DNA from: a virus
Length of the DNA: 50,107 bases
Direction: 5' to 3' (one strand)
Virus record (IMG/VR): IMGVR_UViG_3300035180_001610
Coordinates: 1 to 50,107 of that record
Positions within the stretch are counted from its first letter, which is position 1; the number at the start of each line of letters is the position of its first letter. Positions 1 to 50,107 of the stretch are shown here, piece after piece. Made by a program: the position numbers and the translations under genes. The notes under the pieces are model-generated. The model had not been told where the DNA came from and did no database searches. It saw nothing but the letters and a program-made list of their open reading frames with translations.

Positions 1-2
1 CA

Positions 3-29
3 GAAGGATACGAAATTAAATTAAATTAA
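3..29 (+). CDS. C-terminal tail of a gene cut by the window edge
   Basis: An open frame enters from the left edge and ends EGYEIKLN followed by TAA, two bases before the next ATG. Only eight residues are visible, so the product cannot be named. The tight spacing to the next gene and the glycosyltransferase neighbours suggest it belongs to the same glycan gene cluster. This is inference from position only. Confidence 0.4.
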   Translation, partial: EGYEIKLN

Positions 30-30
30 C

Positions 31-180
31 ATGGAAATAAGAGTATTAGTAATCAACCTAAATAACAAAGATTATACAAAGAATTGTATTAACTCATTAA
101 TTAATCAAAAGTGTAAAAATTTTATGATGACTAGAATAATTGGAAATAACCCCCTTAAAAAACACCATATTAATTTATAA
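31..180 (+). pseudogene. Truncated glycosyltransferase family 2 N-terminus (49 aa)
   Basis: The protein opens with VLVINLNNKDYTKNCINSL and INQ, the classical N-terminal strand and helix of GT-A family 2 glycosyltransferases, then loses similarity after KNF and stops. Family members are usually 230 residues or more, so this keeps only the first nucleotide-binding element and cannot be a working enzyme by itself. Its stop codon overlaps the start of the next gene (TAATG). A second remnant lies at 1492-1645 and breaks at the matching position. It could still be translated as a small peptide, but decay of a once complete gene is the simplest reading. Confidence 0.6.
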
Positions 181-845
181 TGAAACTACTAATTAAATTT
201 CCCACAAGAAACCGAAAAAATAAATTTTTTAAAGTTCTTAGAGAATATCAAAATCTGTGTGAAGATTTAAATAATACTTATTTCTTAATCACGTTAGATA
301 ATGACGATGAAAGCATGAATCCATCAGATGTTGAAGATATTTTTAAAACTTTTAAAAATGTTAAAGTAATTTATGGAACTAGTAATTCTAAAATACATGC
401 CGTTAATAGAGATATTGAATTAGTTAATGATTGGGATATTGTATTACTAGCGTCTGATGATATGACTCCAAAAGTTAAAGGATATGACAATATAATTCGT
501 AATAAAATGAAAGAATTTTATTCTGATACGGACGGAATTTTATGGTTCAATGACGGGTTCCAAGGAGAAAAATTAAATACGCTTTGTATATTAGGTAAAA
601 AATACTACAAAAGATTTAATTACATATACCATCCGGATTATAAGTCCTGTTGGTCAGATAATGAATTTATGGAAGTTGGTAAAATTTTAAAAAAACAAAC
701 TTATATTGATTTTGTAATAATTAAACACGAACACCCTGATTGGGGGTATGGAAATAGAGACCAAATACATACAAATAATATTAATGATTATCAGTACGAC
801 CTTGGGGTTTACAATAGACGTAAAGAAATTAATTTTGAATTATGA
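180..845 (+). CDS. Glycosyltransferase-like protein (GT-A fold)
   Basis: This 221-residue protein starts with a beta strand rich in hydrophobics (LLIKFPTRNR) and carries LDNDDES near residue 40 and LLASDDMTP near residue 95, the acidic patches expected for a metal and nucleotide-sugar site in GT-A enzymes. The C-terminus contains HPDYKSCWSDNEF and IIKHEHPDWGYG, like phage and bacterial family-2 relatives. It overlaps the downstream gene by four bases (ATGA), implying translational coupling. It probably adds sugar to a virion or host surface glycan; the substrate cannot be told from sequence. Confidence 0.7.
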   Translation: MKLLIKFPTRNRKNKFFKVLREYQNLCEDLNNTYFLITLDNDDESMNPSDVEDIFKTFKNVKVIYGTSNSKIHAVNRDIELVNDWDIVLLASDDMTPKVKGYDNIIRNKMKEFYSDTDGILWFNDGFQGEKLNTLCILGKKYYKRFNYIYHPDYKSCWSDNEFMEVGKILKKQTYIDFVIIKHEHPDWGYGNRDQIHTNNINDYQYDLGVYNRRKEINFEL

Positions 846-1495
846 AAAAAGTAATTAGTTTTTCATTATGGGGGTCTAACCCAAAATACACAATAGGGGC
901 AATACGAAACGCTGAATTAACCCCTATTATTTATCCGGGTTGGGTGTCAAGATTTTATTGTGGTTTATCGGTACCTATTGACATTATTAATACGTTAAAA
1001 TCATTACCTTATACCGAGGTCATTATAATGGATGTTGATGGTGATTGGACCGGAATGTTTTGGAGATTCTACGCATGTGAAGATTCTGACGTTATGTTGT
1101 CTAGAGATACCGATAGTAGAATAAGTGTTAGAGAGAGATTATCGGTGGACGAATGGTTAGATTCCGATAAAGATTTTCACATTATGAGAGACCATCCATA
1201 CCATAATACCGAAATTTTAGGTGGTATGTGGGGTTGTCGAAATGGTATTCTTAAAAATATTGTAGATTTGATTAAAAATTATAATAAAGGTGATTTTTGG
1301 CAAGTAGACCAAAATTTTTTAAGAGAACAAATTTACCCTATTGTGGTTAATACCTCATTTGTCCATGACTCATACCATAACATTAATTCATGGTCTAAAA
1401 ATTTCTCAATTGAAAGAATTGACCAAGAATTTGTTGGTGATGTTTTTGATGAGCACAATCAACGACATTCTCAATATTATAAATTAATATCATGA
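842..1495 (+). CDS. Glycosyltransferase-like protein with DxD-type motif
   Basis: The 217-residue protein has an N-terminal MKKVISFSLWGSNPKY segment and a central VMLSRDTDSRISVRE segment whose DTD triplet resembles the metal-binding DxD motif of glycosyltransferases that use nucleotide sugars. The following HPYHNTEILGGMWGCR is typical of small phage and capsule transferases of this group. It is coupled by a four-base overlap to the gene before it, and its stop overlaps the ATG of a broken glycosyltransferase. Role in glycan modification is inferred from motif and context; the donor sugar is unknown, though GDP-fucose genes follow directly. Confidence 0.65.
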   Translation: MKKVISFSLWGSNPKYTIGAIRNAELTPIIYPGWVSRFYCGLSVPIDIINTLKSLPYTEVIIMDVDGDWTGMFWRFYACEDSDVMLSRDTDSRISVRERLSVDEWLDSDKDFHIMRDHPYHNTEILGGMWGCRNGILKNIVDLIKNYNKGDFWQVDQNFLREQIYPIVVNTSFVHDSYHNINSWSKNFSIERIDQEFVGDVFDEHNQRHSQYYKLIS

Positions 1496-1645
1496 AAACA
1501 AAATATGATGTTACAGTTTTAATTTGTGTACATAGTGGTGACTAACTATGACCATGATTCTTTGTTGGTTAAATCTTTAAAGTCATTAGAAAATCAAACA
1601 TATAAAAATTTTAGTTCACATTGGTTCTTAATAACCTATATTTAA
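1492..1645 (+). pseudogene. Frameshifted, truncated glycosyltransferase family 2 remnant
   Basis: An ATG overlapping the previous stop begins MKTKYDVTVLICVHSGD and hits a stop. A different frame directly after it continues YDHDSLLVKSLKSLENQ then TYKNF, which is the normal continuation of a family-2 glycosyltransferase N-terminus. The similarity ends just after KNF and a stop follows within 12 codons. So at least one frameshift and a large 3-prime deletion are visible. It mirrors the truncated remnant at 31-180, which also fails after KNF. Confidence 0.65.
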
Positions 1646-1663
1646 AAATAAATTAAACACATT

Positions 1664-2587
1664 ATGTCAATATTAGTAACAGGTTCAGATGGTTTAGTGG
1701 GTTCGTCGTTAAAAAAACTTTTAGGTGATGGTCACGTATATCATACTCGTAAAGACGCTGAATTAACCAATAAAGAACAAACATTAGATTATATTAATTA
1801 TCACGTAAAACACAGTGGTGTTGACACAATAATTAATTGTGCCGCAAAGGTTGGTGGGGTACAGGCCAACATGAAAAATAATAAAAAATTTTTTATTGAT
1901 AACTTTGTTTTAAATAATAATGTTATTGAAGCGTCATTTAGAAATGAAATACCAAACTTTGTTAATATTTTATCAACGTGTATTTTTCCCGATAAAAATA
2001 TTACGTATCCTCTAACTGCAAATCAAATCAATTTGGGTCCACCACATTTTTCAAACCATGGATATGCATATGCAAAAAGATTGGCAGGTTATGAAATGAA
2101 CATAGTTAAACAAGTGTTAAATTCAAATTGGGTTTCAGTTGTACCAACAAATGTTTATGGACCATCAGACAATTTTCATTTAGAAGATGGTCATATGATT
2201 CCCTCATTGATTCATAGAGCATTTTTGGCAAATAAAAATAAAGAAAAAATGGTTATTTGGGGTGATGGTTCTCCATTAAGACAAGTAATTTATTCTGAAG
2301 ATTTGGCAAAATTAATTATTTGGTCATTAGATAATTGGAAAAATGATGAACCGTTTATGGCAGTAAACCCAAATGAAATAACAATTTTAGAAGTTGCAAA
2401 AGAAATTTGTAATAATTTTAATATATCTGAAGATGATTTAATTTTTGACGAATCAAAACCAAAAGGTCAGCATAGAAAACCTGCAGTTTCAGACGCACCA
2501 TTAGAATTTAAATTTACGCCACTTTCCAAAGGAATTAAAAAATCGGTTAAGTGGTTTTTAAAAAATTACCCTAATATAAGAAAATAA
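1664..2587 (+). CDS. fcl: GDP-L-fucose synthase
   Basis: This 307-residue short-chain dehydrogenase has the Rossmann motif GSDGLVGSSLKK at its start, a catalytic Ser region near residue 104 (LSTCIFPD) and the YAYAKR catalytic Tyr-x-x-x-Lys near residue 133. These, with GPSDNFHLEDGHMIP, are hallmarks of GDP-4-keto-6-deoxymannose epimerase/reductase, which makes GDP-L-fucose with NADPH. Length matches the family (about 310-320). It lies directly before the GDP-mannose 4,6-dehydratase gene, the preceding step of the same pathway, with a gap of nine bases. The phage thus supplies an activated sugar, probably for the neighbouring glycosyltransferases. Confidence 0.9.
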   Translation: MSILVTGSDGLVGSSLKKLLGDGHVYHTRKDAELTNKEQTLDYINYHVKHSGVDTIINCAAKVGGVQANMKNNKKFFIDNFVLNNNVIEASFRNEIPNFVNILSTCIFPDKNITYPLTANQINLGPPHFSNHGYAYAKRLAGYEMNIVKQVLNSNWVSVVPTNVYGPSDNFHLEDGHMIPSLIHRAFLANKNKEKMVIWGDGSPLRQVIYSEDLAKLIIWSLDNWKNDEPFMAVNPNEITILEVAKEICNNFNISEDDLIFDESKPKGQHRKPAVSDAPLEFKFTPLSKGIKKSVKWFLKNYPNIRK

Positions 2588-2596
2588 TTAGTATAT

Positions 2597-3571
2597 ATGA
2601 AAAAAGCTCTAATCACAGGCATAAATGGACAAGATGGTTCATATTTGGCAGAATTTTTAATTGATAAAGGATATGAGGTGTTTGGTACATTAAAACGTAA
2701 TTCAGTTGCCGAAAATCAAACCGCAAGATTAGATTCTGTATATGATAAAGTAAAATTATTTTATGCCGATTTAACAGATTTGTCTTCATTAATATCTGTA
2801 ATACAAAAAACACAACCAGATGAAATTTATAATTTGGCCGCTCAATCACATGTAAGAATTTCATTTGACCAACCAATTTACACCGCACAAGTTACTGGTG
2901 TAGGCACATTAAATATCTTAGAGGCGGTTAGGTTAATTAAACCCGATGCTAAAATTTACCAAGCGTCGTCATCCGAAATGTTTGGTAATTCTATTGATTC
3001 TGATGGATTTCAAAGAGAAACAACACCAATGAATCCTGTTTCACCTTACGGATGTGCTAAAGTGTATTCGTATAATATTTGTAAAAACTATAGAAACTCA
3101 TATGACATGTTTATTTCTAATGGTATTTTATTTAATCACGAATCACCAAGACGAGGGACAAATTTTGTAACTAATAAAGTTGTTAAAGAAGCGGTTAAAA
3201 TTAAATTAGGATTATCTAACAAATTGGCATTAGGTAATTTAGATGCCACAAGAGATTGGGGACATGCTAAAGATTATGTTGAGGCGATGTGGATGATATT
3301 ACAACTTGAAACACCAAATGATTATGTATGTTCTACAGGAGTATCTCACACAGTTAAAGAATTGTGTGAATATGTTTTTGGAAAATTAGATTTGTCATAC
3401 CAAGACTATATTGTTTTAGATGAAAAATTTTTAAGACCTGAAGAATTAAACGATTTAAAAGGAGACCACTCAAAACTTAAAAAACATACTGGTTGGGAAC
3501 CAACATACACTTTTGAATCAATGCTTGATGAAATGATTGAGTATTGGTTAAAGTACTACAGTAAAAAATAA
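2597..3571 (+). CDS. gmd: GDP-mannose 4,6-dehydratase
   Basis: The 324-residue protein begins ALITGINGQDGSYLAEFL, the characteristic NADP-binding start of GMD. It carries ASSSEMFG near residue 125, and SPYGCAKVY with the catalytic Tyr and Lys near residue 150. NHESPRRGTNFVT is another GMD signature. It converts GDP-mannose to GDP-4-keto-6-deoxy-mannose, the substrate for the enzyme encoded just upstream. The two genes form a complete GDP-L-fucose branch from host GDP-mannose. Length and motifs are complete, so an active enzyme is expected. Confidence 0.92.
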   Translation: MKKALITGINGQDGSYLAEFLIDKGYEVFGTLKRNSVAENQTARLDSVYDKVKLFYADLTDLSSLISVIQKTQPDEIYNLAAQSHVRISFDQPIYTAQVTGVGTLNILEAVRLIKPDAKIYQASSSEMFGNSIDSDGFQRETTPMNPVSPYGCAKVYSYNICKNYRNSYDMFISNGILFNHESPRRGTNFVTNKVVKEAVKIKLGLSNKLALGNLDATRDWGHAKDYVEAMWMILQLETPNDYVCSTGVSHTVKELCEYVFGKLDLSYQDYIVLDEKFLRPEELNDLKGDHSKLKKHTGWEPTYTFESMLDEMIEYWLKYYSKK

Positions 3572-3588
3572 AACTTTAAATTAAAATA

Positions 3589-4338
3589 ATGGCGACAAAA
3601 CCAACTAGAAAATCACCAACACCAACACCACTATCAGAAGAAAGAAGTACAAGAACAAAAAAAGAAATTATTTGTTCAATCATAAAAAGAAAAACTAAAG
3701 AAAAGTTTTTAACCCAAACTCAAAAAAGTTATTACGATGTTTTGACATCAAGTGAGGTAACTATTTGTTCAGGACCAGCAGGTGTAGGTAAAAGTTATAT
3801 TACAATGAAAGCGGCAATTGATTTATTATCAGACCCAAATACACCTTATGAAAAAATTATTATTGTGAGACCCGCAGTTGAAGCTGAAGAAAAATTGGGT
3901 AGTTTACCTGGGAATGTAGAAGAAAAATTAGACCCTTATATATTTCCATCTTATTATTTGTTAAATAAAATTATCGGAAAAGAAACCAGAGAAAAATTAA
4001 AAGAACTTGAAGTTATTGAAGTTTTTGCATTAGCGTTTATGAGGGGTATGAATATTGACAATTCAATATTAATATTTGAAGAAGGTCAAAATGCAACACC
4101 GAGTCAAATGAAACTTCTATTAACAAGGATTGGATTTAATAGTAAGTTTTTTATTTCTGGAGATGTCGAACAATCTGACAGATATAAAAACAAAACACAC
4201 AGTGGTTTATGGGATGCTATTGAAAAATTTAGAGACTCTAATCACATTTCCACTTTTGAATTTAAAGATAAAAAGGACATCGTTAGAAATCCTTTGATTA
4301 GTAAAATTTTAGACAAATACGATAACGAGACAGAATGA
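3589..4338 (+). CDS. phoH: PhoH-like P-loop ATPase
   Basis: This 249-residue protein has a Walker A motif GPAGVGKS at about residues 62-69 and the PhoH-type segment IIIVRPAVEAEEKLGSLPG, followed by a Walker B-like LIFEEGQNATPSQMK. In most PhoH proteins the last motif reads DEAQN; here it is EEGQN. PhoH homologues are frequent in T4-like and marine phages; their role may involve RNA metabolism or phosphate stress and is not settled. A Thr/Pro/Lys-rich N-terminal tail of about 25 residues precedes the domain. The gene overlaps the next by four bases. Confidence 0.85.
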   Translation: MATKPTRKSPTPTPLSEERSTRTKKEIICSIIKRKTKEKFLTQTQKSYYDVLTSSEVTICSGPAGVGKSYITMKAAIDLLSDPNTPYEKIIIVRPAVEAEEKLGSLPGNVEEKLDPYIFPSYYLLNKIIGKETREKLKELEVIEVFALAFMRGMNIDNSILIFEEGQNATPSQMKLLLTRIGFNSKFFISGDVEQSDRYKNKTHSGLWDAIEKFRDSNHISTFEFKDKKDIVRNPLISKILDKYDNETE

Positions 4339-4931
4339 AAATTGCGATAGAATTAAACGGAGTATTAAGAGATACTTTAAAAAAAATACAACAAGAGTAT
4401 GAAAAATGGTACCTTGAGAATCCTTTTAAAGAAGATGAGGAAAAATCTGAATATGAAGTAATTTCAGATTTAACAACTTTAGATATATCAAAACATCTTA
4501 AATTTAAAGATGAAGATGAATTATATAATTTTTTATATAAAGAACATACTATGGAAATTTTTGGTCATGCAGGTTCAGTTGAACATTCTAGTATGATGGA
4601 TTTTAATGAGTTTTATTTAGATTTGAGAGATTCTCACGATATTTTAATCGTTTCGGATGAAATGGGCAAATCAAAACCAGCGTCTTTATTTTTCATTTCA
4701 AAATTTGGTTGTTTAGTAGAATCTGTTAAATTTTATAGTGAATCAACAATTAATTCACTTTGGGATTCAATAGATGTTTTACTTACTGCAAATCCTAGTT
4801 TATTATTAAATCATCCGAAAGATAAAACAGTTATTAAATATGAAACATTATATAATAAAGACATTAATGTTAAACATTATATAACAAATTTTAAAGAATT
4901 AAAAACAAAAATAAAAGAGATATATGATTAA
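4335..4931 (+). CDS. HAD-superfamily-like protein with degenerate catalytic motif
   Basis: The protein (198 aa) opens MKIAIELNGVLRDT, which has the shape of the HAD motif I (DxDGVLxDT), but the nucleophile Asp is replaced by Glu and the second acid by Asn. LIVSDEMGKSKPAS near residue 115 could be motif II/III, and LLTANPSLL near the C-terminus resembles a late HAD loop. It is probably a structural or regulatory HAD relative and may not be a phosphatase. It sits in an overlapping run with PhoH and a 93-residue unknown protein, so these are likely co-translated. Confidence 0.5.
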   Translation: MKIAIELNGVLRDTLKKIQQEYEKWYLENPFKEDEEKSEYEVISDLTTLDISKHLKFKDEDELYNFLYKEHTMEIFGHAGSVEHSSMMDFNEFYLDLRDSHDILIVSDEMGKSKPASLFFISKFGCLVESVKFYSESTINSLWDSIDVLLTANPSLLLNHPKDKTVIKYETLYNKDINVKHYITNFKELKTKIKEIYD

Positions 4932-5205
4932 AGTATTAGGAGAAAATTATTATTTTGATTTAGACAGAGTTGAGGAATACTTAGATATGTCAAATGACAT
5001 CTTTGATGAGGAATATACCGGCTCAACAGAAATAAAAATTAATATAGTAAAATTTGAAATAGTTAAAATGTTAATGGATACTATTTTAACAGAACATGAA
5101 GAAATTGACGAAAAATTAGGAATAAAATCAAGTACAAACACTAGTATACCATTTAGGTTAGCTTTTAATAGCCTATTAAATAAAAAACTTATAAATCACT
5201 ATTAA
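4924..5205 (+). CDS. Small conserved-context protein of unknown function
   Basis: The 93-residue product begins MIKVLGENYYFDLDRVEEYL and is acidic in its middle, with predicted helices (NIVKFEIVKMLMDTIL). No family is recognised. It overlaps the HAD-like gene by eight bases and is followed after one base by the glycosyltransferase gene, so it is part of one tightly packed operon. The tight packing and frame openness support it being real. Confidence 0.65.
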   Translation: MIKVLGENYYFDLDRVEEYLDMSNDIFDEEYTGSTEIKINIVKFEIVKMLMDTILTEHEEIDEKLGIKSSTNTSIPFRLAFNSLLNKKLINHY

Positions 5206-5206
5206 T

Positions 5207-6259
5207 ATGGAATTATCTTTAAACGAAAAAGTAAAACAATCAATTCAAAATTTAAAAAATAAAAAATCGAGAATATATTTCTTAGTACAAGATACTAAGG
5301 GAAACGCGAAAGCATCGGTTAGATTAATTTATCAGACAGCAAAAGTTCTTTTAGATTCCGGATTTAACCCTATCATTCTTCATGAAAAAAATGACTACTC
5401 AGGCGTAGTTGCTTGGATGGATGAAGAATATATGTTAATCCCGCATAAATCAATTGAGGGTCAAAATTTAGAAATTTCTCCTGAAGATTTTATTGTTGTA
5501 CCTGAAATTTTTGGTTTTATTATGGAACAAATTAAAAATTTACCTTGTGGTAAAATTGTTTTAACTCAAAATTATTCTAATATTGTTGAAACATTACAAC
5601 CAGGACAAAGTTGGTCCCAATATGGATTTTTTAAGTGTATTACAACTAGTAAACAACAACAAGAATATATTGAAAACGTAATGAGACAAACTAGTTTTGA
5701 TATAATTAAACCTTTAATTACGGATAGTTTTTATCCAAAACTTTTACCACCGATGCCAATTATTGGTGTTCACACTAAAGAACAAGAAGATACTATTAAT
5801 ATAATTAAAACTTTTTATTTAAAATTCCCACAATACAGATGGTTCACATTTAGGGATTTAAGAGGTCTTTCTGAAAAAGAATTTTCAAATTCGTTACGTG
5901 ATTGTTTTGTTAGTGTATGGATTGACGAAAAAAGCGGATTTGGTACATTTCCATTAGAATCTATGTCATCAGGAGTACCAGTAATTGGTAAAATACCTAA
6001 TATGAGACCTGAATGGATGACTGAAGATAACGGTGTTTGGATTACAGACCCAACAATGATTTGTGATTTTATCGCAGACTTTATTCAAAATTGGTTGGAG
6101 GATAACATCAAACCTGAACTTTACAAAAATATGAAAAAAACAACCGAAAATTACACAAATAAACAAGAATTTGATTCTACAGTTACTTCACTATTTCAAG
6201 AGTATTTAAACATAAGAGCAAATTCATTTGAAGAACAAATATCTAAAACCGAAGAATAA
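5207..6259 (+). CDS. Glycosyltransferase, GT-B fold (family 4-like)
   Basis: The 350-residue protein has the C-terminal donor-site signature FGTFPLESMSSGVPVIGKIP near residues 245-265, the usual ExxxxGxPVI element of GT-B enzymes such as families 1 and 4. The N-terminal half has IYFLVQDTKGNAKASVRLIY, a plausible acceptor-domain Rossmann start. It is followed immediately by another glycosyltransferase, so both probably act on the same glycan. The sugar donor is not evident; GDP-fucose is possible given the upstream pathway. Confidence 0.78.
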   Translation: MELSLNEKVKQSIQNLKNKKSRIYFLVQDTKGNAKASVRLIYQTAKVLLDSGFNPIILHEKNDYSGVVAWMDEEYMLIPHKSIEGQNLEISPEDFIVVPEIFGFIMEQIKNLPCGKIVLTQNYSNIVETLQPGQSWSQYGFFKCITTSKQQQEYIENVMRQTSFDIIKPLITDSFYPKLLPPMPIIGVHTKEQEDTINIIKTFYLKFPQYRWFTFRDLRGLSEKEFSNSLRDCFVSVWIDEKSGFGTFPLESMSSGVPVIGKIPNMRPEWMTEDNGVWITDPTMICDFIADFIQNWLEDNIKPELYKNMKKTTENYTNKQEFDSTVTSLFQEYLNIRANSFEEQISKTEE

Positions 6260-6260
6260 T

Positions 6261-7067
6261 ATGAGCAATAAATTATCACTATCCGTTATATTACCAATTA
6301 AATCATCAAAAGTTAAAGATTTTGAAGAGTATTTTGATAAAGCTATCACATCAATCAACGCACAAACTGTTGAGATTGAAGAATTAATTATTGTTCATTC
6401 ATCTGAAGAATCATTAGTTAATTTTTTAAATGATTATGATTTTGGAACATTAAATGTTGTAAAATTATTATGGGACAAAAAATTAAATTATTGTGACCAA
6501 GTAAATTACGGTATTAGTAATTCAAAAGGAGTTTGGGTTTCATTATTTGAATTTGATGATGAGTATTCGTCAATATGGTTTAAAAATGTTAAAAAGTACG
6601 CTGAGTCATTCCCTCAAGTCCAAGCGTTTTTACCTGTAGTTGTCGAGACAAATGAACAAGGAGTATTTGCTGGATTTACAAATGAGGCCACATTTGCGGC
6701 CAATTTTAGTCAAGAAATAGGATTTCTAACAAATGATACATTACAAAATTATCAAAATTTTCAAACAGCAGGATGTGTAATTAAAAAATCGGTTATTGAA
6801 GATTTTGGAGGATTTAAATCATCTATTAAATTAACTTTTGTTTATGAATTTTTATTAAGACTAACATATAACTCTGTTTCAATTATGACAATTCCAAAAC
6901 TTGGTTATAAACACACCAACATGAGAGAAGGTTCTATTTTTTGGAATTACAAATTTGGTGAGGAAAAAATGATTGAGGATGAAGTTTCATTTTGGATTCA
7001 AACTGCAAAAAAAGAATATTTCTTTGTTGAGGATAGAAACATAAAATACCAATTAGACAATGATTAA
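6261..7067 (+). CDS. Glycosyltransferase family 2-like protein
   Basis: The open frame extends upstream to 6228, but the ATG at 6261 fits best because it lies one base after the preceding stop and gives the standard start MSNKLSLSVILPIK. The product (268 aa) has the GT-A features SINAQTVEIEELIIVHSS, a middle FEFDDEYSS acidic motif at the DxD position, and AGCVIKKSVIEDFGGF typical of family 2. It ends with a TAATG overlap-type junction to the sigma-factor gene. Probable role: glycan assembly together with the upstream GT-B enzyme. Confidence 0.78.
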   Translation: MSNKLSLSVILPIKSSKVKDFEEYFDKAITSINAQTVEIEELIIVHSSEESLVNFLNDYDFGTLNVVKLLWDKKLNYCDQVNYGISNSKGVWVSLFEFDDEYSSIWFKNVKKYAESFPQVQAFLPVVVETNEQGVFAGFTNEATFAANFSQEIGFLTNDTLQNYQNFQTAGCVIKKSVIEDFGGFKSSIKLTFVYEFLLRLTYNSVSIMTIPKLGYKHTNMREGSIFWNYKFGEEKMIEDEVSFWIQTAKKEYFFVEDRNIKYQLDND

Positions 7068-7816
7068 TGATAGAATCTTTGTCAGCATCAACCGAAGAAG
7101 TTTTATCTAAAAAAAGAGGTAGAAAAACTGTAAATTTAAATTATTTTGATGTTGCAGAAGAAACTGCGGTTAGAAGTTTTTTATTAGCAAAAACCTCAGA
7201 AGAAAAAAATAAAATATATAACGAATGTTTGAAAGAACCTCTCGATAAAATGATTTCATCAATCATACGAAGATATAAGTTATATCGAAAAGATATGGAT
7301 TTTAATGAAATTCATTGTGATACTCACTCATTTTTAATGACAAAAGTTGACAAATTTAAACCGTCAAAAGAAAAAAAGGCGTATTCTTATTTTGGAACAA
7401 TTTGTAAAAATTACTTAATGGGTCAAATAATTAAAGACCAAAAAGAAACAAATAGAAAAGTATCATATGAAGATATGTCACAAAGTATTGAGGAAAGACC
7501 TGATATGATGTATCGAATTGACGATGAAGAAATGGATACTAATGCAATTATTATAAAATATTTAAACGAATTACGGTATTTTATTGAAAATGAAAATTTA
7601 AGTGATAATGAAGTAAAGTTAGGATACGCCTTAATTGATTTATTTGATAATTATGAATCTATTTTTTCAAGTGCGGACAATAATAAATTTAATAAAAATG
7701 TCATCTTACTATCGTTAAGAGAAATGACCAATCTTAGTACAAAAGAAATTCGTGGCTCAATTAAAAAATTTAAAAAATTATATATTTTAATTCAATCAAA
7801 GATGAAAATAAATTAA
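7067..7816 (+). CDS. RNA polymerase sigma factor for late transcription (gp55-like)
   Basis: The 249-residue protein contains a sigma region-2-like stretch: IIRRYKLYRKDMDFNEI, then DTHSFLMTKVDKFKPSK and AYSYFGTICKNYLMGQI near residues 85-125. This matches the layout of T4 gp55, the small sigma that directs the host core polymerase to late promoters. The C-terminus (LREMTNLSTKEIRGSIKKFK) may give DNA or clamp contacts. The position at the head of the baseplate/tail gene run fits late control. TATTTATW octamers upstream of many structural genes in this window are the likely targets. Function is inferred from family resemblance. Confidence 0.75.
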   Translation: MIESLSASTEEVLSKKRGRKTVNLNYFDVAEETAVRSFLLAKTSEEKNKIYNECLKEPLDKMISSIIRRYKLYRKDMDFNEIHCDTHSFLMTKVDKFKPSKEKKAYSYFGTICKNYLMGQIIKDQKETNRKVSYEDMSQSIEERPDMMYRIDDEEMDTNAIIIKYLNELRYFIENENLSDNEVKLGYALIDLFDNYESIFSSADNNKFNKNVILLSLREMTNLSTKEIRGSIKKFKKLYILIQSKMKIN

Positions 7817-7820
7817 AAAG

Positions 7821-7828
7821 TATTTATA
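7821..7828 (+). promoter_or_regulatory. Putative late promoter octamer TATTTATA
   Basis: The octamer lies two bases before the ATG of the gene at 7831. The same octamer, TATTTAT followed by A or T, precedes at least fifteen other virion-type genes in this window in the same orientation relative to the gene. It is the reverse complement of the T4 late promoter TATAAATA. Distance to the start suggests a nearly leaderless transcript if it works as a -10 element. Confidence 0.5.
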
Positions 7829-7830
7829 GT

Positions 7831-8196
7831 ATGCCAAGACCACAACGTAAAGAAATTAATTTTACTAAAGATTCAATATTATCTTTAATGCAAGAAATAT
7901 ATAATGAACTTGTAGAACAAAGACAAACAGCCATTAGAATTCAAAATAAAATGTTGACAATGTTAAAAGACCCTGAAGACATGACAACCATTGGTCCTGT
8001 TATTGAAAAACAACAAAAAATTGTTAATGATTGTGTTGAAAAAAAAATTAGTCTATCAAAATTACAATCCGGTATTTGGGAAAAATCAAACAACAATACA
8101 GAATCACTTTCACTTGCTGATTTAGATGATGATTTAATTCAAAATCTGATTGATAAAGATGTTTCCAGTAATGAAGAATCTTATAAAATAAAGTGA
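7831..8196 (+). CDS. Unknown protein at head of baseplate cluster
   Basis: The 121-residue product is rich in charged helices (LMQEIYNELVEQRQTAIRIQ) and has an acidic tail (SLADLDDDLIQNLI). No family is recognised. It is preceded by a late-type octamer and followed one base later by a large structural gene, so it is probably a small tail or baseplate assembly protein. That role rests on position only. Confidence 0.65.
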   Translation: MPRPQRKEINFTKDSILSLMQEIYNELVEQRQTAIRIQNKMLTMLKDPEDMTTIGPVIEKQQKIVNDCVEKKISLSKLQSGIWEKSNNNTESLSLADLDDDLIQNLIDKDVSSNEESYKIK

Positions 8197-8197
8197 T

Positions 8198-10297
8198 ATG
8201 CCGACTCCTGACTTAAACCAAGGACAAATTGAAGTTAAAAATAAAATTTCAGCAATTAAAAACTTTGCTCAAGTTTCCAATTCTGAAAAAAAATTAAAAA
8301 GGAGCGCGGGTAATTCAGAATCAAAAGGAATCCCTGATATTGCTTCTAGTCTTGATAACGCATCAAAAGACCAAAAAAGATATTTAAAACCTCCACCAAA
8401 TTCTTTTGACCAAGTATTGGAGATGATAGGTTTAACTAGTGGTAATGGTTCTGAAACTTTAAAATATTTAAAAAAAAAATTATTGTTAACGGCCACTAAA
8501 ATAGAGCCTGAAATTAAAAAAATCATAACTAAAAACGCCATAAAGGCTTTAGGTTGTTCTCAAGAACAAACATTTCAAGGATTTACTTCCACTTTTTTAG
8601 AACTTAATCCTTTAAATACACTTCCAGTAGGTCAAGGAATATATGTCCCAATTGAATCTATGGATATTTCAGGAATGTTAAAAACTACAACAGATTCAAA
8701 AATAGGTAAAGTAGTTTATGAAAAACCTAACCCAAATGTGATTGAGAACGTATATAAACCTTATAAAGGAAAAAAACCGTTCCCAATGAACAAAGAATTT
8801 AATAACAGATTACAGGGAACATTTGTAACAAATTCATTTAATGGTGAATATGGTAAATATTATCAAGGGGTGTCAAACCAAAACTTATTTGATTTTCAAT
8901 ATAGCCCAACAAACCAATTTGGTGTTGACCAAGCGTGTTTTAAAGTCGCTTTAATATCCAAAGTTAACGAATCATTAACTATCACTGGTGGCTCAGCAAA
9001 TAAAGTTATTGATTTTTTAGAAGATTATTACGGAACAATTAAACTTTTTGATACTACTGACTTTACCGCAGTTATGATGAATGCTGTGTCAGGTGCAATA
9101 AATATTAAAGCAAATCTTACTTCAGATGAGATTAGCAAACAATCACAATTTATGTTAATTCTTCAGAGAATATTAGGTCTTTGTTTTGACTCAAGAAGAG
9201 AAATTGACGTTAGTGGAGTTTCAAAAATTGCCGAGTTAGATGGTGTTGACGAATCATTTTTTGAACTTACTGAAATTGATTTAAGAAATATTGATGTACA
9301 AATTAGTAATATACAAAATGGTGTTATGGAACTTGTTGATTGTGATAACGTAAAAGTTCCTGTTGATTATGAAACAATAATTGATGGATTAATTGACCTT
9401 AGAGAAACCGAAAATTTATCTTCAGCATTAGAAGTTAATAAAATTATTGCGATTAGTGATTCTTTAGTTCAAAATCCTGATTGGAAAGTCCTTTTACCAA
9501 CAAATTTAAATTTGCAAGTTTTTGATGAAGATTTTATAAAAAAAATCCCGTTATCCGTTGCTGGAGCAGTTTTAAGCCCAAAAGTTTTATTCCCAATTTT
9601 TGTTTTAATGCAGTCACTTGAATCCAATGCAACAAATTCTTTTAATTCTGCGGTAACATCAGCAAACACTTTTATTCAAAGCGCTAACACTATTGGTAAT
9701 TCAGTTAATAATCTTATTAATAGTAACGTTGATTTTTTAAAAACTTTTAAAAAATTTAATATTGAAATGGTTGCGGAAATTGGGGCTATTTTTGTAACCG
9801 AACTTTTTAATATATTAAAAAAAGATTTAATTAATCTTATGAGACCAATTATCGCAGATATTGGAAGTGAGGCATTAAAAGCCAAACTGCAAATGATAGA
9901 AAGATTAATTACTATTGCATTAATTATTAATCAAATTGTAATAGGGGTTAAGGATTACAAAAAATGTAAATCTTTAATTGACGATATTTTAATAATACTA
10001 AATTTAATAAGCTCTTTGGCACCTCCAGGAAGTAAAATACCTAAAGTATTATTATTATTAGCAAATTTTTTGCCTGGAACGTCAGCTTCAAGGGCAAGTA
10101 TTAATACAATAGAAGAACTACAAAAACTTGGAATACCTACAGGTACTTTACCTGATGGTTCACCAAATTTAATGTTATTATTTAACTTAGCATCTAATAA
10201 AGCAACAAAAAAAGAATCTGCTCAAAATGGAAAACTTGATGCTATTGGAATTAGTGCTGATGGCAAACCGGTTAAAATTAGTGGAAAATCTACATAA
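8198..10297 (+). CDS. Large structural protein, probable baseplate/tail component
   Basis: The 699-residue product has no clear catalytic motif. Its N-terminal quarter is basic and Pro-rich, the middle is mixed alpha/beta (LQGTFVTNSFNGEYGKYYQG), and residues 490-640 are strongly hydrophobic and helical (LITIALIINQIVIG, ILIILNLISSLAPPG). It lies between the late sigma gene and a gp5-OB-like baseplate hub gene, so a baseplate or tail-hub role is likely. The hydrophobic C-terminal region is unusual for a baseplate protein and might contact a membrane during injection. No specific family is assigned. Confidence 0.6.
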   Translation: MPTPDLNQGQIEVKNKISAIKNFAQVSNSEKKLKRSAGNSESKGIPDIASSLDNASKDQKRYLKPPPNSFDQVLEMIGLTSGNGSETLKYLKKKLLLTATKIEPEIKKIITKNAIKALGCSQEQTFQGFTSTFLELNPLNTLPVGQGIYVPIESMDISGMLKTTTDSKIGKVVYEKPNPNVIENVYKPYKGKKPFPMNKEFNNRLQGTFVTNSFNGEYGKYYQGVSNQNLFDFQYSPTNQFGVDQACFKVALISKVNESLTITGGSANKVIDFLEDYYGTIKLFDTTDFTAVMMNAVSGAINIKANLTSDEISKQSQFMLILQRILGLCFDSRREIDVSGVSKIAELDGVDESFFELTEIDLRNIDVQISNIQNGVMELVDCDNVKVPVDYETIIDGLIDLRETENLSSALEVNKIIAISDSLVQNPDWKVLLPTNLNLQVFDEDFIKKIPLSVAGAVLSPKVLFPIFVLMQSLESNATNSFNSAVTSANTFIQSANTIGNSVNNLINSNVDFLKTFKKFNIEMVAEIGAIFVTELFNILKKDLINLMRPIIADIGSEALKAKLQMIERLITIALIINQIVIGVKDYKKCKSLIDDILIILNLISSLAPPGSKIPKVLLLLANFLPGTSASRASINTIEELQKLGIPTGTLPDGSPNLMLLFNLASNKATKKESAQNGKLDAIGISADGKPVKISGKST

Positions 10298-10298
10298 T

Positions 10299-10505
10299 AT
10301 GACAAAAGAAGAATTTGAAAACATTTTAAATTTACAAAACAATTTAAAAGAATTACCTAATACAAAGTTAGTTGAAGTTATGGATAAACTAACTGTCACA
10401 TTTGATTTAACTAAAGAAAATGTGATTAGTTTAACTATATATTTAGATAAACTTGAAGAGTTATATAATAATACCCTTAAAGAATATCAATCTAGAAAGT
10501 TATAA
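10299..10505 (+). CDS. Small coiled-coil protein in baseplate operon
   Basis: The open frame begins further upstream inside the previous gene, but the ATG one base after the preceding stop gives a 68-residue protein MTKEEFENILNLQNNLKEL, which is the better start. The product is almost all helix, with LDKLEELYNNTLKEY near the end. Two bases separate its stop from the baseplate hub start. It may be a small chaperone or tail assembly factor; there is no recognisable family. Confidence 0.6.
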   Translation: MTKEEFENILNLQNNLKELPNTKLVEVMDKLTVTFDLTKENVISLTIYLDKLEELYNNTLKEYQSRKL

Positions 10506-10507
10506 AC

Positions 10508-12271
10508 ATGGACGATAATACAATTTTTTTTCAAATAACTGTCCTTGACAATCAAGACCCAATGATGTTAGGTCGGATTAGAGCAAGACTTTTAACTGAC
10601 GACTATAATTCAATTATTAACTCAATTAAATCCCCTCCTTGGGATGAGAAAGTAGATATTTGGACTCAAAGAGACCCATTTGTTTTTAATCCTTTGATGC
10701 CGTATTTTATGTACCAAGTACCAAAAGTGGGTGAAATGGCTCAAGTTTTGTATACAAATAAAGAATTTAAATATCAAAATCAATATTACATACAAAACAC
10801 ATTTTCAAGTCCAACAACTACAGGATATGAATTTTATCAGGGAGGTAATAAGTTTACAGCAACAGGAACACAATTAAAAAATCCAAAACCTTTAAAAAAC
10901 CAAGACGGTACTTATACAGACCGAGAAATTCATAAAGGTGTATTTCCAGAACCAGGAGACAATGCTTTGTTAGGTAGGGGTAGTGCGGATGTTATTGTAC
11001 GACAAGATGAGATTTTAATTAGAGCCGGAAAATTTAAAGGCACTCAATTACAACCAAATGTTCCACCAGTTGCCAACCCAAAAAGAGGATTTTTACAAAT
11101 ATCAAGATTTAATAAATCAAAAAATAAATTGACTCCCAATATTGTAACAAAATCAAATGAAATAACAGTACAAGTAAAATATCTTATAGAATGGGTAATA
11201 ACCAATCCTGAAAACATGCAAGATGTTTTTTCAGGAACAATATACCTATACCAATTAAAGGCCAATTTATCAACAAATTCAAAAAATTTAACGGTTGATA
11301 GTGTTATTGATGAATCTTTAAAATCGTTGGTAAAGTCAACAACTTTTAGTTTAAAAACAAGAAACGAATCAATTGATTTGATTAATGACTTTATTAAAGA
11401 ATGTAATGGTAGTCCAGAACTTCTTCCAGTATTTTACAGACCAAATAAACTAACTTACGCTTATTTAATTCCCTCAAGTCTACCAACACTTCAATATAAC
11501 CCAAATTATTCATCAATAGGTAATAAGGTTTGTTTAGGTGGCAATTGTAATATTAATCTTCAAGTTATTAATATTGCAACATCTCAAATAGTTGCAACAA
11601 GTAGTATTGATGGTCTTGAAAGTGTTGCCGAAGAACTTTATCAAGCGGCAATAAATGAAATCACAAACAATTTACTTGGTCTTAATATTGAAGAAGTTAT
11701 CCTGCCAGAGTATACTCAATTAAATGGAACACCAATATTTCCCCCAACTTCAATTACGTCTCAACAATCAATAGATTCAACCAATAATATTTCCTACATT
11801 TTTAATAAAGTTAAATTAAACTCAGCACTTAAACAAGGTGGTTATGGTTTAATTTATGCCGCAAATAAAGTTGGAAAACCTCTTGAGTTTAAATCAACAG
11901 AAGTACCCCAAGAAGAATATACAAATGATTCTTCAACATATGGTGCGGTTGGAGCCGGAACATTATATTTATTATCTCATAACTCGGCAATTCCTGGTAA
12001 AGGTCAAATAAATTTTAATGACACATTATATGGTATTTCTTTAGATAAATTTGTTGATGAACTATTACCAAAAACTTCAAGTTTAGTTAGGGGGGAAGAA
12101 CTTTTAGAATTACTTAATTTAATTGTTAGATTCTTAAATACTCATACTCACGCATATCCTGGATTACCACCAGTTCCTGTTTCTCAAGACGGTACAAGTT
12201 CTGCTGCAATACTGACTGAGATGCAAAATGCCTATACAAAAATTCTTAATGAGAATATTCGACTTAACTAA
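10508..12271 (+). CDS. Baseplate hub protein with gp5-type OB fold
   Basis: The 587-residue protein begins FFQITVLDNQDPMMLGRIRA, the pattern of the OB-fold domain at the N-terminus of T4 gp5 and phage VgrG-like hub proteins, followed by PPWDEKVDIWTQRDPFVFNPLMP and VPKVGEMAQVLY. The C-terminus has NTHTHAYPGLPPVP, a motif frequent in phage tail hub/spike proteins. No lysozyme domain is visible, unlike T4 gp5. It likely forms the central hub of the baseplate and contacts the tail spike. Confidence 0.72.
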   Translation: MDDNTIFFQITVLDNQDPMMLGRIRARLLTDDYNSIINSIKSPPWDEKVDIWTQRDPFVFNPLMPYFMYQVPKVGEMAQVLYTNKEFKYQNQYYIQNTFSSPTTTGYEFYQGGNKFTATGTQLKNPKPLKNQDGTYTDREIHKGVFPEPGDNALLGRGSADVIVRQDEILIRAGKFKGTQLQPNVPPVANPKRGFLQISRFNKSKNKLTPNIVTKSNEITVQVKYLIEWVITNPENMQDVFSGTIYLYQLKANLSTNSKNLTVDSVIDESLKSLVKSTTFSLKTRNESIDLINDFIKECNGSPELLPVFYRPNKLTYAYLIPSSLPTLQYNPNYSSIGNKVCLGGNCNINLQVINIATSQIVATSSIDGLESVAEELYQAAINEITNNLLGLNIEEVILPEYTQLNGTPIFPPTSITSQQSIDSTNNISYIFNKVKLNSALKQGGYGLIYAANKVGKPLEFKSTEVPQEEYTNDSSTYGAVGAGTLYLLSHNSAIPGKGQINFNDTLYGISLDKFVDELLPKTSSLVRGEELLELLNLIVRFLNTHTHAYPGLPPVPVSQDGTSSAAILTEMQNAYTKILNENIRLN

Positions 12272-12279
12272 TATTTATA
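12272..12279 (+). promoter_or_regulatory. Putative late promoter octamer TATTTATA
   Basis: The octamer immediately follows the hub gene stop and lies 12 bases upstream of the ATG at 12292. It matches the recurrent element seen before other virion genes. Because it is intergenic and correctly oriented it is a good candidate for an internal late promoter. Confidence 0.45.
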
Positions 12280-12291
12280 TTAAAAAGGTTA

Positions 12292-13803
12292 ATGTCAATT
12301 TTAAGGTCGTACATAGATAAGAACAATACCATCATTTCAAATTCATATGTCAATACGGGTAGAAACCCTATTGTTGAATTGAATTTTGGTTCATCAGATT
12401 ACCTAATCCCAAATTATGGTTACACTCGTTTCCTATTTGATTTGGATTTAGATTTATTAGTAGAAGATATTGCATCAGGTATAATTTCTACAGGATGTAC
12501 AACAGGTATGACTCACGTCTTACAAATGACAAATACCTCATCATTTGATAATGAATTGTTAAATACATTCATGTCAAACGAAAGAAGAAGAGCAACATCA
12601 TTTGATTTAATTTTATTTAGAATTCCAAAAACTTCAGGTTCAACAGGGACCCCACAAACTTGGGATGAAGGTGTTGGTTATGATTACACAGATTTTAATG
12701 AAAATCAAAATAGCCCGTATGGTGGCTCAACACCTCTTACGTATGTTGATAGTCGTGCGTATTCAACTCGACCGTCAAATTGGTATCAGACATCAACTGT
12801 TAACAATTGGTCTCAACCAGGGGTCTATAATAACACGAATGTAGGTACCGTAAATTTCTCAGGGTTAACAATTGTCGCAACACAACATTTTGAACTTGGT
12901 AACGAAGACCTAATAATGGATATGTCTAACGAAATTAACGGTATATTAAATGGTACGATAACTGGTGTTACTGGATGGGGAGTTGCATACTTGCCACAAA
13001 TTGAAAATATTACAGGTTTAACCGACAGTTATAGTGTTGCATTCTTTTCAAGACATACTCAAACATTCTACCAACCATTTCTTCAAACAACATACAACGA
13101 CTTAATTAAAGACGACCGTAATATATTCTTAAAAAATCAAACAAATAAATTATACTTATACATCTATCAAAATGGTGATTTTGCCAATTTAGATTCTGAC
13201 CCTGTTGTTAGAATTGAAGACCGAAATGGTGATGCCATTCCTAATATGGCAACTTTGTCAACTTGTCTAAGAACAAAGGGAGTTTATGAAGTAATAGTTC
13301 CTAATGAATTTACGGGAGCAACTCCATGTATGTTTTATGATGTATGGTCAGGATTAACAATTAATGGACAATCGTTACCAAACGTAACAAATCAATTTGT
13401 ATTACAAGAATATACCGCAGGTATTCAAATCGGTTCAACATCTAAAGAACCTAGTCAATTTGGATTTGAATTCTATGGTATTCTACAGAATGAACAAATC
13501 CTTAACACTGACATTAGAAAAGTTGGGGTAACAATTAAAAAAGCATATACTGGTCAAGCTCCGTTAGATGACGTATCGGCTTTTTATAGAATTTACGTAA
13601 AAGAAGGTACAACTGAAGTATTAGTTCAAGATTGGACAGCAGTTAATAGAACTCCAAATGAATATTATTTTATGTTTGATATGAGAGATAAAATACCAAA
13701 TCAATATTATGTTGATATTCAGGTAAATACTTCAGGAGAAAAATATACTTATAAACAAGAATTAACATTTAATATTGTTAATTATAAAAAAAATAATCCA
13801 TAA
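12292..13803 (+). CDS. Virion structural protein, probable tail/baseplate
   Basis: The 503-residue protein is rich in Thr, Ser, Asn, Gly and Tyr with beta-strand repeats, such as GTVNFSGLTIVATQHFELGN and VRIEDRNGDAIPNMATLSTC. The C-terminal third looks like an Ig-like or beta-sandwich domain (FYRIYVKEGTTEVLVQDW, YYVDIQVNTSGEKYTYK). There are no catalytic motifs. Codon use is less AT-biased than in neighbouring small genes, as in highly expressed virion proteins. It directly follows the baseplate hub and is probably a tail-surface or baseplate protein; the exact role cannot be told. Confidence 0.6.
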   Translation: MSILRSYIDKNNTIISNSYVNTGRNPIVELNFGSSDYLIPNYGYTRFLFDLDLDLLVEDIASGIISTGCTTGMTHVLQMTNTSSFDNELLNTFMSNERRRATSFDLILFRIPKTSGSTGTPQTWDEGVGYDYTDFNENQNSPYGGSTPLTYVDSRAYSTRPSNWYQTSTVNNWSQPGVYNNTNVGTVNFSGLTIVATQHFELGNEDLIMDMSNEINGILNGTITGVTGWGVAYLPQIENITGLTDSYSVAFFSRHTQTFYQPFLQTTYNDLIKDDRNIFLKNQTNKLYLYIYQNGDFANLDSDPVVRIEDRNGDAIPNMATLSTCLRTKGVYEVIVPNEFTGATPCMFYDVWSGLTINGQSLPNVTNQFVLQEYTAGIQIGSTSKEPSQFGFEFYGILQNEQILNTDIRKVGVTIKKAYTGQAPLDDVSAFYRIYVKEGTTEVLVQDWTAVNRTPNEYYFMFDMRDKIPNQYYVDIQVNTSGEKYTYKQELTFNIVNYKKNNP

Positions 13804-13818
13804 TTTAATTAAAAATAT

Positions 13819-14280
13819 ATGAAAACAATAAAATTAACCGAATTAGATTTAAATAGAATTGTTAAACGTGTTTTATCTGAACAAGAAGAAGCAAATTATA
13901 TGTTTTTTTCAAATTTAAAACAAATGAAAAGACAACTTGAAATGATTATGGAAATGGACCCATCAGCAGTTGACCACATAATTCAAAATGGACATGATTG
14001 GGCCGATGACCATATTTCTGAAGCCAAAACAAATATTGACCAAGTTTTTGATTTTTTAAAAAATGAAATGGATAAAGACTCACAATATGTTGATTTTGAA
14101 GAAATGAATGAAGGAAAGAAAAAAGTAGGCACACCTCTTTGTGCAAGAGGTAAGGCCGCCGCAAAAGCAAAATATGACGTGTATCCTTCAGCTTATAGTA
14201 ATGGTCATGCTGTCCAAGTATGTAAAGGTAAAATAAAAGGTCTTGATGGGAAAAGACATTGTTCTGGTGCTTATTGTTAA
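13819..14280 (+). CDS. Putative capsid-targeted small protein with Cys-rich C-terminus
   Basis: The 153-residue protein starts with an amphipathic peptide ending RIVKRVLSE-Q, very close to a peptide found inside the protein at 15030-16097 (RVLTE-Q). The (L/I)xE ending matches the T4 gp21 prohead protease recognition pattern. The C-terminal part, CARGKAAAKAKYDVYPSAYSN followed by HAVQVCKGKI, is a short domain often seen at the end of phage virion proteins. It ends the plus-strand tail gene run. It is probably a virion internal or minor structural protein; this is inferred from the leader. Confidence 0.6.
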   Translation: MKTIKLTELDLNRIVKRVLSEQEEANYMFFSNLKQMKRQLEMIMEMDPSAVDHIIQNGHDWADDHISEAKTNIDQVFDFLKNEMDKDSQYVDFEEMNEGKKKVGTPLCARGKAAAKAKYDVYPSAYSNGHAVQVCKGKIKGLDGKRHCSGAYC

Positions 14281-14321
14281 AAAAAAATATATAATTAATT
14301 TTTTTATTTAAATAATATCAT

Positions 14322-14329
14322 TATATTTG
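14322..14329 (+). promoter_or_regulatory. Bacteroidota-type -7 element TATATTTG
   Basis: TATATTTG matches the TAnnTTTG -7 element and lies 23 bases before the ATG at 14353. The -33 TTTG position holds only T-rich sequence, so this is a partial match. The surrounding 70 bases (14281-14352) are otherwise plain AT-rich leader. Confidence 0.4.
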
Positions 14330-14352
14330 TAAATAAATACTAATATAAGATT

Positions 14353-14748
14353 ATGAAACAAATTATTCACAAATTAAAACGATTAATCCAAAAACAATAT
14401 ATTAAAGTATATCGGTCTTCAACTCCAAAAATTACTACATACGAAAAAGATTGTGTTTCTATTTGTGAAAAATTAATAGAAAAAAATGAAACTGTTTTAT
14501 TGTTAACTCCAATCTCAAACAAACGTTATATTAAAAACGAAGAAGACCAAATTTTTGTAATTTTAGAAAATTATAGTGTAAAAATAATCAACCACGTTTA
14601 TTCATATACTGTAATATTAGGAGATAAGTCGTGGAATTCTGTAGTTACTTTATTTGATTCAGAAGTTGAGTCAAGACGTAATAAGTTTGAAAAAGAAATT
14701 ACTTCTAATATCAAATATTCTATTAAAAAAATTTTAGAAAAAATATAA
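14353..14748 (+). CDS. Unknown protein (131 aa)
   Basis: The product is basic at the N-terminus (IIHKLKRLIQKQYIKVYR) and ends with a helical basic segment. No domain is recognised. It is preceded by a host-type -7 element, suggesting early or accessory expression, and followed 24 bases later by a small lipoprotein gene in the same direction. It may be an accessory host-interaction gene. Confidence 0.6.
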   Translation: MKQIIHKLKRLIQKQYIKVYRSSTPKITTYEKDCVSICEKLIEKNETVLLLTPISNKRYIKNEEDQIFVILENYSVKIINHVYSYTVILGDKSWNSVVTLFDSEVESRRNKFEKEITSNIKYSIKKILEKI

Positions 14749-14772
14749 CAAAAACCTAATAAACTAAAACAT

Positions 14773-15033
14773 ATGAAAAAATTATTTATCACACTAGCAT
14801 TGTTAACTTCTTGTAATTTGTTTTCACAAACAATTACAAATACTGTTAATCCAAAAACTGATACATTAGCTTATATTGGTTATGACATCAATCAGTTTAG
14901 CGCGGAATATGCACAAGAAATGGCCACTTGGTCTAATGAAAAAATTGATTGGTTTAATAAAACTTTTTGTTACACACGAGGAAACTTTACAATCCCCGAC
15001 AAACCTATCCAACCTTACCAAAAAGAAGATTAA
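14773..15033 (+). CDS. Small exported lipoprotein-like protein
   Basis: The 86-residue product begins MKKLFITLALLTSCNLFSQ, a signal peptide with a possible lipobox (LTSC) and the FSQ ending common in flavobacterial exported proteins. The mature part (about 67 residues) has no known domain. It could be a superinfection-exclusion or envelope protein, but this is inference. Its last four bases overlap the end of the convergent gene on the other strand. Confidence 0.6.
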   Translation: MKKLFITLALLTSCNLFSQTITNTVNPKTDTLAYIGYDINQFSAEYAQEMATWSNEKIDWFNKTFCYTRGNFTIPDKPIQPYQKED

Positions 15034-16097
15034 AGTTTATTTAGGTAATCGGACCACTCTTTGTCAGTACCAGCATCAATTGAACAAAAATGATTAATGT
15101 TAGTTCTAGGACTAATCAAATAAATTTTTTGATTTGGGTTCTCCATTTTACTTTTTTCTAAGAAATCTTTATTCATCTTAGCCGCAGGAATAACATCTAG
15201 AGTTACTGTGGAAGGCTCATATGATTCTCTTGGTATGGTTGGGGATGGTGTTAAAAATATTCTTTTAAATCCACTACCATTTAATCCTCCGTACATATCT
15301 GTTTCAGAATCTAAAGTTAACCCATATTCTCTAAATGAATTGTTTTTACTTTGACAAAAAAGATTAATTACTTTTCCTTTAGGTGCGGTTTGTTCTGTTA
15401 AAACTCGTTTAACAATTTTTATTAAATCGTTTTCAGTTAATCTTATTGTTTTTTTCATTGATTCATTTTTTGGTTTATATGATGTCATAACAGGTTTTTG
15501 ACCTTTACCTGTTTGAGTGTCTTTTTTTTCAGCGGTTCTTTTTTGTTGACATGCACTTCGTTTTTGTGAATCACTCATTTTACCTGCAACTCCGGCCGCC
15601 CTACATTTAGGGTAAGACCCTTTAGACGTATCTTGTCGTCCACATGGAGGATGTTTACCGTCAACTTTACTACAAATGTTAACCCAAGGACCTTTTGGTT
15701 GATTACTACCTTTTGGTTTTTTCTTTGTTCCAAACCAAACTGCCAAATCTTCTTTAAGTGTGCCAATAGCCCTTTGTATAATTTTTTCAGGATTTTTAAC
15801 ATCGCCAATGTTACCACCATCATCATCATTTTGTCCTGTGTAAAAATTTTTTAAGTATGTATCGATTCTGGAAAGTAATTCTGTTTTATCTTCAATTTTT
15901 TTTCTTTGTTCGGGAGTTTCTTTAAAATCACCGTCAGATTCTTCATACGCCAACTCCGCATTAGTATAATGATAAACAGGGTTATTAAATGGTGCCAATT
16001 GTTTATCCTTCCAATCTTGTGGGGCAAGAACAATTGGTACTTTAAAAGTTCCGGCGTTTCCTGAACCTGTGGCTTCACTAATTCGATTTATTTTCAT
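15030..16097 (-). CDS. Putative packaged polyprotein with internal capsid-targeting-like peptide
   Basis: The 355-residue protein begins MKINRISEA, itself an (I/L)xE start. Residues 130-200 hold a Cys-rich region GPWVNICSKVDGKHPPCGR then YPKCRAAGVAGKMSDSQK, like DUF5872-type phage virion domains. At residue 214 an in-frame Met begins KTIRLTENDLIKIVKRVLTE-Q, nearly the same as the leader of the protein at 13819. A second folded part of about 120 residues follows. This looks like two cargo proteins joined, which prohead protease could separate after the internal LTE; alternatively the internal ATG at 15458 is a second start. A late octamer lies upstream. Confidence 0.55.
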   Translation of the reverse strand: MKINRISEATGSGNAGTFKVPIVLAPQDWKDKQLAPFNNPVYHYTNAELAYEESDGDFKETPEQRKKIEDKTELLSRIDTYLKNFYTGQNDDDGGNIGDVKNPEKIIQRAIGTLKEDLAVWFGTKKKPKGSNQPKGPWVNICSKVDGKHPPCGRQDTSKGSYPKCRAAGVAGKMSDSQKRSACQQKRTAEKKDTQTGKGQKPVMTSYKPKNESMKKTIRLTENDLIKIVKRVLTEQTAPKGKVINLFCQSKNNSFREYGLTLDSETDMYGGLNGSGFKRIFLTPSPTIPRESYEPSTVTLDVIPAAKMNKDFLEKSKMENPNQKIYLISPRTNINHFCSIDAGTDKEWSDYLNKL

Positions 16098-16105
16098 ATA
16101 CTTAC

Positions 16106-16113
16106 AATAAATA
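16106..16113 (-). promoter_or_regulatory. Putative late promoter octamer TATTTATT (minus strand)
   Basis: Read on the minus strand, TATTTATT lies eight bases before the ATG at 16097. It matches the recurrent late-type octamer. The divergent gene at 16118 starts just beyond, so this short gap holds control for at least the minus-strand gene. Confidence 0.45.
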
Positions 16114-16117
16114 TATT

Positions 16118-16324
16118 ATGGAGGCAGAAAAACAACCTTATATCTTCTTATTTGATGATGTTGCAATATACAAACCTGAAGATATTGAACATTTAATTGA
16201 TAATTTAACAGAAGAACAAGCAAAGTTTATGTTAATTAAATCTATTCAAATGGCATATAAACATGGTATATATTCATTAACCGAGTCTGAAATTGTTTCA
16301 AAATCACTTAGAATATTTAAATAA
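16118..16324 (+). CDS. Small acidic protein of unknown function (68 aa)
   Basis: The product MEAEKQPYIFLFDDVAIYK is followed by helices LTEEQAKFMLIKSIQMAY and SLTESEIVSKSLRIF. It is compact, has no Cys and looks like a small helical adaptor. It diverges from the polyprotein gene and converges on the major capsid gene, whose terminator follows its stop. No family is recognised. Confidence 0.55.
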   Translation: MEAEKQPYIFLFDDVAIYKPEDIEHLIDNLTEEQAKFMLIKSIQMAYKHGIYSLTESEIVSKSLRIFK

Positions 16325-16352
16325 AAAAAAAAGGGACAAGTAATTGTCCCTT
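16323..16352 (-). terminator. Rho-independent terminator after the major capsid gene
   Basis: A perfect seven-base-pair stem GGGACAA/TTGTCCC with a four-base loop is flanked by a run of ten A residues on the plus strand. On the minus strand that is a T tract directly after the stem, so it terminates transcription of the capsid gene ending at 16375. Confidence 0.8.
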
Positions 16353-16374
16353 TAATTATTCTTTAAGATTTTGA

Positions 16375-18165
16375 TTATCTCAATTCTCTTAAATCAAATG
16401 TACGAACGCCATCTACGGTAATTCTTCCGTAAAAACGATTATTTACAATTTTCTTCGCGTATCTTGTCATTATTCCTTTAATCGGAGTAAAGTTGAACGG
16501 ATTATACATTGTAGGTGTTAATTGTAGAGGTACATACGGTGCGTAAATATAACCTGTGTCTAACAATGATGTTCCTTTGTGTCCCATTAACACTTGGTTA
16601 GCTGGGAAGTAAGGGTCACGGTAAACTTGGTAACGACCCGCTAATGTACCAACTCTTTCAATACCCATGTTGTATTGGTCTTGCTCAGGAGCCGCGTTTG
16701 ATACGTGGAAGTATTCCAAGTCATCAAATATAGCACTGATTTCAGAAGAAACAACAATCCAGTTAGCTCCACCTCTTAAGGTAGATTTGTGGATTTGAGC
16801 CGAAATTTGGTTGATAGCTGTAATCAATGTTTGATTCCAGTCTTTTTGAGTGTAAGGAACTGCACTTGAACCTAGACGTTTCCAACCATTGTAATCCCAA
16901 CGTAAGTTCCAAGCCGCACCTTTACGTAAATCTCTTAAGATTTCACGGTCGATTTCAGCCGCAACTTGTTCAGATAATAAAGCCGTTAATTCAGCTTCAG
17001 CATCAATGTTGTGGAACGCAGCAACGTCTTGTGCCATTTCTGGAGACCATTGAGCTCTTAATTTTCTTTCTGTTACAGAAACTGTAACTGACATAAGGTC
17101 AAAAGATACCTCACCAATTTTATCTTCAAATTCTAAATTCTTATATATTCTATAAGTGGATGTAAACGCATTGTTAACAGCTGTAGTAGAAGAGAATGTT
17201 GAACCTGTGTAACCGTCCATAGAACCACCACAAGTAATACATACTGGTACCTGTAAATCAATTTCTAAATAGATTTTACCTTCAGCATCACACAGATTGT
17301 CATATTGACCACCACCTGTTTTACTACCAGGGAAAGTTAATGTAGCGTTGTTGTTACCGTATTGTACAATACCTTTACCATATCTTTGAGTTACAACTCT
17401 GAATAAGTAAGGATTAGATGTGTTAGCCGAAGTTGTTGTGTTTCCAGCAGCACCATAGACAGTCAAATCAGATAAGAAAGATTCGTTATCCATTGGTTGA
17501 CCATCAGGTCCGATTAATTTACCAGCTCCATCAGATGCAAAACCTGACAAAACTACCAATACTTTTCTGTAATCAGATGAAGTATAAGCTGAACTAACTA
17601 ATGCGTCAGATAACCAAGATACAGTAGCAACATCAGCAGTGATTGCGGAAAATTGTCCTTTAGAATAGTCAAATAACCCTGGAGGGTCTAACGCTGGTTC
17701 GTTACCTTCGTAGAATCTATCGTAAAGGTCTTTAGTATTGTTATAGTCATAACCGCTGTTTGGTGTTTGACCCGCAGCTTGGTTTGGAGAACCATAAGGT
17801 GCGTAGTGTTCAGAAGTACCTGCTTGGTAAGCCTGAATGTTAGGTACAAAGTAAAACAATTTACCAATTGGTAAGTTCATTGCTTGTACTGAAACGATGT
17901 CATTCGCTAATAATTTAGAGAATACACGTCTAACAATTGGAAAAACCACTGTTTCAAATGCACCTGTATCAGATGTAGATGATGCTTCATTGATTAAGAA
18001 TGATGCTTGGTTTTCGTATAATTGTGCTACGTTTTCTCTCATGTGACCTTTAAGACCCTCTAAGAATCCTAATTTGTCCCATTTGTTGATTGTGTCTTCT
18101 TTGATAACTTTAAGGTGTTTTAACCCAATGTTACCAACAAGACCTGATTCTAATAATGCTCCCAT
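16375..18165 (-). CDS. Major capsid protein (T4 gp23-like)
   Basis: The 596-residue protein lies last in a gp17-20-21-22-23 order, the T4 head-gene order. Its N-terminal 60 residues are helical and end SFLINE-ASSTSD, an (I/L)xE-Ala junction at Glu60 equivalent to the T4 gp23 cleavage site near Glu65. The remainder has gp23-like parts: VFPIVRRVFSKLLANDIVSV near residue 75, a WSPEMAQDVAAFH helix, and a C-terminus with YAPYVPLQLTPT and MTRYAKKIVNNRFYG. The maturation site is predicted from the phage's own gp21-like protease motif. Codon use is more balanced than in neighbours, as expected for the most abundant virion protein. Confidence 0.9.
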   Translation of the reverse strand: MGALLESGLVGNIGLKHLKVIKEDTINKWDKLGFLEGLKGHMRENVAQLYENQASFLINEASSTSDTGAFETVVFPIVRRVFSKLLANDIVSVQAMNLPIGKLFYFVPNIQAYQAGTSEHYAPYGSPNQAAGQTPNSGYDYNNTKDLYDRFYEGNEPALDPPGLFDYSKGQFSAITADVATVSWLSDALVSSAYTSSDYRKVLVVLSGFASDGAGKLIGPDGQPMDNESFLSDLTVYGAAGNTTTSANTSNPYLFRVVTQRYGKGIVQYGNNNATLTFPGSKTGGGQYDNLCDAEGKIYLEIDLQVPVCITCGGSMDGYTGSTFSSTTAVNNAFTSTYRIYKNLEFEDKIGEVSFDLMSVTVSVTERKLRAQWSPEMAQDVAAFHNIDAEAELTALLSEQVAAEIDREILRDLRKGAAWNLRWDYNGWKRLGSSAVPYTQKDWNQTLITAINQISAQIHKSTLRGGANWIVVSSEISAIFDDLEYFHVSNAAPEQDQYNMGIERVGTLAGRYQVYRDPYFPANQVLMGHKGTSLLDTGYIYAPYVPLQLTPTMYNPFNFTPIKGIMTRYAKKIVNNRFYGRITVDGVRTFDLRELR

Positions 18166-18202
18166 TTTTTTAGTATTTTTTTTTTAAGTTTATTTTTATT
18201 GT

Positions 18203-19999
18203 TTAACCTAATTTACCCATTAAGTCCTTCATTCTTAAGAATTGAGGATTTTCATAAGTTTTTGATTCAATTAGGGTTGTTGATGAACCTGTAGAAACTG
18301 ATTTGTTTAATTTTGTTGTTACCGATTCATTAATTGATTTTGTATCCGTCGAAGTTAATTCGTCTTTAAGAGACCTATAAAGATTTTTAGATTCTTTTAA
18401 GGTTTCAACGTCGTCAAATCTTCTAAGGATGTTTATTTTTTCTTTTTTAGTTGTTGAATGTTCTGTAAACAATCTTGTAGCATAAGCCAAATTTGAATTA
18501 AAGATTGCAACTTCGTTAAGTTTTTCTCTAAAAACATTTAATGCTTTTCTATACTCCTCATTTTTTCCTCTTAACATTCTAACTTCTTCTTGAGTAGATT
18601 CTGTTTTAACACCACCATTACTATAAACATAATTTCTATTATTAGTGATACCTTTTCTCAATCCTCTACCTTCTTTGGAGCCCATTCCATATGTTCTAGC
18701 TGCTTCTTTAGTTTCAGATTTTTCAAAATCTGCGTCATCTCTACGACCTTTAGTAGTCTTAATGTCTTTTGATGCAATTTTACCATGCTTCATTGACAAT
18801 CTTTCATCTTCTTTGTCTTTGTATCCTTGACCTTCTTTAGTTTCTGCTTTAACAATTTTGGATTTAGCGCCCATATTTTCACCTTTCTTGTATTCAAACT
18901 TAGGTTTACCAGTACCAACTGATTTAGGACCTTGTTTTCTTTTTTCATTAAATCCGCCATTAGTCTTATTTTTATAAGAAAATTTAGGACCTAATCCTAT
19001 TCCAACACCTTTAGGTTTATAAGTTTCATTGTAGTATCCGTTGTCTCCGTCTTCGTCATCTTGTTCGTCCATGTTAAATTCGTTGAATCCGTCTTCGTCA
19101 TCTTGTTCGTCCATGTTAAATTCGTTGAATCCGTCTTCGTCTTCGTCATCTTGTTCGTCCATGTTAAATTCGTTGAATCCGTCTTCGTCTTCGTCATCTT
19201 GTTCGTCCATGTTAAATTCGTTGAATCCGTCTTCGTCTTCGTCATCTTGTTCGTCCATGTTAAATTCGTTGAATCCGTCTTCGTCATCTTGTTCGTCGAT
19301 TGGTATTAAGTTGTCGTCATCCAATTGAAGTTCATAAATAGTTTCAACTTTTTCTGGTTCACCCATCTCAATTTCATAAAGAGTTTCTTCTCCGTCTAAA
19401 TCATCACTATCAACATCACTTACATCACCAGAGTCAGAGAAAATAGCATTAATAACATCATCTACTGATTCGTCTTGTTCATCACGCATACTATAATTGT
19501 TTTTTTTGTCTTTATAAGATTCACCAAGTTTCACAAGATATTCTACATTAGCATCATCATCGGATAAATAAACGTTCTCACCATCTTTTTTTACGATAAT
19601 ACCGTCATCTTCACCCATAGCTTTGAATACTTTTAAAATTTCTTCGTCAGAAGCGTCAGTTAAATCTATTGGACTTTCATCTGAATCCATATCCATGTCC
19701 ATATCCTCTTCATCAGAGTACATATCTTCTTCGTCATAATCCATATCCTCTTCATCAGAGTCAATGTCTTCTACATCAGAGTCCATATCAATATCATCAT
19801 TATCAACGTCAGCATTCGCGTCAGTATCTAAATCAATCTCATCTTCTTCTTCTTGTTCGGAAAGAGATTCTTTTACTAATTGGTTGATTTCTTTCTTCAT
19901 GGTTGAAGCAAGTATTCCTTTTGCATTTTCGGCTATAGCTTCTTCAACTTGTTTCATTTGAATAAGAGCCTCTTGAACTAAAGATTTGTTTTCTTTCAT
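18203..19999 (-). CDS. Prohead core scaffold-like acidic protein (gp22 position)
   Basis: The 598-residue protein lies between prohead protease and capsid genes, where T4 encodes scaffold gp22. The N-terminus has helices and KEINQLVKESLSE-Q, an LxE cleavage-type end. Residues 50-130 are long Asp/Glu runs, followed by five copies of a GFNEFNMDEQDDED unit, then a basic Gly/Lys-rich region and a C-terminal helical domain (MLRGKNEEYRKALNVFREKL). T4 scaffolds are about 270 residues, so this is much enlarged by acidic repeats. Role as a scaffold degraded on maturation is inferred from position and composition. Confidence 0.65.
   Translation of the reverse strand: MKENKSLVQEALIQMKQVEEAIAENAKGILASTMKKEINQLVKESLSEQEEEDEIDLDTDANADVDNDDIDMDSDVEDIDSDEEDMDYDEEDMYSDEEDMDMDMDSDESPIDLTDASDEEILKVFKAMGEDDGIIVKKDGENVYLSDDDANVEYLVKLGESYKDKKNNYSMRDEQDESVDDVINAIFSDSGDVSDVDSDDLDGEETLYEIEMGEPEKVETIYELQLDDDNLIPIDEQDDEDGFNEFNMDEQDDEDEDGFNEFNMDEQDDEDEDGFNEFNMDEQDDEDEDGFNEFNMDEQDDEDGFNEFNMDEQDDEDGDNGYYNETYKPKGVGIGLGPKFSYKNKTNGGFNEKRKQGPKSVGTGKPKFEYKKGENMGAKSKIVKAETKEGQGYKDKEDERLSMKHGKIASKDIKTTKGRRDDADFEKSETKEAARTYGMGSKEGRGLRKGITNNRNYVYSNGGVKTESTQEEVRMLRGKNEEYRKALNVFREKLNEVAIFNSNLAYATRLFTEHSTTKKEKINILRRFDDVETLKESKNLYRSLKDELTSTDTKSINESVTTKLNKSVSTGSSTTLIESKTYENPQFLRMKDLMGKLG
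19049..19297 (-). repeat. Tandem coding repeat in scaffold gene (five units of 42/48 bp)
   Basis: Five near-identical DNA units encode GFNEFNMDEQD with either DED or DEDED linkers, giving units of 42 or 48 bp. The two unit lengths differ by one GAC-GAA pair, consistent with slippage. The units share nearly identical DNA, so expansion is recent. The same DNA on the other strand gives long Ser- or Val-rich open frames that are only shadows. Confidence 0.9.
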
Positions 20000-20020
20000 T
20001 TAAATCTGTTATTTTTACAA

Positions 20021-20028
20021 TATAAATA
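20021..20028 (-). promoter_or_regulatory. Putative late promoter octamer TATTTATA (minus strand)
   Basis: The octamer read on the minus strand lies 21 bases upstream of the scaffold-like gene start at 19999 and just after a terminator for the preceding gene. This arrangement gives the scaffold and capsid genes their own late transcript. Confidence 0.5.
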
Positions 20029-20097
20029 GTGTCAAATCATAAAAAATTCAATTTTATGGTATTACATTTTTTTTTATTTTATATAAGATTTTTAAAG

Positions 20098-20135
20098 CAT
20101 AAAAAAAAGCGGTCGATAAACCACTTTTTTTTGTT
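20098..20135 (-). terminator. Rho-independent terminator between DUF4494-like and scaffold genes
   Basis: On the minus strand AAAGTGGT pairs with ACCGCTTT (one G-U pair) around a six-base loop and is followed by a T tract. It ends the transcript that covers portal, protease and the small gene at 20153, separating it from the scaffold/capsid unit. Confidence 0.75.
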
Positions 20136-20152
20136 AAATTTTTATTGAGATA

Positions 20153-20362
20153 TTATTCAATTACCTCATCAATTTTACTTTCCGATACTGAAGTAATTCT
20201 CCAATCATTTGTAAATCCTTGATACTTTTCTGTGACTTTAGCTTCCACATCGGTTACTGAGAATCCTTTAACAAGTTTCTCTTCTCTAATTTTTTTAATT
20301 TTTCCAGTATTATCATCAAGTAAATCGTACTGAATTTTTGCTACAAAATATTTTTCGTCCAT
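20153..20362 (-). CDS. DUF4494-like small protein
   Basis: The 69-residue product (KYFVAKIQYDLLDDNTGK, then EEKLVKGFSVTDVEAKV and WRITSVSESKIDEVI) has the strand-helix-strand pattern of DUF4494 proteins common in Bacteroidota genomes. It is placed six bases after the prohead protease gene and before a terminator. Its role in the phage head module is not known. The family name is recalled by pattern and should be treated as tentative. Confidence 0.55.
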   Translation of the reverse strand: MDEKYFVAKIQYDLLDDNTGKIKKIREEKLVKGFSVTDVEAKVTEKYQGFTNDWRITSVSESKIDEVIE

Positions 20363-20368
20363 AATTTA

Positions 20369-21091
20369 TTATTTTCCCAAATAATCGGTTAATTTTCTCA
20401 TTAAGTCAACTCCTTTAGTTTGAAATTCTGAATTTTCAACCGATTTATATTTTTTTTCTTCTTCTAAATTCTCTTCATATTTATTTCTATCGTTTGGATT
20501 AGTAAATAAATACGCTCCTGGAGTTGACGGAGATGATACCAAGTCAAAACAAATTAATTCAAAATCATCTTGAACTTCATTTCTTTCTCCAACTTTTTTT
20601 AACGAACCAACCCCTCTTGAAGAAACTCCCATTGTAACACCTTGTCTCATCAAATTAGCTGCTTGGTCTCCTTTAGTTGAAACAATACCTCGTTCATGAA
20701 ATCCTGGAGATGTTAACAATTTAAGTTTACCCATTAAGATGTTTTTATCCCACCATACTTCTGTGATAATATGGGACACTCTATCCAAGTCAATTAAAGA
20801 AGATTCGGGATGGTTAAGTTCTGAGGTAGATAGACCCTTCTCAATCGCCTTTTTATAATTTTCAGCTTCTCTTTTTAATATTTTTTCAGGATAAAATCTT
20901 CCGTTTCTATTTGGAGTATCATACTTCTGTAATACCGCATAAAATTCAAATGGATTTCTATAATCCATTTCAGATGCTTCTTTTAATATTTTGGCATTTC
21001 TAATATCTTTTGGTGATATCCAACCCGCGTCTGTTTCAACCAATATTCCATGGCCCACTTCACTTGCTTCTAAAATTCTTAATTGTTTCAT
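20369..21091 (-). CDS. Prohead core protein protease (T4 gp21-like, S80-type)
   Basis: The 240-residue protein has the serine protease hallmarks of the gp21 family: STSELNHPESS with the catalytic His near residue 94, and GVTMGVSSRGVGSL with the catalytic Ser near residue 157. FELICFDLVSSPSTPGA near residue 180 is also a family signature. It begins MKQLRILE-A, itself a possible self-cleavage site. It should mature the prohead by cutting capsid, scaffold and leader peptides after (L/I)xE. It lies between portal-side genes and scaffold, as in T4. Confidence 0.88.
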   Translation of the reverse strand: MKQLRILEASEVGHGILVETDAGWISPKDIRNAKILKEASEMDYRNPFEFYAVLQKYDTPNRNGRFYPEKILKREAENYKKAIEKGLSTSELNHPESSLIDLDRVSHIITEVWWDKNILMGKLKLLTSPGFHERGIVSTKGDQAANLMRQGVTMGVSSRGVGSLKKVGERNEVQDDFELICFDLVSSPSTPGAYLFTNPNDRNKYEENLEEEKKYKSVENSEFQTKGVDLMRKLTDYLGK

Positions 21092-21104
21092 TAATTCTTT
21101 TTAT

Positions 21105-21112
21105 GATAAATA
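21105..21112 (-). promoter_or_regulatory. Putative late promoter octamer TATTTATC (minus strand)
   Basis: The octamer lies 13 bases upstream of the prohead protease start on the minus strand. It has C instead of A/T at the last position, so it is a near match to the recurrent late-type element. Confidence 0.4.
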
Positions 21113-21136
21113 TATCATACAAGTATCTTTTTAATG

Positions 21137-21568
21137 TTATTCGTTTTTTGATGGTGAAAATTCAAAATATTTATTTTGAATTACATTTTCTTTAACAATA
21201 TTTTTAATAATTGTTTTAACCGATTCTTTAATTTCAGAACATTTAAAATCCATTTCATTATTGGTATATAAATTAACTTCTAAATTTAAAAAAGATTTTT
21301 TACCGTGTAAAATACCACTTGTTCTTAAGTCTAAATCAACAATACTTTGTTCTTTAAAAAGTTTATGATTTATGGAATTAAATACCGAATGTTTAATATC
21401 TCGACTTAGATTACAAACAACTCTATTCCAATTGTTGTGCTCAAATTTGGGAGTAACCCATGATTGAATGTTTATATATAATGATTTTAAATTTTTTGAA
21501 TCTACCGTTCCATATACAGTTTTAATTGGTGTATATAAATTTATCTTTACACTTTTTCCTTTTTTCAT
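21137..21568 (-). CDS. Unknown protein in head module (143 aa)
   Basis: The product starts MKKGKSVKINLYTPIKTVYG and has alternating strands, then LHGKKSFLNLEVNLYTNNEM near residue 90. No catalytic motif or family is recognised. It is divergent from the S21 gene, with about 100 bases between starts. It may be a small head protein or an early gene inserted into the head cluster. Confidence 0.55.
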   Translation of the reverse strand: MKKGKSVKINLYTPIKTVYGTVDSKNLKSLYINIQSWVTPKFEHNNWNRVVCNLSRDIKHSVFNSINHKLFKEQSIVDLDLRTSGILHGKKSFLNLEVNLYTNNEMDFKCSEIKESVKTIIKNIVKENVIQNKYFEFSPSKNE

Positions 21569-21651
21569 TAAGTTTCATATTGTCAATGTTTATTTGTTTA
21601 ACAAAATATAGGAAAAATAACCCCAATTGTCAAAAACTTTAAAAAAATCGT

Positions 21652-21659
21652 TATATTTG
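21652..21659 (+). promoter_or_regulatory. Bacteroidota-type -7 element TATATTTG for the S21 gene
   Basis: TATATTTG ends six bases before the ATG at 21666. The -33 TTTG is not perfect; ATTG lies about 22 bases upstream. If used, transcription would begin at or next to the start codon, giving a leaderless or nearly leaderless S21 message. Confidence 0.5.
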
Positions 21660-21665
21660 TATTAT

Positions 21666-21854
21666 ATGATAAAGATAGATGTAAAAAAAAATGGGATAGA
21701 AAAATCCCTAAAGATGTTAAAGTCAAAGGTGATTAAAACTAAACAAAATCAAATATTGTTTGGTAAAAAAGAATTTGTTAAAAAATCAATAAGGTTAAGA
21801 CAACAAAAATTAAAATCTTGTTATATTCAAAAAATAAAATCTAAATTAGATTGA
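21666..21854 (+). CDS. rpsU: Ribosomal protein bS21 homologue
   Basis: The 62-residue protein begins MIKIDVKKNGIEKSLKMLKS and ends RLRQQKLKSCYIQKIKSKLD. This matches bS21: a short beta strand, then three basic helices, with the KSCYIQ segment aligning to the flavobacterial KAAYIQ segment. In Bacteroidota bS21 helps hide the anti-Shine-Dalgarno end of 16S rRNA, and a Tyr in this C-terminal region (here Tyr53) is part of that contact. The open frame extends upstream, but the ATG at 21666 follows the promoter and gives the normal length. The gene is a lone plus-strand insertion inside the minus-strand head module, converging with 21846. Confidence 0.85.
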   Translation: MIKIDVKKNGIEKSLKMLKSKVIKTKQNQILFGKKEFVKKSIRLRQQKLKSCYIQKIKSKLD

Positions 21855-22547
21855 TTCGTCTAAGTTTTTTAATTTAAAAAAATTAAGTTGGTCAAATTTT
21901 TCTACTTTTAATTTGTCGATTGTTTCAGACAATTTTGTTTTAATTTCAGACTCTTTTTCATTTTCTAAAAGATTTGTTAATTTAACAATTGTATTTTTTT
22001 GTAAAGTTTTAAATTTTCTTTTAAGTAATGTAGTGTCTTCAGACATTAATTGAATAAATTCTTTTTTTGAAGATTCGTCAAGATTTTCAATATAACCATT
22101 CATTGTTTGGTTGGCGATGTTAATCATCGACTTTAATGGAAGATTAATTGACTCTTTTATGGGTTCAGGTTTACTTGAAACTAATATTTTAATTAAATTT
22201 TTCTTTGATTGAACTCTCTCCATTAAATCCAATTTATTTACATAAACCAAAGAATCAATATTAATATATTGATTTGACACATTTTTAGATGATATTCTTG
22301 TTGTTTTAATTGTTGGAGTTAATTTTTGTATTAAATTAATACCCTCTTCCAAAAAATCTTTTGCCTCTGTTTCAGTTAATCCTTGAGGTGTTGTTAATTG
22401 GTCATATAATGAATATAGACGTGACATGTTTTTATTGTTCAACACATCTTGTTTGAACTCTTTTAATGATTTCTTAAATTCCTGTTTATTATTATAGGAT
22501 TTTAATAAATTATTTTCAATAATAGATTTAATTTCTCCAAAAGTCAT
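21846..22547 (-). CDS. Helical protein adjacent to portal, possible prohead core protein
   Basis: The 233-residue product is nearly all helix and Lys/Glu/Leu rich (KKSLKEFKQDVLNNKNMSRL, SSKKEFIQLMSEDTTLLKRK). It sits between portal and protease, where T4 encodes the small core proteins gp67 and gp68, and may be a prohead core component. No motif proves this. Its 3-prime end overlaps the S21 gene by nine bases. Confidence 0.5.
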   Translation of the reverse strand: MTFGEIKSIIENNLLKSYNNKQEFKKSLKEFKQDVLNNKNMSRLYSLYDQLTTPQGLTETEAKDFLEEGINLIQKLTPTIKTTRISSKNVSNQYINIDSLVYVNKLDLMERVQSKKNLIKILVSSKPEPIKESINLPLKSMINIANQTMNGYIENLDESSKKEFIQLMSEDTTLLKRKFKTLQKNTIVKLTNLLENEKESEIKTKLSETIDKLKVEKFDQLNFFKLKNLDESI

Positions 22548-22562
22548 TTTGTTTGTTTTGAA

Positions 22563-22570
22563 TATAAATA
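22563..22570 (-). promoter_or_regulatory. Putative late promoter octamer TATTTATA (minus strand)
   Basis: The octamer fills the gap between the portal stop and the start of the 233-residue gene, 15 bases before its ATG on the minus strand. It is one of the clean intergenic examples of the late-type element. Confidence 0.5.
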
Positions 22571-24385
22571 TTACGAGTTTAACAACTTATCCAATTCTTT
22601 TGATATTTCTCCTAAAGAATCTTGTCCTTGACTTAAATTTAAAAATCTTGAATGTTTATCAAAATTTTGTTCCAATAAAATATTCATGTTAGCTTTTTTA
22701 GATTCAGGAGTTATTTCAGCTGCGGGAGGTTCGGCAGGAGGGGGTGCGGCATCACCTGCTGGTGGAGCGGCATCAAAACCACCATCTGATGGTGCTCCTT
22801 CAGCCCCTGTAGTTGACGCATTTCCTGTACTACCTGAGGATTCCCCATATAATTTATCAATATTATCAAAAATTCCAGTTTTACTAATAACCGTAGGAGT
22901 TGCTTTAAGTTCTTCTCCAACCGCTCTTTCAAGTCTTTGTTGTTGTAAATCCAATTTAATTTCTTCATCAGACCATCCAAAAATATGTTCTTTGGCCCAT
23001 GTAGATGATGTGGCTTGAATACCGTTTCCTGGGTCAGCAACCAAATCTTTATATAATAACACTTTTTCTTTCCAAACATCAATTTTTAACAAATCTGCTT
23101 GAGTTGACGGATTAGTTAATCCTAATGTAAAATTTTGTAACTCGTCTTCAAACCCTAATAAAAATAAATGTACAATTGCGATTTTATTTAATTCGGAAAT
23201 CATACTTTTTTGAATTCTGTTTATTGTACGAGCAAATCTAATATCTTGTAACGCCAAATTTTTTCCATCACCAACTACTTCTTCAAACCCTAAAAATGCT
23301 TTAGGAACACGAAGAGCCGTTAATAATTTCTTTTGAATATATTCTATGTCTGCAATTTCTGATAGGTTTGTTGCTCCAGGTAAAGTCGTAATTGGGTCTG
23401 GTGCTGAAGGGTCACGGACAGGAATAAAATAATCTTGGTCAACCGCCATTTGGTTAAACCTCATATCCACGTTTCCTGTTTTAGAATCTACAATTTGTTC
23501 TCTTTTAAACTTGTTGGCTACACGGTTTACGTATGCCTCAACGTCATCGTCATTCATATTACCCACAAATACTTTAAACATTCTTCTTTCAGGGGCTCTT
23601 GATGTACGATAGATTAACATCGCATCTTCTGACAATAATAATTGTTTCCAAATACGTCTTGCTTTTTCTAACATAGATGTACCATAAGGAAGTTTTCGGT
23701 CGTCACCCAATAATCTAAAGTGAGCTATCTCCCATGATTGGAATTCCATGCTTTTATTTTTCCAAGTAAAATGAAGCGGTTTTTTATCAGTATCTTTAGT
23801 AATATCTATAGTAATATTGCCGGCAACACCAGATTCTCTACGTTCAATTTCAATTGTTGGTAATTGTTGACAACCAACAATTCCCTTTTCAGGGTCTAAC
23901 TTTAAATAAACAAAATTATCACCGTATTTGCAGGTATTTCTTGTCCACATTGATAAGTTAGTGTTAATATCCAAACTATTATTAAATAAATCGGCTAAGA
24001 CAGTTTTAATTCTTTTTGATTCAGAATAAATTTGTAAAATAAAACCATCTTCATTTGTTGTTGTAGATTCTTCGGAATATATGTCCAATGCTGCAGAGAT
24101 TTCTGGTGTATATTCCATACTTTCGTAATCATATTGGGCGGATAATCTTGATGGTTCATAATAAACTGCTTGAGTATATAAATTGTTTTCAACTTTTGCC
24201 CATTGATTTGTTAAATAAAATGTTTGTTGAGCTTGAAGTTTTTCTTTCTCGTAATCATCTCGATTTGGTGTACGTAAAAGTTCTTTTTTATCAAACTTAA
24301 AGGTTGGATAATCTTGATTCAATAGTGAATTTGGACCGAATGTTTTTGATAGTCTCTGCCAGACCGTTAGATTTTCTTGACTCAT
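22571..24385 (-). CDS. Portal vertex protein (T4 gp20-like)
   Basis: The 604-residue protein has family-typical segments: YEPSRLSAQYDYESMEYTPE near residue 75 followed by ISAALDIYSEESTT, then KYGDNFVYLKLDPEKG, LPYGTSMLEKARRIWKQLLL, EDAMLIYRTSRAPERRMF and ALRVPKAFLGFEE near residue 360. These match gp20 portals. The C-terminal 100 residues hold a Gly/Ala/Pro-rich linker and end SLGEISKELDKLL. It lies directly after the terminase gene, as in T4. The portal forms the dodecameric DNA gate of the head and nucleates prohead assembly. Confidence 0.9.
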   Translation of the reverse strand: MSQENLTVWQRLSKTFGPNSLLNQDYPTFKFDKKELLRTPNRDDYEKEKLQAQQTFYLTNQWAKVENNLYTQAVYYEPSRLSAQYDYESMEYTPEISAALDIYSEESTTTNEDGFILQIYSESKRIKTVLADLFNNSLDINTNLSMWTRNTCKYGDNFVYLKLDPEKGIVGCQQLPTIEIERRESGVAGNITIDITKDTDKKPLHFTWKNKSMEFQSWEIAHFRLLGDDRKLPYGTSMLEKARRIWKQLLLSEDAMLIYRTSRAPERRMFKVFVGNMNDDDVEAYVNRVANKFKREQIVDSKTGNVDMRFNQMAVDQDYFIPVRDPSAPDPITTLPGATNLSEIADIEYIQKKLLTALRVPKAFLGFEEVVGDGKNLALQDIRFARTINRIQKSMISELNKIAIVHLFLLGFEDELQNFTLGLTNPSTQADLLKIDVWKEKVLLYKDLVADPGNGIQATSSTWAKEHIFGWSDEEIKLDLQQQRLERAVGEELKATPTVISKTGIFDNIDKLYGESSGSTGNASTTGAEGAPSDGGFDAAPPAGDAAPPPAEPPAAEITPESKKANMNILLEQNFDKHSRFLNLSQGQDSLGEISKELDKLLNS

Positions 24386-24412
24386 ATTATAATTTACTAA
24401 TTAGTTTGATAA

Positions 24413-24420
24413 AATAAATA
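24413..24420 (-). promoter_or_regulatory. Putative late promoter octamer TATTTATT (minus strand)
   Basis: The octamer is in the 39-base gap between terminase and portal, 27 bases before the portal start on the minus strand. It suits an internal late promoter for portal. Confidence 0.4.
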
Positions 24421-24424
24421 CTTA

Positions 24425-26185
24425 TTAGGAACCAAATAACCATCCGTATTTTTGATAATCCGCCTTTGTTGCTTGTCCAACATTATTTAAACCACTATCT
24501 CTACCCATTTGAGGAATCATAGGATTAAAGAATTCTGACGAATTTTTGTTTTCGGTTACATTTGTTGCCCACGAGTTAATCATTGCTTTGGTATGGTTTG
24601 TAACTTTTTCTAATGATTGGAATGATTTTTCTGCAACATATAGTGCCATAGATACTCCCATAATACAGTCATCATGATGTCCTTTTTGGTGGTCAGGTCT
24701 TCCATTAATATAAATAAACGTATTCATTTCATTGTATAAACGATTTGAATATACTTTAAACCCGTGTCTTACTCCTTCTTCAAATGCTGATATAATTTGA
24801 ACCCTTTTTGAGTTAAAGTTAATTCCTGGAATTCTTTCATTAATCTTTGGGTCCCATTTCCATTTATTTGTGGTATCAACATTGTCGACATATAACCCCC
24901 CCTGATAACTTAATTCTTGTAATTTTCTTGACGTGGAAATACCCATACCACCTGTAATATCAATAACACAGTAAGCATTATACATTGTCCCCCATTTATA
25001 TGCAATTTCTGCCACAACATCTGGTGGAACTTTGGCGACATATTCTAACACCTGTTCCCTTTCGTCAAAATCGATGATTTGGATACATGAGAAGTCCTCA
25101 GAGTCACCTCTTGATACATCAACACCCATCACATACTTGTGTCCGTTTACCGGTTCTTTAAATATCCATAGTGAACCGCCCATTAGTTTGGCTTGTGGTT
25201 CACGTAAAGTATTCTTGGATATTTCTTGCATCAATTCAGATTCGAATACATTATCACCCGAACCTAAAAAGTCACATTCTAATTCCTGAGCAACTTTTCT
25301 TCTATCAAACTTCAATTTCTTAACCATACCTTCAAACCATGCGGAACATGGTTTGTATCCTTGTTTAATATAATCAGTTACAACAGAGTGGTCTCTTTCA
25401 TATGGATTTTCTATCGATAATTTAATAATATCTTTTTCAGAATATTCTTCTCTATTTAATAGAAAATGTACTAAGTCAGGAGTTTTAACCATATACAAAT
25501 CTTTTGTATATCTTGGGTCACGATACCAAAACATCTCAGATATTTTGAAATCATTCATATTCCTTAATGACTGGTCATAGATTTCATAGTAAATTTGGTC
25601 ATATCCGTTTGGTGTGGATACAACGATAACTTTACCACCTGTAGATAGGGACGCCATACAAGCTGACCAAAAATCTGAGTCCGCTTCGATAAACGCCGCC
25701 TCATCAAAGACAAGAATTGTAGGTGTATAACCCCTCAAGGCATCTTTTGATGTTGCAACGGCTTTAACTTCACAATTATTATTAAGTTTAAAATGTCTTT
25801 GTGAGTTTTTTTCTTTTGAAAATGAAATACCAACCCAATCTGGCCATTGTTCAGTAAAACCTCTAACTTTGTTAGCCATCTCCATTGACGTATCTAACTT
25901 GTTAGCAATAATAAGAATTTTTTCAGGTTTGTTTTTTTGGGCAAATGCCAATTTTTTTGATATCCAAGCGGCGGTTACGGTTGTTACACCCGCCTGACGA
26001 TACTTTAATGCAATGTTTTCATTGTATTTGTCGTAATCATCTATTAAACTAACTTGGTCGGGAAATAAATCTAATGGAACATACTTTGATACGGTATTAT
26101 CGTATGTTTGTAAATAAGTTCTAAGTGCGTAGGGAGTACTCCTTATACACTTTGTTAACTCGATAATTAATTGTTCTTTGTTCAC
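24425..26185 (-). CDS. Terminase large subunit (T4 gp17-like)
   Basis: The 586-residue protein has an ATPase domain with a Walker A-like YRQAGVTTVTAAW near residues 62-74 and Walker B ILVFDEAAFIE near residues 157-167, then SLSTGGKVIVVSTPNG as motif III. The C-terminal RNase H-like nuclease has GVDVSRGDSEDFSCIQI near residue 353 and HHDDCIMGVSMAL near residue 505. This is the complete motor/nuclease layout of gp17. The start codon appears to be GTG, six bases after the upstream stop. It packages DNA into the prohead through the portal encoded next. Confidence 0.92.
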   Translation of the reverse strand: MNKEQLIIELTKCIRSTPYALRTYLQTYDNTVSKYVPLDLFPDQVSLIDDYDKYNENIALKYRQAGVTTVTAAWISKKLAFAQKNKPEKILIIANKLDTSMEMANKVRGFTEQWPDWVGISFSKEKNSQRHFKLNNNCEVKAVATSKDALRGYTPTILVFDEAAFIEADSDFWSACMASLSTGGKVIVVSTPNGYDQIYYEIYDQSLRNMNDFKISEMFWYRDPRYTKDLYMVKTPDLVHFLLNREEYSEKDIIKLSIENPYERDHSVVTDYIKQGYKPCSAWFEGMVKKLKFDRRKVAQELECDFLGSGDNVFESELMQEISKNTLREPQAKLMGGSLWIFKEPVNGHKYVMGVDVSRGDSEDFSCIQIIDFDEREQVLEYVAKVPPDVVAEIAYKWGTMYNAYCVIDITGGMGISTSRKLQELSYQGGLYVDNVDTTNKWKWDPKINERIPGINFNSKRVQIISAFEEGVRHGFKVYSNRLYNEMNTFIYINGRPDHQKGHHDDCIMGVSMALYVAEKSFQSLEKVTNHTKAMINSWATNVTENKNSSEFFNPMIPQMGRDSGLNNVGQATKADYQKYGWLFGS

Positions 26186-26191
26186 ACATTG

Positions 26192-27475
26192 TTATTTAGG
26201 TCTTGTTATTCCTAAACTATTTAAGAAATCATCTAAATCATCATCATCATTACTGTCAGGGTCAATATCTTCATCTTCTTTATAATCTTCAAATTCCTCT
26301 TGCATTTGTTTTGCTTCTTCGACAATTTCCTCAAATCGTTTTTTGGCTTTACTAATCTTAGAAGAATCCTCAGAAATTACATTTCCAATAACTTCTAAAA
26401 ATTCTTTTGCCTCTATTTGATATAATAAAACATGGAAAAAATTTATTAATCCTTTATATTCAGGATTAAAAATATCATCAGGTAATGCAAACCGTAATTT
26501 TTCAACAATTTCAGGTCCAATACGTAATTGCATTGGCTCGTTTGATAATACATCAGTTTGACCTAACACTTTTGCCCTAAGATTAGAATCTGATGGTAAA
26601 CCAGCTCTACCTTTAGCTTCTTCTAATCCTTTAATAATTTCATGACAAAGAATTGGAAAAAATATTCCAGTTGCAATAATTTTAGTGTCAGGTTGTTCTT
26701 CACCTTCTTCACCTTCTTCTTCATCGGCGTCATCTAATTCAACTTTACCTGCAATACCTTGAGCTGTTTGAGCCATATGTTCAATCGCATCTTCAAAATT
26801 AAAATACAAAAAATCGGTGATTGCCATTATACCTAAATAATCTCTATATAAAGATGGGTCAATAGCATCTAATCTTGATTTAACTTCAGGTTTTTGAAAA
26901 AGGTAATGTCCTTTTTTTGCCGCTCCTTGAATAAGAGCGTTAATAATATTTCTTTTGTGCTTTTCTAATTCTAAAATTTCCTCATCAGTTAATTCGTCAA
27001 GGTCAAAAGATGAAAATTTTAATTTTTCTTCTTTATCTTCTTCTTCATCTTCTTCATCTTCAGGTTCCATTCTAAAATTACCAGTACTTGGCATTCCTAA
27101 ATTAGCCTCAATTTGATATCTTCCTTCAGGAACTTCACCTTCATCTAATGACGATTGTATCGCTAATTCAATTAATTCGTCTTTATGGTTCGCCTCAATC
27201 CTCATGATATTAGGAAGTTTTCTCATCATTTCTTGGTAAATCATTTTTTGAACTTGATTAGAACTTAAATCTTGGATACCAGTAACCTGTCTTAACTTAT
27301 CTGTGACTTTTTGAAACCTATCACTAACTAATCTTTGAACATCGGCAGCACCTTTTTTCATTGCAGGATTTGTCGCGTAAAGACTATCAGGACTCGCCAA
27401 TTTTCTTTCTAAATTTGGGTCCATCCTTTCAGGTGTGTTCCCGTAATTAATCTGTTCTTTTAATTTCCGTCTCAT
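26192..27475 (-). CDS. Acidic structural-type protein upstream of terminase
   Basis: The 427-residue product has a basic N-terminus, an acidic linker near residue 140 (EDEEDEEEDKEEK), a second acidic run near residue 258 and an acidic tail (DPDSNDDDDLDDFLN). Between these are helical parts such as LEKHKRNIINALIQGAAKKG. No known family is recognised. It abuts terminase by six bases and the next gene by three bases, so it is in the head transcription unit. It could be a packaging accessory or core protein. Confidence 0.6.
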   Translation of the reverse strand: MRRKLKEQINYGNTPERMDPNLERKLASPDSLYATNPAMKKGAADVQRLVSDRFQKVTDKLRQVTGIQDLSSNQVQKMIYQEMMRKLPNIMRIEANHKDELIELAIQSSLDEGEVPEGRYQIEANLGMPSTGNFRMEPEDEEDEEEDKEEKLKFSSFDLDELTDEEILELEKHKRNIINALIQGAAKKGHYLFQKPEVKSRLDAIDPSLYRDYLGIMAITDFLYFNFEDAIEHMAQTAQGIAGKVELDDADEEEGEEGEEQPDTKIIATGIFFPILCHEIIKGLEEAKGRAGLPSDSNLRAKVLGQTDVLSNEPMQLRIGPEIVEKLRFALPDDIFNPEYKGLINFFHVLLYQIEAKEFLEVIGNVISEDSSKISKAKKRFEEIVEEAKQMQEEFEDYKEDEDIDPDSNDDDDLDDFLNSLGITRPK

Positions 27476-27478
27476 AAA

Positions 27479-28243
27479 TTATTTTTCTAATAGTTGCATT
27501 ATTACATCAATTACTTTTTCTTTGGCGTCTTCAGGAGAAACTTTCTTTGCCTTTGGTGCCGGATTTTCTCCAGGATTTGGATTTTTAAAAGGGTTCTGTC
27601 TTTTGCCAGGTTTTGTTCCGGGTTTTGTAGTTGGTTTTGTTGTTGGTGAAGGTGATGTTTCATTTTCATAAATGTATCTAACTAAATCACCTTTAGTTAT
27701 TTTTGGAGGCATGTGTTTTTCCACTATTTTTTGTATTTGAGATTCTAAAAACAAAGATACAGGATTTTTTCCTTCTTTTAACTGTTTTTTTACAGACATT
27801 ACACATCTTTCAAATTTTCGTGTTCGTTTTGGTCCAACCTGTGCATGACAAATAGCCCAAGCGTTTGGTTTATCTTTTTTTTCTTCCGACATACCAATCA
27901 TTTTACTATTGTGGTTTTCAGGTGATGTGTCATCGTCCATACCATCGTCAGACGCTTGATATTCATCATGAGAACCTTGTTGTCCTGTATACGCTTGGTC
28001 GGCATCTAAATCAAAGTCATCTTCCTCTTCCAATCCGATACCTTTCATTTTTGCACCCACTTCACCTACTTTTTGATTTAAGATATCAAGGTCTTTAATT
28101 TTTTGGGCAATATTAGGATTTGCCACTTGTTCACCCAATAATTTTGAATATAAGACATTAATTTGTGATTCAGTTAACTTATTAACTGTTTTGGGTGATA
28201 AACCTTTTTCAACCAAGTTTAGTGCTTTTATATTAGTTTTCAT
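27479..28243 (-). CDS. Virion-type protein with LxE leader and Cys motif
   Basis: The 254-residue protein has KLTESQINVLYSKLLGE-Q near residue 38, resembling the capsid-targeting-like peptides elsewhere in this window. Near residue 130 it has AWAICHAQVGPKRTRKFERC followed by VMSVKKQ, a two-Cys module found in many phage virion proteins. A Pro/Thr/Lys-rich linker (PTTKPTTKPGTKPGKRQN) precedes a short C-terminal helix. It overlaps the next gene by 11 bases. Role as a cargo or core protein is inferred. Confidence 0.55.
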   Translation of the reverse strand: MKTNIKALNLVEKGLSPKTVNKLTESQINVLYSKLLGEQVANPNIAQKIKDLDILNQKVGEVGAKMKGIGLEEEDDFDLDADQAYTGQQGSHDEYQASDDGMDDDTSPENHNSKMIGMSEEKKDKPNAWAICHAQVGPKRTRKFERCVMSVKKQLKEGKNPVSLFLESQIQKIVEKHMPPKITKGDLVRYIYENETSPSPTTKPTTKPGTKPGKRQNPFKNPNPGENPAPKAKKVSPEDAKEKVIDVIMQLLEK

Positions 28244-28628
28244 AGACTACTTTTTGTTCAAATTCTAAAACCAAATCTCTTTCATAGAGTTTGTCCTTTA
28301 TTTCTTTTTCAGGAGTTCCGAATCGAAATACTAATCTTTTTTGTGATTCTAATTCTTCATCTTCCCATGATAACGCAACAATATCATCCATTGCATCTGT
28401 CATACAAAAAAAATCGGAGTTTTGAATTAATTCTAATTTTAAATCAGTATTTCTTAAAACTCCTACTTTCTTAATATATTTTAATTCAGGTGGTGTTGGG
28501 TATCCATTAGAAGGTTTATTTTCCCAAGATTCTCCCCAAACATCCAATTCATCTGAAAAAATAAACTCATATAAATTATCTCCCTTATAGTTTGGACCTA
28601 ATCCATTAACATAAGTTAAATAACTCAT
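28233..28628 (-). CDS. Conserved-context phage protein, unknown function (131 aa)
   Basis: The product MSYLTYVNGLGPNYKGDNLY continues to a compact alpha/beta protein with DVWGESWENKPSNGYPTPP near residue 30. It has the feel of a neck, head-completion or tail-fibre accessory protein but no family is recognised. Both ends overlap neighbouring genes, so it is translated as part of the head operon. Confidence 0.6.
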   Translation of the reverse strand: MSYLTYVNGLGPNYKGDNLYEFIFSDELDVWGESWENKPSNGYPTPPELKYIKKVGVLRNTDLKLELIQNSDFFCMTDAMDDIVALSWEDEELESQKRLVFRFGTPEKEIKDKLYERDLVLEFEQKVVYEN

Positions 28629-29935
28629 AATACTCTTCCGTTTGGCGTAATTTTAAATTGTCTACCATTAGTCTCAAACACCAAATTTTTCTTATTTGTA
28701 ATACCAACAAATTTAGAATTCAAATTTTTAGTTACAAATTTTTCTGCCTCCAGTTCTTGTTCTATAGTTTCAGTCATTTGTTTAACTGATTCCATAATCT
28801 TTTTAACAATAGATTTTTTATATAAAGTTTTTTGAACTTGTTTTTCTGTGTGTTCTCTAATTTCTGATTTAGAAACTTCAAAATATTTTGAAATAACTTT
28901 ATCTACTTGAGATTCTCCAAAAATACTATCAAAAATTTTTCCATGACCTCCGTAACCTCCATCTTCTTCCTCTTCTTCCATTTCTCCATCACCGAACGAA
29001 CCATACATACCTTCTCCCATTTCGGCATCAACAGGAACATCCATATCAGCTTGGATGTCTTCAACTTCACTATCATCAGTTAAGTCTTCTCCATCCATAT
29101 CGTCTTCTTGACCATAATCCTCATCTTCGTATTCTTCAAATTTACTAATAATATCTTCCTTATCTTCTTCAGATAACTCTCCTAAATTAATAGATGATAA
29201 AACCATATTAATAACATATTTAATATCTTCAGAAGTCATTCCTTCGCTATTATCTAAAACTCTAATTTTTTGAGTTAATTTTCCAGTTAATTTTTGAATT
29301 GTTTTAAATGTTACTTGGTCTTCGCCTTCCATGTCATCCGTAGGCATTTCATCACCTTCCATATCATCCATAGGCATTTCTTCTCCACCCATGTCATCCG
29401 TAGGCATTTCTTCACCGCCGCCCATATCATCCGTAGGCATTTCTTCACCACCCATGTCCTCCATTGGTGATGGTGGTAATTCAGGACTTGGAACTGCTGG
29501 AGGAGCCGCAGGTAATTCTGCTGGTGGTCCTGCAGGCATTTCAGGTGCCGCTGGTTTTGGAGTTTTTAAAGTGAATCTTTTTTGTTCACCGTATAATGAT
29601 ACACCTTCCTCATTTTCATTAAGTCTATTTAACTCACCCGCAACAAGATTTAATCTTTTAAACGCTTGAGAATATGAAGAATAGTATTTTCTATTTCTCA
29701 TAGGTTCAATATAATCCGTTTCAGATTCTGAAATGGTTTTCTTAATTATATATCCTTGTCTTTCTCTAACAATTTGATAATTATTTCCATCTGCAAGAGA
29801 AATTGAATACTCTGATGTCTCATTTTCATTTATAGTCTTAGGTGCCGATTCGTTAAAACGAGCAATTTCCATAATTCTATTTATCTTGTTTTGGCCAGTA
29901 AGTTTTTCACTTCCAATTGGTTTTAAGTTTGACAT
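28625..29935 (-). CDS. Acidic repeat-rich virion-type protein
   Basis: The 436-residue product has an N-terminal domain of about 125 residues, then a Pro/Ala-rich hinge (PPAELPAAPPAVPSPELPPS) and five copies of an EEMPTDDMGG-type repeat near residues 155-205. A long acidic helical region and a basic C-terminus follow. Repeats encode a flexible negative stretch like those in the scaffold gene. It is transcribed with the head genes. Function is unknown; a core or tail-lumen protein is possible. Confidence 0.55.
   Translation of the reverse strand: MSNLKPIGSEKLTGQNKINRIMEIARFNESAPKTINENETSEYSISLADGNNYQIVRERQGYIIKKTISESETDYIEPMRNRKYYSSYSQAFKRLNLVAGELNRLNENEEGVSLYGEQKRFTLKTPKPAAPEMPAGPPAELPAAPPAVPSPELPPSPMEDMGGEEMPTDDMGGGEEMPTDDMGGEEMPMDDMEGDEMPTDDMEGEDQVTFKTIQKLTGKLTQKIRVLDNSEGMTSEDIKYVINMVLSSINLGELSEEDKEDIISKFEEYEDEDYGQEDDMDGEDLTDDSEVEDIQADMDVPVDAEMGEGMYGSFGDGEMEEEEEDGGYGGHGKIFDSIFGESQVDKVISKYFEVSKSEIREHTEKQVQKTLYKKSIVKKIMESVKQMTETIEQELEAEKFVTKNLNSKFVGITNKKNLVFETNGRQFKITPNGRVL
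29328..29465 (-). repeat. Tandem coding repeat (EEMPTDDMGG units)
   Basis: Five imperfect 27-30 bp DNA units encode Met-Pro-Thr-Asp-Asp-Met followed by Gly/Glu residues. The units differ at a few bases, so the array is older than the scaffold-gene array. It is inside the 28625-29935 gene. Confidence 0.8.
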
Positions 29936-29953
29936 GTTTGTTTTTATTTATTT

Positions 29954-31333
29954 TTAGTTATTTAATCCACCGAATCCTCCAATGCGAATAGAATTTAATT
30001 GTTCGACAGCCTTTCCTTCGTTATTTATGTATATTGGGTGAGGGGCTACTCCATTTGCTGGTCCACCCTCACTAATTGAGCCACCACTAAAGTTACCTAA
30101 TATTTCAACAGTATATGCGTATTGTTGGTCAGCCGAGAATCCTGTAAATCCTGGTGTATTAGTTGGTGTTGGTGTTGCTCCTGGTGTACCTGTTTGTGTT
30201 GGTGTTTTTGTTTGTGTTGGTGTTTTTGTTACGGTTGGAGTATTTGTTGGTGTTACACTTGGTGTTACAGTATTAGTTGGTGTATTGGTTGGTGTTTTAG
30301 TTACTGTTGGTGTATTTGTTGGTGTTTTAGTCGGTGTTGTTGTATTTGTTGGTGTTTTAGTTTGAGTAGGTGTTTGAGTAGGTGTCTGAGTATTTGTTTG
30401 TGTATTAGTAGGTGTCTGAGTATTTGTTTGTGTTTGGGTTTGAGTTTGAGTAGGTGTTTTTGTTGTAGTTACTGATGGTGTAGGTGTTTTTGTTGTAGTT
30501 ACTGATGGTGTTGGTGTTTTGGTTGTAGTTACTGATGGTGTTGGCGTATTACTTGCCGTGTTTGTTGGAGTTACAGTAGGTGTAGGTGTTGGTAATGGGC
30601 ATGAACCTAGTGAAACAAAGGTACCATTACCTTGAATTATAGTAACTTCTGTTGCACATTTTATAAGTGTTTGATATGCTCCTAACGTAAATTGAAAAAT
30701 AAATCCGTCACAATCTCTACCCACAAATGCAGTACCAGTTGTTCCACCATCTAACTCATATGTTTTACACACATTAGGTGTATTACTTGGAGTTACTGAT
30801 ATAGTTGGTGTATTAGTTGGAGTACTAGTTGGAGTCGCAGTATTAGTTGGTGTTTTTGTTACTGTTGGTGTTTGTGTTTTTGTTACTGTTGGTGTATTAG
30901 TTTGAGTATTAGTTACTGTTGGTGTTGCAGTTTTAGTTGGTGTTTGAGTTTGAGTATTAGTTACTGTCGGTGTATTAGTTGGAGTTTTTGTTACTGTCGG
31001 TGTATTAGTTGGAGTTTTTGTTACTGTCGGTGTATTAGTTGGAGTTTTTGTTACTGTTGGTGTATTAGTTTGAGTACTTGTTACTGTCGGTGTAGGTGTT
31101 ACAACCGCCTGACAAGTAATACAATCAACATAATCTATTGACATAGATAATACTGTGTCAATAGCTGTTGCAGGTTCTACATTGTCAATAATATCATAAC
31201 ACCCTGGAGTTGTTCCACCAGTAAATGTTAAGTAATAATTACCATTTACTGCCGGTAATGATGAACTATCAAAATCGACTAATATTGATGCTCCACCAGA
31301 ACAAGGACCTATAAGATATGTAATTAATGCCAT
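29954..31333 (-). CDS. Thr/Pro-rich virion surface-type protein
   Basis: The 459-residue protein starts with a beta-rich, Cys-containing domain (GPCSGGASILVDFDSSS, GGTTPGCYDII) of about 80 residues. A long TPTVTKTPTNTPT repeat region follows, then a second Cys-containing globular domain (GRDCDGFIFQFTLGAYQTLI) near residue 215, another Thr/Pro/Gln repeat region and a C-terminal domain ending IRIGGFGGLNN. The extended repeats look like a stalk displaying globular heads. Such stretches are good O-glycosylation substrates, and the phage encodes several glycosyltransferases. Decoration or fibre role is inference. Confidence 0.6.
   Translation of the reverse strand: MALITYLIGPCSGGASILVDFDSSSLPAVNGNYYLTFTGGTTPGCYDIIDNVEPATAIDTVLSMSIDYVDCITCQAVVTPTPTVTSTQTNTPTVTKTPTNTPTVTKTPTNTPTVTKTPTNTPTVTNTQTQTPTKTATPTVTNTQTNTPTVTKTQTPTVTKTPTNTATPTSTPTNTPTISVTPSNTPNVCKTYELDGGTTGTAFVGRDCDGFIFQFTLGAYQTLIKCATEVTIIQGNGTFVSLGSCPLPTPTPTVTPTNTASNTPTPSVTTTKTPTPSVTTTKTPTPSVTTTKTPTQTQTQTQTNTQTPTNTQTNTQTPTQTPTQTKTPTNTTTPTKTPTNTPTVTKTPTNTPTNTVTPSVTPTNTPTVTKTPTQTKTPTQTGTPGATPTPTNTPGFTGFSADQQYAYTVEILGNFSGGSISEGGPANGVAPHPIYINNEGKAVEQLNSIRIGGFGGLNN
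30150..31105 (-). repeat. Two blocks of Thr/Pro-rich coding repeats
   Basis: About 450 bp (30150-30600) and 330 bp (30775-31105) are made of six-residue units such as TPTVTK and TPTNTP, separated by one globular domain. DNA copies vary between gtt/gtc and tta/ttt forms, showing repeated slippage and drift. Complementary open frames here that look Cys-rich are shadows. Confidence 0.85.
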
Positions 31334-31345
31334 TTAATTTTTCTT

Positions 31346-31353
31346 AATAAATA
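31346..31353 (-). promoter_or_regulatory. Putative late promoter octamer TATTTATT (minus strand)
   Basis: The octamer lies 12 bases upstream of the Thr/Pro-rich gene start, in a 76-base intergenic gap that otherwise holds only AT-rich sequence. Confidence 0.45.
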
Positions 31354-31409
31354 TACGATTAATGTTAATTATTTGAATATTCTTAAATTGTTATTTAAAC
31401 TAACAATAT

Positions 31410-32873
31410 TTAATTTTTTTTTGATGAGAATGATTTAGCTAATTGTATTAAATCTTTTTCCGATAATTTACCGTCTGGAGTTAAATTATTGTCGGATTGA
31501 AAAGATTTGATAATTTTTTCAGTCTCATCTCCAAATTTTCCGTCATTACCAAATTTAGGTAATAAATACCCTAAACTAATTAAGGCTTTTTGTATTTTTG
31601 CAACATCATCATCGTAAGATATCTTTGAATCCGATTTTTTTAAATTTGTAAAATTTTTACCTGATTTTGTGATAGTTTCTAAATCTGATAAAAAATTTTT
31701 TTCATCCTCCTTTGGAACTGTTTTAGTATTTTTTTTTGACCCCGTAAATATTTTATCCGCGTTATCTAAAAGGTCTTTTAAATGTTTTCCTCTTGGTAAT
31801 CCTATATGGACATGAGTTGTACTTTCATGACCTATCCATTCTGAAATTTCTCCAATATAGTCACCAATTTTAACAACGTCATCTTTTTTCAATTTAACAT
31901 TTTTTAAATGAGTATAAAAAATATCAGGAAATTTCCCTGTACCTTTGATAGACACTTGAGTTCCAAATATTTTACCTGAGTTTTTTCCGGTATCTCTAAT
32001 TTTAGTCACAACACCATCAGTATAAGAATTTACTACTGTTCCTGGAGGTGAAAATATATCCCAAGCATTGTCAGATTGCCAATTACCAAGGGCTCGACCA
32101 GAATGGTTTTTAGGTCCGTTTACTAAATCAGTTTTAAAAGTTCCGCCAATATTTGTTGTGGATTCTTTAATTGATAATACTTTATCGGTTTCTTTGTCTG
32201 CCGTGTTAAACAATTTTTCAATATGACCTGACCTTCTTAAAAATTTAAACACAAGATTTTCATAAGACAATTCACCATCTTTTTCCAATCCTGACTTTCT
32301 ATAGTCCTTTAATTTTTCTTTGATTTTTTCCAAATCTTTACCTTCATCAATTGCCGTATTAATCTTTTCCGTCCAACATTTAATTTTATTTGTTAGGACT
32401 TTTTTATCGACATTATTCTTAAATTTTTTTGGTTCAGATATCCATTCATTATTCATAACGGAATATACTCCCGAACTATAATGAGATTCTTCAACATCTT
32501 GAGCATATAGTTCAACATCGTATCCAAAGATTCGGATATCATGTTTATCGTTAAACACTTGTTTTTTTAAATTAAATAATTCCTTATATAGTTCCGATTG
32601 ATTTTCATATTGTTGTAAATCAACAATTACGTGTAAATCAAAATCTGAGAACTCGGACCAATTGTAATTTGCTAAAGAGCCTGTAAGATGAATATCTTCA
32701 ACAAAAACCTCATCACCCAAATATTCAATAAATTTTTCTGCAATACGTGAAAGAGCCTCTCTAACCTTTGGTATCATAACCGATTGGTCAGGTTTTTTAG
32801 GGTTTTCCCAAACTTTAGGGTTTAAAGATTCTTTAAGTGAAAAACTATTAAGGATTTTTTGAAAATTATTCAT
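31410..32873 (-). CDS. Three-domain protein: nucleotidyltransferase, M23-like, peptidoglycan-binding
   Basis: The 487-residue protein begins with ILNSFSLKE-S, an LxE leader-type end. Residues 35-230 have the polymerase-beta-like nucleotidyltransferase pattern LTGSLANYNWSEFSDFDLHV. Residues 255-365 resemble M23 peptidases: NWQSDNAWDIFSPPGTVV, then FYTHLKNVKL and THVHIGLPRG. The first zinc His of typical M23 enzymes is not seen (Asn in SDNAWD), so activity is uncertain. Residues 420-480 form a peptidoglycan-binding repeat (KIQKALISLGYL, FGDETEKIIKSFQ). This could be a packaged or tail enzyme acting on the cell wall, with a puzzling nucleotide-transfer domain. Confidence 0.7.
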   Translation of the reverse strand: MNNFQKILNSFSLKESLNPKVWENPKKPDQSVMIPKVREALSRIAEKFIEYLGDEVFVEDIHLTGSLANYNWSEFSDFDLHVIVDLQQYENQSELYKELFNLKKQVFNDKHDIRIFGYDVELYAQDVEESHYSSGVYSVMNNEWISEPKKFKNNVDKKVLTNKIKCWTEKINTAIDEGKDLEKIKEKLKDYRKSGLEKDGELSYENLVFKFLRRSGHIEKLFNTADKETDKVLSIKESTTNIGGTFKTDLVNGPKNHSGRALGNWQSDNAWDIFSPPGTVVNSYTDGVVTKIRDTGKNSGKIFGTQVSIKGTGKFPDIFYTHLKNVKLKKDDVVKIGDYIGEISEWIGHESTTHVHIGLPRGKHLKDLLDNADKIFTGSKKNTKTVPKEDEKNFLSDLETITKSGKNFTNLKKSDSKISYDDDVAKIQKALISLGYLLPKFGNDGKFGDETEKIIKSFQSDNNLTPDGKLSEKDLIQLAKSFSSKKN

Positions 32874-32877
32874 CTTT

Positions 32878-32885
32878 AATAAATA
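32878..32885 (-). promoter_or_regulatory. Putative late promoter octamer TATTTATT (minus strand)
   Basis: The octamer is four bases upstream of the ATG at 32873 on the minus strand, one of the closest spacings in the set. Confidence 0.45.
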
Positions 32886-32894
32886 GTCCGTTAA

Positions 32895-33137
32895 TTAAAC
32901 TTTTTTATATGAATATTGAGTTGCAATGTTGGTAGTAAAAAATTTACCTTGAGATTCTGCCAATCTGAATTTTGTATAGACTTGGTGAGGTACTTTGTCG
33001 TACTTGTATTTGGCTCCGTTATTGAATTCTACGACCAACTCTTTTGATTCTGTGTCGTATTCACTTGATTTAATATTTGAAGATTTAATTTCATTTTTAA
33101 TCTTTGTCCCATCAATTACTTCTTTGATTATTCCCAT
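32895..33137 (-). CDS. KTSC-domain protein
   Basis: The 80-residue product has the KTSC-type pattern: SSNIKSSEYDTESKELVVEF, then NNGAKYKYDKVPHQVYTKF and ESQGKFFTTNI. Such proteins are small beta-rich folds common in bacteria and phages; the KTSC name comes from lysyl-tRNA synthetase-related proteins, but their activity is not known. It overlaps the upstream 105-residue gene by 26 bases, showing coupled expression. Confidence 0.75.
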   Translation of the reverse strand: MGIIKEVIDGTKIKNEIKSSNIKSSEYDTESKELVVEFNNGAKYKYDKVPHQVYTKFRLAESQGKFFTTNIATQYSYKKV

Positions 33138-33429
33138 TTTTTTTAAGTGGTGTTAGTTCATTTATTTTTTCTAATAATGGTGTTAGATAAGTACTTAACT
33201 CATCAAAACTCATATCAAAACCATAAGATTTAACGTCATTAAGTAAAGAGTTTCTACCATTATCAAATTTGTGAAATAAATTCATCATTTTTCTAGTATA
33301 ATGTGGTGGTTTTTCTAGTTGGTCTTCACTAAACCCCAACTCTTGGAAATGTTGTCTTAATTCAAGGTATGTATCAAGTAGTTGTCTTAACGTAAATGAC
33401 TCTTCCAAGAACTTTTCATATAGTTTCAT
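33112..33429 (-). CDS. Unknown helical protein with possible LxE leader
   Basis: The 105-residue product starts MKLYEKFLEESFTLRQLLD. FLEE resembles the prohead protease cleavage pattern, so it may be a virion cargo protein. The remainder is helical with a basic C-terminus. A late octamer lies four bases upstream and a terminator lies just beyond. No family is recognised. Confidence 0.55.
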   Translation of the reverse strand: MKLYEKFLEESFTLRQLLDTYLELRQHFQELGFSEDQLEKPPHYTRKMMNLFHKFDNGRNSLLNDVKSYGFDMSFDELSTYLTPLLEKINELTPLKKNGNNQRSN

Positions 33430-33432
33430 GAA

Positions 33433-33440
33433 TATAAATA
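33433..33440 (-). promoter_or_regulatory. Putative late promoter octamer TATTTATA (minus strand)
   Basis: The octamer lies three bases before the ATG at 33429 and overlaps the T tract of the terminator for the gene upstream. Terminator and promoter are thus packed back to back. Confidence 0.5.
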
Positions 33441-33468
33441 TAAAACCCCCGCCATTTGGTGAGGGTTA
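33438..33468 (-). terminator. Rho-independent terminator after the UVR-motif gene
   Basis: On the minus strand AACCCTC pairs with GGGGGTT around a ten-base loop, followed by TTTTA. It ends the transcript of the gene at 33474-33878 and separates it from the structural genes beyond. Confidence 0.7.
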
Positions 33469-33473
33469 TTATA

Positions 33474-33878
33474 TTAGGATTTTAATTTTCTTAATTGGTC
33501 TCTAATCTCGATGGACTTTTCAAAGTTTTGTTCTTTGATTGATTCCTTTAATTCCAATTCAAGATTTTCAATCATCTCTTTATTGGTTCCCAAGTTTTTA
33601 ATTTGGTCTCTTAACTTAACCGCTTCTTCAAAATCTTCCATTTCAATCGCTCTTTCAAGTTTAATGTTAAGGTATTCTTCCTTACTCATTTCTTTTGGAT
33701 TATCATTATCTAAATCCGATAAATCAAATACTTTTACATAACGGGTATATTTGTAATCCCCATCAGGAGATTCAAAAGTATTGGTTGTCCAATCTTGTTT
33801 ATTGAAATCTTCCATGATTTTTTCGTAACGAGCCATTAGGTCGTCAATGTTAAAATTAAATTTTCTTCTGTGAAACAT
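33474..33878 (-). CDS. Protein with two UVR motifs, putative Clp-associated factor
   Basis: The 134-residue protein has two UVR motifs in its C-terminal half: LERAIEMEDFEEAVKLRDQI near residue 75 and KESIKEQNFEKSIEIRDQLR near residue 113. UVR motifs mediate coupling in UvrB/UvrC and in McsA, a ClpC partner; the Clp protein encoded divergently also has a UVR motif in its middle domain. The N-terminal 60 residues are beta-rich with no zinc Cys. Divergent pairing suggests an adaptor or regulator of the Clp unfoldase. A mismatch-repair UvrB link is less likely since no helicase is present here. Confidence 0.65.
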   Translation of the reverse strand: MFHRRKFNFNIDDLMARYEKIMEDFNKQDWTTNTFESPDGDYKYTRYVKVFDLSDLDNDNPKEMSKEEYLNIKLERAIEMEDFEEAVKLRDQIKNLGTNKEMIENLELELKESIKEQNFEKSIEIRDQLRKLKS

Positions 33879-33883
33879 ATTTT

Positions 33884-33914
33884 TTTGTTTTTTTAAATTT
33901 ATTTATTATCTTTG
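33884..33914 (+). promoter_or_regulatory. Bacteroidota sigma-A promoter for the Clp gene
   Basis: TTTG (33884-33887), a 19-base spacer and TATCTTTG (33907-33914) match the Bacteroidota consensus exactly. The start of transcription would be near 33920, leaving a leader of about 145 bases before the Clp ATG. Within this leader are the two palindromes at 33970 and 34000. Confidence 0.75.
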
Positions 33915-33969
33915 TTCTTGTCAAGTATCATACCGATGATAAATATAAGATATTATTTTATATAATCCA

Positions 33970-34012
33970 TGACATTATGTCAGATTAATAAAATTATTAT
34001 GACAATTTGTCA
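33970..34012. promoter_or_regulatory. Paired operator-like palindromes TGACA-N3-TGTCA
   Basis: Two perfect 13-bp palindromes, TGACATTATGTCA (33970-33982) and TGACAATTTGTCA (34000-34012), share the same half-sites and are 30 bp centre to centre, about three helical turns. They lie downstream of the promoter and upstream of the Clp start. This layout is typical for a dimeric DNA-binding repressor, or they could form RNA hairpins in the leader. Confidence 0.55.
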
Positions 34013-34066
34013 AAATATTTGGATATGTATGAAATTTGACCGTAATTTGTAAAACAATTAAAAAAT

Positions 34067-36082
34067 ATGAACGACTTAATGGACGACGACGACAAAATGA
34101 TGAACAAAAAAACTAAATCATCTGGAGAATCTAACACACCTGTATTGGACAATTTCAGTAGAGATTTAATGAAACTAGCAGAAGCTGGAAAACTTGACCC
34201 CGTTATTGGTCGCGACAGAGAAATCTTAAGGATTGCTCAAATTCTTTCTCGTAGAAAGAAAAATAACCCAATTATCCTTGGAGAACCTGGTTGTGGTAAA
34301 ACCGCACTTGTTGAAGGATTGGCAATCAAGATTGTAAATGGTGATTGTCCCCGTAACTTGGTAGATAAACGTATTGTTAATCTTGACCTTACATCAGTTG
34401 TTGCCGGTACAAAGTATCGTGGACAATTTGAAGAACGAATGAAAGTGATTATCGAAGAACTTCAATCAAACCCAAACATCATTGTATTCATTGATGAGAT
34501 TCACACATTGGTTGGTTCAGGAAATTCTTCAGGTTCAATGGATGGTTCAAATATCTTCAAACCCGCATTGGCACGTGGGGAAGTTCAATGTATCGGAGCA
34601 ACTACATTAGATGAGTTCCGTAAAAACATTGAAAAAGATGGAGCATTAGAACGTAGATTCCAAAAGGTAGTCGTTGAACCATCATCAATTGATGAAACAA
34701 TTCAAATCCTTAAGAATGTTCGTGACAAATACGAAGATTTCCACAAGGTGAATTACAGCGATGAGGTAATTGAGACTTGTGTTAAGTTGGCAGACCGTTA
34801 TATCACAGACCGTGAGTTCCCTGATAAAGCATTTGACATTTTGGATGAGGTTGGAGCAAGAATGCAAACCGAGTTGAAAATACCTGAAGCAATTGAGGAG
34901 TTAAAAAAACAAGCGGCAGAAATCAAACTTCAAAAAATGGAAGTGGTTAAAAAACAAAACTACGAACAAGCTGCAGAGCTTCGTGATAAAGAAAAAAAAT
35001 TGTTACTGAAGTTGGAGCAAGAAAAAATTAAGTTTGATGAAAAGTTGTCCAAAGAAAAACAACTCATATTATTGGAACATGTTTATGATGTTGTATCAAA
35101 CATGACAAAAATTCCTGTAAATAAAATGAGTGTGGATGATACCAAAGCTTTGTTGGACTTGGACAAAACTTTGATTGACAAAGTTATTGGCCAAAACAAT
35201 GCGGTAGTTAAGATTGCAAAAGCAATCAAAAGAAATCGTTTGGGTATAAAAGACCCTAATCGTCCAATCGGGTCATTTGTGTTCTTAGGTTCAACAGGTG
35301 TTGGTAAGACATACCTGGCAAAACAATTGGCAAAAGAAATGTTCGGTTCCGAAGACGCTCTCATTCGTGTCGACATGTCAGAATACCAAGAGAAACACAC
35401 AATATCCAAATTAATTGGAGCACCTCCAGGATACGTAGGTTATGAAGAAGGCGGATTGTTAACTGAAAAAGTTAAAAACAAACCTTACTCTGTAATCTTA
35501 TTTGATGAGATTGAAAAAGCTCACAAAGATGTATTCACCATCCTACTTCAGGTTTTAGATGACGGTCATGTAACCGACAGTTTGGGACGTAAGATTAACT
35601 TCAAAAATACCTTGATTATCTTGACATCAAACTTGGGGGTTAAAAAACTACAAGACTTTGGGGCTGGTATTGGTTTCTCAAGTAATTCATATAGTAATGA
35701 AGAAGCTAAGAAACAAATGTTAATGAAGGAAATGAAAAACTTCTTCTCACCTGAGTTCATTAATCGTATTGATGATACGGTTGTATTTAACTCATTGACT
35801 AAAGAAGACATCAAAAAGATTACCGACATTGAATTAAAGAAGTTGGTGACTCGTCTTGTAGATATGAAGTACAAAATCACATATGACGAATCTTTGGTTG
35901 AGTATTTATCAAAGATTGGATACGATGAATTGTACGGAGCTCGTCCATTGAAGAGAGCTATTCAGGATAAGGTTGAAGACCTATTGTCAGAAGAAGTTCT
36001 AACGGGTAAGATGATTGAAGGTAAGACCTATCACATCAAAGTAGTAGGTGAAAACGTGGTGGTCCAAAAGAAAGGACGATAA
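34067..36082 (+). CDS. Clp-family AAA+ unfoldase (ClpA/ClpC-like, no N-domain)
   Basis: The 671-residue protein has two AAA+ modules. D1 has Walker A GEPGCGKTA near residue 72 and Walker B VFIDEIHTLVGSG. A short middle region has a UVR motif (VVKKQNYEQAAELRDKEK). D2 has Walker A GSTGVGKTYLAK near residue 407, VILFDEIEKAH and the arginine region FINRIDD. The loop GAGIGFSSNS near residue 533 has the IGF tripeptide that docks ClpC/ClpA on ClpP. Bacterial ClpC is about 820-860 residues; the adaptor-binding N-domain is missing here and replaced by 25 acidic/basic residues. No ClpP is in the window, so it would use host ClpP. GC content looks higher than neighbours. Confidence 0.9.
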   Translation: MNDLMDDDDKMMNKKTKSSGESNTPVLDNFSRDLMKLAEAGKLDPVIGRDREILRIAQILSRRKKNNPIILGEPGCGKTALVEGLAIKIVNGDCPRNLVDKRIVNLDLTSVVAGTKYRGQFEERMKVIIEELQSNPNIIVFIDEIHTLVGSGNSSGSMDGSNIFKPALARGEVQCIGATTLDEFRKNIEKDGALERRFQKVVVEPSSIDETIQILKNVRDKYEDFHKVNYSDEVIETCVKLADRYITDREFPDKAFDILDEVGARMQTELKIPEAIEELKKQAAEIKLQKMEVVKKQNYEQAAELRDKEKKLLLKLEQEKIKFDEKLSKEKQLILLEHVYDVVSNMTKIPVNKMSVDDTKALLDLDKTLIDKVIGQNNAVVKIAKAIKRNRLGIKDPNRPIGSFVFLGSTGVGKTYLAKQLAKEMFGSEDALIRVDMSEYQEKHTISKLIGAPPGYVGYEEGGLLTEKVKNKPYSVILFDEIEKAHKDVFTILLQVLDDGHVTDSLGRKINFKNTLIILTSNLGVKKLQDFGAGIGFSSNSYSNEEAKKQMLMKEMKNFFSPEFINRIDDTVVFNSLTKEDIKKITDIELKKLVTRLVDMKYKITYDESLVEYLSKIGYDELYGARPLKRAIQDKVEDLLSEEVLTGKMIEGKTYHIKVVGENVVVQKKGR

Positions 36083-36086
36083 ATAA

Positions 36087-36117
36087 GAAAGGGAGATGAA
36101 AATCTCCCTTTTGTTTT
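36087..36117 (+). terminator. Rho-independent terminator after the Clp gene
   Basis: AAAGGGAGA pairs with TCTCCCTTT around a six-base loop and is followed by a T-rich run. It closes the Clp transcript five bases after the stop. Confidence 0.8.
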
Positions 36118-36118
36118 A

Positions 36119-36126
36119 TATTTATA
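36119..36126 (+). promoter_or_regulatory. Putative late promoter octamer TATTTATA
   Basis: The octamer directly follows the Clp terminator and lies four bases upstream of the zinc-ribbon ATG. It shows a switch from host-type to late-type control between two neighbouring genes. Confidence 0.5.
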
Positions 36127-36130
36127 TTTG

Positions 36131-36298
36131 ATGAGAGAGTTAATCAGAAAAGTTATCAGAGAAATTGTCACAAATAAAGAAATAATTTGTGACAAATGTG
36201 GATGGTCGTGGGATATTGTTGATGGCGGCGATGACTTATATATCTGTCATGAATGTAATCATGATAATGAACCAAAATCAAAGTTAGATAAATTATAA
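36131..36298 (+). CDS. Small zinc-ribbon protein with LxE-like leader
   Basis: The 55-residue protein begins MRELIRKVIRE-IVTNK, a short amphipathic peptide ending IxE, then has CDKCGWSW and ICHECN, a CxxC-CxxC zinc ribbon. It is too short for many gene callers. The leader resembles those of other proposed capsid-targeted proteins. The start is fixed by the late octamer just upstream. Function is unknown; nucleic-acid binding is possible. Confidence 0.6.
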   Translation: MRELIRKVIREIVTNKEIICDKCGWSWDIVDGGDDLYICHECNHDNEPKSKLDKL

Positions 36299-36306
36299 AA
36301 CTTTAT

Positions 36307-37146
36307 TTAAAACACTGACCGATTTCTCCAACCATGTTCAACCATTTCTTTATAGTGTAATTTATGACCAAGTTTATCAATCATTTTCTTACCCATGTCG
36401 ATACCGTTAATTACGTCTTCAACAACGACGTATTCATGGGTTGTGTGATATTGGTAGTATCCAATTGAAAAGTTAATACAAGAGAAGTCAAACTTACCTC
36501 TTAACGCATATACGTCAGTATAAGGGTGAACCATGTATCTCATTCTATTTCCCATACCTTCTGTTAATACCTCATTACAAGCATCAAAAAATTCAGTCTC
36601 TCTGTCAAATAAAACTTGACCAAAACATTTTTCAGTAATCATCCAGTTTTCAGGTGCGTCAAATTGAATACCATATCCAACATTATCAAAAAATGATGAA
36701 TCCGCCATCATTGAACCTTTACAACCGGTTTCTTCAGATACAAAGAACGCGGCCTTTACATACGGCAATTCTTTTAATAATCTAAGACATGCAAATACAC
36801 CACATTTATCATCACCACCAATACCTGTTGGTTCTCCATCATTATCATATGCCTTATATGATAATTTAATTTCTTTTTGCGCATTTGGCAACATTTCCTC
36901 TCGAATATTAATATCGTTAAGTCCATGTACCGTATCGGTATGTGAAATTACACATGGGAAATAAAATCCTTCAGGAAGTTCTTTGGATTCTTGTTTTGTT
37001 GCGTAGACGTTATTATATTCGTCCACATAGTGTTCAATATTATTTTCAGTTAACCAGTTAACCAAAAACTCAACCATTCTGTCCTCGCGATACGTTGCCG
37101 TAGGTACGCTCAAAACGGCTTTAAGTAATTCTAAATTTTGTTCCAT
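36307..37146 (-). CDS. M20/M28-type zinc aminopeptidase-like protein
   Basis: The 279-residue protein has the di-zinc peptidase set: VISHTDTVHG near residue 67, GIGGDDKCGVFACL near residue 108, FFVSEETGCKGS near residue 134, QFDAPEN near residue 161 and TTHEYVVVED near residue 243. These include all metal and catalytic acid residues expected for PepT-like M20 enzymes. At 279 residues it lacks the dimerisation (lid) domain that brings M20 enzymes to 400 residues. It has its own host-type promoter, pointing to early cytoplasmic action, perhaps peptide recycling or removal of a host peptide. Confidence 0.75.
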   Translation of the reverse strand: MEQNLELLKAVLSVPTATYREDRMVEFLVNWLTENNIEHYVDEYNNVYATKQESKELPEGFYFPCVISHTDTVHGLNDINIREEMLPNAQKEIKLSYKAYDNDGEPTGIGGDDKCGVFACLRLLKELPYVKAAFFVSEETGCKGSMMADSSFFDNVGYGIQFDAPENWMITEKCFGQVLFDRETEFFDACNEVLTEGMGNRMRYMVHPYTDVYALRGKFDFSCINFSIGYYQYHTTHEYVVVEDVINGIDMGKKMIDKLGHKLHYKEMVEHGWRNRSVF

Positions 37147-37150
37147 AGAG

Positions 37151-37182
37151 CAAATATAGAAAATTATTTACACTTCACCAAA
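37151..37182 (-). promoter_or_regulatory. Bacteroidota sigma-A promoter for the peptidase gene
   Basis: On the minus strand TTTG (37179-37182), a 20-base spacer and TATATTTG (37151-37158) form an exact consensus. Only four bases separate the -7 element from the ATG at 37146, so the transcript would be leaderless. The -33 end lies inside the end of the upstream gene. Confidence 0.75.
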
Positions 37183-38970
37183 TTTAAATAACTCTGGTTG
37201 ATATAATAAATGATTAAATTGTTCTTCATCAAGTTTACGGGTAATAAATCCTGTAGGTAATTGTAATTCAACAACAATTTGCATATTGTCTCTATCAAAA
37301 GTTTTAACTTTGAAATTTATTGATTCATCTTTTGGTAATTTATACCATTTACCTATCTCGTATCTAGATAATATTTTTTGTCTAAGTTCCAAAAATTTTA
37401 CTATTGGGGTTCCATCTTCTTCAATCTTTTCTAAGATACTATCAAATTGTCTTCCAACCTCTCTGTTGAATGACTCGGTATCAAAATTATCAGAATCTTG
37501 ATATTCATATGTGTCATCATACCAACCACCCATACTACCACCATTTTGTTCAACAATCTGATTAAATAATGAAATAACATCAGTTTTATTGATTTCAAGT
37601 CTTGTTGACCACATTAATAGATTTGCTGGTGTTGTTGTAATCTCATCATATCTTCTTTTAAGGGCAAATCCTGTAGATTCTAAAACGTCATTAATTTCTT
37701 TTGTGATAGATTCTTTGGCAGTAATGCTCATTTCTCTATTTTTTTCTACAAAATAATCATTTATGATATTATCGGTTTCTGTTTCAAATAAATCTAATAA
37801 TACCGCAGCTAACTCTTGTTGATACTCATTTAACAAACTAAATGATTTTGATGGCAATAAAACGTCTGAGATTTGTTTTATTTTTTCTGTGTTCTCATCA
37901 TTTAAGTCACCAAATATAAGATACCCTTCTTTAAAATCGTCATAAATAGTATATTCATCCATAAATTCATAATCACCATAACTTGAAGATACCGCATTCA
38001 TAAACCACACGTCGTCGTCACTTACATCAAAATTTTTAAAAAAATTCTTATCATCACCAAAATCAATAACAATTTTACTTTGTCCCAATGGGTCTTTAAT
38101 TATAACATCAAGAATCGATGGGTCAGAATCTATTAATTCTTCAACAGTTGCAACCCCCCTTGTAAATTCTCTTAATTTTTTAATGAATTCACCAACACCC
38201 GTTAAATCGTCAATAAGGTCACTTTGATTTGGAAAATATTCTTTAAGGTATTCAATAGTTTTTGTAAAATCTTGAGAATCAAATACTTCAGTTTTTTTTT
38301 CACTTTCATTTTGATATAAAGCAATTTTATTGTTAGTTTTTTTATTTAAGAAATAATATAAATTACCTGTTCTAGTATATTTGTCAAAATACGATGTTGA
38401 CCCTTTTTGAGTTGTACACCATTTGGTGTTGGTACCATAATAACAAGATGCCGAATGTGATTTTGGTCTAACCACCAATACTTCATCATCTTCATAAATT
38501 TTATCAACTTGAGTTTTAATCTCCAGTTCAATTTGTTTTTGAGTTTTTCTACTATCAATAATGGACATTAATTTCTTAATGAATTGAGGATTTTCATATT
38601 GATTAATGTCCTTTGGTGAACGAGCAATCCCCTCAATATTTGGTACTAAATAACTATTATTTGTGTCGGCAATAAATTCAGTTTCCGCTTTCCAAATATC
38701 ATCTTCAGTTATTCTATTAACATTTACATGGAACCAAGGAATTATTATTCCAAATAAATCTTGTAGTGATTCTGCCTGTCGAACATTTAATCCACCTTTC
38801 TCACCTGATAATTCAGGAATAATTTTTTCAAGTTTCTTTGCAATATACTCAACATATTTGTAGTTTGTTGGGTCAACACTTAATATCCTGTCAATGAATG
38901 GGCCATCATACTCAAACCGTTGTTTAAGTTGTTTTGCAACATCTTCCTTTTTACCTTCAATTATAATCAC
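37168..38970 (-). CDS. Virion-type protein with YG-WCTT motif (paralogue 1)
   Basis: The 600-residue protein starts at GTG and reads MIIIEGKKEDVAKQLKQRF. Near residues 174-205 it has SCYYGTNTKWCTT and YFDKYTRTGNLYYFLNKK, a module also present in the protein encoded at 39579 on the other strand. The first residues (IIE-G) resemble a prohead protease cut. The C-terminal half is acidic and unknown. Such proteins occur in T4-like phages, but no activity is known to me. A late octamer lies upstream. Confidence 0.6.
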   Translation of the reverse strand: MIIIEGKKEDVAKQLKQRFEYDGPFIDRILSVDPTNYKYVEYIAKKLEKIIPELSGEKGGLNVRQAESLQDLFGIIIPWFHVNVNRITEDDIWKAETEFIADTNNSYLVPNIEGIARSPKDINQYENPQFIKKLMSIIDSRKTQKQIELEIKTQVDKIYEDDEVLVVRPKSHSASCYYGTNTKWCTTQKGSTSYFDKYTRTGNLYYFLNKKTNNKIALYQNESEKKTEVFDSQDFTKTIEYLKEYFPNQSDLIDDLTGVGEFIKKLREFTRGVATVEELIDSDPSILDVIIKDPLGQSKIVIDFGDDKNFFKNFDVSDDDVWFMNAVSSSYGDYEFMDEYTIYDDFKEGYLIFGDLNDENTEKIKQISDVLLPSKSFSLLNEYQQELAAVLLDLFETETDNIINDYFVEKNREMSITAKESITKEINDVLESTGFALKRRYDEITTTPANLLMWSTRLEINKTDVISLFNQIVEQNGGSMGGWYDDTYEYQDSDNFDTESFNREVGRQFDSILEKIEEDGTPIVKFLELRQKILSRYEIGKWYKLPKDESINFKVKTFDRDNMQIVVELQLPTGFITRKLDEEQFNHLLYQPELFKFGEV

Positions 38971-38983
38971 AGGATATTTTTAC

Positions 38984-38991
38984 AATAAATA
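38984..38991 (-). promoter_or_regulatory. Putative late promoter octamer TATTTATT (minus strand)
   Basis: The octamer lies 13 bases upstream of the GTG start at 38970 and supports use of that start. The tmRNA promoter begins ten bases beyond it, facing the other way. Confidence 0.45.
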
Positions 38992-39000
38992 CCAATTTTG

Positions 39001-39031
39001 TTTGTAATATTTATTTTTTACCCTATCTTTG
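39001..39031 (+). promoter_or_regulatory. Bacteroidota sigma-A promoter for the tmRNA
   Basis: TTTG (39001-39004), a 19-base spacer and TATCTTTG (39024-39031) are an exact consensus. Transcription would start about 25 bases before the mature tmRNA 5-prime end. Confidence 0.75.
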
Positions 39032-39062
39032 TATTTATAATATTACAAGTTATTTGACATAT

Positions 39063-39479
39063 GGGGGTGTTTTTGGATTTGACAGGTATTGGCTGAAGAC
39101 AAAGGGCACGTGGAGACTGAATTAATCTCCTTAAAAACTGATTCACAAAAACAATCGGCGACGTTTTATCGAAAATGGAAACTCTTGGTTTACTAAGAGG
39201 TTCTGAAGTTACTGTATCCTAAGAGGTTTACGGAAACGGGGGGTCGGTGGACATATAACCTAGCAACAGAAGTCCTTAAGGTGTGGTTTCTACCCGAAAA
39301 GGAACAAACGGTCTCGTTCAGAGTGCTACCGTAACAAAAGTGAACTCAACACAGTTATTGGTAACGATGTCAAAATAGGAACCAAATATTTCGGAAGGTA
39401 TCACAAACCTTGACCTAAACGTGTAGTCCTTCTCTGACAGGATATTATGGACCGGAGTTCGAGCCTCCGCACCTCCACC
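39063..39479 (+). ncRNA. ssrA: Transfer-messenger RNA (tmRNA)
   Basis: The 5-prime end GGGGGTG pairs with CACCTCC at the 3-prime end (one G-U pair) to form the tRNA-like acceptor stem. TTGGATTTGACAGG follows the 5-prime strand, as in bacterial tmRNAs, and CGGAG-TTCGAGC-CTCCG is a perfect T arm. Only ACC of the CCA end is encoded. The length of about 417 nt is normal. The tag region begins near 39157. The GGC frame (39157) encodes GDVLSK...TVS, and the GCG frame (39158-39196) encodes ATFYRKWKLLVY with its stop in a hairpin (CTCTT/AAGAG). Neither ends in the usual ALAA. A strong terminator follows. Confidence 0.9.
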
Positions 39480-39483
39480 GTAG

Positions 39484-39513
39484 ACCTCAATAGAAATATT
39501 GAGGTTTTTTTTA
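39484..39513 (+). terminator. Rho-independent terminator of the tmRNA
   Basis: ACCTCAAT pairs with ATTGAGGT around a six-base loop, followed by eight T residues. It starts five bases after the mature tmRNA end. Confidence 0.85.
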
Positions 39514-39567
39514 TTACTTTTTTCTGTAGTAATTAATCATTAAATAACTCATAAGTACAAAATCGCA

Positions 39568-39575
39568 TATTTATT
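39568..39575 (+). promoter_or_regulatory. Putative late promoter octamer TATTTATT
   Basis: The octamer is three bases upstream of the ATG at 39579. Together with the octamer at 38984 it gives both inverted paralogues around the tmRNA late-type control. Confidence 0.45.
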
Positions 39576-39578
39576 AGT

Positions 39579-41102
39579 ATGAGATTAACTCCAATCCTTA
39601 TTGTTGAAGGTCGTAAAGAAGATTTACGTAAAAAATACACTGAAAAATTTAAGGAGTATCCCGAAAATTTAGATTTTATTTTGGGTATTTCAGATTTAGC
39701 AGATACCAACTTCAAATATGCCGATTTTGTATTAAGAGAATTACACCCAAACACATCCGATGAGGAAATTGAAGATGCGATAGAACTTGTTAAAGATTTT
39801 GACAGATTCAAACAATCTTTAGAAGTTAAAGATATTAACCAATATGACCTTGATGGGTTAAAAAGTATAATTGATAATCACAAAACAACTTCTAAATCAC
39901 AATTAAAAAAAATTGACACCTCAGACGCCAAAAAATTATATGAAGACGATAACCTATTAATTGTTAAACCTTTAACTTACGAATCGTCTTGTAAATATGG
40001 TTCAGGTACAAGATGGTGTACTACCAGTACACAATCTCATTTTAAAAGTTATACTGAAGATGGCCAATCCTTATATTACGTCATTCTTAAGAAATTTGAC
40101 ATAAGTAATAAGTTTTATAAAATTGCAATTCATATGAAACCAAATTTGGAAACATGGTATGACGCAACTGATGAAGTAATGTCAGACAGAGAAAAAGAAG
40201 TTTTTAATCTTGGAGCTCCAAAAGTAATTCAAACAATTAGAAAAAATTATGAGGAAAGTTTAAATAAAAAATACGATTTATTTTTTAAAAATTTGTTTAA
40301 TTTTAATAATTACAAATTCGCTAATGTATCATCATTATTTAAAACAACACACAAAATAGGGATTGAATTTCAAAAACCAGAACTTATTTCGGATATGCCA
40401 AATCATGCAACAATTGAGTTAAATATTTCAGTTGATGAGGATAATATTGACCAATATTTGGTTATGATTACTTATGATGTTAGAAAAATGGAAAATATTT
40501 ACAATGGTAATGATATTCTTTTTACTATTGGATACTCAGGCGATGATTTTGAAATTAAACCTGAATTTGATTTTGGTATTGAAAATGTGACAAACAAAGT
40601 TCAAATCTATATATCTAATTTTCATTATTTTGATAATAAAACCATCAACAATACTTTCGATGAAATTTGTCGGAGGATTGAGTCGCAAGTTATTAATAAA
40701 ATGAAAGAAAATGACGAGTTTATGTTAAGTATAACTGATGGAAAAGGAAAAACCGTTTGGATACCAAACAGAAGTTCTTATGGTTTTACATTTAAAAGAA
40801 ACTCCGGATTAATTAAAAAACTTATAGATTATTTGGATTCAGGAAAAGAAGGAACAAAATTAGATTTTTTAGTTGATGTTGGTTCGTTAGATAAAATGAA
40901 TATTAATGGTAAACCACAATATTCACATAAAAACAAAAATGATTGGAAAATATCATCAGAATTTAGGGGTCAATTAAGTGGATTCTTTAATTCAGCCAAA
41001 TTAGCCGGAATATTAGATTACGATAAAAAAGGTAATCAATTCATTTTGAAAAAAGGGAAAAACTTTGATAAGTTCAAAGAAGGACAACTTGAAGCTATTT
41101 AA
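39579..41102 (+). CDS. Virion-type protein with YG-WCTT motif (paralogue 2)
   Basis: The 507-residue protein begins MRLTPILIVEGRKEDLRKKY, close to the start of paralogue 1 (IIIEGKKEDVAKQL). Near residues 128-165 it has SCKYGSGTRWCTT, HFKSYTEDGQSLYYVI and the following basic strand, the shared module. LIVE-G fits the (L/I)xE cleavage pattern. The C-terminal half differs from paralogue 1. The two genes lie on opposite strands and flank the tmRNA. Function is unknown; a capsid-targeted protein is suggested. Confidence 0.6.
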   Translation: MRLTPILIVEGRKEDLRKKYTEKFKEYPENLDFILGISDLADTNFKYADFVLRELHPNTSDEEIEDAIELVKDFDRFKQSLEVKDINQYDLDGLKSIIDNHKTTSKSQLKKIDTSDAKKLYEDDNLLIVKPLTYESSCKYGSGTRWCTTSTQSHFKSYTEDGQSLYYVILKKFDISNKFYKIAIHMKPNLETWYDATDEVMSDREKEVFNLGAPKVIQTIRKNYEESLNKKYDLFFKNLFNFNNYKFANVSSLFKTTHKIGIEFQKPELISDMPNHATIELNISVDEDNIDQYLVMITYDVRKMENIYNGNDILFTIGYSGDDFEIKPEFDFGIENVTNKVQIYISNFHYFDNKTINNTFDEICRRIESQVINKMKENDEFMLSITDGKGKTVWIPNRSSYGFTFKRNSGLIKKLIDYLDSGKEGTKLDFLVDVGSLDKMNINGKPQYSHKNKNDWKISSEFRGQLSGFFNSAKLAGILDYDKKGNQFILKKGKNFDKFKEGQLEAI

Positions 41103-41323
41103 GGTTTTTTAGACAATCTTCTCAAGTATAAATAAACTCCAAAAAATAACGCCGCAACGCAATACAAAATAGCATTGGCTTTCCATAAACTTCCTGTCCA
41201 CGACATTAGTCCATACTGAATAACGTCGAATCCAAATGGATTCAGGAATAGCGCAATCATTAAAGCTAGTTGTGATAGATTTTCCTGAAATGTTTTTCTC
41301 CAAGTTTTTATTTTTATTATCAT
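41099..41323 (-). CDS. Small two-helix membrane protein
   Basis: The 74-residue product has a basic N-terminus (MIIKIKTWRKTFQENLSQ), then LALMIALFLNPFGFDVI and ILYCVAALFFGVYLYL as two membrane segments, and a basic tail. A competing frame on the same strand (41109-41330) gives a Cys/Trp-containing sequence with no membrane pattern and looks like a shadow. It overlaps the 3-prime end of the convergent gene by four bases. It may be a small envelope or superinfection-related protein. Confidence 0.55.
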   Translation of the reverse strand: MIIKIKTWRKTFQENLSQLALMIALFLNPFGFDVIQYGLMSWTGSLWKANAILYCVAALFFGVYLYLRRLSKKP

Positions 41324-41362
41324 TATCCATGAATATAAATTAAAATTTTATGCCCATTACGC

Positions 41363-41393
41363 TTTGTATTCTAATATAAATATATTATATTTG
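41363..41393 (+). promoter_or_regulatory. Bacteroidota sigma-A promoter for the microprotein/PspC operon
   Basis: TTTG (41363-41366), a 19-base spacer and TATATTTG (41386-41393) match the consensus exactly. The first ATG is at 41398, four bases after the -7 element. Confidence 0.75.
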
Positions 41394-41397
41394 TGTA

Positions 41398-41466
41398 ATG
41401 AAACCAATAATAATACTAATTATAATATATGCGATAACACTTGCGTATACGCTTACCAAAATTTAA
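41398..41466 (+). CDS. 22-residue hydrophobic microprotein
   Basis: The frame MKPIIILIIIYAITLAYTLTKI is a single membrane helix with a Lys at each end. Its ATG lies four bases after an exact promoter and seven bases separate its stop from the PspC-like start, so it is in an operon with it. It would be translated from a leaderless message. It may be a leader peptide or tiny membrane protein. It is too short for standard gene finders. Confidence 0.45.
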   Translation: MKPIIILIIIYAITLAYTLTKI

Positions 41467-41473
41467 TTAAATT

Positions 41474-41680
41474 ATGAAAAAATTATTTAGAGCAAAACAA
41501 AGTAAAATTGCCGGAATATGTAAAGGACTTTCCCGTTATTTTAATATTGACGAATCAGTTATTAGAACAGTATTTGTTGTTCTAATTTTTTTACCATTTC
41601 CAATAATAACAATATATTTATTGATGTGGTTGATAATACCAAAAGAAAATAATGAAAATATTCCTACAAACTTTTATTAA
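41474..41680 (+). CDS. PspC-domain protein
   Basis: The 68-residue protein has the PspC pattern: KLFRAKQSKIAGICKGLSRY, FNIDESVIRTVFVVLIFLPF and IYLLMWLIIPKE. It has one or two membrane helices. Bacterial PspC proteins sense envelope stress in the phage-shock response or occur as short stand-alone membrane proteins. A phage copy could protect the membrane during infection or tune lysis timing. It overlaps a 45-residue downstream frame. Confidence 0.85.
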   Translation: MKKLFRAKQSKIAGICKGLSRYFNIDESVIRTVFVVLIFLPFPIITIYLLMWLIIPKENNENIPTNFY

Positions 41681-41789
41681 TTTTTTTAAACGTTTTTATA
41701 ACCAAAGAAAAAACAATATTGAAATTAAAATAGAAAAAAACGATAAACCAAAAATAAAAAAATTAATTTACACTAAGAGAACCGACTAA
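41652..41789 (+). CDS. Small basic protein downstream of PspC
   Basis: A 45-residue frame begins MKIFLQTFINFFKRFYNQRK and ends KKLIYTKRTD, overlapping the end of the PspC gene by 29 bases and ending inside the terminator stem. It is highly basic with an amphipathic N-terminal helix. The overlap and the operon context support translation, but no family is recognised. Confidence 0.4.
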   Translation: MKIFLQTFINFFKRFYNQRKNNIEIKIEKNDKPKIKKLIYTKRTD

Positions 41790-41804
41790 TAGTCGGTTTT
41801 TTTT
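41779..41804 (+). terminator. Rho-independent terminator after the PspC operon
   Basis: ACCGACT pairs with AGTCGGT around a short loop, followed by eight T residues. It separates the early-type PspC unit from the late-type peptidase gene. Confidence 0.8.
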
Positions 41805-41814
41805 GTAAATAACA

Positions 41815-41822
41815 TATTTATA
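41815..41822 (+). promoter_or_regulatory. Putative late promoter octamer TATTTATA
   Basis: The octamer lies three bases before the ATG at 41826 and directly follows the PspC terminator. Confidence 0.5.
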
Positions 41823-41825
41823 TGT

Positions 41826-43187
41826 ATGAGTAGTCAAAAAAAATTAACTGAAGACATATTATTTTCTTACGATATAATTTTAGAAAATAAAAATTTAATT
41901 CGAGAAGCTTTAAATATCGTTCCTCTTGCCAAGACTAATTATTCTCACGTTAAGTATGATTATGATAATACTAAAAATGACTCAGTTAATAAACCTTTAT
42001 TAGACGATATGCAAGCTGCCGGGCAATCTGTTGGTGTTGTTTTAACAATTACCACGGCCAAATCAGGCCATGGAGAAAAAACAAAATCAGGTAATTTAAG
42101 TCGGCATATGAAACAGACAGCGGTTGATGTTTCTAGATTAAATGGTATTGGCTCTAACGGAGCGTCAAATGGTACTAATGGTAATGCAGAATTTAGAACT
42201 CTTGGTACTAAAGTTAAAAACGCCTTGGTTTCAATGGGATATAGATGGAATTCAGAAAGTGGTAATAATAAAGCTGTTTTGTGGCAAACAGATATGGGTG
42301 GTAATCACTTTAACCATTTACATATTTCAAATCAAAGTGAGTCAGGTTCAGGAGCTCCTATATCTTCAACAGACGTTGAATCTCCTATAGCTTCAACAGA
42401 CGTTGAATCTCCCACATCAACAGAAAATAACACGAACACATCAACGGAAAATAACACGACCGTATCAACGGACGTACCAGACTCAGGAGGAGCGGAAACT
42501 TTTGCCAGAAATATTGGAGGTAAAATTTTAAAATCAATAATGGGAATTACAGAATCTTTTAATCTATCATCATTTGGTAATAACAGTAAATCTTTAGACG
42601 GTAAAATATTTATACCAAAAAATGATAATGTAAGAATTAAAAGCCCAATTTCTGGAACCGTTGTTGACATTATCTCTAATCGTTCATGTGTTAATCAAAT
42701 TGTTATTGAATTTAACCATGAAAACCGACCTCATTATTTAGAATATTGTGGAATTAAAAGACCATCAGTTCAAGTCGGAGAAAAAATATTTATTGACAAA
42801 GTATTAGGTCATACAGATTCTAATGTAACCGTAAAATTATATTCTGAAGAAAAAAAAGTTAAGAATATTGATGTTAATTCATCTGACAATATTGCACCAG
42901 TTGGTAATATTTTTAGAAAAAAAGATGACGACGATAAAAAAAATAATCGTGACGGTAAAAATGACGAGGATAATAAAGTTAATCGTTATAAGATAAAAAA
43001 TGATTATGACGATAAAAGAAATGATAGTGATTACGATAAAAACAATGATAATGATTACGATTTGAATAATAAAAATGAATATTCTAAACTATTCCTTAAA
43101 GGTTATCGTAATTTAAAAAAATCTTTTTATCCCAAACAAAAAAAGGTTGATGAGCAGATTGAGCGAATTAAATCGCTATTAAAGTAA
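41826..43187 (+). CDS. Peptidoglycan peptidase, M15-like with C-terminal M23-like beta domain
   Basis: The 453-residue protein has SRHMKQTAVDVSRL near residue 92 (His and Asp zinc ligands) and GNHFNHLHISN near residue 160 (His-x-His), the M15/VanY-type zinc peptidase set. A Ser/Thr-rich linker with repeats such as ASTDVESP follows. Residues 255-360 look like the M23/biotinyl-like barrel (IKSPISGTVVDIIS, QVGEKIFIDKVLG) but without a complete zinc set. The tail is a long Asp/Lys/Asn-rich repeat ending in a coiled segment. It is followed by a holin gene, so it may be the endolysin; the LTED/ILE leader instead hints at packaging. Confidence 0.65.
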   Translation: MSSQKKLTEDILFSYDIILENKNLIREALNIVPLAKTNYSHVKYDYDNTKNDSVNKPLLDDMQAAGQSVGVVLTITTAKSGHGEKTKSGNLSRHMKQTAVDVSRLNGIGSNGASNGTNGNAEFRTLGTKVKNALVSMGYRWNSESGNNKAVLWQTDMGGNHFNHLHISNQSESGSGAPISSTDVESPIASTDVESPTSTENNTNTSTENNTTVSTDVPDSGGAETFARNIGGKILKSIMGITESFNLSSFGNNSKSLDGKIFIPKNDNVRIKSPISGTVVDIISNRSCVNQIVIEFNHENRPHYLEYCGIKRPSVQVGEKIFIDKVLGHTDSNVTVKLYSEEKKVKNIDVNSSDNIAPVGNIFRKKDDDDKKNNRDGKNDEDNKVNRYKIKNDYDDKRNDSDYDKNNDNDYDLNNKNEYSKLFLKGYRNLKKSFYPKQKKVDEQIERIKSLLK

Positions 43188-43196
43188 ATTGTTTGA

Positions 43197-43204
43197 TATT
43201 TATA
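43197..43204 (+). promoter_or_regulatory. Putative late promoter octamer TATTTATA
   Basis: The octamer is between the peptidase stop and the holin start, 27 bases before the holin ATG. Confidence 0.45.
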
Positions 43205-43231
43205 GTTATCATAAACCTTTAATCAATTATA

Positions 43232-43396
43232 ATGAATAAAGAACAAATACAAGGGATAGTTAGACACTTACTCACATTTATTGGTGGTATTGTTGTTATG
43301 AAAGGTCTTACAACTGATTCAGTTGTTCAAGAACTTATCGGAGCATCATTAACCGTTTTTGGTGGTGTATGGTCAATTATCGTTAAAAAAAAGTAA
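43232..43396 (+). CDS. Holin (Pam3-gp28 family-like)
   Basis: The 54-residue protein MNKEQIQGIVRHLLTFIGG continues with IVVMKGLTTDSVVQEL and IGASLTVFGGVWSIIVKKK. This matches the Pam3-gp28 type of small phage holins: two membrane segments, a short polar turn and a basic tail. It is directly downstream of a peptidoglycan peptidase, as in lysis cassettes, and is followed by a strong terminator. It was below the usual length cut-off for gene calling. Confidence 0.75.
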   Translation: MNKEQIQGIVRHLLTFIGGIVVMKGLTTDSVVQELIGASLTVFGGVWSIIVKKK

Positions 43397-43412
43397 TTAT
43401 TTAAAATTAACG

Positions 43413-43442
43413 AAAGGGAAGATTATTCTTCCCTTTTTTTTT
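43413..43442 (+). terminator. Rho-independent terminator after the holin
   Basis: AAAGGGAAGA pairs with TCTTCCCTTT around a TTAT loop, followed by a T tract. It closes the lysis-type unit; the convergent gene ends just beyond. Confidence 0.8.
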
Positions 43443-44175
43443 AATTAACGGTACGGATATTTGGGTTAAACGACTCTTCATATAAAGTGTCTATTTGTTG
43501 TTCTTCGGTATTATAGGTATGGTCCAAAGTAACCGTTGAGGTGTTAAAATCAAATATGAATGCTCCATCAGACCCCTCATTAATTTCCCAACCACCAAAA
43601 TTATTTTCAAGTTGTTGGTAACACCAATCTTCAATTCCTGATGGTACCGCGTCAGTCCCGGGGTTAAAATGATTTTCTACAAATCCCGAATCACCACCAC
43701 CATTGTATTCTAATTTTAAGATACCATCAGATGGTACCTCAATAAGACGTAAATCTTCATCCATCCATTTATCAAATCTTTCCTTGTCATCAGCAGAATC
43801 ATATTCAATCGAATGTGTATCGCCTCTACCGTAATAAAAAAGTTCATGACATACGTCAATTGTTTTATTCCTACCATCAATTCTAATAAGAATTCGTTGA
43901 TAATTAATTGCATCTTCCTCGGTATTTAAATTATCTAAAGAATCAGCATATTTAATAACTTTTTTTAATATTGGATATAATCCTTCAGGGATATCAGCGC
44001 TATAGTTATTTGAAAAGTGAGTAATATACTGCCAATCAATATTTCCGGAGTTAATTTCAGTATCCTCGTATTCCATTTCAATTTCAATATACCCTTCCAT
44101 CATACCCAACGATTGTAGGTATCTTGATGTTCTCATTAAGTATTGTTTTTCTTCTGATGTTAATATTCCTTTCAT
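43441..44175 (-). CDS. DUF6878-like protein
   Basis: The open frame runs to 44220, but the ATG at 44175 (MKGILTSEEKQYLMRTSRYL) is preferred because it avoids overlap with the gene before and gives a normal start. The 244-residue protein has LKLEYNGGGDSGFVENHF near residue 155 and QLENNFGGWEINEGSDGAF near residue 190, like DUF6878-type proteins. No activity is known. The family name is a pattern-based suggestion. Confidence 0.5.
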   Translation of the reverse strand: MKGILTSEEKQYLMRTSRYLQSLGMMEGYIEIEMEYEDTEINSGNIDWQYITHFSNNYSADIPEGLYPILKKVIKYADSLDNLNTEEDAINYQRILIRIDGRNKTIDVCHELFYYGRGDTHSIEYDSADDKERFDKWMDEDLRLIEVPSDGILKLEYNGGGDSGFVENHFNPGTDAVPSGIEDWCYQQLENNFGGWEINEGSDGAFIFDFNTSTVTLDHTYNTEEQQIDTLYEESFNPNIRTVN

Positions 44176-44186
44176 ACTATTAAATA

Positions 44187-44534
44187 TTAGTCTTCTATTT
44201 TTATTGTCCTCAACATCCACTGAGGTCGTTTATTTTCCAAAATATTGTTAATCCATTCTTTTGCTGATGGAACGTAATTATTACAATCTTCCTTAACATG
44301 TTGTTCTCCAACATATCGAGTGTAAACAATTTTTCCATCACTATTTTTGAATTCTGTACCAAATCGTTTTTCCATTTCAAAAATTCCTTCACTATGGTGT
44401 CTAAACATTCTATGTAATGAGTCTCCAATCCAACCTTTGGTCTCATCTAACCATTCATGTAAGTGAATATAATCTTCAGGAATTCCACCAAATTTTTTTG
44501 CGGAGCTTTTTGAATGTAAGTTGGGATGAGACAT
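44187..44534 (-). CDS. DUF6915-like protein
   Basis: The 115-residue protein MSHPNLHSKSSAKKFGGIPE continues DYIHLHEWLDETKGWIGD, HRMFRHHSEGIFEMEKRFG and VGEQHVKEDCNNYVPSAKEW. This series of His-rich motifs is the DUF6915 pattern. Function is unknown, but such proteins are widespread on plasmids and phages. It overlaps the open frame of the next gene and is probably co-transcribed with it. Confidence 0.65.
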   Translation of the reverse strand: MSHPNLHSKSSAKKFGGIPEDYIHLHEWLDETKGWIGDSLHRMFRHHSEGIFEMEKRFGTEFKNSDGKIVYTRYVGEQHVKEDCNNYVPSAKEWINNILENKRPQWMLRTIKIED

Positions 44535-44586
44535 AATTGTTTATTTTAAATATTTAATTTTAATAATTCTTATAATCTACGTAATG

Positions 44587-44658
44587 TAGTCCCGTCTGGA
44601 TTCGAACCAGAAATAGAAGATTAGAAATCTACTGTGATATCCCTTTCACTACGGAACC
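44587..44658 (-). tRNA. tRNA-Arg(TCT)
   Basis: The minus strand folds into a cloverleaf with acceptor GGTTCCG/CGGGACT (wobbles at two positions), T arm CTGG-TTCGAAT-CCAG and anticodon loop TTTCTAA giving anticodon TCT. CCA is not encoded. The anticodon stem has one mismatch, so the fold is slightly weak. TCT-Arg decodes AGA, the favoured Arg codon in this AT-rich genome. Confidence 0.85.
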
Positions 44659-44882
44659 ATATTGTAGTATTTATTATTTGGCTTGCCCCACCTGAGATTA
44701 CGGTGGGTAAATTTATCTTCTATTTTCATATTGAAAATACGTGACGGTCTTACCCGCGCATAAAAGTCAAACATACTTGGTAGATTTGTTACGTCTATTA
44801 TCCAAGAACCCCCTCTATAAAGTCGTGGAAGGTGACAACTATACCATTTATCAGTAACGGTACCAAAACTACTGAGTATCTC
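44649..44882 (-). CDS. Open frame with RGGSW motif, no start codon visible
   Basis: A 77-codon open frame with protein-like composition reads DKWYSCHLPRLYRGGSWIID and later YARVRPSRIF, ending inside the tRNA-Arg D arm. RGGSW is typical of the C-terminal part of formylglycine-generating-type domains. No ATG, GTG or TTG lies in frame upstream of Met37. An ATG in another frame at 44890 (MSKRYS) would need a -1 shift. It may be a decayed fragment, a frameshifted gene, or a sequencing error. Several hairpins in this stretch could instead mean structured RNA. Confidence 0.3.
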   Translation of the reverse strand, partial: EILSSFGTVTDKWYSCHLPRLYRGGSWIIDVTNLPSMFDFYARVRPSRIFNMKIEDKFTHRNLRWGKPNNKYYNMVP

Positions 44883-44901
44883 TTACTCATTTGTTGTTAA
44901 G

Positions 44902-45003
44902 TCATTTATTATAATAATATCTATCATATAAATATCTTTCATATTCTTCTGAGTTAATAAACTCTTCATAAATTTCTTGATGTATGTCTATGAAGTTTTC
45001 CAT
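44902..45003 (-). CDS. 33-residue small acidic protein
   Basis: The frame MENFIDIHQEIYEEFINSEE then YERYLYDRYYYNK is Tyr/Glu-rich and helical. Its ATG lies 13 bases after a TATATTTG -7 element. It is the only complete frame between the tRNA-Arg region and the 45087 gene. It could be a small regulator or anti-host peptide. Support is the promoter and coherent composition. Confidence 0.4.
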   Translation of the reverse strand: MENFIDIHQEIYEEFINSEEYERYLYDRYYYNK

Positions 45004-45016
45004 ATTTTTTTTTTAA

Positions 45017-45024
45017 CAAATATA
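45017..45024 (-). promoter_or_regulatory. Bacteroidota-type -7 element TATATTTG (minus strand)
   Basis: The element precedes the 33-residue gene and probably drives the unit that includes tRNA-Arg. The -33 TTTG is not at the standard distance, so this is a partial match. Confidence 0.4.
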
Positions 45025-45065
45025 CAAACTTATTTCAAATAGTAACTTTTTTATTATAAAATTAC

Positions 45066-45073
45066 TATTTATT
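45066..45073 (+). promoter_or_regulatory. Putative late promoter octamer TATTTATT
   Basis: The octamer lies 13 bases before the ATG at 45087 and faces that gene; the opposite strand has an early-type element 40 bases away. Confidence 0.45.
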
Positions 45074-45086
45074 ATAAAAAAGTTTT

Positions 45087-46145
45087 ATGAAAATAATGGT
45101 AACAGAACAACAATTAAGAGTTTTAAATAAATTTTTAATAACAGAAGGTGATATTGATTTTACTAAACCGTATATAGTTGTAACACCAGCAAAACTTGGG
45201 GAGAAAACAGTTCATATAAAAGGTTTTATTACTTTTTCAGTTGCTTCGTCTGAAATGGCGGTAAATGCCGTTACAACCGCAATAAATACAATATTAGGAG
45301 ACCTTAAAAATAAAGGGTATTCAACAAAAGGTTTGAGTTTTTTAAATATATTTGGAGGAGCCAGCAATTATTTAAGTGGAGCAATGAAAGCCGATAGAAT
45401 AATGACAAATGTTGAAGGATTTTTTAAGTCACTTAAGGTTGCCGAAAATAACCTACCAAGTTACCCTGGTGAAGCAAACAAAACAAAAAATTTGGGGTAT
45501 GCTCAAGCAAGGTGTCAGGTTTTAAAAAACGCATTAATAAAAAATTTCCCTCCCACAGCAACTGCAGAGATAAGAGAACCAACTTCGTTTGTAATGGACA
45601 CTGGAGGAGTTATTGATTCAAAAAGAGACTTAACCAAATATCCTGTTCCAGGTCAAATGGCGATGTTTGCCGCTACGGTTGATATACAACCTATAACTAG
45701 TATAAAGACATATAACGAAATAGGCTCAAATAATATTCAGACTGGGTCTTATTATTGTAATGGTAAAAACTCACTTGGGAGTGGTTCTGATGCCACTACT
45801 TATGAAGAACAATGTAGAAATCTAAGCCAATATCCGAAGATTACGGATGGAAAATGTATGTCAGGGTTTGAAATTAAATGGGCTGCAAATATGGTAGGTA
45901 ATCCAGATGTAATTCCTATTATGAGATGGAATATTTTTTGGCAGGGGAGTGGTAATCTTTCTCCTTATAAGGTAACAAGAGTAATGTATAAAAATGAATG
46001 GTCCTCTATGGCAAAAATTCCTGAAGGTACGACAAGTATTCATGACCCAGCTTTAAAATATTTTATGGGACTTAAGGAAAATGACCCAAATGGTGGAACG
46101 GCTTGGAAAAAATTTTTTGTTAAACCATACGGAGTAGCCAAGTAA
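45087..46145 (+). CDS. Virion-type protein with LxE leader, possible OmpA-like fold
   Basis: The 352-residue product begins MKIMVTEQQLRVLNKFLITE, a leader-type peptide ending ITE-G. The middle part has GEANKTKNLGYAQARCQVLK near residue 135, which resembles the OmpA-like peptidoglycan-binding pattern (N-x-x-L-x-x-x-R-A). A Cys-containing C-terminal half (GSYYCNGKNS, GKCMSGFEIK) follows. Late octamer and leader support packaging or a tail role. Function is not certain. Confidence 0.5.
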   Translation: MKIMVTEQQLRVLNKFLITEGDIDFTKPYIVVTPAKLGEKTVHIKGFITFSVASSEMAVNAVTTAINTILGDLKNKGYSTKGLSFLNIFGGASNYLSGAMKADRIMTNVEGFFKSLKVAENNLPSYPGEANKTKNLGYAQARCQVLKNALIKNFPPTATAEIREPTSFVMDTGGVIDSKRDLTKYPVPGQMAMFAATVDIQPITSIKTYNEIGSNNIQTGSYYCNGKNSLGSGSDATTYEEQCRNLSQYPKITDGKCMSGFEIKWAANMVGNPDVIPIMRWNIFWQGSGNLSPYKVTRVMYKNEWSSMAKIPEGTTSIHDPALKYFMGLKENDPNGGTAWKKFFVKPYGVAK

Positions 46146-46169
46146 TAACTTACAACAAAAAATTTTTAA

Positions 46170-46742
46170 TTAAAATTTTATATAAGTTAAATTTACAAAA
46201 TTAACAAATATAAAATATTTACCTGTTATTGATTTTTTAACGGAACATGAAATTAACCCACTGAACCCAAAAACATTTGTAAAATTACTCTCAATAGTTT
46301 TTTTATGCGGTGGAGAATTTAACCAAGATTTAACACTAATTGATGCAAACTCTTGATATGTTGATAATTTATAGTTTTCAAAAACATTAAGTATCTCAGC
46401 ATACGAATTCATATCTAACATATCTAAAGTCAATTCCGAGACTTTATTTATAACACATATTTCTTTGTATATTTTTTCATTAATAACTTTGTTGGTTCTA
46501 TCGTATTTTGGGTGAAAACCTAAATCAGATTTGGCATTAAGTAATGCATGTTTTGATGTAATTTCTTGATTAACTACTTTAGATTTTGACAATACACCAA
46601 TACCAATATTTTTTCTATGTTCATTAATTTGTTTAATAATTTCAGATTCAAGAATATCGTAATTAATAACACCGTTTTCAATCTTTTGAGAGTACCCAAA
46701 AAAAGAAAAAATAAACACAATAAACACAATAATATAATTCAT
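46170..46742 (-). CDS. Secreted CAP-domain protein
   Basis: The 190-residue protein has a signal peptide (MNYIIVFIVFIFSFFGYSQ) with a flavobacterial-type end. The mature part matches the CAP/SCP superfamily: IIKQINEHRKNIGIG, QEITSKHALLNAKSD, and SVKSWLNSPPHKKTIESNFT with the conserved His and Trp. CAP proteins are secreted and bind lipids or act on extracellular targets. A phage gene of this kind with an early promoter may alter the host envelope. Confidence 0.75.
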   Translation of the reverse strand: MNYIIVFIVFIFSFFGYSQKIENGVINYDILESEIIKQINEHRKNIGIGVLSKSKVVNQEITSKHALLNAKSDLGFHPKYDRTNKVINEKIYKEICVINKVSELTLDMLDMNSYAEILNVFENYKLSTYQEFASISVKSWLNSPPHKKTIESNFTNVFGFSGLISCSVKKSITGKYFIFVNFVNLTYIKF

Positions 46743-46770
46743 AACTTTTATTTTTAGATTGTTTGTTTAA

Positions 46771-46801
46771 CAAAGATATGGTATTTAATTCAATTGGCAA
46801 T
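46771..46801 (-). promoter_or_regulatory. Bacteroidota sigma-A promoter for the CAP gene
   Basis: On the minus strand ATTG (46798-46801), a 19-base spacer and TATCTTTG (46771-46778) match the consensus with one change in the -33 box. The leader is about 28 bases. Confidence 0.6.
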
Positions 46802-46821
46802 GAAGATTATTCATTATTTTG

Positions 46822-46894
46822 CGGTCCCGACGGGATTCGAACCCGTATCTCGCACCGTGACAGGGTGGAATTGTAACCATTCAACCACGGGACC
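46822..46894 (-). tRNA. tRNA-Asp(GTC)
   Basis: The minus strand has acceptor GGTCCCG/CGGGACC, T arm ACGGG-TTCGAAT-CCCGT and anticodon loop CTGTCAC with anticodon GTC. All arms are well paired. CCA is not encoded. Confidence 0.93.
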
Positions 46895-46895
46895 A

Positions 46896-46936
46896 AAAGT
46901 TTGTGAGACCCGCTCCTCACTCTGAACTTGTACTTT
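46896..46936 (-). other. Structured spacer between tRNA-Asp and tRNA-Glu
   Basis: An inner GTGAG/CTCAC stem with an eight-base loop is enclosed by AAAGT/ACTTT arms. The rest of the 113-base spacer up to 47007 has a T-arm-like AAGG/CCTT stem with a seven-base loop but no complete cloverleaf. It may be a processing signal or decayed tRNA. Confidence 0.35.
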
Positions 46937-47007
46937 GTTCTATTAAGCGTTTATTTAGTAAAGTCAAGGTATGAACCCTTATCGTAGTAAAGCTTGGTTG
47001 GCTATAG

Positions 47008-47079
47008 TAGTCCCACCGGGAATCGAACCCGACTTTCCAGGATGAAAACCTGACGACCTAACCGATAGTCGATGGGACC
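47008..47079 (-). tRNA. tRNA-Glu(TTC)
   Basis: The minus strand shows acceptor GGTCCCA/TGGGACT, anticodon stem CAGG/CCTG with loop TTTTCAT (anticodon TTC) and T arm TCGGG-TTCGATT-CCCGG. CCA is not encoded. GAA is the favoured Glu codon in this genome. Confidence 0.93.
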
Positions 47080-47085
47080 AAAAAT

Positions 47086-47148
47086 AAGGGTAGACACGGG
47101 CCTAGCTAGCCATCTTTCAGGAAAGGCCCTTACGAATATTCTACCCTT
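47086..47148 (-). other. Three-helix structured element between tRNA-Glu and tRNA-Met
   Basis: AAGGGTAG and CTACCCTT close an eight-base-pair outer stem. Inside, GGGCC pairs with GGCCC and a small hairpin CTTTC/GAAAG lies between. The length of about 63 nt and closed shape resemble a tRNA-like cruciform but no T-loop or anticodon is seen. It may be a small phage RNA or a processing element. Confidence 0.45.
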
Positions 47149-47154
47149 TTGTTG

Positions 47155-47227
47155 TTGCGGGAACAGGGTTCGAACCTGTAATCTAGGCTTATGAGACCTA
47201 GCGGATGACCAATTTCCACATCCCGCG
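47155..47227 (-). tRNA. Initiator-type tRNA-Met(CAT)
   Basis: The minus strand begins CGCGGGA and ends TCCCGCA, leaving a C1:A72 mismatch at the top of the acceptor stem, the key feature of bacterial initiator tRNA. The D stem has G11:C24 (purine:pyrimidine), also initiator-like. Anticodon loop CTCATAA gives CAT, and T arm ACAGG-TTCGAAC-CCTGT is perfect. The anticodon stem lacks the run of three G:C pairs, so initiator function is likely but not sure. CCA is not encoded. Confidence 0.88.
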
Positions 47228-47232
47228 ATATG

Positions 47233-47306
47233 TAGTTAATATTGGACTCGAACCAATGACCTATTCCGTATCAGGGAATTGCTCTAACCAACTGAGCTAA
47301 TTAACT
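47233..47306 (-). tRNA. tRNA-Ile(GAT)
   Basis: Acceptor AGTTAAT/ATTAACT, D arm GCTC/GAGC, anticodon stem ATTCC/GGAAT with loop CTGATAC (anticodon GAT) and T arm ATTGG-TTCGAGT-CCAAT are all perfect on the minus strand. CCA is not encoded. Confidence 0.95.
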
Positions 47307-47318
47307 ATGTTTTTTTTG

Positions 47319-47392
47319 GGTAACTAATGGGAATTGAACCCATGGCACAAGGTACCACAAACCTTTGCTCTACCAACTGAGCTATAGTTACC
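47319..47392 (-). tRNA. tRNA-His(GTG)
   Basis: Acceptor GTAACTA/TAGTTAC is preceded by G-1 opposite C73, the special tRNA-His identity pair. D arm GCTC/GAGC, anticodon stem AAGGT/ACCTT with loop TTGTGGT (anticodon GTG) and T arm ATGGG-TTCAATT-CCCAT are perfect. It is the first tRNA of the minus-strand cluster after the promoter. Confidence 0.95.
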
Positions 47393-47528
47393 ATTTATTT
47401 GTGATTCATAGTTGACACACACTCTTGTCTCACCATCTTATGTCAACAGGTTAATGTACTTTACAAGTTTCCCGTTTCTTACTTCACACAATATTTTAAT
47501 TTCAAAGAACTTTTTCTCCTTTCTTCTA

Positions 47529-47560
47529 CAAAGATATGACATTTGGTTTAATCTGCCAAA
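47529..47560 (-). promoter_or_regulatory. Bacteroidota sigma-A promoter for the tRNA cluster
   Basis: On the minus strand TTTG (47557-47560), a 20-base spacer and TATCTTTG (47529-47536) match the consensus exactly. It lies partly in the 3-prime end of the gene at 47548. The block TTTGGCAGATTAAA is repeated in the promoter at 47781. About 130 bases of leader (47393-47520) with no gene follow before tRNA-His. Confidence 0.75.
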
Positions 47561-47748
47561 TAAACTTCAACATTATCATTTTTTAATGTCCATTTTCTGA
47601 ATTTATCAAACATTCCGTTGGTGTAATTTGAGTCCAAAGAGTCGTTGATAAAATCAATTACCATTTCTTTTTGAGTATTTTCGTCTGTAATTTTGAGTTC
47701 TTTCATTCTATTAAGAACACCATCGGGTATGTTAATTGTTATTTCCAT
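47548..47748 (-). CDS. Small unknown protein with leaderless early promoter
   Basis: The 66-residue product MEITINIPDGVLNRMKELKI continues with helices and ends EVYLAD. The start MEITINIPDGVLNRM resembles ribbon-helix-helix or other small DNA-binding folds (strand then helix), but this is weak. Its promoter -7 element is four bases from the ATG. Its own 3-prime end contains the tRNA-cluster promoter. Confidence 0.6.
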   Translation of the reverse strand: MEITINIPDGVLNRMKELKITDENTQKEMVIDFINDSLDSNYTNGMFDKFRKWTLKNDNVEVYLAD

Positions 47749-47752
47749 AAGA

Positions 47753-47784
47753 CAAATCTAAGAACTTTATTTTAATCTGCCAAA
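47753..47784 (-). promoter_or_regulatory. Bacteroidota sigma-A promoter for the 47548 gene
   Basis: On the minus strand TTTG (47781-47784), a 20-base spacer and TAGATTTG (47753-47760) match the consensus exactly. Four bases separate it from the ATG. The -33 region shares TTTGGCAGATTAAA with the tRNA promoter. Confidence 0.75.
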
Positions 47785-47834
47785 CAATTCATATAAATTA
47801 TTTAAAAATAAAAAATTGGAATTAAATATGGATT

Positions 47835-48623
47835 TTAATGTTGTGGATATTTTCCTTTTTGAGGTAAAGTATATTTGTAGAAATATTGTCTAATATTTAT
47901 ACCTTTTGTATTTTCAAAATCTAAAAACTCGGTAATGTCTTCAGCTCCTAAATTTTTTAATTGACTCATTAACTTTGGGATTTGTGATTTAGCCCTACTA
48001 TCGGAACCTTTACCCGCAGAGCCTCTAGTTGCTAACCCTACATAAGCCTTTCCATCCTTACTTGGCCCTATTTTAGCGTCCCATTTAACAGTATAATTAG
48101 ATGAATCAACGTTAATCTTTAATTCATAAACATCAGGATTTATACCTTTTTTATAAAGTTCTTTTAATTTATCTTCAATTTTAGATAAAATTTTAGCGCC
48201 TTCACCATCAACTTTTCTTGTTTGAAAACTATGAAGAGCGTCTGCCTTGTTTTTAACCTTATCCGGTACTTTCCAAGTGTCAGACATTGTCACAACATTT
48301 CCTGAACTATTATTGATATTTTCTGTTGATTTTGTTTTTACAGTTTTGTTACAACCTAACCAATTTTTTATCTCACCATTTTTTAATTTTTCTAACTCAC
48401 CTGTTGTTTCAGGTCCAACAATACCGTCAATTTTTATGTTAGTAAATGTTTGAAATTCTTTGACACATTTTTCTGTGGGTTCATTAAACGAGCCGGTTTT
48501 TTCTAATTTTAAAGTTCCTTGAATATCTTCTATTTTGTCATCGATATCCCCAAGTTTAAAATTACTTTCAGTAATCAATCCCATCATTGACTGTATTCTT
48601 GATATTTGTTCTTGTAGGTTCAT
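47835..48623 (-). CDS. Virion-type protein with peptidoglycan-binding domain
   Basis: The 262-residue protein begins MNLQEQISRIQSMMGLITE-S, a leader ending ITE like others in this window. Residues 25-95 form a peptidoglycan-binding repeat (IEDIQGTLKLEKTGSFN, CVKEFQTFTNIKIDGIVGPE). The C-terminal 130 residues (KILSKIEDKLKELYKKGINP, YTVKWDAKIGPSKDGKAYVG) are an unknown domain. A late octamer lies seven bases upstream. It may be packaged or carried on the virion and bind the cell wall during entry. Confidence 0.6.
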   Translation of the reverse strand: MNLQEQISRIQSMMGLITESNFKLGDIDDKIEDIQGTLKLEKTGSFNEPTEKCVKEFQTFTNIKIDGIVGPETTGELEKLKNGEIKNWLGCNKTVKTKSTENINNSSGNVVTMSDTWKVPDKVKNKADALHSFQTRKVDGEGAKILSKIEDKLKELYKKGINPDVYELKINVDSSNYTVKWDAKIGPSKDGKAYVGLATRGSAGKGSDSRAKSQIPKLMSQLKNLGAEDITEFLDFENTKGINIRQYFYKYTLPQKGKYPQH

Positions 48624-48629
48624 TATTAT

Positions 48630-48637
48630 AATAAATA
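48630..48637 (-). promoter_or_regulatory. Putative late promoter octamer TATTTATT (minus strand)
   Basis: The octamer lies six bases upstream of the ATG at 48623 on the minus strand and just after the end of the archaemetzincin gene. Confidence 0.45.
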
Positions 48638-48647
48638 TAACAAATTA

Positions 48648-49214
48648 TTACTTTTTAATTTTACTTTCACATTTTGAACAAAGTTCGTCACCATTTCCTT
48701 TAGTTAATGCACAATTGTCGGTAGTACAATGGTCAAGACCTGATAGGTGAGCGTATTCGTGTATTAAAGTTCTTTTTAAAGTTTTGGTACTAACTATGGC
48801 CGTAGTACCGTTAAATATTGAGCAACCTCTAATAGATGGGTATTTTTTATTTAATGTTAATTTTTCATTAGTGATGTAAAAAACTTTTTTATCTGAAATT
48901 TTCAAGTGGTCAATAGTTTTTTCACATTTAAGTCCATTTGAGTTGTAAAACTCATCATTTAAATCAATAGACCCGTCTATAGTACACTGTATATTGTAAT
49001 ACCCCTCAAGAATGTTTTCAGCTTTTACTAAATCAGATTGATTAAAATCTCCTAAACCTTTAATGTAAACCACATCGTCTACGTCATTAAAAATACCAAT
49101 ACTTATTTTGGGAAAATCCCAATTGTGGTTTTCTAAATATTTACAACCTTGTTTAGTTGCCTCAATTATTATGGCTCCCCATAAAACGTATAATAAAAAT
49201 GTGTAAATCTTCAT
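48648..49214 (-). CDS. Archaemetzincin-like metalloprotease, membrane-anchored or secreted
   Basis: The 188-residue protein has an N-terminal hydrophobic segment (FLLYVLWGAIIIEA). Residues 152-168 read HEYAHLSGLDHCTTDNC and are followed by a CSKC pair near residue 179. This is the archaemetzincin signature HExxHxxGxxxC-x4-C plus CxxC, with a shortened spacer and Leu for the usual Met. These enzymes are zinc aminopeptidases. An early -7 element (TATATTTG) ends four bases before the ATG. A phage copy could process host envelope or periplasmic proteins. Confidence 0.8.
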   Translation of the reverse strand: MKIYTFLLYVLWGAIIIEATKQGCKYLENHNWDFPKISIGIFNDVDDVVYIKGLGDFNQSDLVKAENILEGYYNIQCTIDGSIDLNDEFYNSNGLKCEKTIDHLKISDKKVFYITNEKLTLNKKYPSIRGCSIFNGTTAIVSTKTLKRTLIHEYAHLSGLDHCTTDNCALTKGNGDELCSKCESKIKK

Positions 49215-49218
49215 ACTA

Positions 49219-49226
49219 CAAATATA
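49219..49226 (-). promoter_or_regulatory. Bacteroidota-type -7 element TATATTTG (minus strand)
   Basis: The element lies four bases upstream of the archaemetzincin ATG. The -33 box is a weak match (TTTA-like). Confidence 0.45.
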
Positions 49227-49229
49227 TAA

Positions 49230-49724
49230 TTAATTAATTTTAAATGCACTTTTTAGAGGTCTTTTTATTTTTATAGAATCCTCATAGTTACCAATCACAA
49301 CACCATCTTTAATTGTAAAGGCGTGACCAGTAACCAACATAAAGAATGTCCCAACAGGGTTTTGTTTTGTAAACGTGCCTACAGTCATTTTACGGTTAAC
49401 TTTTACTCCTTTTACCTTAACCTCATAGTCCAAAGTTTGTACTCCAAAATTGTTAATTTTACCAACACACTTAACTTTTTTGTAGTTTATTTGTGTTCTA
49501 TTTTTTGCAAGTTCTTGCATTTTAAATGATGTACCATATGTTCCTTGTCGGTCTTTACGTCCAAATTTTTCTTTAACATATTTATGAGCGGTATCATAAG
49601 GTATCTCAAAACAAGATGCAAACGCTCTAACAACACAATCTCTATTTTCTTGTTTTGCGATTACAGAATCATCGTAATTTTTAATTGCCTTTGATGTAGA
49701 TTCATATGGTAATATGTTTTTCAT
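49230..49724 (-). CDS. Papain-like cysteine peptidase fold protein
   Basis: The 164-residue protein has ENRDCVVRAFASCFEIPYD near residue 27 with a candidate nucleophile Cys30, and FMLVTGHAFTIKDGVVIGNY near residue 128 with a candidate His134 and a following Asn. This Cys/His arrangement is typical of small papain-like proteins found in phages. No signal peptide is seen, so it would act in the cytoplasm. The promoter is nearly leaderless, pointing to early expression. Confidence 0.65.
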   Translation of the reverse strand: MKNILPYESTSKAIKNYDDSVIAKQENRDCVVRAFASCFEIPYDTAHKYVKEKFGRKDRQGTYGTSFKMQELAKNRTQINYKKVKCVGKINNFGVQTLDYEVKVKGVKVNRKMTVGTFTKQNPVGTFFMLVTGHAFTIKDGVVIGNYEDSIKIKRPLKSAFKIN

Positions 49725-49728
49725 ACCA

Positions 49729-49759
49729 CAAAGATACTATAATAAGTTGACTTTGCAAT
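49729..49759 (-). promoter_or_regulatory. Bacteroidota sigma-A promoter for the papain-like gene
   Basis: On the minus strand ATTG (49756-49759), a 19-base spacer and TATCTTTG (49729-49736) match the consensus with one change. Four bases separate the -7 element from the ATG at 49724. Confidence 0.65.
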
Positions 49760-49825
49760 AAATTTTTTTTATATTTTTTTTTTATTTATTAAAAAAACTA
49801 AACTTATAAAAACAAATAATTAAAA

Positions 49826-50107
49826 ATGGAAGATTATATAACCCCCTCAGAACAAGAAGGTCAAGAACAAAGCAAACAAGACTTAATTAACGCATCGTTA
49901 ATTTTTGCAAGAGCTTTAGGTCTTATTTTTAAAAACGATGAAGGTATTGTTGTTGATATTAATGAAGACGTTAAATTAGGTGATGAGGTTAAAAAAGTTA
50001 TTGTATTTAAACAAAACAATCAAGTTCACATTTATAAGTGTGATGAAGATGTTCAAGAAGGTACTGCAGTTAATTTAGGACAACCTGAAGGTGAAGCTCC
50101 ATCTGAA
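49826..50107 (+). CDS. Unknown acidic protein, cut by the window edge
   Basis: The frame opens MEDYITPSEQEGQEQSKQDL and stays open for 94 codons to the end. It has a helix (LINASLIFARALGLIF) then beta-like parts (VKKVIVFKQNNQVHIYKC) and an acidic end (QEGTAVNLGQPEGEAPSE). No family is recognised. A TATTTATT-like octamer lies about 30 bases upstream. Glu/Gln/Pro-rich composition is like other virion genes here. Confidence 0.55.
   Translation, partial: MEDYITPSEQEGQEQSKQDLINASLIFARALGLIFKNDEGIVVDINEDVKLGDEVKKVIVFKQNNQVHIYKCDEDVQEGTAVNLGQPEGEAPSE

Follow-up and report, generated by a model that had tools for sequence, protein, structure and literature searches.

A bS21 gene inside the head block

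The window (the whole stretch of DNA that we analysed, 50,107 nucleotides from IMG/VR virus record IMGVR_UViG_3300035180_001610) contains a T4-type head block with a short gene on the opposite strand, as follows:

16375..18165, minus strand: major capsid protein, T4 gp23 type (context)
20369..21091, minus strand: prohead core protease, T4 gp21 type (context)
21137..21568, minus strand: divergent neighbour, hypothetical protein of 143 amino acids
21626..21640, plus strand: conserved upstream block ATTGTCAAAAACTTT, which holds TTG at the -33 position
21652..21659, plus strand: -7 element TATATTTG (TAHHTTTG), six bases from the ATG
21666..21854, plus strand: phage bS21 gene, 62 amino acids plus the stop codon TGA
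21846..22547, minus strand: convergent neighbour, hypothetical protein of 233 amino acids, which fits the published bS21_CN (fam498)
22571..24385, minus strand: portal protein, T4 gp20 type (context)
24425..26185, minus strand: large terminase (TerL), T4 gp17 type (context)

The open reading frame at 21666-21854 (plus strand) translates to MIKIDVKKNGIEKSLKMLKSKVIKTKQNQILFGKKEFVKKSIRLRQQKLKSCYIQKIKSKLD. Its closest matches in the PDB are bS21 chains (7jil from Flavobacterium johnsoniae first, and also 9i5v), with nearly all residues aligned. In IMG/VR, 254 stretches encode relatives of this bS21, and dN/dS across 29 distinct phage copies is about 0.10. An earlier, sequence-only reading had described a complete 62-residue bS21 homologue on the opposite strand within the T4-type head module, and the coordinates of the reading frame, the PDB matches, the relatives, and the dN/dS all bear this out. 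The HMM search that it proposed gave a more mixed result: PF01165 (Pfam S21) matches with an E-value of 1.5e-5, but the score of 25.1 bits is below the curated cut-off of 27 bits. Among 10 other members of the clade, nine scored 28.2-46.0 bits and one scored 22.9 bits. Searches of NCBIfam and PHROGs with the window's bS21 gave no match. AlphaFold predicts helices at residues 10-23 and 26-61 (mean pLDDT of 80, with a pTM of only 0.38), and a Foldseek search of the PDB with this model found no match, which is uninformative for a helical protein of 62 residues. In a tree, all of the phage copies form one clade (support 100/99) beside the Flavobacteriales-type bS21, in an alignment of only 64 columns that gives little resolution. 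On sequence grounds, the protein is a genuine Bacteroidota-type bS21. We also considered a TTG start at 21627 (75 amino acids) and rejected it because the reading frame would cross the conserved promoter.

Counts of loci are based on 80 of the 254 stretches, which were fetched from IMG/VR. The convergent neighbour overlaps the end of bS21 by 9 nt in 80/80 of these loci, and the divergent neighbour precedes bS21 in 78 of the 80. Both neighbours are absent from the bS21-less immuto-like phages. A search for clade members that lack bS21 found none, and the loci with only a neighbour gene all ended at the edge of a contig. A blastn search with the head block found no match among annotated phages. 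The T4-like Flavobacterium phage immuto (NC_055915) has a homologous prohead protease (best 43% identity), a T4-type head block, and the motif TATTTAT upstream of its genes, but it has no bS21, neither neighbour gene, and no near-leaderless TAHHTTTG promoters. A DUF4494 protein (20153-20362, minus strand) adjoins the prohead protease in the window; in immuto, the annotated DUF4494 gene is elsewhere in the genome.

Chen et al. (2022, PMC9723584) have already described the bS21 gene, its genomic place, and the conserved equivalent of Tyr54 in freshwater Bacteroidota phages. The huge phages of clades a-e in that study, with predicted Bacteroidetes hosts, have the same opposite-strand bS21 between two hypothetical genes in a TerL-portal-protease-MCP block; their bS21 is likewise Flavobacteria-like, apart from host bS21, and aromatic at position 54, with no bS21 in the outgroups. 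That study proposed a late-stage takeover of the ribosome and names no promoter, leader, or Shine-Dalgarno (SD) feature. What we add is the loss of the SD, the conserved near-leaderless promoter, the 9-nt overlap with the neighbour, and the excess of leaderless starts.

In F. johnsoniae bS21, the aromatic residue Y54 stacks on the 16S tail (PMC9723584, PMC9976891; the contacts of the anti-SD pocket are taken from these papers). The phage protein is about 35% identical to its F. johnsoniae homologue (McNutt et al. 2023, PMC9976891) and has the same C-terminal YIQ segment: our alignments place KSCYIQ against the host's KAAYIQ, as the earlier reading had it, and residue Y53 of the window's protein is the equivalent of Y54. 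Every intact phage copy examined keeps an aromatic residue here, usually Y and in rare cases H or F. The segment LKSKVIKTKQNQ is invariant in the 29 distinct phage copies, and Flavobacterium proteins have their own invariant KRYKRKFDKTGTVRQLR instead. Because the N-terminal helix lies over the anti-SD at the mRNA path and the C-terminal helix is the anchor (PMC9723584), the phage protein combines a host-like anchor with an mRNA side that is not host-like. The idea that the phage bS21 changes anti-SD exposure is not supported by this pattern, since the residue that stacks on the 16S tail is kept (Y/H/F) in all intact copies; PMC9723584 concluded likewise. One copy (L249, near 12996) is frame-shifted in its C-terminal third, by a sequencing error or because the copy is decaying, and was left out of the evidence.

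A near-leaderless, SD-free start

The -7 element TATATTTG at 21652-21659 ends six bases before the ATG, exactly where the sequence-only reading had put it. In nearly all of the 47 distinct upstream sequences of the clade, the pattern is ATTGTCAAAAAcTTT, ATATTTG, 6-8 bases, and ATG. ATATTTG is kept at a gap of 6-8 in 41 of the 47, and the upstream block (TTGTCAAAA or TAGTCAAAA) is also kept in 41/47. We consider the near-leaderless promoter of bS21 to be real and conserved. As the TAHHTTTG of F. johnsoniae spans -12 to -5 (PMC6847099), transcription is predicted to start at 21664 or 21665, which would give a leader of 1-2 nt. The gene was also said to be leaderless, which holds only in part: in leaderless genes of the Flavobacterium type, TAHHTTTG ends 4-5 nt before the ATG, and the gap for bS21 is 6 nt, so we describe it as near-leaderless.

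In the window, the box matches TAHHTTTG exactly; in most relatives its first T is replaced by G or A, and in the most divergent subclade (L257, L264, and L271) the box is TATTTAT, the late-type motif. In view of these replacements, any assignment of the box to a sigma factor is tentative. For the window and most relatives, we rejected a late-promoter reading of the box because TATTTGT does not recur at the spacings of the late motif. In the divergent subclade, the box may be a late promoter.

No SD is present before the phage bS21 genes, whose strongest pairing with the 16S tail is -5.1 kcal/mol. Flavobacterium-type rpsU forms duplexes of -19.6 to -24.7 kcal/mol in 80/80 fetched genes. These energies were computed with what we take to be the sequence of the 16S tail. 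SD-like elements are no more frequent in the phage than in the host (0.6% versus 0.9% of genes). In F. johnsoniae, rpsU is autoregulated via an extended SD that is read by ribosomes lacking bS21 (PMC9976891); the phage gene differs from it in having neither SD nor leader, and the mRNA-side segments of the two proteins differ as well. Since the phage gene has no SD, we infer that it lies outside this feedback, and more bS21 should lower the translation of host rpsU further. The contrast predicts that expression of the phage bS21 shuts down translation of host rpsU while its own translation continues.

Leaderless starts in phages with and without bS21

Other genes in the window have leaderless starts, with the element 4 nt before the ATG:

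36307..37146, minus strand: leaderless phage gene, peptidase-like; TATATTTG, 4 nt, ATG
48648..49214, minus strand: leaderless phage gene, hypothetical protein; TATATTTG, 4 nt, ATG
49230..49724, minus strand: leaderless phage gene, phrog_3754; TATCTTTG, 4 nt, ATG

In 620 kb of sequence from the lineage there are 106 TAHHTTTG promoters; for 33 genes the gap to the ATG is exactly 4 nt, and for none is it 3 or 5. The promoters with a gap of 4 also show a TTTG-like -33 element. Counted by gene family, 15/61 are leaderless in the phage lineage, and 400 kb from a Flavobacterium genome gives 3/69 (p = 0.0008). Here the longest open reading frame defined each gene start, and the contigs are fragments. 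The low share in Flavobacterium agrees with the 5.5% of leaderless genes in F. psychrophilum (PMC9723704). In the literature that we searched, we found no description of the near-leaderless, SD-free bS21 signal or of the leaderless style of the bS21 phages.

A second motif, TATTTAT, precedes many phage genes, among them the head-block genes of the window and the convergent neighbour (16 nt before its ATG). It is a putative phage late promoter of the T4-like kind. Across the loci L297-L376 and L192-L271, the bS21 and immuto-like lineages both have the motif, but its distance to the ATG differs. Around TerL in the immuto-like phages, it peaks at 17-18 nt before the ATG and is within 9 nt in 0/267 cases; in the TerL regions of the bS21 clade, many copies are at 4-6 nt (these loci are partly redundant). 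Across whole contigs the contrast is smaller, with 23/77 families in the bS21 clade versus 6/58 in the immuto-like phages (p = 0.005). The bS21 phages have gene starts fused to promoters; leaders are retained in relatives that lack bS21 but share the late-type motif. TATTTAT also lies 5 nt before the ATG of the reading frame at 31410-32873 (minus strand), which joins a nucleotidyltransferase-like domain, an M23 peptidase, and a peptidoglycan-binding domain in a single protein.

We compared the share of TAHHTTTG promoters with a gap of 3-6 (pooled, at most 60 nt from the ATG) across phages whose bS21 presence or absence was checked by profile. This share is 36/85 for the bS21 clade; four further huge phages that encode bS21 reach 21/79, the host has 6/62, and Bacteroidota phages lacking bS21 have 1/58. 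The other bS21 huge phages differ from the bS21-less Bacteroidota phages (p = 3e-5) and show only mild enrichment against the host alone (p = 0.009). For PTm1, with a genome of 225 kb and no bS21, the share is 0/15. Overall, bS21 phages have an excess of leaderless promoters and bS21-less Bacteroidota phages have almost none. This association is correlative: it spans about four independent bS21 lineages (LR756502 and LR745206 share 69 reading frames and are related, which sets this number) and eight bS21-less groups, with 150 kb sampled per extra huge phage. Genome size and lineage are confounders, and PTm1 controls for them only partly. The bS21 genes of the other huge phages are without this near-leaderless promoter, and in LR756501 an SD precedes the gene. 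The earlier suggestion that a phage bS21 could shift initiation toward phage or leaderless messages has the correlative excess in its favour; the change in anti-SD exposure that was suggested with it is not supported.

Proposed role and alternatives

We propose that a T4-like huge-phage lineage captured bS21 and kept it under purifying selection. During infection, the protein would be made from its near-leaderless, SD-free message, presumably with no need of the ribosomes lacking bS21 through which host rpsU is regulated by feedback. It would then enter the host's 30S subunit in place of the host's bS21, where the conserved aromatic residue would keep the 16S tail tucked away and the mRNA-side segment LKSKVIKTKQNQ might favour phage messages that are leaderless or have very short leaders. 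Of these steps, only the leaderless preference is new, and its support is correlative. Taken whole, from the replacement of host bS21 through the hidden anti-SD and the escape from rpsU feedback to the favouring of leaderless messages, the proposal is evenly balanced between being right and wrong. We are more doubtful of the specific claim that the phage bS21 gives Bacteroidota ribosomes a preference for leaderless messages and that bS21 phages evolved leaderless starts to exploit this, which we put forward tentatively.

A simpler explanation is one of dosage or replacement, in which the phage bS21 only ensures that ribosomes do not lack the protein in the heavy late burst, or makes up for host bS21 that has been degraded. 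Messages would then not be told apart, and the leaderless promoters would be unrelated. The retention of the residue that sequesters the anti-SD is consistent with this, as is the correlative nature of the leaderless association. Also, when the bS21 of F. johnsoniae ribosomes is truncated at its C-terminus, less protein is made from an SD-less message (PMC9976891), which implies that full bS21 helps any SD-less message. However, simple supply would not need an mRNA-side segment that never varies within the phage clade and differs from the invariant one of the host, and the leaderless association appears in more than one lineage, so we regard this explanation as possible without favouring it. 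We assign a similarly limited probability to the view of bS21 as a late gene whose role is confined to late protein synthesis. A published metatranscriptome reports it as co-expressed with virion genes (PMC9723584), and the divergent subclade has the late-type TATTTAT as its box. But the window and most relatives have ATATTTG with TTG at -33, unlike the TATTTAT of the head genes, and two genes on opposite strands cannot share a sense transcript. No strand is given in the description of the published read counts, and late minus-strand RNA from the convergent neighbour would run antisense through bS21.

Two further explanations have little probability. If the phage bS21 exposed the anti-SD, ribosomes would be redirected to SD-bearing phage messages, and truncated bS21 or Y54A does raise the use of SDs in F. 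johnsoniae (PMC9976891). We consider this highly improbable because the aromatic residue is kept and, with SD-like elements as rare as they are in phage and host, there is nothing to redirect to. It is also very unlikely that the phage protein is a decoy that stays out of ribosomes and has rpsU RNA or something else as its target. For the bS21 of other bacteria, extraribosomal roles have been reported. Here, however, the two parts of the fold are conserved, as are the C-terminal residues that face the rRNA, and the bS21 of Pelagibacter phage HTVC008M, an independent capture in a phage whose host belongs to another phylum, does enter the ribosomes of E. coli that expresses it (Mizuno et al. 2019, PMC6375957), the only phage bS21 for which we know of such a demonstration.

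The question of why bS21 is the ribosomal protein that phages carry most often can now be put in a concrete, testable form. If the leaderless preference is true, we would have a clear example of specialised ribosomes built by a virus, with the class of message switched through the swap of one ribosomal protein.

The window has other genes related to translation or next to such genes. A phage tmRNA lies at 39063-39479 on the plus strand (Rfam RF00023, 96.5 bits); its tag is EKEQTVSFRVLP, without the usual LAA ending, and Rfam also finds a tmRNA in three relatives (L189, L168, and L179). A homologue of an ATP-dependent protease (34067-36082, plus strand; phrog_4871, E = 1e-238) adjoins translation-related genes. 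Six tRNA genes lie at 44586-47391 on the minus strand, and three relatives (G002, G005, and G008) have about 24-27.
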